Source: Orobanche coerulescens (Eukaryota; Streptophyta; Magnoliopsida; Lamiales; Orobanchaceae). From it: 64,000 nucleotides of DNA. The stretch lies in the NCBI GenBank assembly GCA_033398695.1, contig CM065804.1, positions 13,563,001 to 13,627,000 on the forward strand, given 5' to 3'. Shown one piece after another: positions 1-64,000 of the stretch. Position numbers and translations under genes: made by a program. Under the pieces are notes generated by a model. That model searched no databases, was not told the origin of the DNA, and worked only from the letters and a program-made list of their open reading frames with translations. Each line of letters opens with the position of its first letter. Position 1 is the first letter of the stretch.

Positions 1-150
1 GACCGCCCTCTACGCGGTTCTAGGAGGTTTTCAGGGCTTCTCGCCTATGTTCAGGCATCTCACGAAGACCCTACCGACGACCTACGCAGCCTTCCGGGCT
101 AGAGCCGCAGATTTCCTGTCCAGGCAAAGGCTTCTTCTCAGCCTAGGAGT

Positions 151-413
151 AGAGCGATCGGCGCCCGTACGACGACCTCCAGTCTCCCAGCCCGATCGCT
201 ACTATCAAGCAGAGCCGGAGGACTCGATCCCCGCCTACAGTCCATTTTAAATAAGGGACTAACTCCCGCCGATCGCCGACATCGACCTACGAATAAAGCG
301 ATCGGCTGCCGAGCGACGATCGCCAGTCTTCCGGCCAAATCGCAACATCATCAGCAACCCGGTGGACACGATCGCCATCTACAGTCCAGCATATAACATG
401 ACGGACTAAGGCA
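151..413 (+). repeat. Diverged tandem repeat, unit about 145 bp, two copies
   Basis: 151-265 and 296-413 align by eye: both start with GCGATCGGC, share a CCAGTCT..CCGGCC-like centre, share CTACAGTCCA (from 234 and 381), and end in GGGACTAA or CGGACTAA. The copies are well diverged. Confidence 0.55.
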
Positions 414-510
414 TAAGATCGCCTCCACCGCACATCATAAAGCCATGGCCCTGGCAGTCGATGGAACCGGCTGCTTCGGCCATGCAAGGTCCCTTTCGGC
501 CGAGATCGCC

Positions 511-743
511 CGCCCTTCGTTTAAATACGAGGCCGGCGTAGTCTGAGGGCTCTCCAACATTAATCGGTGGACACACGCCACAACCCCGTCTCAACGTACA
601 CCGTCGAGGTCGGCCATCTCCATGGCCGGCCGAGGTGGAAGCAGAGCTAACAAGCCGCGGGCGTGGAGTTGATTCATCCGACGCTGCCCCGCGCAAGGAC
701 TCCTCTAGACCGAGACCGCACGCCCTTCGTTTAAATACGAGGC
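511..743 (+). repeat. Pair of 22-bp direct repeats, about 211 bp apart
   Basis: An exact word reading GCCCTTCGTTTAAATACGAG and two more bases occurs near 511-532 and again near 722-743. Its centre CGT-TTAAA-TACG is itself partly palindromic. It lies inside the 3' non-coding part of element K. Confidence 0.7.
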
Positions 744-1059
744 GAGGCGCAGCCTAACAGAGGACCCTCATAATAAAGTGAGTCACGAGACACTCAATGT
801 CTTCGCGCACCAAGACACGGTCATGGAGTCGGTCCATCGATCTCCGCGACTGTGCACGATTCCTCAAACAAAGCGAAACCACCAAGTTTCCATGGGGGAT
901 CGGCCAATGTTGTTTTTGCAGGTACAAGACCGAAAGATAGCTAAAGCCAATCGACCATGATAGCCCAAGTTCGAGTCCTAAGTCAGCTCAGATCGCCCGT
1001 CCTCATCCATACACGATCGCCAGCAAGAACCACCTCGCCCCATGTCTTCAACATAGGAG

Positions 1060-1075
1060 CAAGCTGGGGGGCAAT
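1060..1075 (+). promoter_or_regulatory. Polypurine tract of element K
   Basis: A purine-rich run with GGGGGG lies directly before the LTR start TGTTGTGTC at 1076. Its place and strand show that K is on the plus strand and that 1076 begins its 3' LTR. Confidence 0.65.
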
Positions 1076-2230
1076 TGTTGTGTCAAGAATTAACACCTTA
1101 CGACCGGCGATCACCTCGGAGGTCGGGCAACCGAGTCACTGCCGAGCGGCCAAGGTTTACCCAGCGGACAAGCTAGACTGGCCAACCGAAGGCCCCAGGA
1201 CGAATCCCGGTGCCGAGCGATCGACATCAATACGATCGCCTCTCGGTACTCGGCGACCGACTCCTGGAGACGATCGCCTCTCGATATCTGCCGACCGACC
1301 CTTGGTGACCGACCAAATCCCGACCTTCAGCACCTGGCCTTTGGCGACCTCGGATGATCAGCTAGAGACGACCGCTTCATATCGATCACCACCGATGGCC
1401 ATCCAGTCGGCTAAGGCCGAACCTTGAGACTGGCACCACGTGCAAGGGCCGAGACAGGATCCGCGAATCTCGGGCCATTGACCTCAGCCTGGCAGAATCT
1501 CTCCACCAGCCGACAAGCCGCCGAAAGCTTGTCAGTAGGGCCGCATGTTGACTGACTCCGGACACGTTCTGGCTCCTTATTGGACCGCCCAGCTGGCGCC
1601 AGCCACTGCATTGGACTTTAGCCCGACAGCCAGCATCTTCCTTGGACTTTAGCCCGACAGCCAGCATCTTCCTTGGACTTTAGCCCGACAGCCCAGGAGA
1701 TCGGCACATTATTATATTGGCCGGCGGGCGATCGGCACATTATTATAATGGCCGAAAGGCGATCGCCCGCCTAAGGACAGGACTCGGCTGTCCCTATATA
1801 AACAAGGCTCCCTGCACTTGGCCACTTCTTCAACTTCCTTCTGCAATATCGCGATTTGAGAGCACTATACAGAAACAATATACAGCACTTGGCTAATCTC
1901 CAACTCTTGGCAACAGCTATCATTCGGTCTCACTTCTCCCGGCCTTTCTCCTCGAGCAGATTACCGGCAGGGACGAAGAACACCGAGCTTCGCTCAAGAG
2001 CCAGATTAACAAAGTCTTTTTACACTCATTGTATTTAGATTTCTCTCATTAATACTTGTATCCACGAATATTTGTATTAATAACATCTCACGAGAGCATT
2101 CAAGCCCGGGCCTAACAAACCCGGCAAATCTTGTATTATTTATCTTCTCTCGGAAGTGCTCCCGTAATTGTTGTTTGTTGTCCGTCTCCAGCAGTATTTA
2201 ATCTTCGGATAGATATTTTGGGCAACAACA
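1076..2230 (+). mobile_element. 3' LTR of Gypsy element K
   Basis: About 1155 bp, starting TGTTG after the polypurine tract and ending CAACAACA at 2230, so the ends are inverted (TGTTG..CAACA). A TATA box, TATATAAA, is at 1795-1802, followed by a transcribed AT-richer part. The 720-bp U3 is GC-rich with repeated GATCGCC words. The 5-bp target duplication cannot be tested because the left end is outside the window. LTR size and base composition suit Tat-type Gypsy elements; that assignment is inferred. Confidence 0.7.
1611..1761 (+). repeat. Two adjacent tandem repeats, both of period 31 bp
   Basis: First block: unit beginning TTGGACTTTAGCCCGACAGC at 1611, 1642 and 1673, the last copy partial. 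Second block: unit beginning GATCGGCACATTATTATA at 1699 and 1730. The two units differ in sequence but share the 31-bp period. They end about 35 bp before the TATA box, in the enhancer position of U3. Confidence 0.8.
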
Positions 2231-2408
2231 ATATCTAAATGAGTTTGAGATGGCTGGACCCTAACTTTATAATATCAAAGATAACTCCATTAACCTCCAT
2301 AAGCAACCACATCTGATGTAACTAGCTCAAGTCAACCCCTTCTCAAATTGGATAATGGCCAAAACTCCAAAATATAGAAGCAAACAATAGAGGAAATGAC
2401 AACTTATA
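2231..2408 (-). repeat. Detached copy of the 3' UTR found at 10858-10990
   Basis: 2276-2408 matches 10858-10990 over about 130 bp with only a few differences, in the same orientation. On the minus strand the right copy follows the stop codon of a peptidase-like gene, so this is probably a 3' UTR segment. The left copy is fused at 2408/2409 to the reverse transcriptase of element J through a shared ATAAG-like word. 2231-2275 is unique flank between element K and this copy. Confidence 0.75.
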
Positions 2409-2697
2409 TGTTGCGCTGGCATTCTTGAGCCCGAAAGGCATCATTCGGTAACAGTATAGGCCGCGGGCTGAGTAGAAGGAGGCGTTTTCTTCATCAGTAG
2501 GATGCATTGGGATCTGGTTGTATCCGGAATATGCATCCATAAAAGTCATTAGCTCATGCCCAGCCGTTGCATCCACCATGTAGTCGATATGGGGGAGGGG
2601 GTAGCTATCTTTCGGGCAGGCTTTATTCAAATTAGAAAAGTCAATGCAGAGATTCCATAGCCCGGTCGGCTTTTTTACTAGGACCGGGTAGGCCACC
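2409..2697 (-). pseudogene. Gypsy reverse transcriptase, middle part (element J)
   Basis: On the minus strand this encodes the RT fingers and start of the palm: LVKKP, then the LNKACPKDSYPLP block, FMDAYSGYNQI (first catalytic Asp) and MPFGLKNA. The YxDD-type catalytic motif would come next but is absent, because J is joined at 2408/2409 to a host 3' UTR copy. The upstream half of the domain is at 7595-8039, separated by the solo LTR; the two halves are in frame across the target duplication CCACC, so the insertion hit an open frame. The polymerase cannot be functional. Confidence 0.9.
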
Positions 2698-3009
2698 TGT
2701 AATACCCGAATTTTCAGTATAAATTTTTCGCGTTATTTTATCTGAGATATACTATATAGTTTGGTATCTATACAGTATGGATAAAATAAATTGAGAACCG
2801 AGACAGTTATACTGGTGTGATTATCGTTTTTGATTGACAGATATATTCAGGATATGTTGTATCAAGTTGAACTGATTTGGATATCAGGTATACCGTATGA
2901 GAATATTTTTGGATTCAGTATGTGTATTCAGTACGCCGTATGTTTGTATTTCGTACGTCGAGACGTCGGACAGGAATAGATGGATTTTTGGCTAAGTATA
3001 AAAGCCATT

Positions 3010-3546
3010 ACGTACGTTAAGCCCTTGGAGCTTACGTACGTAAAATATGTTAGCTTACGTACGTTATATAGTGTACATAACGTACGTAATAAGAGGAATC
3101 GGACAGTGGGGCCCATGGTCGGCAGCTTTTGGCGCGGATGTGGACAGGTGAGTCAACGTACGGAGTTACGTATGTTATACAGGGTGTATTACGTACGTAA
3201 TACGAGTATTATACTGTAGCAAGTCAACGTACGTATAACGTACGCAACGGAATAAGTGTTACGTATGTTACGGGGCCGCTGGCCGAGTCGTGGCCGAGAT
3301 GACCTGTAGTGGCCGAGCATGGTCGGCAGTGACTCGCATGGATGGCCGATCGCGGTCGGCAGTGACTCGCTGGGGGCTAGGACTGGCCGATAACGTACGT
3401 AAGGTACCGACCGGTTACGGCCGTAAGGGACCGTTACGTACGTAAGCCTCGGCCGGTTACGTACGTAACGATGCCGGCATTTCTGGGCAGAGACTTCGGC
3501 CATGGCCGGTTACGTACGTAAGGGCCCGGCCGGTTACGTACGTAAG
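3010..3546 (+). repeat. Array of TTACGTACGTAA palindromes in the U3 of element I
   Basis: The core ACGTACGT, or a one-base variant, starts near 3010, 3034, 3057, 3080, 3168, 3191, 3237, 3261, 3393, 3417, 3436, 3459, 3512 and 3536, with an off-phase copy at 3227. Most neighbouring copies are 23 or 24 bp apart, with larger gaps being loss of copies. The spacers differ in sequence, though GGCCGG often precedes a copy in the second half. The array ends about 20 bp upstream of the TATA-like box, so it forms the promoter-proximal U3. Confidence 0.9.
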
Positions 3547-6299
3547 CGTCCGTGATGTCCGCTATTTAAGGCCTGGACCGAGTCATATCCGGCATTTTCC
3601 ACTTTTCTTCGTTCCTTCCGCGATTTTTCACCATAGATCGATGGATTTGAGTAATATCATCATCTAACAACATGTTTTGGAAGTTGGAATCATGGATTAA
3701 CATCATCTTCCACCCGGATCGAAGGTAAGAACACCTAAACACTTGGTTTTGGATATTTTTGAAGTTTCTTGATGTCTTGGCCGATTTGATTCGTTTTAAC
3801 TCATATTATTGATGGAATCTTGTTGTATTCTTGAGATCATTCATTATTCTTGAAGTTTTGTGGAAAGAATTCAAGTATTTCTTTGAATAAACGATTGAAT
3901 TAGACTATGCCTTCAAAGTATTCGATGAAATGTCTCAATGAGTAGAACTTGGAAAATTCTACACGTTTTCGTATGAATGGTGATGGAAATGATATTGTTG
4001 TGATGATTCTTGGTATTTACAAGAATTTTGTTAAAGGAAGATAATGAATTGGTGATCAAATGATTCGATTATGTTGTTATGATTATGGAATCGTAGTATT
4101 CTCGATGTTCTTGGTGGTTTGTTGCGATTCATGATGTTATGAGAAGTGTATATGTTTAAGAACATGATTATATACACCTTGAATTATGATTAAGGGTTGT
4201 TTAGATGTTAGAAAACATCGGGTTATGTTGTTTTATGGATTATGAACGTGAATTTGGATAATTCGTGTTCTTAAAGAACTCTTGAGTTACATGTTATGAT
4301 TTTGGAAGGATTTCGGATAATTTTGGAATGTGATTATTCACGATAATAATCGGTAAATGGTTTTCTACGAATTTACAAGTATGAACAAGAAGGAGTTTTG
4401 TCTTCGTATTTGGAGTTGAAGTTGGAATCGAATATGTTATAAAATCCTTAATGTCGAGATGAATTGATCATTGATTTGATGAATACGTTTTAAGGTGTTG
4501 GTGTTTTATATATGAATATGGAATATTCATATCTAGAACTAAGTTATGTGTTTTGGTACAATATTCGTATAGGAATACGAATATGATTTCGGATTTGATA
4601 AGTTTATGATTCACTTTTGAGTTTGAGAATTCATAGGTATTTAACAAGTGTTCAATTCGGATAATGGAATTATTTGAAACCTTTGGAATATGGTTATTTA
4701 TGATGTTGAATTAATCGGATCGTCCGGATTGATAATGATAACCGGTAATTGGATTTTATTATGAATTTACAAGGAGGAAACTTGTATCCATATTTAAGAT
4801 TGAATTTGGAATCGGTAATGTTAGACCCTTGTTGGTTTAAATTGATTATGGATATGATATTCGGATTGTGGAATCTTATTGTGGTTTTGAATTCGTGATC
4901 GATTGATTTGGTTTTTCGGATTTGTGTTTAATCGGGATATTGTAGAACCGTTGTGCTTGTTGATCGGTTATTGATTGTTATTTGTGATCATCGAGTTACG
5001 ACTTGTATCGTGGATATGAGTTCGTATTTGTTTGAGTTGTATTGTTCGGTTTTGTTTATGATAGGGGTATTGTTGAGCCGTTGAGTCGCTTGGTTGGCTA
5101 TGTCGGTTATTGATTGTTATCGGATTGTTGTTAATTGATTATTGCAATAGGTTGTTATGGTTTGATCGTGGATTATGACCGTTATGTTGCGGTTGAGGTC
5201 AAAGAGTTCGTAAATTACTTTTGGTCGGGGCTGAGGAGCTCGTAGACAAAGGCAATGGATTTTGGTAACGGCTTCGTGGTATCGGTATCGAGGCAAGTTT
5301 ATACTTGTTCAGTTTATAATATTTGATGAATGGTTTCGTTTTCATTTCATTTATAATTCGTATAGCAATGTTGTTAGAAATGTAAGTTGTCGGGATAATG
5401 GTTTGTATATCGTGCCCTGGTTATAATAAATCATAAGGTATATGATTTAATTGTGTTCAAGGAAGACGTGATTTATTTTTGGTCAAGGATATACAATATC
5501 GGATATCGAGGATAGTTATCGTGATGACATAAGTATCGGGATAAAGGTTTTTGGTAATTAATGGATGGTACTTTATTTGAGATTATTTGTATAAATGTGT
5601 ATTCGTTCAGGGATGTGATTCATGGAAAGGATGTTGTCTTCGGCTTCGAGGTAATCTAAGTATTTGTTCAGTTATGTGGATAATTAGCATGTTGAGTTGT
5701 TGTGTATGTTGAGGTTTCGTGTAATGAGTTTCGTATCGGTTATTCGTTGAGGGATGTTGATCCCAGGACTATCGTATTGAGATCGTAGATCATGTTGGTC
5801 ATTCATTTGGGATGATGATCCCATGATTGATGTTTTGGATATTGATTAGTCGTGTCGACTTTTCATTGTCAGTCTGTTGTTGTTCACTTCGGTGAGTCTT
5901 TTGATCCTTATTGGATATGTAATTCTTGAGTTTCGTTGTCATGTTGCATCGTGACATATCTGGAGTCATATCTGCGTGCCGATTGGTTATTGTGTAGGAT
6001 TTTTAGCCGGGCACATGATGGTTATGCGTGGATATTTCCGCATTGAACCGTGCACACGAGACGTAGTTCGTGAGGCTAATTAGGTACAAGATCACACGTG
6101 TATTTGATCGATACCCGGGGTGGCTTGTGCACGGACACATTTCCGGATCGGGCGTACTGTGACGTCCATCTTTTGAGCCATATTGTTGGGTCGTTCATAG
6201 TCCATGTATGATTGGATATGTTCGACGGTTTGCGACTGGTTGTTCATACGCCCGAGGGGTATGTTCGATGATCGAGTTATTTCTTGAGATCCATTATTG

Positions 6300-6560
6300 T
6301 TGATCATTTGGAGTCTACCTTGTTGAGGGTATTCTCGGTTATTGTTGGTCCTTTGTTTATCATTTGGAGTCTACCTTGTTGAGGGTATTCTCGGTTATTG
6401 TTGGTCTTTTGTTGATCATTTGGAGTCTACCTTGTTGAGGGTATTCTCGGTTATAGTTGATCCTTTGTTGATCGTGTTTGTAGTTTACCTTGTTGAGGGT
6501 ACTCTCAGTCATCGTTGATCCTTCGTTGGTCATATTAGAGCTATCATGTCGATGATATTC
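6300..6560 (+). repeat. Tandem repeat, unit about 57 bp, four to five copies
   Basis: The word GGAGTCTACCTTGTTGAGGG recurs near 6310, 6366 and 6423, with decayed copies near 6480 and 6535. It lies in the transcribed part of LTR I. The LTRs of A, B, C and F have their own tandem repeats in a comparable position. Confidence 0.85.
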
Positions 6561-7126
6561 TCAGTGATGTATTGGTTGATCATTGTTATTGATCGTATGA
6601 GCATTCCGACTGTACGTCGATGTTCGGGATTTGTTATCATTATCATATGGTAGTTGATCTACAGATATGTTGTGTATTATTGGTTTATCCAGGTTGAGAT
6701 TTGATTGTGTAATCCGACGAACATGATTTGACACAGATTGGATTACTCTGTACTTGTGAGTTATGATGATGTTTTGAGGATTGTTGGTATTTTTGAAATT
6801 CAATACAGATAATTGTTTTTAAGTTCATTTCGTCATTCGAGGATGCGAAATGTGGATTATGGTAAGGATTGGATTATTATGGATTGGTAAGGTTATAACG
6901 GTAAGATTACGTTGGTAGTATTCTTACAGTATTATTACATTGGTATGTAATTATTTATGATGATGTGATCGGTATCATTATTGAGTATTGTGGCTGACCC
7001 CGTCGTGGGCTTTATTTTTAGGTACTCGGAGATCGAGCTAGTAGCGGTCGTGAAGGGATGAGCTTCCCGATGTGATACTGGTTGTGGCTTGTTTTCGGAG
7101 AATTGAGTATTCTTTTCCGGTTATTT

Positions 7127-7292
7127 ATTTCCGCTGCAAATGTGTATTTTGAACTGCATTTATCCGCTGCGTGTGTGTATTTCAAAATGTCTTTTCGGTA
7201 TCTTTATCCACTGCGTGTGTATATTTCAAAATAGCTCTTTGGTATTTTTACCAACTCGTGTGTGTATTTTAAAATGGCCTTTTGGGCATTTT
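7127..7292 (+). repeat. Tandem repeat, unit about 44 bp, four copies
   Basis: Units begin with CCGCTGC, CCGCTGC, CCACTGC and CAACTCG near 7127, 7164, 7208 and 7252, followed by GTGTGTATTTCAAAATG-like sequence. The single-copy counterpart in element C is near 41590-41625 (on the minus strand). Confidence 0.8.
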
Positions 7293-7594
7293 ACGAACTT
7301 GGGTTATTTTCGTCAAACTCTTTTTCCCAAATTATTTTATTGGTACGTTTAAGCGGCGTCTTAACGTACATTTTGAACTGTTGAGATTTGGCACTTCGCC
7401 TTGTATTTTCAAATGGTATTTTATGACGGTATTTCAAAATTATGTTTTTGAAAATATTTGAGTATTTGCAAAATATTACCGTCATCAGCATTTTGGCGTT
7501 TTTGAATTGGTTTTGTAAACGGTTTTTAGCCTGGTGGGTTCTGGCGTGGGACCCACGGCGCTGTAATATCCCGGATGGTTTTTGGGGTGTTACA

Positions 7595-8039
7595 CCACCC
7601 AGGTCGGGTACTGGGCTTCCCGGATGAACCCGTTGTCGATCATATTTTCTACTTCCTCTTCCAGCCCCTTCTGTCGTTCAGGCCCCATTTTCCTCCTTTT
7701 CTGAATAACCGGCTTTGAACTGGGGTCGATATTCAGCCGGTGGCACGCAAGTTCCGGGTCAATCCTCGGCATGTCCGAATGGGTCCATGCGAAGACATCC
7801 AAATTCTGTCTTAGGTGGAAGATTAGCTCGGAGCGGATCGGCTCTTGGAGGTTGTGGCTGATCTTTAGCTGTCGGACGGGATCAGATGGGTCCATGTCGA
7901 CCTGGTCCAACACTTCTGTTGGCTCAGCATGGCGAATTTTCCCTTTCGGATTTTGGCATCGCGGGTCGACAGGATCTTCTTCCAGGATCGGCTCCTTTCC
8001 GGGCCTGCGGCCCCGGTCCGCGTCCTGGTCAGTTTCCAT
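7595..8039 (-). pseudogene. Gypsy protease-RT linker and RT N-terminus (element J)
   Basis: The minus strand encodes a linker, then DVFAWTHSDMPRIDPELACH and the block leading to GFIREAQYPTWV, the usual start of a Tat-type RT. It ends at the solo LTR I, and the rest of RT resumes at 2697. It overlaps the protease frame at 7865-8797 in another phase, so a frameshift lies between protease and RT. Reading it as RT N-terminus is secure from motif order. Confidence 0.88.
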
Positions 8040-8797
8040 TTCGAGGGTTTGCGCGGTCCCGAGACCTTTGGTCTCCTGTTCGAGTAGGGTGTCTCCCGGC
8101 AGCCGTTCGGAGCCGGTGGTCCCCGTTTCTTCCGGTAAATTCTCCGGGATGCCCTCTGTGGCGTTAATTTCGCGAGCCCGGATGCTGAGATTGCATTCCC
8201 GGGCGGCCCTTTGATCTCCCTATGTACCCCGACGCCGTCCGGGGTGGGAAACTTCATGCACAGGTGATACGTGGACTGAGTGGCCCTCAGCCTTGACATC
8301 ACAGGTCGGCCTATGATGGCGTTATAGTCGCTGTGCACATCGATGATCTTGAAGGTAGTGATCATCGTCCTTCTGATCGGCCACTGACCGAATTCTAAGG
8401 CGAGGTCGATTTCCCCCAGTGGTGAGGTATGGCAGTTGGCAAATCCCCTAATGTCCTCATTGCAGGGCCGGACATAAGATTGGTCCACCTTCATCCTGCG
8501 AAGGGTATGAAGGTAGATGATGCTAGCATAGGCCCCACAGTCTACCAACACCCTGTGTACCGGGATCCCCATTATGGGCAGGGTGATGACAAGGGCGTCT
8601 GAATGGGGATGGTCCAAGCCGTCTGCATCAGACTCTTCAAAAGTAACTGCCAGCTGGGGGTTTTGGGGGGCTTCTTTGGCCACGGATAGGAACCCCTCTG
8701 CTCGGCGTTCGGTCCATTGATAAGAGGTGGTAGCCTCTCGAATGGATGCCTTTTTCTGCCGCTTTGACCGATGATCATCGACATCGGCTGTTCCCAT
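7865..8797 (-). pseudogene. Retropepsin-like protease region (element J)
   Basis: The product contains VLVDCGAYASIIY about 85 residues in, where a retroviral-type aspartic protease has D-[S/T/G]-G, then NAIIGRP, the flap-like region of Tat-type proteases. The middle residue of the active-site triad is Cys here, which is unusual and may be inactivating. The last 90 residues run out of the true frame into the RT linker. The N-terminal part is a charged gag-protease spacer. It would process the Gag-Pol polyprotein in an intact relative. Confidence 0.75.
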
Positions 8798-8881
8798 GAT
8801 GGTCAGAATTTCCCGGGGGGACTTGGGGGCTCTTGTCGGGTCGGCCCGATCCTGGCGATTCCGGGACGGGTTCTGGGTAAA

Positions 8882-9355
8882 TTACCTTAATCCTGTATCG
8901 TCGCATACCGCAATCAGGGCGGCGACGAGGTCCCGGCACTGTTCGGTGTTATGACCCGCTGATTCATGATATTTACAAAAGCGGGTCTGGTCCATGTCCT
9001 TCTGATCCTTATAGATCGACCGAGGAACTGGGAGCAAATTCTTGTCCTTTATTTGATCAAATATGGCCGCGGCTCCGACGGAATATATTTCAATGAAATT
9101 ATTCATGAGCTCGGGCCTACGCTCCCGATAGCTCTGAGTTTTTGGGGCTGTCGAGGAAGAGGCGGGAGCCTTATTCTCCCGGCGGGATTCTTGACGGGCC
9201 TCTCTGTAGTCATGCCTATCTTCTTTCTTTTTGTAGGACCCTTTTTGGTCGGAGGGCATGACTAAAACTGGTGCCGGCATAGCTTCCTCGGCAGCTATAT
9301 GGGAGCTGGCGCGCTGCAAGAATTCTTGGTAGGTGTGTGGGACATTCTGGCACAC
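8882..9355 (-). pseudogene. Gag C-terminal part with zinc-knuckle-like motif (element J)
   Basis: The product carries a C-X2-H-X4-H-X4-C-like element, CKYHESAGHNTEQC, near its end. This H-containing knuckle is typical of Tat-type Gag proteins, which bind genomic RNA. A charged linker precedes it. It follows the gag N-terminal part (9359-10032) after a frameshift and precedes the protease frame. Confidence 0.75.
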
Positions 9356-9358
9356 CGT

Positions 9359-10032
9359 CTAGCGGAAAAAAGAATTTTTGTGGAGGCCGGCCTGGGCGAT
9401 AATGGCCAGCGCGTCGTCCGACATGGGTTCCGTCTCCAATATCCATTTATTGAAACGAGATATATAATCTTTAAGGGACTCATTCGGCCCTGTATGACGA
9501 AAGCGATGGATGAGCGCGGGGCGACTCGCACTTGGGACCCCATGAAATGGGATTGGAACGTCGCCGAAAGCTGGGCCCACGTCTGAATAGAATGGTGGGG
9601 CAGCGTCCGATTCCATCTCTGGGCCCTCTCCCCCAGAGTCAAGGAGAACATTCGGCATCGAAACGCGTCCTGAGACCCGTGCAGGTCCATCCAGGAATTA
9701 TAATGTCCAAGATGGGCGTTGGGGTCTGTCTCCCCGTTGTATGGCGGGATCTGAGGAATCTTGAACTTTTCCGGGAGGGGTTCCGCCAGAACAGTGGGGG
9801 CCAGGGGACTCTCCTGGCTGTTAAGCCATTCCGAACTTTGGGATGGCTGGAGTTGCTTGTTTTCGAGCTCCGTAAGGCGTTTTTTAAGAAATTCGATCTC
9901 ACTCGAGTTATCGCCGGGAGTTGGAGGTAATACTTGTGTCGGATTTAGGGACTGGTGGGGAGCTTTTTCTTTTTTACGGCTCTGACTCTGGATAGTGGGA
10001 GCCGGCGCTGCTTTTTCGATTTTATTCCCCAC
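9359..10032 (-). pseudogene. Gag N-terminal and capsid-like part (element J)
   Basis: Starts MGNKIEKAAPAP, followed by a leucine/charged stretch (residues about 45-65) that may form a coiled coil. A retrotransposon-Gag domain comes next (PYNGETDPNAHLGHYNSWM, FSLTLGERAQRWNRTL). The frame breaks near 9640 and continues in a second phase to 9359 (ALIHRFRHTGPNESLKDYIS, FNKWILETEPMSD). Gag forms the cytoplasmic particle in active relatives. The break may be mutation or sequence error. Confidence 0.8.
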
Positions 10033-10059
10033 CCCGAGGCGATCAAAAACGGATATGGG

Positions 10060-10640
10060 GCGCGAAAGCCTACTTAGACAAATTCTCTCTTTTTTCGATT
10101 ACAAATTCTCTCTTTTTTCTCTCTCTTCTCTTTTCTCATAAATGCCAAAAGTCAAAAGTCCTTCTCTCACTGTATACTCTTTCTATATATAGGCAATCTC
10201 GGCCAGTCAGGAAATGACAGCTGGAAAGTGCTGGGGAATATGCCCAAAACACTTGTCAGACTGTAAGAACACCTTAGACACGTGGCGGCCTCTAAGGATT
10301 GCTTCGGGAAGGGGCATGACTGCATGCATTAATTGGCATGTGTGCCTGTCCCGCATGCTTCGGGCAACGCTTATCCGCTGGGGTCGGTCCTCGGGTCTCC
10401 CGCCGCTCAGGTCGGCCTTGTCGTAATCTTGAGTCGGGGCATTTTATCCTCGATCTGCTCGGCCCTCACGGTCTGGGTATCGGGTCGGTCTTGGAGTCTC
10501 TGCCCGGTCCGGTCTTTAACGAGTCCGGGAAAAGATCGGGTTCATACTCGGTCCGGCTTGTTGCTCTGATCGGCCGGTCCAGCTGCCTGAAGTGCTTACG
10601 TGGATGCCACGTGGATGCCAAGGTGGATGGGCTATCAACA
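10060..10640 (-). mobile_element. 5' LTR/promoter remnant of element J
   Basis: On the minus strand a GC-rich stretch (about 10640-10210) rich in CCGG leads to a TATA box, TATATATAG, at about 10184-10192. A pyrimidine-rich on plus, GAGA-rich on minus leader (10075-10135) and the gag start at 10032 follow. I could not place the LTR ends or primer site with certainty. The far side (10641-10857) is AT-rich sequence with no visible gene. Confidence 0.5.
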
Positions 10641-10857
10641 CATAGATTTAAAACTAAGTGTAGAAAAAAAAATTAGACTAAGAGAATGTTTTATGTCCAA
10701 GGAGATTCAACCCTGCACAACCTCACATCAAATAGGCGACAGTGGCACTGCTATTATAGATGCCAAATGAGAAAAAAAAAAGAAAAAATTGGTTTCACAG
10801 AAGCGGTTCTTACTTAGAAACACAAGTACAAGAAATAGTCAAAATCTCCAAGGAAAC

Positions 10858-10990
10858 TCAAAGATAACTCCAGTAACCTCCATAAGCAACCACATCTAAG
10901 GTAACTAGCTCAAGTCAACCCCTTCTCAAATTGGATAATGGCCAAAACTCCAAAATATAGAAGCAAACAGTAGAGGAGATGACAACTTAT
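10858..10990 (-). repeat. 3' UTR segment repeated at 2276-2408
   Basis: Directly follows the stop codon of the peptidase-like gene (TGA near 10991-10993) on the minus strand. It is matched by the left copy beyond element J. The match ends at 10858; 10641-10857 is unique and AT-rich. Confidence 0.8.
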
Positions 10991-11838
10991 TTTCATCAGG
11001 TTCTTGGTGTTCTTCTCTTGGGTGGTTGTTGTTGCCGCTTGAGTTCTTCTATTTCTTGATTTTGTTGTTCACAGAGTTGTTTTAGTTGTTGGCATTGTAG
11101 ATAAGCGTCCCACTCCATTTCTCTTCGTTTCTTCACCCTCGATTGTTGACTTGCTATTCTCTATGCATCAGATTGTGGCGCCAAGGCATTTGGGGCAAAA
11201 GAGACGCCGTAATAAGCTTCAATGACCAAATCGGGATGCAGAATGTTCATCCCATTCGGCAGCAAGCTTTGAACAACGGGTGTGTTCTTCGTGGGTGAGT
11301 TTTGGTAAATCCAATATATGCCCGGTGTTAGACCATAGGGATCACCATCACCTGCTTTATACTCCCCAACTAAGACGACCGCGTGTGTATATGCTTTTCC
11401 ATTGTCATCGAACATCTTCTCTGCCATTTTACCCTCCTTGTCGAAACATAGATATGGCCTCTGCGCAGAATTTGGATAGTTTCTCCTGATCACTATAACA
11501 CCAACAGCGGGAATGTTGTTCAAAAATAATTTTCTCATCCCGGCTACATTCAACTCCCCACTAGATACTCTCTCCATTGCGTTGATGCAATGAGTCGTTC
11601 CGTTCCACAAAGGAACTCCACTCCTTTCACTTCTCTTTGGATTATTGTGATCCATCCCCAAAGCTTGTTCAAGCAATTCTATTGGTTTCCAAGAACGGCG
11701 GTTCGGATATTTGTGTTGAAGTTGCTCTTGCCATAACTCATGAAGGATGAGTGGGCCAACTCGGAGGGGGGTTGGAGGATCTGCTTTGGCATACCTCAGC
11801 CTCATGTCATATTCGATTTGTCTTGCTGTAGCAGTGAA
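10991..11838 (-). pseudogene. Papain-like (C1A) peptidase-like C-terminal part, broken gene
   Basis: Minus-strand exon opening after a candidate acceptor (TTGCAG near 11839) and open for about 226 codons. THAVVLVGEY followed about 18 residues later by YWIYQNS resembles the His and Asn catalytic region of papain-family peptidases (family knowledge). The catalytic Cys half is not seen upstream, up to 13490. A TAG at about 11161 interrupts the frame, but the same frame continues 37 codons as a Gln/Glu/Lys-rich coiled-coil-like tail (QQLKQLCEQQNQEIEELKRQ) to a TGA near 10993. So the ancestral protein had a helical tail, or the TAG is an error. Codon use and intron-like boundary suggest a host gene rather than a transposon. 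Confidence 0.5.
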
Positions 11839-12024
11839 ACTGCAACTGTCTATTCACCAGTAATATGGAAAAATTCAATAACAGAACAAAAAGATGAAGA
11901 AAAATTATGTCAAGCATACAAAATTGATTTTTCTAATTTCACTTTATTTAAAATAACTTTATAGAATTCTATGTTTGTTAGTTCTCAATTCATCTACAAT
12001 TCAATTATTCATGTATCGATTTAG

Positions 12025-12564
12025 TAGGGAACTTATGACACGAATAACTGAAGATTCGAACTGATTTTTAATTTCAATTCGGTTCGGTTCGAGTATTGAG
12101 AAAGAAATCATTAAAAAATTTCAGGTTCGGGTCCTGAAATAAACTTCGAGTTCGGGTCCAATTATTATACTTTTAAAATTTCAATAACCGTAATACCCAA
12201 AGTTAATGTCGATGTCGAATAATATATTATGATCCATAATACCCAAAATATAAACCTTACTATATTTGTTATAACTATTTTCATTTCTGAGTTTTTTACA
12301 TATTATATAAACTAAAACGCACCCTAATTTACTATCTCTTCCTCGGAGAAATTTTAAAATAACCAAAGTAACCGAAAAAAATCGATTCTTTTTTTTTTGA
12401 GAAATTTAAAATATAAACTTCGATTCCTTGAGAAAATTAATTCGGTTCTTAGAAGTTCGATTCCTGAAAAAAAAGATCAAGAACCGAATCCGAATTACAT
12501 AACAAATTTAGAATTTTGGTTCTGCACTTTTTTTTCTTCAAGAAACCGAACTATCCCAGCCCTA
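12025..12564. mobile_element. Possible hAT-type MITE
   Basis: Ends TAGGG..CCCTA with the right end CCCAGCCCTA, typical of hAT MITEs (family knowledge). Candidate 8-bp flanks CGATTTAG and CTCTTTAG match at 6 of 8 bases. The inside is rich in TTCGGTTCGG on the left and CCGAATCCGAAT on the right, which can fold back. The rest of 11839-13485 is AT-rich with no gene that I recognise. Confidence 0.4.
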
Positions 12565-13490
12565 CTCTTTAGTTTGGCAAAATTTATGGAAAGCGAACAA
12601 ATGGACCAATTGAGATGACTCGTTTTAAAATTAACAATCCAAACAATTAGAAAAATTAACAACTCTTATTCATATATCTATTAATTTCCATCCCAAAATG
12701 TTAACAATCCAATTTGGTTCTATAACTATATTTTCGATCCAATTTCAGTCTATTTTCCATCGGAAATATAAAAATGACATCATTTTAAAATATTCAACCC
12801 AAATTAAATCGGCAAGTGTCCGGCATTTAATCCAAAGCAAAGTCGATTCCGCTTATTTTTTTTTGAGAATTGGACCAAAATTAGACATACAAGATAGTTA
12901 TGGAATCAAAATTAAATAATTAATTGGGACGAGAAATAAATGATAAAAAGTTATGGAGCAAAAAAATTATCTTCTTTCAGCTATTTAAGGAATCTCACCC
13001 TCCATATCAGCAAGTTAATAAACATTCCATCGCAGCTCCACGCTGATAAATCTAATAGATGAAAATAGTTCCTAGTTCTCATAACACGACATAGTTCAAT
13101 CTTGATTTATACTCAACATTTCTTTTCCAGGTAGAACTTTCCAGAGATTATTTCAGAAAAAAACAGTCATATACTTTATAAAAATTATACTATTGGATTC
13201 CCATTAACTAAAATTTTATGATTTTTAGTAATTTTATCATTATATTTTGAGAGATAATTGACATTTAAAGTTCAGTCTGCAAAAAAAATGTTATCTATTA
13301 TGAAATTGACGGAGTATCATATATCTATTAAAGATGGTTTTCTAAACAGGAAGATCATAGCGAAAGGGCCGAGACCTAAGGAAAGACAAGAACAACTCTT
13401 CGAATGAAACCTTCGGAAAGTTCGATTGAATCTCTCCACTACTTTTAAAGAAATATCGTAATAGAAGAGTTTGAGCTCGATTTCAAGATC

Positions 13491-14055
13491 TGTTGTTGTA
13501 GATGCTGTATAAAATGACAAATGATGTAAAACCGAGGCAAGAGTTGGACTCTCTCTCTGTAAGACGAAATTGCCCCGCACAGTACACATGGCTCAACGGC
13601 AAACGTCCCCAAGATACAACGGTTTTGTATGAACTCAATACCTTGTACTAGGAATCGAATTCCGGATGAACTACTAAATACTCGGGACTTGTAGTATGAA
13701 TTCTAGGCTAGTATGAGTGTCTTATTATCTTGATTAATGTTGTGTGTTTGATCATCATCTGCAGGGGCTTATTTATAGCCTGTAAAGCACCCTGTCCGAA
13801 TCAGTGTGACTTTCCGGCTGGACAGACACAATGTGTTCTGGTGGGAAGGGCCGCATTGGTTCAGACGAACCAAACCATTGTGCTGGTTCAGATTACACAG
13901 AATGGTCCGAACCATTGCACTGGTTCGGTCGTGAACCGCCGCTCGTGTCCCACACCTGCCAAATCATGTATTTGACATGTCACAGCCACGTGTCAGCCAA
14001 GTCACCCTCCACGTCATCCTAGTCACTATCTCAATTGTCAAAATGAAATGCTCCT
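13491..14055 (-). mobile_element. 3' LTR of Copia D, distal part
   Basis: Matches 37140-37560 of the other LTR from TGTTG at 13491. It continues through a roughly 130-bp stretch (about 13925-14055) missing from the right LTR, up to the insertion site of element A at 14056. It continues at 32251 after the 5-bp duplication CTCCT. Confidence 0.88.
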
Positions 14056-14369
14056 TGTAACACCCCGAGGTATTCGGAATAATTACAGCGCCATAAACCC
14101 TTTAAGTAAGGATTTACAAGGCTAATTTAAAAGAATTGTAAATATAATCCAATCGTACAACTGAAGTTCAAATACAGATTTGATTCAACCGATCAAATGA
14201 GTTAACTTATACAACCATATCGAAATAACATTATTAAAACAGACGTACTCGAGTACTAAATGACCCAAGAAGACAAATCACAATAACAATAAACATCAAC
14301 CACATCACTGAGCCATTTCATCCTCCTTTCGGTACTGTGGTTGCTTCCCCGCTCCTCGGCTACCTGAAC

Positions 14370-14425
14370 ATCAAAACAATGTCCACCCCCGAAGGGGTTA
14401 GCAAAACAATGCCAGTACAAGTATC
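14370..14425 (-). promoter_or_regulatory. Conserved GCTAACCCC hairpin block and CAGGTA
   Basis: In element orientation: ACTTGTACTGGC, then TTTTGCTAACCCCTTCGGGG, then TTTTGATGTTCAGGTA. The same order is seen in LTRs of B (19024-19105, 24596-24680) and F (61205-61290, minus). TTGTA words suit plant polyadenylation far-upstream elements, so this may be the 3' end-forming region; CTAAC plus CAGGTA also resembles a splice acceptor. The role is inferred. Confidence 0.5.
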
Positions 14426-14532
14426 ATAATACATAAGTCATCAGTGCATCATAAAACATGCAAAACGGACTTCCGTCACCGGAATCCAACGATGCGAATT
14501 CTCACGATTCCATCAACACAGTACAGGGTAAT

Positions 14533-14710
14533 CCAGCGATCCAGCGCCCTTGGTATAGAACCCCATGATGATCCCGTCGGACCAACGCATGGTGGAAAAC
14601 CCGTCCAGCGATCCAGCGCCCTCAGCATAGATCCCCATGATGATCCCGTCGGACCAACGCATGGTGGACATTCGATCTAGCGCCCTCAACATAGATCCTC
14701 ATGATCCCCT
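14533..14710 (-). repeat. 72-bp tandem repeat, two full copies and one partial, in LTR A
   Basis: CCAGCGATCCAGCGCCCT starts at 14533 and 14605, with a shortened copy near 14670. Each is followed by a GATGATCCCGTCGGACCAAC stretch. The other LTR has it at 30326-30500. Near-identical units occur in the LTRs of element C (42448-42610, 47660-47835), whose other LTR sequence differs. Confidence 0.9.
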
Positions 14711-15089
14711 CGAATCATTTATACCATAAATCAATCAATTATGCACACATATATGCATTTCAATATGTTCATCAATACGAATAATTAACAACGAATACCA
14801 CGAGAAATTACAAAAATACATCTCATATTCGACAATATGAACAAAACCATAAGCATGATCAAAGTTTCAATATAAATCGAACTCGACATATGATACTTGC
14901 CTCGAAAATGGCAAGAATGGAAATACTCAAACAAATGACACGCGTCCGTATGCCACCGCCCCTCGATCGTCCCCTATGCAAGGCTCGGACCTAAGAAATA
15001 ATAAAGAATTCCTCTCAAGTCGTACGAACATCTAATAATCCAGTTTACGACCGCAAGCTCAAAAAAAAATGAATTCTGCCTGAACTACT

Positions 15090-15302
15090 TAGCGTGCGCT
15101 ACGTACTATACGTAACGTGCTCTAAGCCTGCCCGTTAACGTACGCAAATGACCAGGTTTAGCATGCGCTAGCTGTTATGCACTTGACCTTCTACGAATGT
15201 ACGATCGCCTGCTTGATGATATAACGTAGGTTACGTATCCAACGTAGCGCACGTTACTCGTTCCCGATAGCGCACGTTATATATACATCTTAGCGTGCGC
15301 TA
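15090..15302 (-). repeat. 23-bp-phased palindrome array in the transcribed part of LTR A
   Basis: TAGCGTGCGCTA or decayed forms start at 15090, 15113, 15136 and 15159, then 15222, 15245, 15268 and 15291: steps of exactly 23 bp within each block, with unrelated spacers. The copies at 15113, 15136 and 15222 are degenerate yet keep the register. The other LTR has it at about 30889-31091. Confidence 0.9.
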
Positions 15303-16010
15303 ATCGTGCATGACAGTCACTACTGGGTAAAACTTGAGCTAAAGGTGATGAAAACTCATGAAATCCTCAGTGTTAATACATGCCAACTCCGTGTATATCA
15401 TGCTCATATGGTTTATGAAAGACCTTTATGGATTAAATGACTACGAGACACAAGGATACGTATCATCATTACTACACCATAATTCATCTTGATCTTCAAG
15501 AAAATATTCTAAGTTCCGTTTATTCCAAGTCCCAAAACATATGATTCCTTACGTAAAACATACGAACTAGGTAATCTTCATATACTGGTCATGATTGGTT
15601 TTGAAGATACATAATATGCTTAGGAGTCCACATACTAAAAAGGTTCAATGGATCATACGATGAATAAGTGCCGAAACGTCGAAAATAGCCTTCTAAAACA
15701 TGATGTTCGACTATTAACGAATCTGACTGACTAGATAAACATGATCGAAGGTCCTTTAGAACACTACTAATATTGGTGAAGAATCACCTACCTCAAAGTA
15801 GTGAAGAACAAGGAGGAAATCGAAGCAATCCAACGTCGAATGCTTGAACACCAATCCTCAATGATCTATAATCTTCAACACGAGCTAGGATGCTGATATG
15901 AAGTGTTTAGGATGTAGAGAGTAATACTCTAAGTATAAGGATTCGGATGTGGGAAGAGAAAAGACTGAAAATACGAAAAAGATGCTGTCCTATTTATAGA
16001 AAATGGTTAT

Positions 16011-16305
16011 TAGCGCGCGCTAGTCCATACTCTTAGCGTGCGCTAACGGCTTACTGACTTCATTGTACTCAGCACTTAGCGTGCGCTATTCTCATATCAG
16101 TAGCGTGCGCTAAGGCGTTGACTTGGCTTTTCCCGAAAGCCGTCCAGGTTCATCCCGACACAATCCGACCAAGATCCCCGGCCTGATCTCAGCTACCACA
16201 CGTCTCAATCATATTGACCACGTATAGCGTGCGCTAATGTTTCTTTGTAGCGTGCGCTATGGATCCATGTTAGCGTACGCTACACATAGACGATAGCGTG
16301 CGCTA
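16011..16305 (-). repeat. 23-bp-phased palindrome array in U3 of LTR A
   Basis: Starts at 16011 and 16034; 16077 and 16101; 16225, 16248, 16271 and 16294. Steps are 23, 24, then 23, 23, 23 bp. The words are TAGCGTGCGCTA, TAGCGCGCGCTA and TAGCGTACGCTA. On the minus strand the array sits just upstream of the TATA box near 15995, so it is promoter-proximal. The right LTR has the same array at about 31800-32098. Confidence 0.93.
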
Positions 16306-16456
16306 CATGCGCAGAATCACAATCTTAAATCACATTCATGAAATCATACACTCAACAACACCGGACTATGAGATACGGAGAATAATACTCAGATTAAAGT
16401 GCAACAATTACAATATGACAAGTTCCAAATACATATCATAAATCTCGGGTATTACA

Positions 16457-16528
16457 TCCTTCCTCCCTAAAAAGAAGTTTCGTCCCGAAACTTAAGATGA
16501 AAACAACTCTGGATATCTAGCCTTCATA
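16457..16528 (-). pseudogene. C-terminal coding stub, hairpin and polypurine tract of A
   Basis: On the minus strand the first about 30 bases after B's insertion site hold the last codons of the A polyprotein (ARYPELFSS then TAA), typical of a chromodomain-like tail. A perfect inverted repeat AAGTTTCG-tcc-CGAAACTT follows at 16475-16493, then a purine run (minus strand) before the LTR. The larger part of the gene is at 25034 onward. Confidence 0.7.
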
Positions 16529-19457
16529 TGTAATACCCACGATTTTCGTTCCGGTTATTTTAGATTTTTTTTTCCGGATATTTCCCGGTTGTCGAGTTCC
16601 GGTATTATTTTCTCGACAACTGATTTTGGCATTTAAGACCGTAGGTGATGATTTGTTATCCGTTGTTTTCATTTCGGACCGATGATGTTGTCCCCGAGTA
16701 TTTTGTCGTGTTCGTTCCGTGCGATTTCGGAAAATCGAGTCGTCGAATCATGGTGGTCGGACACTGGCCGGACGGTTGGGGACGGTGGTCGGACGGCTGC
16801 AGGCATTGGCCGGACGGGTGCAGGCACCGGCCGGGCGGGTGCGGCAGGAACCGGCGTAGCGCACGCTATGGCCGGGAGGTAGCGCACGCTACGGTCGGGA
16901 GGCAGCGCACGCTACGACCGGTTGGCTGCGCGCGCTAGTCGGCCGAGGCAGTAAGGGCAGAAAGGTTCTGGACTGGGAGGATCGGCAGGTAGCGCACGCC
17001 ATCTTGTCGGACAACTGCAAGACGCTACGGCGGCAGTAGCGCACGCTACACTCTGAAGGCTGCGCACGCTACTGGCCGAGCCGAAGTCTGGAATGTGGTG
17101 GGCCGACAGCGCACGTGCTCAGCGCATGATGGCGGGCCCGGCCGAACATTCTCGACCATGACCGCCCGCTAGCGCACGCTAGCTCGGCAGTCTAGCGCAC
17201 GCTAGGCTGCACCAGTATAAATATTACCGAGCAGTCCTGTTTGCACTTATTTTTCATTTTCTCCCTTTCTCTTCCGCGGATGGGTCATTGGAGATCATGA
17301 AGGCATGTTATTATACAACTAATCCACGAAGTTTTGGAGCTTATATCATCGATTAATCACTCCATAACATCCTTCAATCCAGCGAATCAAGGTTAGTTTT
17401 CTTAAAATCCTAGTTTTGGAAAAATTGGGGATTTTGTTGATTTCGTCCGTTTGATTCGTTATATCTTAGAATAGTGATGGATTGATGATTATTAAGTTGT
17501 TTTATACCAATTTCCTTGTTGATCCATGGTTCGATTGTTAAAGATTCTTCGTTTTGTTGAGTTCCTAATCGGTGCCTTGAAGGTGTCCGGTGAAAATCCT
17601 TAGAGGGGGGTTTTGGGCGTTCTACGATTATTCTTCCTCGTAAGATCGTTGATTTTGACGGTATTATGTTAGGGTCAGGTTCCTTGCGAAGAACTTGAGT
17701 CGGAACCCTTCCGTTCGCCGTTTCCCGATCGGTTATGTTACCGTCGTTTCCGCCGGAGGGTTGTGGGCATTCGAGGTTTCCTGGTTGAGCCATGTTCGTC
17801 GGAGTGTCCGGTATCAAATATCGAGGCAAGTATCTTGCCCATACATTACGTGTTTTGTGAATATGATGGTCGAAAGTTGACGATACGTGCTAAACGAATT
17901 GTTTACAACCATTTTTCTAAAGAATCGGTATATTTACAATTATGGTTTTCTTAAAGGATGAATCTTGTGTTCGAGACTTAATGTGATTATTTGACTATGT
18001 GTGTTAGTGTTGAGTATAGAAACTCCCTACCTTCGGATGATGTCATTATGTGTGAATATGTCGTCGGTAATTGGTGGTTAAATCCTTTTGTTATGAATTG
18101 TGCGTGGAATAATGTGGTTATCGGTAGATACATGAGTTGTGTGATACGGGTTGTGTCGTTCGGTGTTGTTGAGATAAATGTGTTTCTTTGTGGATAGTAT
18201 TAATCCTGGGTCGTGAGTATATGTTAGAATAATATGGCCATTTTAGCAAAATACCTCGACTATATATATTGTGATTGACTCTTGAGGATTGTGGTTTTGG
18301 AAATGTGAATTGATGAGAGTTGAAAGGTTTTTCTCGGGTACTCTCACTCGGGGATTGACTCGACGGGGTCACACGGGGACCTGGTGGCTTAGCGGCTGGA
18401 CCGGGTCGCGAGAGTTACTTCGAGTGGGCATTCTCACCTGGGGATTGCTCGACGGGGCACACAGGGACTTGGTGGCCTTACGGCGGGACCGGAGGGCTGG
18501 ACCGGGTCGCGAGAATTGCCAGAGTGTTGGTACTGTTGATTAATTGTGATATGTCCGGAGTATCACAATGCTTGTTGCTCGGAGTCGAGAGACATTATAT
18601 ATCGAGTCTTGGTGTTTGGCTAAAATGGCATAAAAATAATGTGTTGTGTGTAACGTGTCGTTGGAAGTGAATTGAAGTGAATGAACGGGTCGTGGACCCT
18701 GTATTGATGATCGAAATGGTTGGGTCGTGGACCCTGTGTTTTGTGACTGGAACGAGTTGGGTTGTGAACCCCGTGTTTTGTTAATCGGATTTACATTTTT
18801 GGAAAATGAATATTGGGGCGGTGACCCTAAGTGGCTTTTGAAGAATTAAGAACTTTACTATCGCAAATGTTTTCGAAAACTCCCGAGATTTGAAAATGTT
18901 TTCAAAGTGCTTTCTTGTTTTGGTTTCTACTTTCAAGACTTGAACTATTTTAATTATCAAATAGCTCGGGAAGTCTTTTGTTGTATTCTCGGAATGTGTT
19001 TTGTATGGCTCGTATGTGCACTTTATACTTGTACTAGCAAAACAGTGGAGTTTTGCTAACCCCCGAGTATTCGGGGGTGGATGTCTGTTTTTGCATCCAG
19101 GTACATGCAGGTTTGGGAGCAAAACACAGGATCGGCGCGAAGGATGATGGAAGGCGAATGATACTAATCACACGAAGGCCAGTGTTGGATACGATCGATC
19201 GAGTTTGTGTGTGGTCTTTCTTCTGTCGTACTTTTGGTTTGTGAGTGTATTTTACCCTTGTACGGGTATGAGTCGAGATGGAAATGTGTATTTTTGTCTT
19301 GTATGTTAGTGACGAAAGACCAAGTTGGTCTACGGATTTTGTATTTTATCGTGTCGGTATGTAATTTATTGTGTAGTTTTGATGTCTAGCCTGGTGGATC
19401 CTCACGGAGAGGGTCTGCGGCGTGTAATATTCCCGGTTTGATTCTGGGGGTGTTACA
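16529..19457 (+). mobile_element. 5' LTR of element B
   Basis: 2929 bp. U3 with palindrome array 16857-17204; TATAAATA at 17216-17223; a two-copy repeat of about 90 bp at 18336-18520 (CTCACTCGGGGATTG, CTGGACCGGGTCGCGAG); the GCTAACCCC hairpin block near 19055. Ends GTGTTACA just before the primer site. No credible protein; short open frames are not conserved in the other LTR. Confidence 0.94.
16857..17204 (+). repeat. 23-bp-phased palindrome array in U3 of B
   Basis: TAGCGCACGCTA or decayed forms start at 16857, 16880, 16903 and 16926; 16990; 17037 and 17060; 17170 and 17193. Runs keep exact 23-bp steps, also through the decayed CAGCGCACGCTA and CTGCGCGCGCTA copies. The TATA box begins 12 bp after the last copy. 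Confidence 0.92.
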
Positions 19458-20199
19458 TTTATGGTATCAGAGATTAGGTTGCGGAAACCTAGGCTGTCGG
19501 GTCCAGTCGGGTATTGTCGTGTCTTGTTCTGTCAGATTGTGTCTGCCTAAGTCGTGTCGCGACGCGTCGTATGTGATGTCGGCCGTGATTAGTATCGAGG
19601 TGCAGCCATCATCTTCGTGCGACCTGTGGATGTAAGTCTCCCTACTATATTGTGCCTTGTGATATACGAGCTTGTATGATTTTTTGTTATGATGTGGAGT
19701 TAAAGGTGATTTGTGAGTATGTGGCCTATGTTGTTTCATTTTCGTATGATGACCTCAAGGTCAAAATTTTTAGAGAAATCCAACTACCGATATTTTATTT
19801 TCATTTGATATTATAAGTTTTCAAAACACGATTTTTGAACCCAAGTGAACTTTACAAAACGTAGACAAGACGTGACTCTCGTTTTCAACTTATCGGTTTT
19901 ATGGCTGTTAGTCGAGAAATACGTGATGATGTTCTTGTTGTTCGGGCAGTGATGCCGGTTTTAGATTAAAATAGTGATGTGAATACTAAGTCGTTCGGTA
20001 TGAGTTAAGATAGCTCTCTTTATTAATAGACGGGATTTCGATCCTGGATGACAGTTGTCCTTTGATGGTTGCTCGCGAAGTGTTGTAAGCATGTGAATCG
20101 AAAGGCATTTAGATTCGTATGCTGTCGTTGTTCATTTGTAACTATCGGTTCTAATAATGTCGTATATATATTCGCAATCACGTGCTGAATTTGAGCTGT

Positions 20200-20325
20200 T
20201 AGCGCACGCTAAGTACAAGGCTAGCGCGCGCTAATGTGGCATGAGTTGCGCACGCTAATGTTGTTGTAACGCGCGCTAATGCAGCATGAATAGCGCACGC
20301 TAAATAATTGTTGTAGCGTACGTTA
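20200..20325 (+). repeat. Palindrome array inside the internal region of B
   Basis: TAGCGCACGCTA-like words start near 20200, 20222, 20246, 20267, 20291 and 20314. Steps are 21 to 24 bp, a looser version of the LTR arrays. Confidence 0.85.
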
Positions 20326-21457
20326 GTTAGCTGGGACAGAGGATGTGGAATCGCATTTTTGCCGTTAGGCCTAACTTTCTGCGATCGATAAATGCGTATT
20401 TGTATCTATGTGCGTTGTCTAGTGATGACAACCGTTTTGTGTGAACATGTGTTGTGACCTTTCATTCGCACTCAGTGATAATTGATTTTGTTCGGTGAGT
20501 TGATAAATTATGTCTGTTGTGTGTGTGTGTTCAAAATGTTTTCCTAAAACTTTCATAAGTTTGTGCAAGTTGCGGGAATCAATTTTTGAAACTAATTTGA
20601 CGTTGCGATTAAGCCGGCGGCTTTGTATGAACTTTGTAAATTGCTTGAAATTTGCGAGCCGGCCTAGGATTCTCAAATAAAACCTCGACGATATTGAAAG
20701 AGTTGTTTTAAAATATCTTGAACATTTTGTAAAATGTTACCGTCGTTGATTCTTGTGTAGTGTTGGGAGAATGTTCAGAAATGACTTTAACGTACTATTG
20801 TATTTTCGAATAATTCGAGTACATGATTTTCAAAAATTCTTTCACATCATAAAATATTTTTTTTCAAAAACCAATACGATTTCTTTTTCAAAAATATATA
20901 GTGAAAGATGAAAAATCTCACTCGATGTAAAGTTCAAACTCAGATTTGGAAATGTTAGAGTATGTAGGAATGGTTTGATGATCTTGCATGGTTAACTTGT
21001 TGGTTGTTAACGGTGATGGTGATGAGTAAAGGCATGACGATTTTGATAACGCCGGTTACAAGGAATTATTATTTTGGCAAATGATTTCAAATGAGGCGGT
21101 TAGAGTATGTTGATTACAAGTTTTGATGAAATAACCCGAAATACCAAAAGTACTTTTAAAGTTTATTTTGAATAACATACAAATCCAATGATTTTCAAAA
21201 GATTTTCTTTAAAGGGATACCTCGTGGATTTTCCTTGCGAGTTGTTATTGGTTACCTTATGTGATATGTCATGCTAAGTTGGTACTTTAGCATATTTATT
21301 TTTGCGAAGTGGTGCAATCGTATTGAGTGAGAATCCGCTTAGTATGCCGAGGGACGTGGCGCGGCCGTGACCGCGGTCTGATTGGTTATAGGCTGGATGC
21401 GGGACCAAGAGGATATGGCCGGGAAGGTTGATATTCAAACACTTCGTTTCGTTGTTT

Positions 21458-21505
21458 AGGCTTCGGGGACGAAACCTCTTTTAAAGGTGATATGATGTAA
21501 TGCCC
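21458..21505 (+). other. Relic polypurine/LTR junction inside B
   Basis: The inverted repeat AGGCTTCG-ggga-CGAAACCT (21458-21477) is followed by purine-rich sequence and TGTAATGCCC at 21496, the same order as the true 3' junction at 22101-22147. It is about 640 bp upstream of it. Confidence 0.7.
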
Positions 21506-22100
21506 GCATTTTTTTTCTTCTTCTTCTCGTTTTCGTTTCGTTCGACCGTATTGAGGCTATTGTGTTCGTTAATGCTTCTGACCTTGTGTTGTTTCTCTCA
21601 TTTGTCATTCGAGCGAGTTCTGATACTATTACAAATTGATGTGCATATCGTCGTGATCTTTCCATGTGCGGATCGATTTTTTGTGAGCCGTGTTTGAAAC
21701 TAACACCTCGTGCTTCCTACAAGTTATTGATGTCTTGATTTGAGGTATGAACTTCAAAGGTTATCGTTGTTGTTCGATCATTGCCATTCGTTCGTCGTTG
21801 TCCAATCATTATCGTTTGACCCCAAAATCGTGATTATTGTACATCTGGGCCATTTTGCGATTTCCATAAGTGTTGGGAAATTGTCTTCGTATTTGATCTT
21901 CCAAATCTGTGAGTTATTGGAATTTCATACCTTTCAGCGTTGGAATCGTGACTTGATTTTTGTATTGCTCGGTTTTATCAATCGCAACGATTCATGCTCG
22001 TTGCTTTTCGTAAGCATTCTTGCGTATTGAATCGGATCGTAGTGGCTTTATACTACATGAAGTTCTGGTGTGTTGTCGAGAGTCGCCTTGCTTTTGTTTT

Positions 22101-22137
22101 AAGTTTCGGGACGAAACTTATTTTTAGGGGGGTAGAA
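22101..22137 (+). promoter_or_regulatory. Hairpin and polypurine tract of B
   Basis: AAGTTTCG-gga-CGAAACTT (22101-22119) with an 8-bp perfect stem, followed by the purine run AGGGGGG, TAGAA and the LTR start at 22138. This is where plus-strand priming is expected. Confidence 0.8.
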
Positions 22138-25028
22138 TGTAATACCCACGATTTTCGTTCCGGTTATTTTGGATTTTTTTTTCCGGATATTTCCCAGTTG
22201 TCGAGTTCCGGTATTATTTTCTCGACAACTGATTTTGGCGTTTAAGACCGTAGGTGATGATTTGTTATCCGTTGTTTTCATTTCGGACCGATGATGTTGT
22301 CCCCGAGTATTTTGTCGTGTTCGTTCCGTGCGATTTCGGAAAATCGAGTCGTCGAATCATGGTGGTCGGACACTAGCCGGACGGTTGGGGACGGTGGCCG
22401 GACGGCTGCAGGCATTGGCCGGACGGGTGCAGGCACCGGCCGGGCGGGTGCGGCAGGAACCGGCATAGCGCACGCTATGGCCGGGAGGTAGCGCACGCTA
22501 CGGCCGGGAGCGGCCTGCCTTCGACCGGTTGGCTGCGCGCTAGTCGGCCGAGGCGTAAGGGCGAAAGGTTACGGGTGGGAGGATCGGCAGGTAGCGCACG
22601 CTACTGTCGGACACTGCGCACGCTACGGCCGGCAGGTAGCGCACGCTACGGCCTGAAGGCTGCGCACGCTACCTGGCCGAGCCAGGAAGTCTCTGGAATG
22701 TGGCTGGGCCGACAGCGCACGTGCTCAGCGCATGATGGCGGGCCCGGCCGAACATTCTCGACCATGACCGCCCACTAGGCTGCACCAGTATAAATATTAC
22801 CGAGCAGTCCTGTTTGCACTCATTTTTCATTTTCTCCCTTTCTCTTCCGCGGCTGGGTCATTGGAGATCATGAAGGCATGTTATTATACAACTAATCCAC
22901 GAAGTTTTGGAGCTTATATCATCGATTAATCACTCCATAACATCCTTCAATCCAGCGAATCAAGGTTAGTTTTCTTAAAATCCTAGTTTTGGAAAAATTG
23001 GGGATTTTGTTGATTTCGTCCGTTTGATTCGTTATATCTTAGAATAGTGAGGGATTGATGATTATTAAGTTGTTTTATACCAATTTCCTTGTTGATCCAT
23101 GGTTCGATTGTTAAAGATTCTTCGTTTTGTTGAGTTCCTAATCGGTGCCTTGAAGGTGTCCGGTGAAAATCCTTAGAGGGGGGTTTTGGGCGTTCTACGA
23201 TTATTCTTCCTCGTAAGATCGTTGATTTTGATGGTATTATGTTAGGGTCAGGTTCCTTGCGAAGAACTTGAGTCGGAACCCTTCCGTTCGCCGTTTCCCG
23301 ATCGGTTATGTTACCGTCGTTTCCGCCGGAGGGTTGTGGGCATTCGAGGTTTCCTGGTTGAGCCATGTTCGTCGGAGTGTCCGGTATCGACTATCGAGGC
23401 AAGTATCTTGCCCATACATTACGTGTTTTGTGAATATGATGGTCGAAAGTTGACGATACGTGCTAAACGAATTGTTTACAACCATTTTTCTAAAGAATCG
23501 GTATATTTACAATTATGGTTTTCTTAAAGGATGAATCTTGTGTTCGAGACTTAATGTGATTATTTGACTATGTGTGTTAGTGTTGAGTATAGGAACTCCC
23601 TACCTTCGGATGATGTCATTATGTGTGAATATGTCGTCGGTAATTGGTGGTTAAATCCTTTTGTTATGAATTGTGCGTGGAATCATGTGGTTATCGGTAG
23701 ATACATGAGTTGTGTGATACGGGTTGTGTCGTTCGGTGTTGTTGAGATAAATGTGTTTCTTTGTGGATAGTATTAATCCTGGGTCGTGAGTATATGTTAG
23801 AATAATATGGCCATTTTAGCAAAATACCTCGACTATATATATTGTGATTGACTCTTGAGGATTGTGGTTTTGGAAATGTGAATTGATGAGAGTTGAAAGG
23901 TTTTTCTCGGGTACTCTCACTCGGGGATTGACTCGACGGGGTCACATGGGGACCTGGTGGCTTAGCGGCTGGACCGGGTCGCGAGAGTTACTTCGAGTGG
24001 GCATTCTCACCTGGGGATTGCTCGGCCAGGGCACACGGGGACTTGGTGGCCTTACGGCGGGACCGGAGGCTGGGCCGGTCGCGAGAATTGCAGTGTTGGT
24101 CTTGTTGATTAATTGTGATATGTCTGGAGTATCACAATGCTTGTTGCTCGGAGTCGAGAGACATTATATATCGAGTCTTGGTGTTTGGCTAAAATGGCAT
24201 AAAAATAATGTGTTGTGTGTAACGTGTCGTTGGAAGTGAATTGAAGTGAATGAACGGGTCGTGGAACATGAATTGATGATCGAAATGGTTGGGTCGTGGA
24301 CACTGTGTTTTGTGACTGGAACGAGTTGGGTTGTGAACCCCGTGTTTTGTTAATCGGATTTACATTTTTGGAAAATGAATATTGGGGCGGTGACCCTAAG
24401 TGGCTTTTGAAGAATTAAGAACTTTACTATCGCAAATGTTTTCGAAAACTCCCGAGATTTGAAAATGTTTTCAAAGTGCTTTCTTGTTTTGGTTTCTACT
24501 TTCAAGACTTGAACTATTTTAATTATCAAATAGCTCGGGAAGTCTTTTGTTGTATTCTCAGAATGTGTTTTGTATGGCTCGTATGTGCACTTTATACTTG
24601 TACTAGCAAAACAGTGGAGTTTTGCTAACCCCCGAGTATTCGGGGGGTGGATGTCTGTTTTTGCATCCAGGTACATGCAGGTTTGGGAGCAAAACACAGG
24701 ATCGGCGCGAAGGATGATGGAAGGCGAATGATACTAATCACACGAAGGCTAGTGTTGGATACAGTCAGTCCGAGTTTGTGTGTGGTCTTTCTTCTGTCGT
24801 ACTTTTGGTTTGTGAGTGTATTTTACCGTTGTACGGGTATGAGTCGAGATGGAAATGTGTATTTTTGTCTTGTATGTTAGTGACGAAAGACCAAGTTGGT
24901 CTACGGATTTTGTATTTTATCGTGTCGGTATGTAATTTATTGTGTAGTTTTGATGTCTAGCCTAGTGGATCCTCACGGAGAGGGTCTGCGGCGTGTAATA
25001 TTCCCGGTTTGATTCTGGGGGTGTTACA
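22138..25028 (+). mobile_element. 3' LTR of element B
   Basis: 2891 bp, nearly identical to 16529-19457 by eye, TATAAATA at 22789-22796. It lacks the two array copies that lie at 17170-17204 in the 5' LTR and has another decayed copy. It carries many small differences at CAG/CTG words. Confidence 0.94.
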
Positions 25029-25033
25029 TCATA

Positions 25034-25558
25034 CTCCTCTGTTTCCCAAGTGGCCTCTTCAGCTCCATGTCGTGACCATTGTACTTTAACCAAGTGTATT
25101 AGTTTATTCCTCAATTGTTTGATCCGACTCTCAAGTATCTTGATTGGTCTCTCTTCGAATGTGCCATCATTAGCTATCTCGATCTCGTCGAAATCAATGA
25201 CGTGACTGGGGTCCGGTACATACTTCCGCAATTGGGATACGTGAAACACATTGTAAACGTGACTCAGTGATGGTGGTAAAGCCAACCTGTATGCTAAATC
25301 CCCAACTCTTTCTAGGACCTCAAATGGCCCGATATATCTCGGACTTAGCTTACCTCTCCTCCCAAAACGGAAAATCCCTCGTGTAGGAGACACCTTCAAT
25401 AGTACATGGTCCCCGACGTCGAACTCTAGAGGGCGACGACGTACGTCTGCATAAGACTTCTGTCGACTCTGGGCAGTCAACAGTCTTTCCCGAATCAAAG
25501 CTATCTTCTCTTGAGTCTGAACTATCAATTCTGGTTCTGTCCCGATCAAGTCCGAAGA
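25034..25558 (-). pseudogene. Integrase C-terminal and chromodomain-like part (element A)
   Basis: The minus strand encodes the end of integrase with a GPY/F-type module (RYIGPFEVLERVGDLAYRL, then LSHVYNVFHVSQLRKY) and then an HGAEEATWETEE segment, the start of a chromodomain-like tail. Such tails steer integration to heterochromatin in chromoviruses (family knowledge). Element B cuts the tail at 25033; the final codons are at 16490-16523. An upstream TAG (Trp to stop after SPLC) separates it from the integrase core. Confidence 0.88.
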
Positions 25559-25564
25559 ATCATC

Positions 25565-26446
25565 CTAGCACAGGGGTGATCGAAATCTTCTCCCGTACAA
25601 AGCTTCAAATGGTGCCATCTTAATAGAAGCATGCCAACTATTATTGTAGGTGAATTCAATCAATGGCAAATGAACTTCCCAATCAGTAGACCAATCCAAA
25701 GCACAAGCTCTAAGCATGTATTCTACTGTTTGTATAGCCCTTTCGGACTGACCGTCCATTTGGGGATGATAAGCCGTGCTAAAGTTGAGCTCAGTCCCCA
25801 AAGACCTGTGAACTGCCTTCCACAAGTGCGACACGAAGCGACCATCTCGATCCGAAATAATGGTCTTCGGCGTCCCATGCAATCTGACTATCTACGCAAT
25901 AAATACTCGCGCTAATCTCTTGGGTCCCCATGTATCTTTAATTCCTAGGAAATGAGCCGACTTGGTTAGTCGATCAACTATAACCCAAATCATGTTCATT
26001 CCCGTTCTAGTCCTTGGCATACTGGTGATGAAATCCATCGAGATATCCTCCCACTTCCACTCAGGGATCGGAAGCGGCTTTAACATTCCGACAGGTCGCT
26101 GATGTTCAATCTTAACCTGCTGACAAGTCAAACACTTCGAAACGTACTCTGCTACGTCCTTCTTCATATTCCCCCACCAGAAGTTTTGTTTAAGATCTTT
26201 ATACATTTTACTGCTTCCCGGGTGAATAGAATAGGGCGCGCTGTGGGCTTCCTTCAGAATTGTCCGTCTCAAATCATCATCATCGGGAACGCAAAATCGA
26301 CTCTGAAATCTCAGAACTCCATCATCTTGTATCACGAATCCTGGGGCCTTTCCTTTCTTTACTTCGTCACATAACCGAAGGATCAGAGAATCGTTCAACT
26401 GCTTAGATTTGATCTCCTCGACTAGTGATGAAGTTAGTTCCATCAC
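25565..26446 (-). pseudogene. Integrase zinc-binding and catalytic core (element A)
   Basis: Order on the minus strand: HHCC zinc-binding domain (EAHSAPYSIHPG..CLTCQQ), first catalytic Asp in VIVDRLTKSAHF, second in IISDRDGRF and Glu in DGQSERAIQ, so the DDE triad is present. A stop codon lies at about 25892 (before IVRLHG), between the first and second catalytic residues. Integrase would join the cDNA to chromosomal DNA in the nucleus. It follows RT-RNase H, as in all Gypsy elements. Confidence 0.92.
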
Positions 26447-28190
26447 ATATAGTTGCCCTTGGATTCCTGGTGCCCATACTTCAATCCCTTCGCGGATCAG
26501 TTCCCGCTAAACGCTGGTTTGGGATGTAAGCGCTTCCAACACTCGAAGGGAAACAGGTTTACGGCTCAAAGCATCGGCTACTACGTTTGCTTTCCCCGGA
26601 TGATAGAGAATCTCCAAGTCGTAATCCTTGATCAATTCCAGCCACCTTCTCTGCCTCATGTTTAATTCTTTCTAACTGAAAATGTACTTGAGGCTCTTAT
26701 GATCTGTAAAGATCTGGCAACGAGTGCCGTACAAATAATGTCGCCAAATTTTCAAGGCAAAGACCACAGCTGCTAGCTCCAGATCATGAGTCGGGTAATT
26801 AACCTCATACGGTTTCAATTGCCGAGAAGCATAGGCAATCACCTTATCCTTTTGCATCAACACACATCCCAGACCCTGATTTGTAGCGTCGCTGTATACC
26901 ATGAATCCATCAGTTCCATCTGGTAATGCTAATATAGGTGCTGTTGTCAGTCTCTTCTTAAGTTCATCAAAATCAGTCTGGCATTTCTCATCCCACGTAA
27001 ACTTTTGAGTTTTCTGCAACAGCTGAGTGAGTGGACGAGCAATTTTGGAAAATCCCTCTACAAAGCGGCGATAATATCCAGCAAGTCCTAGGAAACTCCG
27101 GACTTCTTTCACGTTACTAGGAACTTCCCATTCCAAGATTGCTTCGACTTTATTCGGGTCCACCTGAACTCCATCAGCTGATATCACATGCCCAAGGAAA
27201 GTTACTTCCCTAAGCCAGAACTCGCATTTGGAAAGCTTTACATACAGCTGTTCCTTCCTCAAGGTGCTTAAAACCACACGCAAATGTTCGGCATACTCCT
27301 CTGCGTCCTTCGAATATATCAAGATGTCATCAATGAATACGACCACAAATTTATCCAAGTATTCTAAGAATACCCGATTCATCAATTGCATGAATACCGC
27401 AGGAGAATTGGTAAGTCCAAATGGTATCACTACAAATTCATAATGCCGTCTGGGACACGAAGCGGAGACTTGGTACATCCGATTCCTTAATTCTCAACTG
27501 ATGGTATCCTGATCGCAAGTCAATCTTCGAGAATACCCTTGCCCCTTGCAGTTGATCAAACAAGTCGTCGATCCGAGGTATAGGATACTTATTCTTGATC
27601 GTCATCTTGTTGAGCTCCCTATAATCAATACACAGTCGGAGGGATCCGTCTTTCTTCCGGACAAAGAGAATGGGCGCTCCCTAAGGAGAAACGCTGGGTT
27701 GAATATAACCCTTCTGTGACAATTCCTCCAGTTGCTTCTTGAGTTCATACATCTCGGTTGGCGCCATGCGGTATGGTGCTCTGGAAATAGGAGTGGCTCC
27801 AGGCTCTAATTCGATAGTGAATTCCACCTCTCTCTGCGGAGGTAACCCAGGTAGTTCGTCAGGAAATACGTCGGAGAATTCATTCACAACTGGAATCGAT
27901 GAGAGCTCTATTCCTTTCTCTTTCCTCATGGCATAACACCAAAGTCCATGACATCCCTGCTTCAGTAATTTCACGGCTTTCATTGCTTTGATCAATTTTC
28001 CCGAGCATCCCGGTCTCCATCCTCGGAATAAGTGTTCAGATCCGTCATCAGCAATGATAGAAATAACTCTCTTTCGGTAATTTAGAATAGCTCCATAACG
28101 GTTGAGCCAATCGTCTCCAAGAATTAAATCGTCACCGTAGATGTCAACTACAATAAGATTCGATAGCCAATCTCTCCCTCCTATAGACAC
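26447..28190 (-). pseudogene. Reverse transcriptase and RNase H (element A)
   Basis: The minus strand runs: post-protease linker (FSDVFPDELPGLPP), RT start (YELKKQLEELSQKGYIQPSV), a stop at about 27680 where SPWGAP would be expected, a second segment with [14 protein letters not shown] (FIDD motif near 27324-27337), then RNase H ([25 protein letters not shown]). Another TAG closes the frame at about 26672 and is followed by a further readable stretch to integrase. The RT would copy genomic RNA in the particle. The frame change near 27480 is real or a consensus error. Confidence 0.92.
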
Positions 28191-28205
28191 TGGAAAATCC
28201 CTAGC

Positions 28206-29611
28206 TTATAGGGTTCCCACAATTTTCTCTCCGCTCGGTAAACCCACAACATAAGGTTCACAATTATAAAAGCACGAGATTTTCAAACGATTAACACAGT
28301 TCAAAGATATAAAAGAATGCGTAGCTCCCGAATCAAACAAGACACTAACTGGTTGCAAAAGGATCTGAATCGTACCTGATGCAACAGCTGTGTTTTGATC
28401 ATCCTTCTTCATCTCGTAAATACGCGGAGGAACGGACCCAGCGCTGGATGCCTCTCTCTTCTGCTGCGGGAAACCGCTCTGCTGCGTCTGGTTTACACTA
28501 GTGTCCTTCAGAACCGGTACAGGAGTGCGAGTGCCAAAAGATCTAGTCGCATTCCCACAAAATGTTGCGCGATGTCCTTCCTGTCCACACTCGAAACAGG
28601 TCACAGCAGGCGCGAAACAGTCACGTCGAATATGCCCCGCTTTGCCACAGTTATAACATTTCTTCCCTGCGTCTGAAACGGTTGGTGCTACCCGGAACTT
28701 CTTTCCTCCTCGAGAAGGATGCGGAGGCCTCCTGGATGAATGGAAAGAGGATTGGCCCCTGCGAGGCCCACTACTCTTATTCTCCGTGAAGTTGCCGGCC
28801 ACTCTCTGCTTCTTTGCTTCCGTCGATTTCTCTACTACTGCCTCCTTCATATCATAGGCCAACGCCTTGTCCTGATACTGTCGCAAAGTGGTACATTCAA
28901 ATCCGGACATATATTGCTGAATTTCCGACTTCATTCGCATGTCAAAATGGAAAATCCTCTCCGCCTCGGTCCTGACCAAGTGGCGCACGTAAGTCAGCTG
29001 GTGATTAAAAGTCTTAATCACGTCCGTCACAGATGCTTCTGAATTTTGTGGTGAGAAAAACTCCCGAACTCGGGCCTCTCTAATCGGGCGAGGACAATCT
29101 GCGCTTCCATCATTAATTTGAATTCCGTCCAGTCAACATTATGCTCCTCCGGTCGAATGGCCTCCCACCGGTCGAAAGCCTCCCTGTCGGAAGATCTGGG
29201 CGGCCGGAACCTTTACATCGTTGGGACGCTTAATCCCATAAAAATCTTTTCTAATTCCTTCAGCCAGTGATCCCAAGAAAGCGTCTCAGCAGAACCGTCA
29301 AATTTCGGAGGATGCAATTTGATCACCTCAGTAAGCCATTTATCTCCTCGATTATCCACGTTATGCTGTTGTCCCATCGCCGTCTGCATGCGATCCACAA
29401 CTTGAGCAAACTGGTTTATCTGGGCAACCACCTGTTGAAGCACTCCCGGCACGTTAGGATCTGCATTATTATTTGCTGATCCCTGTTGTCCCCCGAAATG
29501 GGAATCCGTTCGGCTAGCAGTTATTTCGGGGGTAGACACCGAATCTTCTTGTCTCGCGTTTCCACATCCGCGTCCACGACCGTGTCCGCGTCCACGACCT
29601 CCTCTCAACAT
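28206..29611 (-). pseudogene. Gag and retropepsin (element A)
   Basis: The likely start is the Met at 29611 opening an Arg/Gly-rich stretch (MLRGGRGRGHGRGRG). A Gag capsid-like region follows and breaks near 29213; the frame resumes at 29030. Two zinc knuckles, CYNCGKAGHIRRDC and CFECGQEGHRATFC (about 28575-28665), bind RNA. The protease active site LFDSGATHSFIS (about 28330) has an intact DSG. A TAA ends the frame near 28206, and the protease continues in another segment (GDDLILGDDWL). Two knuckles and ATHSFIS point to a chromovirus (family knowledge). Confidence 0.92.
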
Positions 29612-29835
29612 ACTGTAAACACAAATACTTAATATCCAGGGCAAACTTTCTAAAAGTACATCCATCAATGTTAACGATCATGAATTAAATAAAACGGTAG
29701 TATTTGAGATTTAGGAAACTTACAACCACGGTCCACACGACGATGCTGGCTCAGCAATGATGTTACGAACGACCAATAATCAAATAACGTAAACAGACCC
29801 AACTAACCCGACTGCCAAGATATCCATGAATCTTA

Positions 29836-29847
29836 GCTCTGATACCA
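29836..29847 (-). promoter_or_regulatory. Primer binding site of A
   Basis: On the minus strand TGGTATCAGAGC lies 5 bases inside the 5' LTR (29853-32245). It complements the 3' end of a Met-type tRNA, the usual primer of plant Gypsy elements. Confidence 0.85.
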
Positions 29848-29852
29848 TATTC

Positions 29853-32245
29853 TGTAACACCCCGATATATTCGGAATAATTACAGCGCCGTAAACCCTTT
29901 AAGTAAGGATTTACAAGGCTAATTTAAAAGAATTGTAAATATAATCCAATCGTACAACTGAAGTTCAAATACAGATTTAATTCAACCGATCAAATGAGTT
30001 AACTTATACAACCATATCGAAATGACATTATTAAAACAGACGTACTCGAGTACTAAATGACCCAAGAAGACAAATCACAATAACAATAAACATCAACCAC
30101 ATCACTGAGCCATTTCATCGTCACAGCCGATCTTGTGGTTGCTTCCCGCTCCTCGGCTACGAACATCAAAACAATGTCCACCCCGAAGGGGTTAGCAAAA
30201 CAATGCCGTACAAGTATCATAATACATAAATCATCGATGCATCATAAAACATGCAAAGCGGACTTCCGTCACGAGAATCCAACGATGCGAATCCTCACGA
30301 TTCCATCAACACGGTCTGAGGTAATCCAGCGATCCAGCGCCCTTGGTATAGATCCCCATGATGATCCCGTCGGACCAACGCATGGTGGAAAACCCGTCCA
30401 GCGATCCAGCGCCTCAGCATAGATCCCCATGATGATCCCGTCGGACCAACGCATGGTGGACATTCGATGCAGCGCCCTCAGCATAGATCCTCATGATCCC
30501 CTCAGATCATTTATACCATAAATCAATCAATTATGCACACATATATGCATTTCAATATGTTCATCAATACGGACAATTAACAACGAATACCACGAGAAAT
30601 TACAGAAATACATCTCATATTTGACAATATGAATAAAACCATAAGCATGATCAAAGTTTCAATATAAATCGAACTCGACATATGATACTTGCCTCGAAAA
30701 TGGCAAGAATGGAAATACTCCAACAAATGACACGCGTCCGTATGCCACCGCCCCTCGATCGTCCCCTATGCAAGGCTCGGACCTAAATAATAAAGAATTC
30801 CTCTCAAGTCGTACGAATGTCTAATAATCCAGTTTACGACCGCAAGCTCAAAAAAAAAATGAATTCTGCCTGAACTACTTAGCGCGCGCTACGTACTATA
30901 CGTAACGTGCGCTAAGCCTGCCCGTTAACGTATGCAAATGACCAGGTTTAGCGTGCGCTAGCTGTTATCTTGTGACCTTCTCTGAACAACCATCGCCTCG
31001 CTTGATGATATAATGTACGTTACGTATCCAACGTAGCGCACGTTACTCGTTCCCGATAGCGCACGTTATATATACATCTTAGCGTGCGCTAATCGTGCAT
31101 GGCAGTCACTACTGGGTAAAACTTGAGCTAAAGGTGATGAAAACTCATGAAATCCTCAGTGTTAATACATGCCAACTCCGTGCATATCATGCTCATACGG
31201 TTTATGAAAGACCTTTATGGATTAAATGACTACGAGACACAAGGATACGTATCATCATTACTACACCATAATTCATCTTGATCTTCAAGAAAATATTCTA
31301 AATTCCGTTTATTCCAAGTCCCAAAACATATGATTCCTTACGTAAAACATACGAACTAGGTAATCTTCATATACTGGTCATGATTGGTTTTGAAGATACA
31401 TAATATGCTTAGGAGTCCACATACTAAAAAGGTTCAATGGATCATACGATGAATAAGTGCCGAAATGTCGAAAATATCCTTCTAACACATGATGTTCGAC
31501 TATTAATGAATCTGACTGACTAGATAAACATGATCGAACGTCCTTTAGAACACTACTAATATTGGTGAAGAATCACCTACCTCAAAGTAGTGAAGAACAA
31601 GGAGGAAATCAAAGCAATCCAACGTCGAAGGCTTGAACACCAATCCTCAATGATCTACAATCTTCAATACGAGCGAGGATGCTGATATGAAGTGTTTAGG
31701 ATGTAGAGAGTAATACTCTAAGTATAAGGATTCGGATGTGGGAAGAGAAAAGACTGAAAATACGAAAAGGATGTTGTCCTATTTATAGAAAATGGTTATT
31801 AGCGCGCGCTAGTCCATACTATTAGCGTGCGCTAACGGCTTATTGACTTCATTGTACTCAGCACTTAGCGTGCGCTATTCTCATATCAGTAGCATGCGCT
31901 AAGGCATTGACTTGGCTTTTCCCGAAATCCGTCCAGGTTCATCCCGACACAATCCGACCAAGATCCCCGGCCTGATCTCATCTACCACACGTCTCAATCA
32001 TATTGACCACGTATAGCGTGCGCTAATGTTTCTTTGTAGCGTGTGCTATGGATCCATGTTAGCGTACGCTACACATAGACGATAGCGTGCGCTACATGCG
32101 CAGAATCACAATCTTAAATCACATTCATGAAATCATACGCTCAACAACACCGGACTATGAGATACGGAGAATAATACTCAGATTAAAGTGCAACAATTAC
32201 AATATCACAAGTTCCAAATACATATCAGAAATCTCGGGTATTACA
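29853..32245 (-). mobile_element. 5' LTR of Gypsy A
   Basis: 2393 bp, nearly identical to 14056-16456. Carries both palindrome arrays (about 30889-31091 and 31800-32098), the TATA box near 31781-31790, the 72-bp repeat (30326-30500) and the GCTAACCCC block near 30190. Ends at the duplication CTCCT. The active promoter for A would have been here. Confidence 0.94.
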
Positions 32246-32250
32246 CTCCT

Positions 32251-32697
32251 CACAGCTCAGCTCCTCGCTCCGAGCGAAGTGCAAAGTGTGCCTACGAAGC
32301 GCCCGTTGCGACAAGTGCGACGTGCACGTGCTCGGACTCGGACTCAGAAGGTGCTTTGCACCTTCCTCGTAGGATTCGGATTTTAGACTTAAAAATTAAT
32401 TAAAGCCAACTAGGGTGCACCATAATAGAGCACATTTGATTGCTCATTTATGATGGAAAGTCCTTTATAAATAGCTCAACTTTTCCTTATTTTTCGAATG
32501 TGGGATGGGATTCCACACCACATTCCCAAATATTAAATGGCTTAACTTTATGCATTAATTACTCATTCATTTCTTAACGAAATTGAACAAGTAAATACAC
32601 TAAATTAACCTACACAAAATGTAGATTCCAAATATACCATTTTATGTCATTATTTACCATAATTAATTATGGTATTAATTAAGCTATTTTTCCAACA
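32251..32697 (-). mobile_element. 3' LTR of Copia D, proximal part
   Basis: Matches 37567-37994 of the right LTR, with TATA box TTTATAAA near 32463. On the minus strand it starts TGTTGG at 32697, directly after the purine run GTGGGGGA (about 32699-32706), the polypurine tract. Confidence 0.88.
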
Positions 32698-32706
32698 ATC
32701 CCCCAC

Positions 32707-33237
32707 ATGAATGATGATTAATGCAAATACAATATGCACCAAGTCCCGACGACCTATTATTGCTTCAGGATAGGTGGTAGTTAGCCTTGAACCTTCCTTA
32801 GTGTAATGCTATCGAATTTACTTATTGCTCGGTGAACGTGATGTCTTGAACCAGTCAACTTTTATGTAAACCAAGACAACAACATATACACAATAATAGA
32901 TCTAATATCTTTCGTTCTCACGTTGTGTCCATTTTGGCCTTGGACCATTTCTTGGATTCATAAGTGTTAATAATTTTATGAAGCGGTCTTGCTTCTTCAC
33001 TTATATAGGTGATCTCCTATAAAGAGTATCCTACCATACTCCACCTATAAAAGGCTATAGGAATCATTAAAAGCTTTAAAAAGCTTACCCTTTACCACAA
33101 ACTGCAGGCTTGCACTTGAGCAGCTACGAGAATGGATTTTCAAGTGCTTAACTTGAACTTTCACAACTTAGTTGTCTCATTGAACCAAGTACTTGGGATC
33201 TCCAATCATCCTGGTTGAGTTACCATTATGAAAATTC
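32707..33237 (-). other. 3' non-coding part of Copia D
   Basis: AT-rich sequence between the end of the RNase H frame and the polypurine tract. No further domain seen. Confidence 0.6.
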
Positions 33238-33616
33238 TCAATGTGTGGATTTCAATCCCATTCCCCTTGCTGCATTATATAATTGATCACGGTTAATACG
33301 TTTCGTAAATGGATCCGCTATATTGTCTTTTGACTTTACATAGTCAATACACATTATTCCTATAGTGATCAATTGTCTAAATGGTATTGTGTCTTCGAAA
33401 AATATGTCGAGACTTACCATTATATATACTGTTCTTTGCCCTCCCTATGGCTGCCATGCTATCACAATGTATTATAATGGGAAGCAAAGTTTTTTCCCAA
33501 TGGGGAATATCTTCTAAGAAGTTTCTTAACCATTCGGCTTCTTCGCTGGCTTTGTATAAAGCAATAAACTCCGATTCCATTTTAGATTTGGCTATGCTTG
33601 TTTTCTTAGAAGATTT
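33238..33616 (-). pseudogene. Copia RNase H (element D)
   Basis: The minus strand encodes SKMESEFIALYKASEEAEWLR, HCDSMAAIGRAKN and then, after a one-base shift near 33385, DYVKSKDNIADPFTKRI, the usual C-terminus of Copia polyproteins. A TAG at about 33617 (Trp to stop) separates it from RT. It would degrade RNA in RNA-DNA hybrids. Confidence 0.9.
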
Positions 33617-34718
33617 CTATAATATTGCTCCTCCACCAATGGTAAATATATAACCGCTTGTGGATTTAGAGTCTTTAGTATCGGATATCCAGTTGGCATC
33701 ACAATATCCTTCCAAAACAGCTGGATATCTCGAATAGTGTATACAATGATTGACGGTGTGTTTTAAGTATTTCAACACTCTTGTCAATGCGGTCCAATGA
33801 TCCTTTCTGGGATTACTCGTAAACCGACTCAGTTTACTAATAGAATATGCTATGTCTGGCCTTGTACAATTTGCTAAGTACATTAGGCTTCCAATTATCC
33901 TAGCATATTCTGTTTGTGATATGGGTTCTCCTTGATTTTTGGCTAAGTGTAAACTTAAGTCAACAGGTATCTTAGCCGGAGGTAGATCGTATGCCTTGAA
34001 TTTCTTAAAAAAATTCTCAACATAGTGACATTGTGATAAGACTCTTCCATCGGGTGTTCTGGAGATCTTGATTCCTAGAATCACATCGGATAATCCCATA
34101 TCCTTCATGTCGAAGTTCTTCTTTAAAATTTCCTTAGTGCCTATGATGATTTTATTATTGCTACCCATAATTAGCATATCATCAACGTAGAGACACACAA
34201 TGACAAAATTGTCAGATGTACCTTTGATGTACACGCATTTATCACATTCATTGATTTTGAAACCATTTGACATCATTACTTGGTCAAATTTCTCATGCCA
34301 TTGTTTGGGTGCTTGTTTAAGTCCATATAAAGACTTAACAAGTTTACAAACTTTGTTTTCTTGGCCGGGAATCACGAACCATTCGGGTTGTTCCATATAA
34401 ATTTCATCTTCTAAATCTCCATTTAGAAAGGCCATTTTTACATCCATTTATCTCAAGATTGTATAATGCTGCTATTGCAAGTAGCGTTCTAATGGATGTA
34501 ATTCGAGTAACTGGTGAGTATGTATCAAAGTAATCATACCCTTCCTTTTGTTTGTATCCTTTGGCTACCAAATGTGCTTTGTATTTGTCAATAGATTTAT
34601 CGCCTTTATATTTCTTCTTGAGAATCTACTTGCAACCTAAAGGTTTATTTCCCGGAGGAAGATCAACAATATGCCAAGTGTGATTGTTCAAGATTGACTC
34701 GATTTCACTATTAATAGC
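33617..34718 (-). pseudogene. Copia reverse transcriptase (element D)
   Basis: The minus strand encodes the RT start (VAKGYKQKEGYDYFDTYSPV, about 34560) and, after a 1-2 base shift at about 34449, [32 protein letters not shown] and the catalytic [12 protein letters not shown] (YVDD near 34180-34192) follow, then [15 protein letters not shown]. The motif order and YVDD are those of Copia RT. A stop near 34719 separates it from the integrase C-terminus. Confidence 0.93.
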
Positions 34719-35252
34719 TTATTGCCATAGATCAGCATCGGAACCAGACAATGCTTCCTTGATTGTGTTCGGTTCGTCTTCTAAAGAGTAGACTACAAAA
34801 TCCGGACCAAAGGTTTTTGCAGGTTTTATTCTTTTTCCTCGCCTTGGTTGCGGTGTTGGTCCATTATTATTTGGCGAGATTTCATCATAAGTCCTCTTTT
34901 TCGAACTTATTTCATTCTTTTCTTTCTTAGGGAATATAGTTTCAAAAAATATGGCATTTCTTGATTCTATGATCATTCCCTCATTTATATTGGGTACTTC
35001 CGATTTGTGTACCAAAAATCGGTACGCACTACTATTATTTGCATATCCTATGAAAATGTAATCAACCGTTTTTGGTCCTATTTTTACTTGCTTGGGTTTC
35101 GGTACTTCAACTTTTGCTAAGCACCCCCACACTTTTAAGTATTTATAGGACGGCTTCCTTCCTTTCCATAATTCATATGGAGTTTTATCTTGCTTCTTTT
35201 TGGGTAATTTATTCAAAATTTTATTAGCCGAAAGAATAGCTTCTCCCCACAT
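34719..35252 (-). pseudogene. Copia integrase C-terminal region (element D)
   Basis: The minus strand encodes MWGEAILSANKILNKLPKKK, TPYELWKGRKPSYKYLKVWG and FIGYANNSSAYRF, the conserved end of Copia integrase, then a basic linker (PQPRRGKRIKPAK) towards RT. A TAG near 35268 breaks it from the core. Confidence 0.9.
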
Positions 35253-35267
35253 GTTAAGTGATAGGCC

Positions 35268-35800
35268 CTAGCTTATCAATATAGCATTCATCATTTCCTT
35301 CAATGTTCTATTCTTGCGTTCTACAACACAATTCGATTGGGGTGTATAAGGTGCAGTCGTTTGGTGAATAATGCCATTTTCGCGACAATATTTTTCAAAA
35401 GGTGCAACATATTCACCACCTCGATCACTTCGAATCATTTTGATTTTGGTGTTGAGTTGATTTTCAACTTCTGTTTTGTATGTTTTGAAAGCTTCGAATG
35501 CTTTGTCTTTGCTTCTCAAAAGATACACATAACAAAATCTTGTGCAATCGTCTATAAAAGTTATAAAATAATTCTTTCCACCTCTTGTTTGCACAAGTTT
35601 TAAATCGCACAGATCGGTGTGAATCAATTCAAGAGGTTTTTTCAATCTTTCCACTGAATGAAAAGGAGATTTTGCCATTTTCGCTTCAACATATATTTCA
35701 CACCTTTTGTGTCGATCGAAAGTCATTTTTGGCAATAAATCTAAATTTACTAAATGGCGTAGTATATTTAGATTTGCATGTCCTAATCTATCATGTCATA
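35268..35800 (-). pseudogene. Copia integrase core (element D)
   Basis: Remnant of the GAG-pre-integrase zinc region ([11 protein letters not shown], second Cys of the pair now Tyr), then catalytic Asp in LIHTDLCD, Asp in [11 protein letters not shown] and Glu in [15 protein letters not shown] spacing suits Copia. The zinc-site change and stops at both sides mean no function. Confidence 0.9.
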
Positions 35801-36360
35801 AATTAGGAGACTCAACAAAATAAACAACTTTATCGTTTATTTCATTTTCACCACGTACATTGATAGCATTCAGTTTGAAAAGGCCGTTATCTATATAGCC
35901 TTTTTCGATAAAGTGACCATTTTTAGTTATTACAACTTTATCCGCTTCAAACATTAGCCTAAATCCGGCTTTGCTCAATGCTAAGACAGACATAAGATTC
36001 TTACGGATGTACGGAACATGTAGCACATTCTTGAGCGTCATTTTCAATTCCGACGTCATCTTGAGTATAACCTCTCCAGTTCCGACAACATTTGAGGCAG
36101 TGGAGTTTCCCATGTACAACTTTCTTTCCTCGGTGACGGGCTCGTAGGAGGAGAACATGGCTTTATCGGCAGAAATGTGTTTGGTAGCACCGATGTCGAC
36201 CCACCATCCGTCTGGAATACCGACCATGTTGACTTCATCTACAACTGCGCACAGATCAAGAATGGACAAATCGACGGGCACATACTTATTTTTGACAACA
36301 TTTGCTTGATCTATCTTCTTGTCCTTCTTTGATTTGCGGCAATTTTTCGTCATATGCCCG
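35801..36360 (-). pseudogene. Copia protease region (element D)
   Basis: The minus strand encodes the tail of the zinc-knuckle region (MTKNCRKSKKDKK) and then GWWVDIGATKHIS, where the aspartic active site should read D-[S/T]-G; Ile replaces the hydroxyl residue, expected to kill activity. It continues into the pre-integrase region (LFKLNAI). Confidence 0.88.
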
Positions 36361-37112
36361 AATTTACCGCAGTTGTAGCATTCTCCTTTGATCTTCTTTT
36401 GATTCTTCGAGTCTTGCGTCTTCCCGTTAAATTTTCACTTTTTGTTGTGGCTTGACTCGACGAGATTTGCTTTTGCCTTCATATATGACTTGTTCATCTT
36501 GAAATCGGTCTTCCAATTGTCTTCTTCGATCCTCAATCGCACAAGAATATCTTCAAGGCCCATTTTCTTGCACTTGTGCTTGAGGTAGTTTTTGAAATCC
36601 TTCCACATCAGGGGCAACCTCTCGATTATGGCAGCAACTTGAAAGGATTCAGAAAGGCTCATTCCTTCTGCCAAAATGTCGTGTAGGATCAACTGTATTT
36701 CCTGCACTTGCTCAAGAACAGTTTTGTTGTCCACCATCTTGAAGTCGAGAAAACGACCCACGATGAACTTCTTCAAACCGGCATCTTCTGTTTTATATTT
36801 TGTCTCCAATGAGTCCCACAAATCTTTGGATGATTGTGGAACAAATACTGTAAAGTGTGTCATCCATCCCATTCAAAATATAGTTTCGACATAAGAAGTC
36901 GCTATGATGCCATGCATCCAATGCCATGCGTTTCTGGGTGTCAGTTTCATCATCCCCCACAACAGGAGGAGATTCGGAAAGAAAGCGACAGAGGTTGAGA
37001 GTAGTAAGGTAGAACAGCATTTTTGATTGCCAATGTTTGAAATCAGTACCTGAAAAATTCTCGGGTTTCTCGGCATGGGCAGAGCATGAACATTGTTGCT
37101 TGACGACACCAT
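36361..37112 (-). pseudogene. Copia Gag (element D)
   Basis: The likely start is ATG at 37112 (MVSSSNN), only 27 bases inside the 5' LTR. A frameshift comes within the first 20 codons; the Gag continues in another frame (AEKPENFSGTDFKHWQSKML, then [39 protein letters not shown]). A break is near 36872, and a CCHC knuckle (about 36365-36400, ECYNCGKFG type) follows. The UBN2-like Gag fold is usual in Copia. Confidence 0.88.
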
Positions 37113-37139
37113 CTTCTATAGAAAATTTCGTCTTACGAT

Positions 37140-37994
37140 TGTTATTTTTATATGCTGTAAAAAATGACAAATGATGTAAAACCGAGGCAAGAGTTGGACT
37201 CTCTCTCCGTAAGACGAAATTCCCCTCACAGTACACACAGCTCAATGGAAAATGTCCCCAAGATACAACGGTTTTCTATGAACTCGATACCTTGTACTAG
37301 GAATCGAATCCCGGACGAACTACTGAATACTCGGGACTTGTAGTATGAATTCTAGGCTAGTATGAGTGTATTATTATCTTGATTAATGTTGTGTGTTTGA
37401 TCATCATCTGCATGGGCTTATTTATATCCTGTAAAGCACCCTATCCGAATCAGTGTGACTTTCCGGCTGGACAGACACCTTGTGGTCTGGTGGGAAGGGC
37501 CGCATTGGTTCAGTCGAACCAAACCATTGTGCTGGTTCAGATTGCACAGAATGGTCGAACCATTGCACTGGTGCAAAGTGCGCCTACGAAGCGATCGTTG
37601 CGACAAGTGCGATGTGCACGTGCTCGGACTCGGACTCGAACTCGGAAGGTGCTTTGCACCTTCCTTGTAGGATTCAGATTTTAGCCTTAAAAATTAATTA
37701 AAGCCAACTAGGGTGCACCATAATGGAACACACTTGATTGCTCCTTTATGATGGAAAGTCCTTTATAAATAGCTCAACTTTTCCTTGTTTTTCCAATGTG
37801 GGATGGGATTCTACACCACATTCCCAAATATTAAATGACTTAACTTTGTGCATTAATTAATCATTCATTTCTTAACGAAATTAAACAAGTAAATACACTA
37901 AATAATCTACACAAAATGTAGATTCCAAATATACCATTTAATGTCATTAATTATTATAATTAATTATGGTATTAATTAAGTTATTTTTCCAACA
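37140..37994 (-). mobile_element. 5' LTR of Copia D
   Basis: 855 bp, TGTTATTTT..CCAACA on plus, next to AGATC (37995-37999). TATA box TTTATAAA near 37758. Shorter than its partner by about 150 bp, mainly one deletion after about 37570. Confidence 0.9.
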
Positions 37995-38103
37995 AGATCA
38001 AGGCTGGGGAAATGGTTGAATTTTGACCCTGTGGGAACCTTTTAGGTACAAATTTTGACCACATAACTATAATGACCACATATTAAAACTAAACCCTGAT
38101 TTA

Positions 38104-38947
38104 GGCCGTGTTTAGCAAAACTAGCTGAAAAGCTAGCTGGTAGCTGAAAAGCTAGCTGGTAGCTGATTAGCTAGCTGGTAGTTGGTTAGGTAGCTGATAA
38201 GCTAGCTGGTTAGGTAGCTGGTTAGGTAGCTGGTTAGGTAGCTGATAAGCTAGCTGATTTTAATGTAGATGTTTAGCAAATTAGCTGATTAAATAGCTGG
38301 TATTTTGTAAAATGACATTTAAGGGCATTACTCTTATTTTTCTTTTCTTTTAAACTTTATCATCATATTATAGTCCATCCCTTTTTAAAATAAAACTACA
38401 TCATTCTTTTCCTCTAATTAGTCAAATATATTTCAATGTACTTTTCACAGCAACTTTAATAACATCATTAAAAATCATCAGAAGTTGAAAGAAATATTTG
38501 GGATTATTATAACTTAATAAGGAAAAAAATCGTTAACGGTTGTATAGTGTATGTGTCATTTTAAAGAGAGATGGATGTATTAATCATTATGCTGGTTGCG
38601 AACAAGTACACAATAATAAAATGTATAATAAAGGTTCCAACAATATAAAATATAAGTGGCGATACAAAAATCATGACCTTTCACGTGGTCTACAGAAAGG
38701 AAAAGTAACTAAACTAGATCATCACTTGGTGTTTTTTTTTGTTTTTCTAATCTAGGACAGGGATATTTTTGGACTCGAAAATATAAAGAAGCTTTTTTTT
38801 AAAAAAAAAAAGCTAACTTGGTTAGCTTCTCAACCAGCTAGTTGAAAAGCTAACTGATTTAAGAAGCTGCGCGTTCACGTAACAAGTTTTTTTTAGTCAA
38901 ATGTCAAAGAAGCTCCTCGAGCTGAAAAGCTAGTGCTAGACACAGTC
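38104..38947. mobile_element. PIF/Harbinger (Tourist-like) MITE
   Basis: 844 bp; ends GGCCGTGTTTAGCA and the inverted GACTGTGTCTAGCA, flanked by TTA on both sides (38101-38103, 38948-38950), the 3-bp target of this superfamily. The left part (38118-38270) is a tandem of TAGCTGGTTAGG/TAGCTGATTAGC words with AGCT steps; the right part has the inverted counterpart. No transposase. Confidence 0.75.
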
Positions 38948-39159
38948 TTAATAAGGATGAGAATGAATTTTCGAAATTGTTTTCTCAAATTTTCAAAATA
39001 TTATAACTTATTCGTTTATTATCAGTTTTATATAAAAAAATATAAAATTTTAATCATCTTTTCATGATCTAAGATTTAAGATACATATTGCATACCTAGA
39101 AGTATAAAAATAAAAATAAAAATATTATTAGCTTCAAAAATCTGGGAACAATTAAAATA

Positions 39160-39365
39160 AAACACTTTAGCCGACGACATCAATCGGAGTCGTCGGCTAA
39201 AGATCGGGTACTTTAGACGACAATTTTGCTTTTTGTCGTCGGCTAAACTTCCTGACATCATCGGTTAAATTTTGGACATTTAGCCGACGATTAAGTAGAG
39301 TTTAGCCGACGGTAACGATACCTTGAGTCGGCTGACTAGTCGTCGGCTAAAGTCCTGCATTTTTT
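39160..39365 (+). repeat. CACTA-type subterminal repeats, left side
   Basis: The word TTTAGCCGACGAC or its complement GTCGTCGGCTAAA occurs about six times in both orientations. Such short GC-rich words near the ends are typical of CACTA (En/Spm) transposons. No clear CACTA terminus is visible, so the end may be lost. Confidence 0.6.
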
Positions 39366-39528
39366 TAGGCAGAATATCATTATCTCACACTTTAAAACAC
39401 ATCATTTACAACAAACTCAAAAAATACACAATAAGAACACGAGAAATAATAATTTTATCTTAATTGATCTTTTAAGAAACTATAGTTAGTATATGTTTAT
39501 TAAACTTTGATTTTAATTGTTGACATTA

Positions 39529-39531
<3 letters not shown>

Positions 39532-39573
<42 letters not shown>

Positions 39574-39669
39574 AAAAATTAATTTTTCATTGAGAGGTTC
39601 ATTGAGATGACGATTATATATGGTTATTATGTTCATTGAGATATTTAATTAGGGGCGGAACTTGAAATA

Positions 39670-39702
<33 letters not shown>
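39532..39702. repeat. Two dinucleotide microsatellites
   Basis: An (AT)n run at 39532-39571 and (GT)n followed by (AT)n at 39670-39702, with AT-rich sequence between them. They lie between the subterminal repeats and the transposase start. Confidence 0.9.
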
Positions 39703-39703
<1 letters not shown>

Positions 39704-39739
39704 AAGATTATGTAATATTGTTGTTATTTATGTTTTAAG

Positions 39740-39945
39740 ATGGATAAATATTGGATTGGTCTATAAAAATCGAATCCAAACGTCATAGGTGGAGTGATGG
39801 GGTTTATCCGATTTGTCAAGGAACATGATAGTGATAGTACAATACATTACTGTCCATACAATAAATATAAATCTGCAGCGATATATACCGTTTCGCACTT
39901 GATGTTGTATGGGAGTACTTGAAAAAGAACGGATTTTGGGATAAA
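39740..39945 (+). pseudogene. CACTA transposase-associated N-terminal domain
   Basis: ATG at 39740 opens MDKYWI, a stop at codon 9, then GGVMGFIRFVKEHDSDSTIH and a cysteine-poor remnant of a zinc-binding site (two expected Cys are Tyr). This matches the domain found at the start of plant CACTA TNP2-type transposases (from family knowledge). A second stop comes near 39918. Confidence 0.7.
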
Positions 39946-40263
39946 CACACATGTGGAATTTACCACGGTTAAAGATCAAATTCACTGATTCCTCATGATC
40001 ATGGATAGTACAGTGGTAGCACATCCAATGATCCTACAAGGAGGTCGATTGGCGACGTATTTAGTTATTACTAGAGGAACGTACCGACTGAAGGTCAATA
40101 ATACCATACAACCGATCAGCTAGTCATCCAAACTCGTACATCGATACCTGTTAACACTATTTATGTTGTTAGATACAGCAAGCTAATCGAACTCCAACAA
40201 ACCATTTTTTAACGTTGTGACACACGACGGTTCTTGATAGTGTCATAGAGACTGAGGGTAAAG

Positions 40264-40822
40264 GTGGAGAACAAAATCTGGATCAAAGCTATGGATGATT
40301 ATTTAGAACTAACAGGGAAAATGCTTCCAAAAGGTCATCATCTTCACAGTAATCATGGTAAAATGAGACGCATCCTAAAAGGTCTTGGACTATCGTACAT
40401 TAAGATTCATGGTTATGGACTCTTCTCTATTGATACTTCTACATGTTGGTATGAAGGTGCTCCTTTTATTTTTGAAACATCAGCTAAACCAATTTACTAT
40501 TTGGATGGTCAAAAAAGAGGCATGGAAGATCGCCAATCACGTGGCTACGAGAAATATATGTACTTCTGTTACAATTGGACAAGCAGTAGATAAGGACGAC
40601 GATGAGGCATATCAAGAGCCGGATACAACTAATATTCCACCATCCTCCATAAAATTAATGAATAACATTATAGAAGGTCGAGTGGTTCGACTACATGGTG
40701 AAGAACGTGAGTTCATAGATGTTGGTACAAATGAATTACTAGCAGACTCCGATGAAGATGATGAGGAAGAGTTCGGACATTTGTTGCTAATTATCAACTC
40801 GACAAGAGACAGACTCAAGTGA
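40264..40822 (+). pseudogene. CACTA transposase C-terminal region (DUF4216-like)
   Basis: SIDTSTCWYEGAPFIFETSA followed by IYYLDG, then in the next frame WKIANHVATRNI, corresponds to the DUF4216 module of TNP2-type transposases, ending in an acidic tail (DSDEDDEEE). A one-base shift near 40520 joins the frames. The catalytic core that should lie between this and 39945 is missing, so it is a deletion derivative. The stop is at 40820-40822. Confidence 0.65.
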
Positions 40823-41322
40823 TGATTCTGACTATGAGCTTTAGCTATATAGAATGACATATCATTTGCAAAAGTTCCATAAATATTTATTTTATTTAGA
40901 AATTCAGAAAATATTTCAAGTTTAATATTTGTTTAGTTGTGCTCAAAACATGCAAAAATAAGTAAAAAATAATGTTTATTACTGTTTGCAGTTTGAACAA
41001 GTCAGAAAAATGATATCTTTCATCACTATCATTATGTTATTTTCTTATAATTTTTATTAAAAAATAACAATTAATCTAAATTTTGATGATTTTTAATCCT
41101 TTTTAAAATTTAGTTATAAATATTATCAATAATTATTCAAAAATATTATTCTTTTATGAATATATATATTTTGTAATATTTAATATAATTAATTGTCGTA
41201 TTGACAAATATGTAATTATTATGAGTATATAAATAAAATATCAGTAATACATGTATGAATGACCAACATGACTCAGTGGCAAAAAAAAAAACATTACATG
41301 TCCAAATAGCCAGGGTTAGAAT
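40823..41322. other. AT-rich tail without gene
   Basis: Runs of A/T with no recognisable feature, probably the 3' part of the CACTA derivative up to the insertion of element C. Confidence 0.5.
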
Positions 41323-42447
41323 TGTAACACCCCCAGATTTAACCGGAAATATTATAGTGCCGTGGGCCCCGAGATGGAACCCACAAGGCTAAAAGAAATT
41401 TTCGCAAACATTTACAAATGCCCAAGAGGCTAACGACAGTATTATCTATTGAAAATAATCAACGATTTATAAAACTCATTTATCAAACCGTCGTAAAAAC
41501 TCATTTGAAATCGCAAGGCCAAACTGCCGACAATCAAAAGTTTAGAAAACGATTTCCAAAGTAACCTCAGTTACCAGATATCAAAAGAGCATTTCAAAAT
41601 ACTAACGCAGCGGAAAAAGACCAACCATAAAGATACTCTAGCAGCGGACTACGAGAACCAAATAAGAAACTCAAAGCACACAACATGTCCAAGCCAGTAT
41701 CCTCCGGGAAGCTCATCTCTTCACGACCGCTACAAGCTCGATACTCCAAGAACCTAAAAAGAAATCCCACGACGGGGCCAGCCATAACATCCAACAATGA
41801 TATCAATCACATCACATCAATAATACATACCAATGAGAGTACAGAATAAGAATACGACCAACGTAATCTTATCGCCATAACTTTGCTTACTCAAGTAATT
41901 CTCATCCGAGTAACCATTATCACATTACACATCCTATACTCGATTTACCAATAAACTTGAACATAATATAAGTACTGTACCTCAAACATTACTCAAGGTT
42001 CTCAAACTATCATAACCAACTCACGATACGGAAATATACCATTTCTGAGCAATACGATCCATCGAATAACATCATCAAATCCCAAGACGATAACCGATCG
42101 TCCATCAAGACGAATACCAAAGGAAATACGGAACATACCTCGAGATATGAAGTGCCATGACAATCATACCAGTCTGATCCGAGATCAGATCAATGCAATA
42201 CGGACAGGGTCCTAACACAAGACCTACAAATGCATACTCATATGACCTCGTCAATATGATCACAACAATAACAATCATGTATACTCAATGGAAATCCGAC
42301 GATCCAAAGGTTCTCAAAGATAGATCCTTTTGTTGATCCTATCAGATCAACATAAGGTGGATAACTAACAATACACATGTGAACAACAACACATGATAAA
42401 ATCAATGATGCGAATTCACAAGATTCCATCAACACAATACTGGTAAT

Positions 42448-42610
42448 CCAACGATCCAGCGCCCTCAGCATAGATCCCCATGATGATCCCGTCGAACCAA
42501 CGCATGGTGGAAAACCTGTCCAACGATCCAGCGCCCTCAGCATAGATCCCCATGATGATCCCGTCGAACCAACGCATGGTGGACATCCGATCCAGCGCCC
42601 TCAGCATAGA
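42448..42610 (-). repeat. 72-bp tandem repeat in LTR C
   Basis: Two to three units starting CCAACGATCCAGCGCCCT, near-identical to the repeat in LTR A. The other LTR has it at 47660-47835. Confidence 0.88.
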
Positions 42611-43241
42611 TTCTCATAATCCCATCGGATTAATTACACAACATGAACAACACAATACGCATACACATATGCAATTTAACATGTTCATCAACATGAACAA
42701 CATAACATGCACGACAACATGACAATTTACTAGGACGATTCCATGTTCAACAACATGAAAGAAAATGTACGAGACCAAAATAAATAACACTAAGCCATAA
42801 TCAATATAGAATACCTGCCCCGAGTCCTTCGGGAGCAACCTCGATGTCCAATCATCACCGAAGATTATCCGCAACGCTCGACGATCCAAACGTATCATGA
42901 ACCATAAATATTCGAATCCTCGTCTTTATCACAATGTAACCTCGATACTCGAACATACCAATAACTCGATACCGATACGACGATGATGAGGTCGTTACCA
43001 ATTCCATTTTCATCATCTACAAGTTCCTCGGTCCCGACCAAAGCAATTCACGAACATCCTCGAACACGACCGCAGCATACGGTTATAGACACCGGTCAAT
43101 AAACTTGACCTTTTTGAAGAAATGAATTGATTTCCAAGGTTGAATCCATTTACAAGAATCACCAATGATTTCAAGCTACAAATGTTGTTATGGATGATTA
43201 ACTCCATCTTAATCCAGTGTTTGGAACCTCAAATATATCCC

Positions 43242-43243
<2 letters not shown>

Positions 43244-43284
<41 letters not shown>
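43244..43284 (-). repeat. (CT)n / GA run just downstream of the LTR C promoter
   Basis: 41 bp of CT here, 27 bp at 48466-48492 in the other LTR, about 55 bp after the TATA box in element orientation. Repeat length differs between the LTRs. Confidence 0.9.
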
Positions 43285-43286
<2 letters not shown>

Positions 43287-43354
43287 CTGAAAGAAGAAAG
43301 AATGACGAAAATGCTTAATAACACCCTTCTGTCCCTTTTTATAATATTCATTAT

Positions 43355-43863
43355 TAGTGTGCGCTAACATCTCATGTTTAGCGTGCGCTACCGCCTTAGC
43401 GTGCGCTAACTGACTTTGTTAGCGTGCACTATCGAAGCCCAGAGGCTACTGTCTTGCTTCGTAAACTAACTTACGTACGTAATGCCCATGCATTAATGTA
43501 CGTAAATCATCCTGCTTAGCGTACGCAAGTCATTTACCTTAGCGTGCGCTAATACCAGTTGACTTGCTACAGTCTACACCTACCACGAAGATGCTCATGA
43601 CCCCACAAGCCAAAATCAACCAATAAAGCCAAGATTCCATGTTGACCGATATATAGTTAGCGTGCGCTAATCAACATGCATTAGCGTGCGCTAACACTAC
43701 ATTACAACATCCGTTGACTTATCAGAACGTGTGCCGAAAGTGGCCTGGTCCACGCGTAGATTCCTTCTGAGCTGATCTGCACTAGCGTACGCTAACCTAT
43801 GAACGTAGCGTGCGCTAATCCTGCACGATAGCGTGCGCTATGCATGAATATCAGCGTGCGCTA
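43355..43863 (-). repeat. Palindrome array with both motif types in U3 of LTR C
   Basis: TAGCGTGCGCTA-type words start near 43355, 43379, 43397 and 43420; about 43538; 43658 and 43682; 43783, 43806, 43829 and 43852. TTACGTACGTAA and TTAGCGTACGCAA-type words lie between, at about 43470-43510. The last four are exactly 23 bp apart. The right LTR has the same at about 48560-49072. Confidence 0.92.
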
Positions 43864-44120
43864 ATAACGCTATACTTAGCCATTTTCAGCTATCCTTGTC
43901 CAACATCTCGACATATCAAATACGAACATACGACATATCAAATATACATTACTCAACACATTATATCCTCAAATACAATTGTCGACCAAATACGACAATT
44001 ATACCAATACTGACATCTCAGTCCTTCATTTATTTTATCCCTACTGCATGCATTCCATGTACATAATATAACTTCGGATAAAATAATATCAAACAACATA
44101 GTAGAAATTAGGATATTACA

Positions 44121-46554
44121 TTCTACACTTTTAAAATAAGTTTCGTCCTCGAAACTTGCAATCCGTCATAGAAAACAAACAAACATACTGCTCAACCCAA
44201 AATATCCCAAAACCATCACGACACCGATCACTATCATTATTACGAATAGCCAAAACCGCATACTTACAAATACGCAGTCGACGATCTCCGAGATACTAGC
44301 GCCGATCTCACCATGCGGTATCAATACGCTTACGATCACAGTTCCCTGATTCTCAACAAAATATATCATCTTCGGATGAAACAATCTGCCCGAATCAAAT
44401 CCCGTCTGCCTGATTACATAATCAAGTCCCAATTCTGATAAGACTAATAATACACAATACATCTGCAAAACAACTGCCCAAAACAATGACACGAATTCCG
44501 AAACATCAACACAAAATCCGAACGCTCAGATGATCACCAACAATGATCAACAATCAACCGAATTTATCATCGACATGGTAAATTCCAATATGACCGACCA
44601 GAGGTCAAAACACAATCGAGCATATCCTCAACGTGATAAACTCCAATATTACCAACGAATGATCAACGAAAATCGAGAATACCTTCACACGGTAAACTCC
44701 AACACGATCAATACAGAACCACATAAACAGATATACGAAAAAGCAAAATTCTCAAAACGACACACCGATCACATACAGTGGATCTCAATAAACATATCCG
44801 ACTGGCGAACATACCCCTCGGCATATGAACAACCAATCACAAACTGACGAACATACCCAATCATACACGGAGTGAAAACGACCACTCAATATCCAAAACA
44901 ACCAGTATGGGGTCACCATCCCCAAATCTACGCTTACAAGGAAATCATTCCAGAATCACTAAGGTAAAATCGTGCTACTACCATACCAATGGAATCACAT
45001 AGCACATATGTTCCGGTTTCACAAAGTCCCAAGTTTCCAAAATAATATTATGTGCATGAATCTACAACACGCAACATATTTCTCTTATCCGATAACTCAA
45101 CCGATCATCGCCGGATAATCAAACTAACATACCGAAGTTCGAATTCCTTTTCCATCGTACCATCAATATGATATGCACTATGCACTAAATGCGTATGTAT
45201 ATCAATCACATTTTCAAAACCAGTTTGAAATCACAAAGTCTCGTCAAGAATACAAAATTTCGAAAGTTCTTTCAAAAATTTCAAAACTAAAAACATAAAT
45301 TTTGGTACGACCACAAAATCAATTTTCAAAAAAATTAACTTGGCTCGATGGTGCCAAGTATTCGATGACAGTTTCCTTCGAATCCACACGATTTCGAAGT
45401 TTTAAAAATGAAAAGTATGCAAATGCTCGACTATATCCATACTCCTGTATACCAATTCGGTTCGTCACCAATATCCACTGATATTCCATCGGAAAACCAC
45501 ACGATCGAGTTCCAAAATCTCAATATATAAATTCTGACTAAACTCCTTTTCCACACATGACTCGTATCGTCAACCATTTACCCTTCCTGGATCACCTCAA
45601 ACATGATATGACAAAACGTTGAAACAAATCAACAAATCAAACACGGCGAAAGACTTCCCGAGAAATTCCATTTGAACAAGTAAACCAAAGCCTCGAAGGC
45701 GTAAATAACATAGGTAAATGATTGGTAAAGTGTTTTACAAGTCTCGGGAGTTTTAAGAAAATGAAAAGCCGTTTGAAACATTAGGGTCTCGGCCGTAACT
45801 CGTTCCGCATTACAAGAAGTTTAAAAAGTAGAAAACCCTTTTTCGAACCCAAGTCCTGAGTTATAAAACCATTTCAAAATCAATTGGGTCTCGATCCAAA
45901 AATCATTTTCCGTAAAACATCCGTAAGACATTCATTTTGAAAAGTATCATTTTCAAATGATCAAAAGCAATTCATATATCTCAAAATGAATTAACATGTT
46001 ATATGTTCTTCTCAACCATGCACAATATTTCTCCCAAATGCACAATTCAGTTCCAAAATCTAACCAACATACTGATTCTCAAAATTATAACTCCTCAAGG
46101 TCATCAATCCTGCCCCAACTCTGTCACCTTATACTATAACATATAATATTCTGCTGAATCTCAAAGCATATCAACTACAGAACGGCAATAAATCTCAATG
46201 CAATTCAAAAATCCAAATACTTACAGATCGTGAAGCCGACGATTCCCCGTGATACTGGCACATGTCTCGACTCAAGAAAATACTCGACACAGATATTTTC
46301 AAAACACACGTTTTCCAAATCGGTTCGACTCAAGAACACAATACATCTCATTCCAGAGAATCTCATTAACACCATTTGGAAAGTTATAACAATCCCGATT
46401 TATACTGCAACTGATAACGCACAAGCCCGAGTGAACAAAGAAAGACTCACGGCTCTATTATTGGTCTATCGACAACTCGAATGACGCAACAACAACACGA
46501 CCCTTCTCGTCGCAAATGCCTAGGTTGTCTCAACCTAAGCTCCGATACCATATT
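44121..46554 (-). mobile_element. Internal non-coding region of element C
   Basis: AT-rich, no gag or pol. Primer site (minus TGGTATCGGAGC) at 46539-46550, one base from the usual Met-tRNA type. Inverted repeat AAGTTTCG-tcct-CGAAACTT at 44138-44157 before the polypurine tract, next to the 3' LTR. Confidence 0.85.
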
Positions 46555-49329
46555 CGTAACACCCTGCATTTAACCGGAATATTACATAGCCGTGGCCCCG
46601 AGATGGAACCCACAAGGCTAAAAGAAATTTTCGCAAACATTTACAAATGCCCAAGAGGCTAACGATGATTATCTATTGAAAATAATCAACGATTTATAAA
46701 ACTCATTTATCAAACCGTCAGAAAACTCATTTGAAATCGCAAGGCCAAATCGTCGACATTCAAAAGTTTAGAAAACGATTTCCAAAGTAACCTCGCTACT
46801 GATATCAAAAGAGCATTTCAAAATACTCACGCAGCGGAAAAAGACCAACCATAAAGATACTCTAGCAGCGGACTACGAGAACCAAACAAGAAACTCAAAG
46901 CACACAACATGTCCTAGCCAGGATCCTCCGGGAAGCTCATCTCTTCACGATCGCTACAAGCTCGATACTCCAAGAACCTAAAAAGAAATCCCACGACGGG
47001 GTCAGCCATAACGTCCAACAATGATATCAATCACATCACATCAATAATACATACCAATGAGAGTACAGAATAAGAATACGACCTACGTAATCTTACCGCC
47101 ATAACTTTGCTTACTCAAGTAATTCTCATCAGAGTAACCATTATCACATTACACATCCTATACTCGATTTACCAATAAACTTGAACATAATATAAGTACT
47201 GTACCTCAAACATTACTCAAGGTTCTCAAACTATCATAACCAACTCACGATACGGAAATATACCATTTCTGACCAATACCATCCATCGAATAACATCATC
47301 AAATCCCAAGACGATAACCGATCGTCCATCAAGACGAATACCAAAGGAAATACGGAACATACCTCGAGATATGAAGTGCCACGACAATCATACCAGTCTG
47401 ATCCGAGATCAGATCAATGCAATACGGACAGGGTCCTAACACAAGACCTACAAATGCATACTCATATGACCTCGTCAATATGATCACAACAATAACAATC
47501 ATGTATACTCAATGGAAATCCGACGATCTAGCGCCCTCAGCATAGATCCCTTTGTTGATCCTATCAGATCAACATAAGGTGGATAACTAACAATACACAT
47601 GTGAACAACAACACATGATAAAATCAATGATGCGAATTCACAAGATTCCATCAACACAATACTGGTAATCCAACGATCCAGCGCCCTCGGATAGATCCCC
47701 ATGATGATCCCGTCGAACCAACGCATGGTGGAAAACTCATCCCAACGATCCAGCGCCTCAAAGATAGATCCCCATGATGATCCCGTCGAACCAACGCATG
47801 GTGGACATCCGATCCAGCGCCTCAAAGATAGATTCTCATAATCCCATCGGATTAATTACACAACATGAACAACACAATACGCATACACATATGCAATTCA
47901 ACATGTTCATCAACATGAACAACATAACATGCACGACAACATGACAATTTACTAGGACGATTCCATGTTCAACAACATGAAAGAAAATGTACGAGACCAA
48001 AATAAATAACACTAAACCATAATCAATATGGAATACCTGCCCCGAGTCCTTCGGGAGCAACCTCGATGTCCAATCATCACCGACGATTATCCGCAACGCT
48101 CGACGATCCAAACGTATCATGAACCATAAATATTCGAATCATCGTCTTTATCACAATGTAACCTCGATACTCGAACATACCAATAACTCGATACCGATAC
48201 GACGATGAAGAGGTCGTTACCAACTCCATTGTCATCATCTACAAGTTCCTCGGTCCCGACCAAAGCAATTCACGAACATCCTCGAACACGACCGCAGCAT
48301 ACGGTTATAGACACCGATCAATAAACTTGACCTTTTTGAAGGAATGAATTGATTTCCAAGGTTGAATCCATTTACAAGAATCACCAATGATTTCAAGCTT
48401 CAAATGTTGTTATGGATGATTAACTCCATCTTAATCCAGTGTTTGGAACCTCAAATATATCCCAACTCTCTCTCTCTCTCTCTCTCTCTCTCGGCTGAAA
48501 GAAGAAAGAATGACGAAAATGCTTAATAACACCCTTCTGCCCCTTTTTATAATATTCATTATTAGCGTGCGCTAACATCTCATGTTTAGCGTGCGCTACC
48601 GCCTTAGCGTGCGCTAACTGACTTTGTTAGCGTGCGCTATCGGGCCTGCAGGCTACTGTCTTGCTTCGTAAACTAACTTACGTACGTAATGCCCATGCAT
48701 TAACGTACATAAATCATCCTGCTTAGCGTACGCAAGTCATTTACCTTAGCGTGCGATAATACCAGTTGACTTGCTACAGTCTACACCTACCACGAAGATG
48801 CTCATGATCCCACAAGCCGAAATCAACCAATAAAGCCAAGATTCCATGTTGACCGATATATAGTTAGCGTGCGCTAATCAACATGCATTAGCGTGTGCTA
48901 ACACTACATTACAACATCCGTTGACTTATCAGAACGTGCGCCGAAAGGGGCCTGGTCCACGCGTAGATTCCTTCTGAGCTGATCTGCACTAGCGTACGCT
49001 AACCTATGAACGTAGCGTGCGCTAATCCTGCACGATAGCGTGCGCTATGCATGAATATCAGCGTGCGCTAATAACGCTATACTTAGCCATTTTCAGCTAT
49101 CCTTGTCCAACATCTCGACATATCAAATACGAACATACGACATATCAAATATACATTACTCAACACATTATATCCTCAAATACAATTGTTGACCAAATAC
49201 GACAATTATACCAATACTGACATCTCAGTCCTTCATTTATTTTATCCCTACTGTACAGGTTCCATGCTGTACAATATAACTCGGATAAAATAATATCAAA
49301 CAACAGTAGTAGAAATTCCGGATATTACA
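46555..49329 (-). mobile_element. 5' LTR of element C
   Basis: 2775 bp, nearly identical to the left LTR. TATA box near 48545-48553, CT run 48466-48492, palindrome array about 48560-49072. Scattered differences at CAG/CTG words. Confidence 0.92.
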
Positions 49330-49359
49330 AGAATTCTGGCTGCCATTGTGTCAATTTTT

Positions 49360-49470
49360 TTTATTAGGTATCGCCGACGACATTCATCAGATAAAGTGTA
49401 AGGTATAGCCGACGACCGGGTTGAGGCTTTAGCTGACGACGGTTTGAAAATTTAGCCGACGACCTGCTGA
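49360..49470 (+). repeat. CACTA-type subterminal repeats, right side
   Basis: GCCGACGAC words at four places, all in one orientation, after a T-rich run. With 39160-39365 they may mark the two ends of the CACTA derivative that received element C. No terminal CACTA is seen. Confidence 0.5.
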
Positions 49471-50800
49471 TCTGGCCTATAAAGTACATCCAATCGGCTT
49501 CCAACTCATTTCTCCCATCTAAAATACACCCCATCCACCCCATCCCGTTTTTTCCTCTGATTTCCTGCCCTACCCCACCGTTGTGCTCCGCCATGCTCCA
49601 CCGTGCTCCACCCTGCTCTGTCCGAGCCCTTCCAGTCCGAGCCGTTCCAATTCGAGTCGTTCCAACTTATGGATAAGCTCTGTCGTCGCCATCCGATTTG
49701 TTTCCGTCCGACGAATGCTGCTTGCCCTGCCGCCGCTTGCTCCGCCGTCGCCAGCCTTTAAATCCGATTTTACTTTGTGAAACCCTAATTAATTGAACAT
49801 TTAATTTTACATTAATTGTTTGAATATTTAATTTTTACCCTAATTATTTGGACATTTAAATTTAGAAAAAATTCTGAGGATGTAATTAGTGTTAATTAGT
49901 GTTGATTATGAAATATGAATTAGTGTTGATTAATTGGTGTTAATTATTTGAAGGAATATTATTAGTGTTGATTATAAATATCATGATTAATTGCAAAAAC
50001 AACATATAAGATGCACTTTCAGTAGCATCTCAATTAATACAATTAAAAGGACCATAGTTCTAACCTAGTAATGAATTCATTTTTTTACAATATTTATGTA
50101 TCTTAACTTGTAGTCATAAAAGAATGATTAATTTGAAATATTTTGCATTTAAAATGAATTGTAAATGAGGAAGATATGATATTTTAATGATTTGAAGTAA
50201 AAGGATGTATGATTAAAGTGGTAAATTCAAATGTTGGTAAAGATACATTTCACATGTTATTATCTATACTATTTAAAACCTATCCCACTTAATTTAATGT
50301 GGAAGGGATTTGTGCACAAAGTAAAAGTTATCCTCCTTAATATTTTTTAATTTATTCCAAAAATGTTTTCTCTCACATTATTTTCACCGTAAGAAATTAT
50401 ATTGATCAAAATAAATAATGCCAAACTAACTGTAAAAATTTCTGAAACTATATATATTTCCTTTCTTGGCTTATGTGTTTACTCTGTTTATCAACTATCG
50501 AAGACTTTGTCCAATTAACCTTACCAATATACAGTTGGTATATGTTAATAATTATATATGTCAGAAAATCATCATCTAATGTTTCTGATGCGTTAATGTT
50601 GAAATAGTACAAATTTTCGTTTATGATAAACTCATCTTGAATGCTCACAATAAACCCATCTTGAATGCTCCCAATAAAATATGCAGGTATGGAACACCAA
50701 AGGGCTGCGATTTTTCACCCTCAAAGAATACGAATCACTTTTACCATATATGATTATTAATATAGAACAATAAAACAGTAAACATTAGTATTCAACGGTA
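49471..50800. other. AT-rich stretch without recognised gene
   Basis: 49570-49780 is C-rich with repeated GCTCCACC words but no recognised protein. The remainder is AT-rich. A 21-bp word, CATCTTGAATGCTC and following, is repeated near 50632 and 50653. Confidence 0.5.
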
Positions 50801-50802
50801 CC

Positions 50803-51037
50803 TCATATTTAAGTCTTCATATTCTAGAGAATCCAAAGATACACCATGAGCACCTAAAGCTTCCAAGTTCAACATCATGGTATGGTTCTTTGCCATTACC
50901 CACCTCAAAGACTGACAACAACCAAAAAGCAACCTCGAAAATGAATAATCTTCACCTGCCTGTTGCACAAACCACAAACGCATGCAATCACGCAATTTAG
51001 AAGATCCAGAAATATTCAACAAGTTCTCTAAAAACTC
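50803..51037 (-). pseudogene. Unidentified exon-like fragment
   Basis: On the minus strand an open frame of about 78 codons lies between a possible acceptor (GACAG near 51038) and a possible donor (GAG/GTACC near 50802). The product (KLRDCMRLWFVQQAGEDYSF, then LNLEALGAHGVSLDSLEYED) has normal protein composition, but I do not recognise it. It could be an exon of a host gene or captured by a transposon. No neighbouring exon is certain; GEKSQPFGVPYLHILLGAF at about 50660-50720 is a candidate. Confidence 0.35.
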
Positions 51038-51050
51038 AAAATCTGTCATT

Positions 51051-51052
<2 letters not shown>

Positions 51053-51101
<49 letters not shown>
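51053..51101. repeat. (AT)n microsatellite
   Basis: Uninterrupted AT run of about 48 bases just next to the exon-like fragment. Confidence 0.95.
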
Positions 51102-51102
<1 letters not shown>

Positions 51103-51272
51103 CTACAAATGGTTTTATAATTCGCTATGGCATAAGTGCCAAATAAATAGGCAAAAATTTTTTTATGTAACTTATTCATATTAAATGATTACATATGAAG
51201 AGACTATTTTAATTGTAACTTTTAATGTAAATAAACTAATTTAAACATCACAATGCAAATGCACCTTCTAAT

Positions 51273-51969
51273 TGTAATACCCGCAATTTCGGACTTTGGT
51301 AATTTTCTTTTTCTCGGCAGGAGCCCATTTTGACGACTCGCTCGTGATCGTTTCGTCATTCCGAGAGTATTTAATTCTGCACTTTTTGTCATCCGAGTTC
51401 GTTTCGATATCGTTTTGTTGAGTTCCGTGTTCTTAAGCGGCTTTTCCAGCATTTGAGTTTGATTCTTGCGAATCTCGTCCAAATCGTTGTCGAGTTTCTC
51501 GTAAGTTCATTTAATGTTATTAATCATGTTACGAGCTTCGGCTTGGTGTTTCGATCGTGTATCGTGTATTTCGGACATTTTGGGCTATTTTCGTAATTTC
51601 CCAAAGTTTGGGGTAATTACTTTCCGTTGTCGAATTTCGAGCCTTCAGGTGGTCGGAATCGTGTGTTATCTTAGTGCTCTAATTTGTATTTACTAGTACT
51701 TCATAACCGTATCTTCGATTCGTATTCAGGTTCGGGTTTTGGGGTCGTCCGGGCCGTCGGAGTTGGTCCCGGACGAGTCATGGCCAGCGAGTTGGGCCTG
51801 TGCCACCGCCGAGTTACGGCCGGAAGGGCTCGGCAGTTATGTACGTAAGGCCGGTTACGTACGTAAGCCTTGGCAGGTTATGTACGTAACACTGCCGGCA
51901 TTTTTGGGCAGTGACTCGGCCATGGCCGGTTACGTACGTAAGCCCTTGGCCGGTTACGTACGTAACTCT
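51273..51969 (+). mobile_element. 5' part of an LTR (H), cut by Copia E
   Basis: Begins TGTAATACCCG and carries five TTACGTACGTAA-type words (about 51838, 51856, 51879, 51930, 51954). 51900-51968 is closely similar to 3480-3546 of solo LTR I, so H is a related family. The remainder lies beyond the window, past E. Confidence 0.8.
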
Positions 51970-53829
51970 TGTTGGGATTCCGAAAATAAAACGAAATACG
52001 CAGCGGAAATAAATACGAATCCCAAACAGGATCGATCAAGTAACGTATATACGAAAAATAAATACATACAAAGGTAAAGATCATACCCTTGAAGACTTTG
52101 AAATAATTCTTCGTAAAATTGGATGACGATCACGAACCTCGTCCCGAACACGAAATCCCTTTGTTCCAAGCACCGAAAGTTCGATGCCTCTACTTCACAC
52201 CCGTCGGAAGTTGCCCGGAAAAATTTCGACGAGACTCCGTTCTCCAAGAACACGGCTAGGGAACTCGTAGGAATTTTTTCTCTCAATTTTTCTTAACTTT
52301 TATAACACCTCTAAGATGAAAATTATAGAAAAGGAAAAATTTCTCCTCCCTCACTTTACTCTCATGGCTGGACTCTCAATGAATGAGTATGAGTGGTTTT
52401 TAGTTATCTCATCTCATCATATATAATGTAATGATATATATATTATAAAGGAATAATTATTCCTTTACAACTATCATTCACAATTATGTGGGAATCTCAA
52501 CTCGAAGTGAGTTCCCACACACATGCAAGATCATGCCATGCCATGAGGAGTGGGTGGCCACAAGGAAGTTTCCTAGAAAACGAGCCGAGCCACTCGGCTC
52601 GTACCGGACGTCACAAACGACTCGTTAAATACACTCCTTTTAATCATCAATGTATTTATATTAATTAATTAATCTAATTAATTAATTATATCAAAAACAA
52701 ATATATATTTCTCTAAGAAATATAATTTATGAATTAAATTAATTACCCAGTAACTTAATTTATATTCATAAGACCGATATTTGATTTATCCAATAAATCA
52801 TAATTAGATATCAAATATCTAATATTAATAGAGAGATAATAAATTCACATTTATCCGTCAACGCTCCCGATGCGCGACTCGTAGGTCCGTCTCACCGGCA
52901 TTGGGAGGAACTAATGAGTGCGGGCAAAGACTTAGCCACTTAGCAAAGCCGCACCGTAAACCCCGATCGAGAACGAATGAAGGGATCATTCCGTAACCAT
53001 TATGTCGTGAATACTATATACGTATAGACCCTTCATCGATGTCCCGGTCAAGTCTTCGGTCACGGTAAAATCAAACTCATCGTTGACTAAACTCTATACA
53101 TGTGTTAATGCAAATCAAGACCGACCGATTAATAGTGTATCTAATACGACTATATCGTAATTCTTTGGCCAAAGACTTATGATCTCATTTGCCATTAACC
53201 GTATAGGACATTCGCGCTCACTAACAGAGATAGAATCCTTTCTTGGCGTACAAGAAGATCGCTACCCGCCCTATAGTCCGTACTTCGAGGTCGACTCAAG
53301 AATTAAGCAAATGAGTCTAACTACTCTAATGACAAACTAAACGTCACAGCACATCTTCTATCGAACCCTCAAGTCAAAGGTCCACGTATACTATCACAAC
53401 CTTTCGATTCGTCATCGACTCTCCGAGAGTGAATACCGTGTGACTGAATCGAGTATGAGTCGTGTTCGAGTATACTGGCCCCACCAATATACTTATAACT
53501 ATGCTATCAAGACGTGCACACGTCATAGCATCAGTTATACAAGTCATATTAAAACTTAATGCCCATTTTAAGTTTATTGACTTGCGAACAATTTACGTAA
53601 ATAAACTTTAAACACTTCCAGTACATTTTCTCTTATCCCATAACGAGAATGGAATGTTCGATTTATTTACATGGACTTCACTTCAATGTTTACCAAGTCA
53701 AGAATGCGATTGAAATACAATAAACAGTGAATGAATCGTATTGCCTTTTTATTAATTATTCCATAATTACAAGTATAATGCCCTTACTCTCTCATCCCCT
53801 GAGTGGCATTCGAGGGCATATTCCTAACA
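51970..53829 (-). mobile_element. 3' LTR of Copia E
   Basis: 1860 bp, TGTTGGG..CTAACA on plus. A minus-strand polypurine tract (GTGGGAG, about 53834-53841) precedes it. AT-rich TATA cluster near 52430-52450. Pairs with 59432-60832. Confidence 0.9.
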
Positions 53830-53917
53830 ATCTCCCACCTGCACTCAATGCCACACATCATGGTATCCAATACCCATGTTCTTCAGATGTCTTTCTAAGA
53901 CGGCCTGAGATAATGGC

Positions 53918-54405
53918 TTAGTCACGGGTCGAGACATTGTCTTCTGAGTCTACTCTTTCCAATGAAACATATCCATTTTCCACCATCTCTCGAACGATGT
54001 GGTACTTTCTCTCTATATGCTTGGTGTTGTGGTGAGCCCTCGGCTCCTTGGCTTGGGCGACAGCTCCATCATTATCACAGAATAGTGATATAGGCAACTC
54101 CGCGTTAGGCACCACTTGAAGTTCTTGTATAAACTTCTGCATCCAAAATGCTTCTTTGCTAGCCTCCGAGGCGGCTTGATACTCGCTGGCAGTGGAATCT
54201 GCAGAGCGGTTTGCTTGGAGCTTCTCCAAGATACCGCTCCTCCATTGAGAGTAAATAAATACCTGGATGTCGACTTAGAGTCGTCATTGTCTCCTTGAAA
54301 ATCACAATCGGTGAATCCAATCACCTTCGCTTCTCCACCACCATAAGTAAGAACTAAATCTCTAGTTCTTCTTAAGTAATTAAGAATGTTCTTTACGGCA
54401 CCCAA
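53918..54405 (-). pseudogene. Copia RNase H (element E)
   Basis: The minus strand encodes GFTDCDFQGDNDDSKSTSRYLF, GGAVSWRSSKQ and, in a shifted frame, STASEYQAASEASKEAFWMQ and SLFCDNDGAVAQA with HIERKYHIVREMV. Typical Copia RNase H; a frame change lies near 54200. Confidence 0.9.
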
Positions 54406-55506
54406 TGTTCCCTTCCCGGTTTGCTTGAAATCGACTTACCATACTCACAAAGATAGGCTAAGTCTGGTCTCGTACACAACATAGCGTACATGAGGCTACC
54501 CATCGCCGAGGCATAGGGTACCTTACTCATCTCTCTCTTGTCTTCCTCACTTTGAGGACACATTTTGGTGGTGAGATGAATTCCATGTCGCATGGGAAGG
54601 AACCCTCTTTTAGATTCATCCATCTTGAATCTTCTCAGTATTTTATCGATATAAAGGGCTTGGGAAAGTCCTATCATTCTTCGTGGTCTATCTCTGTAAA
54701 GACGGATCCCTAGAATATAGGAAGCTTCTCCCAAGTCTTTCATGGAGAACATTTTAGAAAGCCAAGCTTTCACAGTGCTGAGCATTGCTATGTTATTTCC
54801 TATAAGTAGAATATCATCTACATATAGTACTAAGAACGCAATGTTGCTCCCACTGATCTTTTTGTAAACACACGGTTCCTCCTCATTTCGCTCAAGTCAA
54901 AGTCCTTAATCGCTTCACAAATCGAAGGTTCCAACTCCGAGAAGCTTGCTTCAGACCATAAATGGCTCGTTGCAGCTTACACACTTTATGAATATTAGCT
55001 TTGGACACAAAACCTTTAGGCTGTTCCATATAGATTTCCTCCTCGAGGTATTCATTTAGAAAAGCCGTTTTGACTTCCATTTGCCATATTTCATAATCAT
55101 AATAGGCAGCAATGGCAAGCATCATGCGAATAGACTTTATCATAGCTATGGGCGAGAAGGTATCATGATAATCGATTCCTTCCCTTTGGGTATAACCCTT
55201 TGCCACAAGCCTGGCCTTATAGGCATCAACCTTGCCATCCCCATCAGTCTTTCTCTTATAGATCCATTTATTTCCAATAGTCCTCATGCCAGTTGGAAGA
55301 TCTACTAGAGTCCAGACCTGATTGGTATGCATCGAGTCTATCTCATCTTCCATTGCTTCTTGCCATTTATCAGAGTCTACATCCACTATCGCTTGGTCAT
55401 AGGTGACAGGGTCGTTTTCATCGCTATCGTGTGTCGTGAGACCCGGTTCCTCGACATGTGTATAGCCATACCTCTCGAGTAAGTGAGATACCCTATCGAC
55501 CTTCAA
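54393..55506 (-). pseudogene. Copia reverse transcriptase (element E)
   Basis: The minus strand encodes WTLVDLPTGMRTIGNKWIYK, VAKGYTQREGIDYHDTFSPI, VKTAFLNEYLEEEIYMEQPK and YGLKQASRSWN. After a frameshift at about 54890 come YVDDILLIGNN (catalytic YVDD, about 54815) and TRPDLAY. One residue of NGxL is Glu instead of Gly. Frames are split, so it is inactive. Confidence 0.92.
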
Positions 55507-55829
55507 GTGGAGGTTGTGTTACAATAGGTTCGGTTCTTGATCCCCGATCGATGTCTCCTTAGGAGTTTCATTATGCTCTTCCAAAGAGATATTTCTACCC
55601 GAGCCACCCTCCCGAATGAATTCGTCCTCAAGGAAGTGCGCTTGTAATGCCACAACGACCCTATGGTCTTCTCGGAATGTAGAATAGATAACCCATCGAG
55701 TCCTCCGGTATCCTATGAAACGCCCTTTTATGGACCTCGCTTCAGCTTGTCCACCTTAGCCTTTTTGACATAGGTGGACATCCCCAAATCCTTATGTGAT
55801 TAAGGCTTGGTTTCTTACCCTTCCACATC

Positions 55830-56780
55830 TCATGGAGTGATAGGAACAGATTTGGAAGGACATCTATTTAGGATATAGGCAATGTTAGTAAGGCATACCC
55901 CACAGTAAATATGTAAATCAAGGTAATTTAACATGGAGCGAACCATGTCCAACAAAGTCCGATTTCTCCTTTCTGAAACACCATTTAACTGTGGGGTTCC
56001 TGGAGGCGTGAATTGTGAAACTATTCCATGTTCCTTAAGGAACTCATCAAACTCAGTGCTCATATATTCGCCACCTCGGTCCGACCGAAGTGCTTTGATA
56101 TGACATCCAGTTTGTTTTTCAACTAGGGCCTTAAATTCTTTGAATTTAGCAAACGCTTCAGATTTATGTTTCATTAAGTACACAATCCCATACCTAGTAT
56201 GATCATCTGTGAACGTTATGAAATATTGATATCCGTCTCGGGCTACTTCTAAAGCACCACAAACATCGGTATGCACCAATCCAAGTTTATCGGCAGCCCT
56301 TTCAAAAGTCCTTGTGAAGGGGAACTTAGTCATTTTGCCTCTAAGGCAAGATTCACAAGTTGGATAGGGTTCTACACCCAATGGACTTAAAAGTCCATCT
56401 TTTTCCATTTTCTGAACCTTGGTCTGACCAACATGACCAAGTCTAAGGTGCCATTTAAGAGCTTGATTAGTATCTTGCCTACCACGTTTCCTAGTTATAG
56501 TGTTCATTGCTGTTTTATTTTGCATGTTCAGATGATATAAACCATTCAACAATGTAGCTGTTCCAACCAATTTATTTCGAAAATAAATTTTACAACTGCC
56601 ATGGCCAATGAAGAAACAAAATCCTTTCCGATCCAAGACTGGAATGGATACAATGTTTTTATGCCCCTTGGGCAAAACAAGTACTTCATCTAATGTCAAA
56701 ATAAAACCAGATTCTAAACCCAGAAGGATTGATCCAATATCGGTTGCCTCGACACTTTGTCCGCTTCCAACAGTGATCAT
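55830..56780 (-). pseudogene. Copia integrase (element E)
   Basis: The longest intact frame of E. Zinc region WHLRLGHVG..CESCLRGKMTKFPF, then the DDE core: [20 protein letters not shown] and VSERRNRTLLD. The N-terminal 100 residues are the end of protease. Stops follow near 55830 before the C-terminal domain, which is only patchy to 55507. Confidence 0.92.
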
Positions 56781-57138
56781 TATTTCCCGACTTCAAGTTT
56801 TCTACTGCCTGCATCCCGATTCATAGTACAAATGTGAGAAGTGGCACCGAATCCGTAATCCATGAAGCGTAATATACGAGCGGAACAATTAGTTTCAAAA
56901 ACAAAAAGTTCCGTACTGATGCGCCATTAATCTTGGGACAAGTCCTTCACCAAAGGGCCCACTCACCGCATTCAAGGCATTTGTCCGTAGGTTTTGGACC
57001 GCCTACCTTTTGAACCTTTCGGCCTTGCCCTTTCCTTTTGCACCCCTTTCTTGGGTTCAGATCGCTCGTAGGTCTTTTTCTTCTTGTTCTTGGACCTCTT
57101 AGGCCCGGAAGAAATCACAAGAGCAGCCTTCTCTCGGT
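56781..57138 (-). pseudogene. Protease active site and zinc-knuckle remnant (element E)
   Basis: On the minus strand MDYGFGATSHIC (about 56835-56865) is the protease site; D-Y-G replaces D-[S/T]-G. A CCHC knuckle remnant (CLECGEWALW, about 56960) has lost the His and has a stop. Basic KKGKK-rich sequence lies upstream. Confidence 0.75.
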
Positions 57139-57726
57139 TTAGTCTTGAGTTAGATCGCCGTCACCAGCTTTATTCATTAGCCCGGCTAATGTGCATGTAA
57201 TTTCATTAGCTTGAAATTCATTACAACGCGTGAAAGAGTCAGGTAGAGATTGAAGGATGAGATCAATTTGAAGGGATAAATCCATATTAAAGTTGAGCAC
57301 CTCGAGCCTCTCAATCATAGAGATCATCTTGAGGACGTGGTCTCCCACTTTCTCCCCTTCTTTCATCCTAGCACTAAACAACTGCTTTGATATCTCATAT
57401 CTAGCAGTCCTACCGTGCTCTCCATAAAGTTCGGTCAAGTGTGCGAGAATCGCCAGCGAAGTCATTTTCTCGTGCGCTCTCGCAGCCTCATTAGTCATTG
57501 AGCCCATCATAAAACCACGGACTAGCACATCATCCTTGACCCATTTTTCATGGACGTCAATGTCTTCCGATTACCCCTAGTCCGGATTGGAGTCGGGAAT
57601 GTCCGCCTCCAAGACGTATCCCAGAGACTCCATACCGAGTACAATCATCGATTCCGCAACCACCAACAAAGTTAGGGCGATTAGGAGATTCTTTTCAAGT
57701 AGTATTGCAAGTGGGTTTTTAGCCAT
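57139..57726 (-). pseudogene. Copia Gag (element E)
   Basis: Probable start MAKNPLAILLEKN at 57726; stop TAG at about 57580. Then MLVRGFMMGSMTNEA, ELYGEHGRTARYEISKQLFS, EKVGDHVLKMISMIERLE and LILQSLPDSF, a UBN2-like Gag as in many plant Copia elements. It forms the particle shell in active relatives. Confidence 0.9.
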
Positions 57727-59431
57727 TTTAGTGAGATTCAATTTCGTTTTCAGAAAGATTTAGACAAGATTAAATTAGTGACTTGTTTAAGTATGACCGA
57801 GTATAGAACTTAAGGGCTTTGTATAATTCTTGTCTCGGCTCCCACTAATTTTATCGGAATTATACACTCCCATGTTATAATCCGTAAATCATGGTTAGAT
57901 CGACTTCTTAGTGGTGATCAAGTTCTTTACAAATTTTAACAGACGCAACCTATCGGGTTTCTTGCCAATTAATTTCAGTAAAGTGGTGTCTAACACCAAC
58001 CCGTCTAACGGATGATTTGATCTTCTTTTACCCCTAGTCTTCATGCCCTCAACCTATCGGGTTTCTTGGCAATCCGACTATCTAAGTTGTTGACCATCAA
58101 CGTCTATCGGTTTGACTATTGAATCTCACCCGCAACCTATCGCCTTTCTAGGCGAAATTTATCACCAACCGAAGGCATCTAATGCACTCAAGAATTTTTC
58201 AACCTCTACCAAATGTACTACCCCGATAACTCTAAGCATAGCACATCACCTCAGGTATCAATTTTCTACGAGTTTGATGGAGGGTAGGAAACCTCGTAAC
58301 CTTTTTCAAACTTAGTCCTGCTTGTTGTTGGGAGAATTTCGCGATTAATGTTACATTTTGCACATTAATTCATTTATACACGCGTTTGTATGTTTGTCAA
58401 TCATTCAAAATGAAAATGTAAAATAGTAACCTAGTTACTACCAACATATAGCTCATGGACCTAATTCTAAGCATCGGGCTGCGAATGACCCAATAAATAA
58501 AAAAAAAAATACAGTCTTCGATTCTTCGTCTTCTCGGTCGGTTGTCTTCGGTCTTCGTCATACCCAAAATAATACTTACATCATTGAAAAAATGCATCCT
58601 ATACAAATTTTCTACTAAAAATAAATAGGCTCAAAACGGCCTTTACAACCCAATCGAATCGAACAAATCAAAAACTAAGTCCACGAGCTATATCACCATC
58701 ACATAAGGATTCCATACAACATGTAATGGCAACGAAACTAAACAATTAATTTTAATATAAATTAATCTAATTAATCTATAAAATTAATCTATTCAATTTC
58801 TACTATATTAATCCAATTAATATAAAGTGGCATTAAAATTAAATAATCAATTAATATATTAATCCAATCAATATAAAATTAATCTATTCAATTTTAATGG
58901 TATTAATCAAATTAATACTAATAATCATCATTTTAATTCGCTCAAGTAATCCTATTAAAAATAATATTCTCGTTTAATTTATTTCCTTAACTCAAAAATA
59001 TTCCAAATATAAATTTAGTCAAATTAAACTCAAATTTACATTTTTGGAAATAATTAAAACGATATATAAACTCAAAAAGGTGTACCGGACAATCCTATTT
59101 TAGTCCACCGCTGCCCGATTCAAAATCGGGCCAAAACTCGAGGGCCGCTGGCCGAGCCACCGCCGGCAGTCAAGCCGATCATTCTCGGCCGTGGCGAGAA
59201 ATGGCCGATCATGCTTCGCAACCCGGGCAGTACCAGGCAAGGTCGCCAAGACCACCACGGCACTTCGCTTTCTTCGCTTTTTCGCCCGTTTCCAAAACCG
59301 TGATGCTACAACGAACAATTTAAAATCTACGATTATTCCAAACATGATTCTAAATCATAATCATCATCCAAAAGCATTCAAAATGCACAAATAATCGTAT
59401 ATACTAAACATTGACCTCGCTCCGATACCAC
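57727..59431 (-). other. Leader of Copia E
   Basis: 1.7 kb without protein. CAACCTATCGGG-like words recur near 57949, 58049 and 58134. A GC-rich patch at 59100-59260 (GCCG words) contrasts with AT-rich 58720-59090. Ends at the primer site 59419-59430. Confidence 0.65.
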
Positions 59432-60832
59432 CGTTGGGATTAGAAAATAAAACGAAATACGCAGCGGAAATAAATACGAATCCCAAACAGGATCGATCAA
59501 GTAACGTATATACGAAAAATAAATACATACAAAGGTAAAGATCATACCCTTGAAGCCTTTGAAATAATTCTTCGTAAAATTGGATGACGATCACGAACCT
59601 CGTCCCGAACACGAAATCCCTTTGTTCCAAGCACCGAAAGTTCGAAGCCTATACTTCACACGCGTCGGAAGTTGCCCGGAAAAATTTCGACGAGACTCCG
59701 TTCTCCAAGAACACGGCTAGGGAACTCATAGGAATTTTTTCTCTCAATTTTTCTTAACTTTTATAACACCTCTAAGATGAAAATTATAGAAAAGGAAAAA
59801 TTTCTCCTCCCTCACTTTACTCTCACTACTGGATCACAATGAATGAGTATGAGTGGTTTTTAGTTATCTCATCTCATCATATATAATGTAATGATATATA
59901 TATTATAAAGGAATAATTATTCCTTTACAACTATCATTCACAATTATGTGGGAATCTCAACTCTAAGTGAGTTCCCACACACATGCAAGATCATGCCATG
60001 CCATGAGGAGTGGGTGGCCACAAGGAAGTTTCTAGAAAACGAGCCGAGCCACTCGGCTCAGGTACCGGACGCTCACAAACGACTTCGTTAAATACACTCC
60101 TTTTAATCATCAATGTATTTATATTAATTAATTAATCTAATTAATTAATTATATCAAATACAAATATATATTTCTCTAAGAAATATAATTTATGAATTAA
60201 ATTAATTACCCAGAACTTAATTTAAATTCATAAGACCGATATTTGATTTATCCAATAAATCATAATTAGATATCCAATATCTAATATTAATAGAGAGATA
60301 ATAAATTCACATTTATCCGTCAACGCTCCCGATGCGCGACTCGTAGGTCCGTCTCACCGGCATTGGGAGGAACCAATGAGTGCGGCAAGACTTAGCCACT
60401 TAGCGGGCCGCACTGTAAACCCCGACTGAGAACGAATGAAGGGATCATTCCAGAACCATTATGTCGTGAATACTATATACGTATAGACCCTTGATCAGAT
60501 GTCCCGGTCAAGTCTTCGGGTCACGGTAAAATCAAACCCTACTGTTGACTAAACTCTATACATGTGTTAATGCAAATCAAGACCGACTGATTAATAGTGT
60601 ATCTAATACGACTATATCAGAATGCTTTGGCCAAAGACTTATGATCTTATTTGCCATTAACCGTATAGGACATTCGCCTGCTCACTAACAGGAGATAGAA
60701 TCCTTTCTTGGCGTACAGTAAAGACTGCTACCTGCCCGTATAGTCCGCACTTCGAGGTCGACTCAGCAATTAAGCAAATGAGTCTAACTACTCTAATGAC
60801 AAACTAAACGTCACAGGCACATCTTCTACTGA
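59432..60832 (-). mobile_element. 5' LTR of Copia E, incomplete
   Basis: Matches 51970-53350. Cut by Gypsy F at 60833; about 480 bp are beyond the window. Its first base is C instead of T. Confidence 0.9.
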
Positions 60833-62672
60833 TGTAACACCCCGAGATATTCGGAATATGTTACAGCGCCGTAGACCCCTACATGGGACCTACCAGGCTA
60901 CAATAGAAAAACTCTACTCGACTAACCATCTTGGTTAGCGAGGATACACAATTAAATAATATGACATATAAAGATACGCCCGGAGCAACCGGCAAAATAA
61001 GCATCAACCAACAACGTGACAATTTAAAAGCAATACAATACGGAGTTTGAAACAAAAAGCCTAAGTACTCGCGAGTACAATCTATAAGTTTAAAACTGTG
61101 GGAACAACCATATCGAAATGGACAAAGGAAATAAGTAGACCCAAATGCACATGTCAACGACTCGCCAACATCCTCAGATCGTCCCGGGTGCTCGCTCGTC
61201 CGGATAATCATTACCTGAAATCCATAACAAGAATTTCCCCGACAACGGGTCCCCAAAGGGGTTAGCAATTACGCTAGTACAAGTAATCAAGGCAAACCAA
61301 TCGCTTACACATTTCATAGTACATGCAACAATATCATTTCAAAACCAAAACTAGACATGTCTTTTTCCGGAAAACATACAGTCCACAATTAGCCTTGAGA
61401 ACAGGGCGGCAGCATACATTCTCACTCGAGGCCTCACGGGGACCCTCCCGAGTTGGCTACAATTTTAGAAAAACAAAACCACGCACACGCTATGCCGTGA
61501 GAACAGGGCGGCAGTATACATTCTCACTCGAGGCCTCACAAGGACCCTCCCGAGTTGGCTAGCGGTACGAAAACTCGTGAAATCCAGGGCGGCAGCATAG
61601 ATTTCCCTCCTTGACCCCGTCGGGCCAACACAAGGTGAGTCACACACAAGTAATATACATCACCATTTCATGTTAAGCTTAAAGGTTTCCAAAAAAATAC
61701 TTGCCTCGAATTATTGACGACGCGAAGAACGGAAAGGAAAGTCACTGACGAACGCTAGGAACCAATGAAACCGAACCTAACGATTCGAAGAATACAATCA
61801 CAACCGTTTCTAAATGAATACGGAATTGGAATACACCTGAAAACCCGCCTACGATTCATGTATATTCGTATATAAACAACAACGAGGGCGGACCACAACC
61901 AAACCCTCTCGATTCCGAAAAAGATCACGAAATATACTATGAATCCGTAGGGAAACTAAGAATACCAACAAGATTAATCATATTCATCATGAATCCATCA
62001 ACAAAACGGAACGGATCGGAAGAAAATCCCAAAACCCCCAAATTATCCAAAAGTAGGGTTCTAAGAGATTACCTTGGATTTAGGATGAGAAACACAAGTG
62101 GATGATGTTAATCTACACCAAGAATTCAAGCAAAAGAATCTCTGAAGTGATTGGAAGAAGAAAATCGCCTCAAATCGCCTCTGGAGTCGCTCGGCCGCGG
62201 AAGAAGGAGATGAATGAGAAATTGTGTTTATCTCGGTCAACTCCCTGGTTTATATATCCAGGGAGTGTTAGCGTGCGCTAATCCTCAAGGTTAGCGTGCG
62301 CTAACGGGGAAAAATTATAGGCCAAAATAGTTAGCGTCCAGTCCAGTAGCCAGACTTTTGGCCGTTAGCGTGCGCTACTCGAACGTGGCGTGCGCTAATA
62401 ACCTCTCGTAGCGCGCGCTATCGACCAATAGCGTGCGCTACGGACATTAGTCGAGTCGGTGGAAGCGCCGAGAACCCACGATCGTTAGCGTGCGCTACCA
62501 TACAAGCGTAGCGTGCGCTAATCGATCCGTTAGCATGCGCTACCATACAAGCGTAGCGTGCGCTTCCGGCACTGACCGGGTTCGATAGTAAAGCTCGATC
62601 TTCGACACTCACGCTAGCGCACGCTACAGGGCATCATCAGCGTGCGCTAGCCCCTCGACATTAGCGTGCGCT
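60833..62672 (-). mobile_element. LTR of Gypsy F, cut by Copia G
   Basis: Starts TGTAACACCCCGAG on plus, so it is the end of a minus-strand LTR. Carries a repeat of three units (61393-61630, AGGGCGGCAG and CTCACTCGAGGCCTCAC), the GCTAACCCC block (61205-61290), a TATA box in an inverted repeat (62241-62265) and the palindrome array. The 5-bp flank is ACTGA (60828-60832); the partner is outside. Confidence 0.85.
62241..62265 (-). promoter_or_regulatory. TATA box of LTR F inside an 8-bp inverted repeat
   Basis: CTCCCTGG - TTTATATAT - CCAGGGAG. The TATA box sits exactly in the loop. The array begins 4 bp beyond. Confidence 0.8.
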
Positions 62673-62673
62673 T
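62269..62673 (-). repeat. 23-bp-phased palindrome array in LTR F
   Basis: Starts near 62269 and 62292; 62366, 62386, 62409 and 62429; 62486, 62509, 62531 and 62554; 62615, 62638 and 62662. Most steps are 23 bp (others 20, 22, 24). One copy (62615) has the opposite centre. Copia G inserted in the last copy. Confidence 0.92.
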
Positions 62674-64000
62674 GTTAGGAATACTTGTTAGATTTTGATG
62701 ATGTCATTAATTTAGAATCAAATGTTTATTAATTGGCAAAATGTAAGGAAGAACCAAATGAGTATCTTCCATAGGCCAAAATACGTTAAGTATAAAATTG
62801 GCAAAATGTAAAGAAGAACCAAATGAGTGTCTTCTGTAGGCCAAAGATAGTTAGGCTGAAAATCGGCTAAGTACTAAAGTACAGTCTAGTCCATTAGAGA
62901 AGTACAGCCGACTTCAATCAGAGTAGCCCTGGTCAACAAATTTTATCAGAGAAGTTTGACCAGACTGCAGCCGAGGTATCTTCAGGGAAGTCATCTGATC
63001 AGACAAGTCACAAACAGTGAACAGCCGAGAAGACCTACCTGCAGAGATGTAAGCTGCACATCAGTCTACTCAACTACAGCCTAGTACTCCAAGTCCACGT
63101 CAGCATGCTTTGAAAAGTCAAATATTACGGAAAGCTCATATGCAACGTGAAGAGACAAATTGGAGTGATTCCCGCAAGAGATATGATTTATTTAAATCAT
63201 CCTGACCCACCGTGAAGACTTTAATCCTTTTATATTAAAAAGATTCGGCGCTCACATGCAGAAGTCCTCACAACGGTCGGAAGATAAAATTAAATAATGG
63301 GAATCCAGCCTTGCAACGTTCAGAAAGATTAAACAATGAAGTCTCCCTCCAACGGACGGATTTGTTCAGATTTGCAACGGCTACAAGGAAGAAGCTCAGA
63401 AGATCTGACCTATATATATCTGAAGATTTGAATGCGAGCAAACATCGGTGCGAACATATACTCTAGCGATCAAAGAAAACAAAGCAATCTCAAGCAATCA
63501 AATAGCATCGTGAAAAGAAGCGAGATCCAAAAGTTCATATTCAAGGAAGCTCTTAAGTTGGAGAAGACAAACAATCTTGTCTATAAATCTTGAGTACGGG
63601 GTACTTCTTTGGTTGAAGTAAGAGATCAAAGGCATCCGAGGATCGAGGATCAAGAGGTGCAAGGCAATCAGTGTGTGTACAACGGCACGGAATTCCACCG
63701 GTTGGAAGTCATTGTTGTAGTGTGTTGTGAATCACTGTAATCTTTATCCTTTGGTTGAAAATTATAGTGAATTCATCTCCAACTGGTTTGGAGAAAAGTG
63801 GATTAGTAGAGGATTACCCCACCTCTGAGACCACTATAACTGCCTGTGTTATTTACTGTTTTACTGCATCATACTCTAATTGCTGCATACATTGTTAAGT
63901 GTTTCATTAAGATTAATTTATATTTGTCATCAGCTGACTTCCGCACTTACCCAAGAACAAACGACTCCAAGTCATTTGTTTGACTATCAGCTGAAGAAAC
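62673..64000 (+). mobile_element. LTR of a Copia-like element G (partial)
   Basis: Begins TGTTAGGAATAC, a start often seen in Copia LTRs. A 65-bp unit is repeated at 62732 and 62797 (ATTGGCAAAATGTAA). TATATATA at 63411-63418. No protein; the right end is outside the window, so orientation rests on the TATA box. Confidence 0.65.

Follow-up and report, generated by a model that had tools for sequence, protein, structure and literature searches.

Paired arrays of a 12-bp palindrome in register with the TATA box in Gypsy-type LTR retrotransposons

Introduction

Nested LTR retrotransposons make up much of the 64-kb window, the whole stretch of DNA analysed here, and the U3 regions of these elements carry arrays of a 12-bp palindromic word. 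The word recurs at a step of 23-24 bp, the sites are grouped in pairs and quartets, and the last of them stands in register with the TATA box. The sites favour one orientation with respect to the element, change together from one word to another, and are kept at homologous positions where the spacers between them have been lost. The feature is real and is spread throughout the 3.65-Gb host genome, which its elements mark as that of a plant, and it probably has a function.

The explanation that we favour, with somewhat better than even confidence, is that the arrays are sites for a putative dimeric, cooperative and probably methylation-sensitive protein that drives transcription of the LTR. The U3s of one Gypsy lineage of chromovirus type would carry arrays bound by this sequence-specific protein, which would bind the 12-bp palindrome as a dimer; two dimers 23-24 bp apart would form the working unit, a quartet being two such pairs. 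With its last pair one step before TATA, the bound array could reach TBP and the initiation complex and activate the LTR. Methylation of the LTR would abolish binding, and new or demethylated copies would regain it. As the specificity of the protein drifted, the words of each family would follow (from TAGCGYRCGCTA to TTACGTACGTAA), and the spacers would be free to vary. We infer the protein, its dimeric state, its cooperativity, its activating effect and its sensitivity to methylation.

An initial annotation of the window had proposed either sites for a protein acting on one DNA face or a target for small RNAs. An array of protein sites beside the TATA box is still the best-supported reading, but the single face and the small RNAs are not borne out. 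A 12-mer present in about a million copies and set in TATA-registered pairs is a strong lead to the transcriptional control of an abundant retrotransposon lineage, and the pair of words is a cheap bait for isolating the putative protein.

Retrotransposons of the window

Element B, on the plus strand, sits nested within element A, on the minus strand (Table 1). Target duplications of 5 bp are present in A (CTCCT), B and C, whose LTRs start with TGTAATA and end with TGTTACA, one copy of C ending in TTACG. A has a PBS with TATGGTATCAGAGC, and the Pfam domains RVT_1, RT_RNaseH_2, Integrase_H2C2 and SH3_Tf2-1 were found in pieces of one Gypsy polyprotein. The E value was 3.4e-28 for SH3_Tf2-1 and 0.0012 for Chromo, the latter at 19.1 bits against a Pfam cut-off of 25.1. 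These features fit a Gypsy element of chromovirus type, perhaps a Tekay-like one. Among the best 120 matches listed for its RT the top identity was 74%, and the named matches were from Tanacetum, Hibiscus, Solanum, Mikania, Helianthus, Striga and others. The interiors of B and C are 2.4-2.7 kb long, no ORF listed for them exceeds 141 aa, and both elements look non-autonomous. Adjoining the fragment J, a repeat starts (51971-53360 and 59433-60828) that forms LTRs around Copia-type ORFs.

The ratio of observed to expected CpG is 1.08 across this retrotransposon-rich window and 1.33-1.74 in the array-bearing U3s; for DNA that is expected to be methylated, the loss of CpG in the window is low.

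Table 1. Elements, arrays and TATA boxes, with the loci of a second palindrome
Feature	Position	Strand	Basis or remark
LTR of A, 3' in sense	14056-16460	-	self-BLAST 96.1% vs 29853-32250; U3 ~15999-16460
Other LTR of A, arrays as in first	29853-32250	-	arrays at 30880-31091, 31800-32094
Internal region of A	25030-29852	-	zinc knuckle, protease, RT, RNase H, integrase H2C2, SH3_Tf2-1, sub-threshold chromodomain
A distal quartet	16225-16305	-	steps 23, 23, 23
A middle pair, adjoins AAGTCAAC (W-box TTGACT)	16077-16112	-	step 24
A proximal pair	16011-16045	-	step 23
A TATA box TATAAATA	15991-15998	-	24 bp past start of final word
A, two quartets of variant words in transcribed LTR part	15090-15302	-	~690-900 bp past TATA
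LTR of B	16528-19458	+	96.2% vs 22137-25029; TSD TCATA
B quartet, spacers alike (tandem-unit-like)	16857-16937	+	spacer comparison
B proximal pair, missing in other LTR	17170-17204	+	step 23
B TATA box	17216-17223	+	23 bp past start of final word
B internal region, six sites, alternating spacers	20200-20325	+	far from any promoter seen
B second-LTR quartet	22592-22671	+	word scan
LTR of C	41324-44120	-	95.8% vs 46556-49329; TSD AGAAT
C distal quartet	43783-43863	-	position homologous to I 3008-3089
C pair	43658-43693	-	step 24
C mixed quartet, grades TAGCGCACGCTA to TTACGTACGTAA	43471-43551	-	word scan
C proximal quartet	43355-43431	-	steps 23, 18, 24
C TATA box	43336-43343	-	23 bp past start of final word
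C, other-LTR copies of arrays	48563-49070	-	word scan
F arrays, 13 sites	62269-62673	-	word scan
F TATA box TATATAAA	62249-62256	-	24 bp past start of final word
I arrays, word TTACGTACGTAA	3008-3545	+	word scan
I TATA-like box TATTTAAG	3563-3570	+	29 bp past start of final word
J, fragment of I-like LTR with TTACGTACGTAA sites	51837-51965	+	self-BLAST, word scan
GWGCCGCGGCWC pairs	L028:363-637, L017:2434-2637, L020:5543-5709, 9654-9863, L030:4202-4525, L014, L037		word scan

The palindromic word and its abundance

The general word TWRCGYRCGYWA has 82 exact sites in the 64 kb, where simulated sequence predicts 0.05, and 113 sites at up to one mismatch against 3.7 in simulated sequence. A two-strand scan at up to two mismatches returned 144 matches, whereas 100 shuffles averaged 1.78 and never exceeded 7, which places the recurrence beyond chance. 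Across the genome the exact word TAGCGTGCGCTA was counted 507,111 + 510,633 = 1,017,744 times, and its reversed-letter control 33 + 23 = 56 times. A blind sample of 28 stretches (240 kb), chosen by round coordinates before inspection, held 225 sites against 6-19 in ten simulations, with at least four sites in 16 of the 28; a rough extrapolation gives about three million sites in the genome. Information is confined to the 12 bp: around 169 distinct asymmetric sites, none of the 11 flanking positions to either side carries more than 0.16 bit; farther out, neighbouring words start to appear in the profile.

Words were confirmed where they had originally been placed, at 15090-15302, 16011-16045, 16225-16305, 16857-16937, 43783-43863 and 62486-62565. 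All eight sites at 15090-15302 fit TWRCGYRCGYWA at 11-12 of 12 letters, although six of them are one to four letters away from TAGCGTGCGCTA. For element I the word had been misread: it is a different one, TTACGTACGTAA, with starts at 3008, 3032, 3055 and 3078, and the positions given earlier (3034, 3057, 3080) lie two bases inside it. Further sites include those at 16077/16101, 17170-17204, 20200-20325, 43471-43551, 43658-43693 and 51837-51965, and in the second LTR copies.

Most forms of the word contain two or three CpGs, so that binding would probably be methylation-sensitive; methylation is known to block the binding of other plant factors. Between the two LTRs of one element, CpGs changed faster than other positions in all three cases (26/278 vs 46/2113 in A, 16/385 vs 28/2493 in B and 15/287 vs 42/2468 in C), as expected of methylated DNA. 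Several observations weigh against the proposed activator, among them the solitary sites, the departures from the TATA register, the similar spacers of B, J and F_2 and the cases of unprotected words described below. About one million exact sites would titrate an ordinary transcription factor unless they were mostly masked, a difficulty that methylation-blocked binding would also solve. In addition, the arrays at 15090-15302 and 20200-20325 fall outside promoters.

Spacing and pairing of the sites

An unbiased count of the distances between repeated 6-mers gave 23 as the commonest value in the U3 of A, the R/U5 of A, and the U3s of B and C; 23 tied with 24 in I, and 45 led in F and in the internal array of B. 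The step had been described as 23 bp almost without exception. Among 54 window steps from 24 hand-drawn arrays (taking a single LTR copy of each element but the two of B) it is indeed 23 in 35, but 24 in 10 and 18-22 in 9, hence our wording of 23-24 bp. The 23-bp peak persists beyond the window: in the blind sample 132 neighbours lay at most 35 bp apart, 87 of them at 23 and 22 at 24, the remainder being spread over 22 (9), 21 (8), 18 (4), 19 (1) and 25 (1). Exact copies of TAGCGTGCGCTA-N11-TAGCGTGCGCTA, which counts a spacing of 23, number 131,744 genome-wide against none for the control, with many different spacers among the 100 matches listed.

Sites mostly come in even numbers, as pairs and quartets. 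Clusters in the blind sample held two (30), three (4), four (36) or five (2) sites, 66 of the 72 being even, as were 22 of the 24 hand-drawn clusters of the window; 29 of the 225 sample sites stood alone, where about 12 would be expected by chance. Within the sample quartets the outer steps were 23 in 56 and 24 in 6 of 72, and the middle step was 23 in 20, 24 in 8 and 18-19 in 5 of 36. The outer steps are thus steadier than the middle one, which makes the pair the more regular unit and the quartet two pairs. The two-fold symmetry of the word suggests a dimer, and the fixed step together with the even counts suggests contacts between dimers. The idea of a protein acting on one DNA face proved inexact, since a 23-bp step makes 2.19 turns of a helix of 10.5 bp per turn and each site is therefore rotated by about 70 degrees from the last.

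Paired palindromes could also act through their structure, as hairpins of DNA or RNA that aid the element or draw small RNAs as in maize Sireviruses. The pairs and quartets are foldable, 8 of 12 folded strands were unmatched by any shuffle, and one LTR of B has lost one complete pair; small RNAs accumulate on Sirevirus palindromes (PMC10760457, PMC5311732). Even so, we consider this account decidedly unlikely. Self-pairing of the sense-strand word UAGCGCACGCUA leaves a mismatch at its centre, and sense RNA folds worse than antisense in 11 of 11 arrays, which argues against a selected sense-RNA hairpin. Complementarity between first and third spacers was not significant (0.445 vs 0.421, p 0.105), and hairpins could form without one word being common to U3s that do not align and without a loop fixed at 11. 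Two-fold sites read by a protein remain our preferred explanation.

Position and polarity relative to the TATA box

Measured between the first base of the last word and that of the TATA box, the distance is 24 bp in A (both LTRs), 23 in B, 23 in C (both LTRs), 24 in F and 29 in I, and the sequence between word and box differs among A, B, C and F. The arrays adjoining the box are at 43355-43431 in C and 62269-62303 in F; those originally listed for these two elements lie farther upstream. Genome-wide, TAGCGCACGCTA-N11-TATAAA occurs 15,196 times and TAGCGCACGCTA-N{13,40}-TATAAA 68,092 times. The second pattern fixes one word 25-52 bp before TATAAA and thus excludes the direct 23-24 cases, and many of the matches listed for it read word, 11 or 12 bp, word, 11 or 12 bp, TATA. 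In 50 strings taken from these listed matches, the last word stood 22-25 bp before TATA in 36 and the other 14 did not fit; 39 of the 50 had their last word at most 30 bp from TATA, with 35 different spacers. This register suggests an action on initiation, and with its last pair one step before TATA the array would be able to contact TBP.

The second LTR of B has no proximal pair, which puts the last word of that copy at a distance of 129 bp from TATA. When 22770-22797 is set against 17165-17223 the whole proximal pair is absent, with CTAG at the junction and the TATA box kept.

In element sense, the words of the window have a CA centre in 43 cases, TG in 3, a symmetric centre in 31 and another in 1. 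Orientation within clusters agreed by 68 to 24 in the blind sample. Upstream of TATAAA the CA form was found 83,288 times (N11 + N13-40) and the TG form 27,285 times (N11-40).

W-boxes, TTGAC[CT], occur in the U3s of A (2, p 0.047), C (3, p 0.007) and I (2, p 0.073). None is present in the U3s of B and F, and the W-box was rejected as a lineage-wide U3 feature.

Conservation of words and divergence of spacers

Once the words of the five U3s are masked, C and I alone still give an extended alignment (75% over 153 bp), and no other alignment is longer than 28 nt. One word common to otherwise dissimilar U3s, and changing jointly within an LTR, points to a reader acting in trans. The distal quartets of C and I both start 7 nt past a shared anchor, GGCTAAGTATA; all four words differ between them, C having mostly TAGCGCACGCTA and I having TTACGTACGTTA/AA, and the three spacers share only 0-2 of 11 letters. 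The anchored quartet recurs in four further sample loci, giving six homologous quartets with those of C and I. Mean identity among the six comes to 0.80 in the upstream sequence (gapped alignment, counting aligned columns alone), 0.78 in the words and 0.30 in the spacers (ungapped), the last being the level of unrelated spacers (0.301); within one word class the words reach 0.83-0.96. At homologous sites words are either kept or switched jointly to TTACGTACGTAA, and locus L021 and the mixed array of C are intermediates in that switch.

Five comparisons of related loci gave the following differences in words, spacers and flanks, with p for spacers against flanks: A and L032, 4/96, 19/56 and 24/318 (p 6.5e-7); L020 and L029, 13/138, 34/85 and 83/556 (p 5e-7); I and L029, 11/166, 36/95 and 130/578 (p 0.0019); C and L027, 12/156, 36/95 and 131/489 (p 0.035); C and L025, 6/120, 14/74 and 42/194 (p 0.74). 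Spacers outpaced flanks in four of the five. Words changed less than flanks in all five, significantly in three, the slowing being non-significant between A and L032 (p 0.35) and between L020 and L029 (p 0.1). The effect is not uniform: L020, L029 and I have a scrambled distal quartet, whereas the spacers of their middle pairs are largely kept. In 35 of 81 comparison rows, excluding overlapping loci (L003-L006, L008), LTR pairs of one element, second copies and repeated comparisons, mean identity was 0.884 for words, 0.755 for flanks and 0.676 for spacers; the sign tests on these rows are non-independent, and word identity is partly inflated because the sites were found by word matching. Between the two LTRs of A, of B and of C the words were not protected after insertion, which is expected of neutral copies and says nothing about function.

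The arrays might have no function at all and be a tandem repeat of 23 or 46 bp that slippage multiplied before it decayed. Spacers had been called unrelated in sequence, and this was upheld for A at p 0.78 and for its transcribed arrays at p 0.23. A slight excess of similarity came out at p 0.019 for C, 0.034 for F, 0.048 for the internal array of B and 0.066 for I, and the spacers looked like tandem units in B (p < 0.0005) and J (p 0.0015) and in F_2, where the first spacer equals the third. Mean identity in quartets was 0.394 between first and third spacers and 0.359 between adjacent ones, against 0.301 by chance. Alignment of spacers as ordinary tandem units is thus mostly not seen, with B, J and F_2 as exceptions, and the similar spacers of these three indicate that some arrays grew by plain duplication of units. 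The alternating spacers at 20200-20325 are of the same tenor. Tandem duplication is part of the origin of the arrays and does not explain their maintenance: decay should strike word and spacer equally, and homologous sites keep their words and lose their spacers. Absence of function, which we give very little credence, would also leave the TATA register and the concerted change of words unexplained.

It is also conceivable that the spacers vary by selection. About half the length of a 24-nt siRNA always falls in spacer, so that fast spacers would shield the promoter word from silencing across families. The excess of spacer change over flanks in four of five comparisons agrees with this. Between A and L032, 24-mers shared at up to two mismatches number 7/107 in arrays and 179/249 in flanks; between L020 and L029 the difference at up to four mismatches is smaller (50/127 and 342/595). 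In the other three comparisons, however, arrays share 24-mers about as often as flanks or more often, and the spacers of C and L025 evolve no faster than their flanks. As a general account siRNA escape was rejected, being clear in one comparison of five and partial in a second, and we think it improbable. The original suggestion that the word is a target for small RNAs of 23-24 nt is likewise unsupported, because 12 nt is too short and the spacers vary.

Comparison with known systems

Repeated factor sites in the U3 drive the LTRs of Tnt1 and Tto1 in tobacco (LTR activator boxes) and of ONSEN (heat-shock elements). The U3 sites described here are repeated in the same manner, whereas those systems are Copia and use other motifs; we know of no lineage-wide word and step in them.

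The closest precedent is formed by the palindromic RMs of Sireviruses, which are Copia elements, and the arrays reported here would be a Gypsy variant of it. As described in PMC2829016, RMs are palindromes of 10-20 bp with element-specific words. Each element has between 8 and 32 of them, most in the first half of its LTR and close to the TATA box on the upstream side; they bound CpG islands, and some elements have further copies inside. The copies start 200-400 bp into the LTR, in its upper half (PMC2829016), and here too a palindrome is repeated upstream of TATA, with first words at LTR offsets of 155 (early) in A, 329 in B, 257 in C and 309 in I. In contrast to the RMs, which Bousios et al. 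2010 termed Sirevirus-specific (PMC2829016), carrier A has a Gypsy rather than a Ty1/copia domain set, and TWRCGYRCGYWA is without the CGG-CCG signature. RMs are not known to have the fixed step of 23-24 bp, the pairing or the TATA register. More generally, cis-regulatory regions of elements are often arrays of repeats, sometimes palindromic, and maize Sirevirus palindromes have been linked to small RNAs (PMC10760457, PMC5311732). The initial annotation knew of no description of such arrays; this stands for the exact word in a full-text search, but not for the kind of feature, given the RMs upstream of TATA (PMC2829016). Forms of the word matched papers unrelated by title, and for palindromic arrays in Gypsy or chromovirus LTRs none of the titles listed suggested a description, in a literature search covering mainly papers outside subscription journals.

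The arrays could instead be anti-silencing targets, at which an element-encoded or captured factor removes methylation as VANC does for VANDAL; they would have spread because non-autonomous relatives such as B and C require them as well. VANDAL elements are MULE DNA transposons. Their VANC motifs are co-evolving motif arrays (PMC5735166, PMC10398659), and our arrays resemble those of VANC21 and VANC6 in the dense repetition of one short motif, mainly in one orientation, and in its joint change between families (Hosaka et al. 2017, PMC5735166). B and C do retain sites, some arrays lie outside promoters, and extra proteins have been reported in other plant Gypsy elements, namely TRP28 of Retand (PMC11963269) and sunflower Tekay (PMC12844716). 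The VANC motif differs in being 9 bp long, in tandem-repeat arrays and read by an element-encoded protein (PMC5735166); the tandem-repeat trait is seen here in B, J and F_2, is slight in C, F and I, and is absent in A. The stems 'palindrom' and 'spacing' do not appear in the main text of that paper (PMC5735166). Among the listed ORFs on the coding strand of A, part of which were domain-scanned, gag-pol pieces alone were recognised, and the TATA register points to transcription itself, so that we judge an anti-silencing role unlikely and retain the transcriptional activator as our preferred reading.

Two other candidates were rejected. The insertion preference for palindromes treated in PMC6911290 concerns single target sites, not arrays. 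In viral contigs one pair pattern had a single match (L001), by eye a stem-loop in GC-rich DNA with no array, and unrelated; two other pair patterns had none in viral contigs, nor did the one pattern tried in prokaryote genomes.

Other repeated palindromes

A search for other repeated palindromes revealed GWGCCGCGGCWC, with 82 sites in 304 kb and none in the window. Its steps of at most 24 bp are 21 in 34 of 44 cases, the pairs being joined at 23-24, 44 or 49-53, and exact pairs at 21 bp occur at 39,567 places genome-wide. The carrier was typed at locus L028, where LTRs at 1-850 and 6957-7802 accompany integrase H2C2, SH3_Tf2-1 and a sub-threshold chromodomain. With A and L028 as carriers, at least two elements of chromovirus type have palindromes paired at a step that is specific to the word. 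A TATA register was not seen for GWGCCGCGGCWC: among 11 arrays a TATA-like sequence lay at 42 in one, at 28 in two (both of L028) and was absent in eight.

We suggest, as a tentative extension for which the chances are well below even, that a modular promoter code is common to the chromoviruses of this genome, in which each lineage would combine a palindrome with a fixed step (TWRCGYRCGYWA with 23-24 and GWGCCGCGGCWC with 21), multimeric readers co-evolving with it, a TATA register and fast spacers. If true, it would amount to a form of addressing between millions of sites and a trans-acting factor, beyond ordinary promoter boxes. The joint switch of words in sister families, together with a second word of another step, provides a natural experiment on the co-evolution of elements with a host or element factor, and on why silenced copies fail to titrate factors.

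Two further forms were noted. A variant with a GGCC centre, TTACGGCCGTAA, is repeated at 21 bp in L017 and L024 and also occurs in the window at 3415-3426, and the palindrome TCGGATATCCGR is repeated at 44 and 51 bp in L015.
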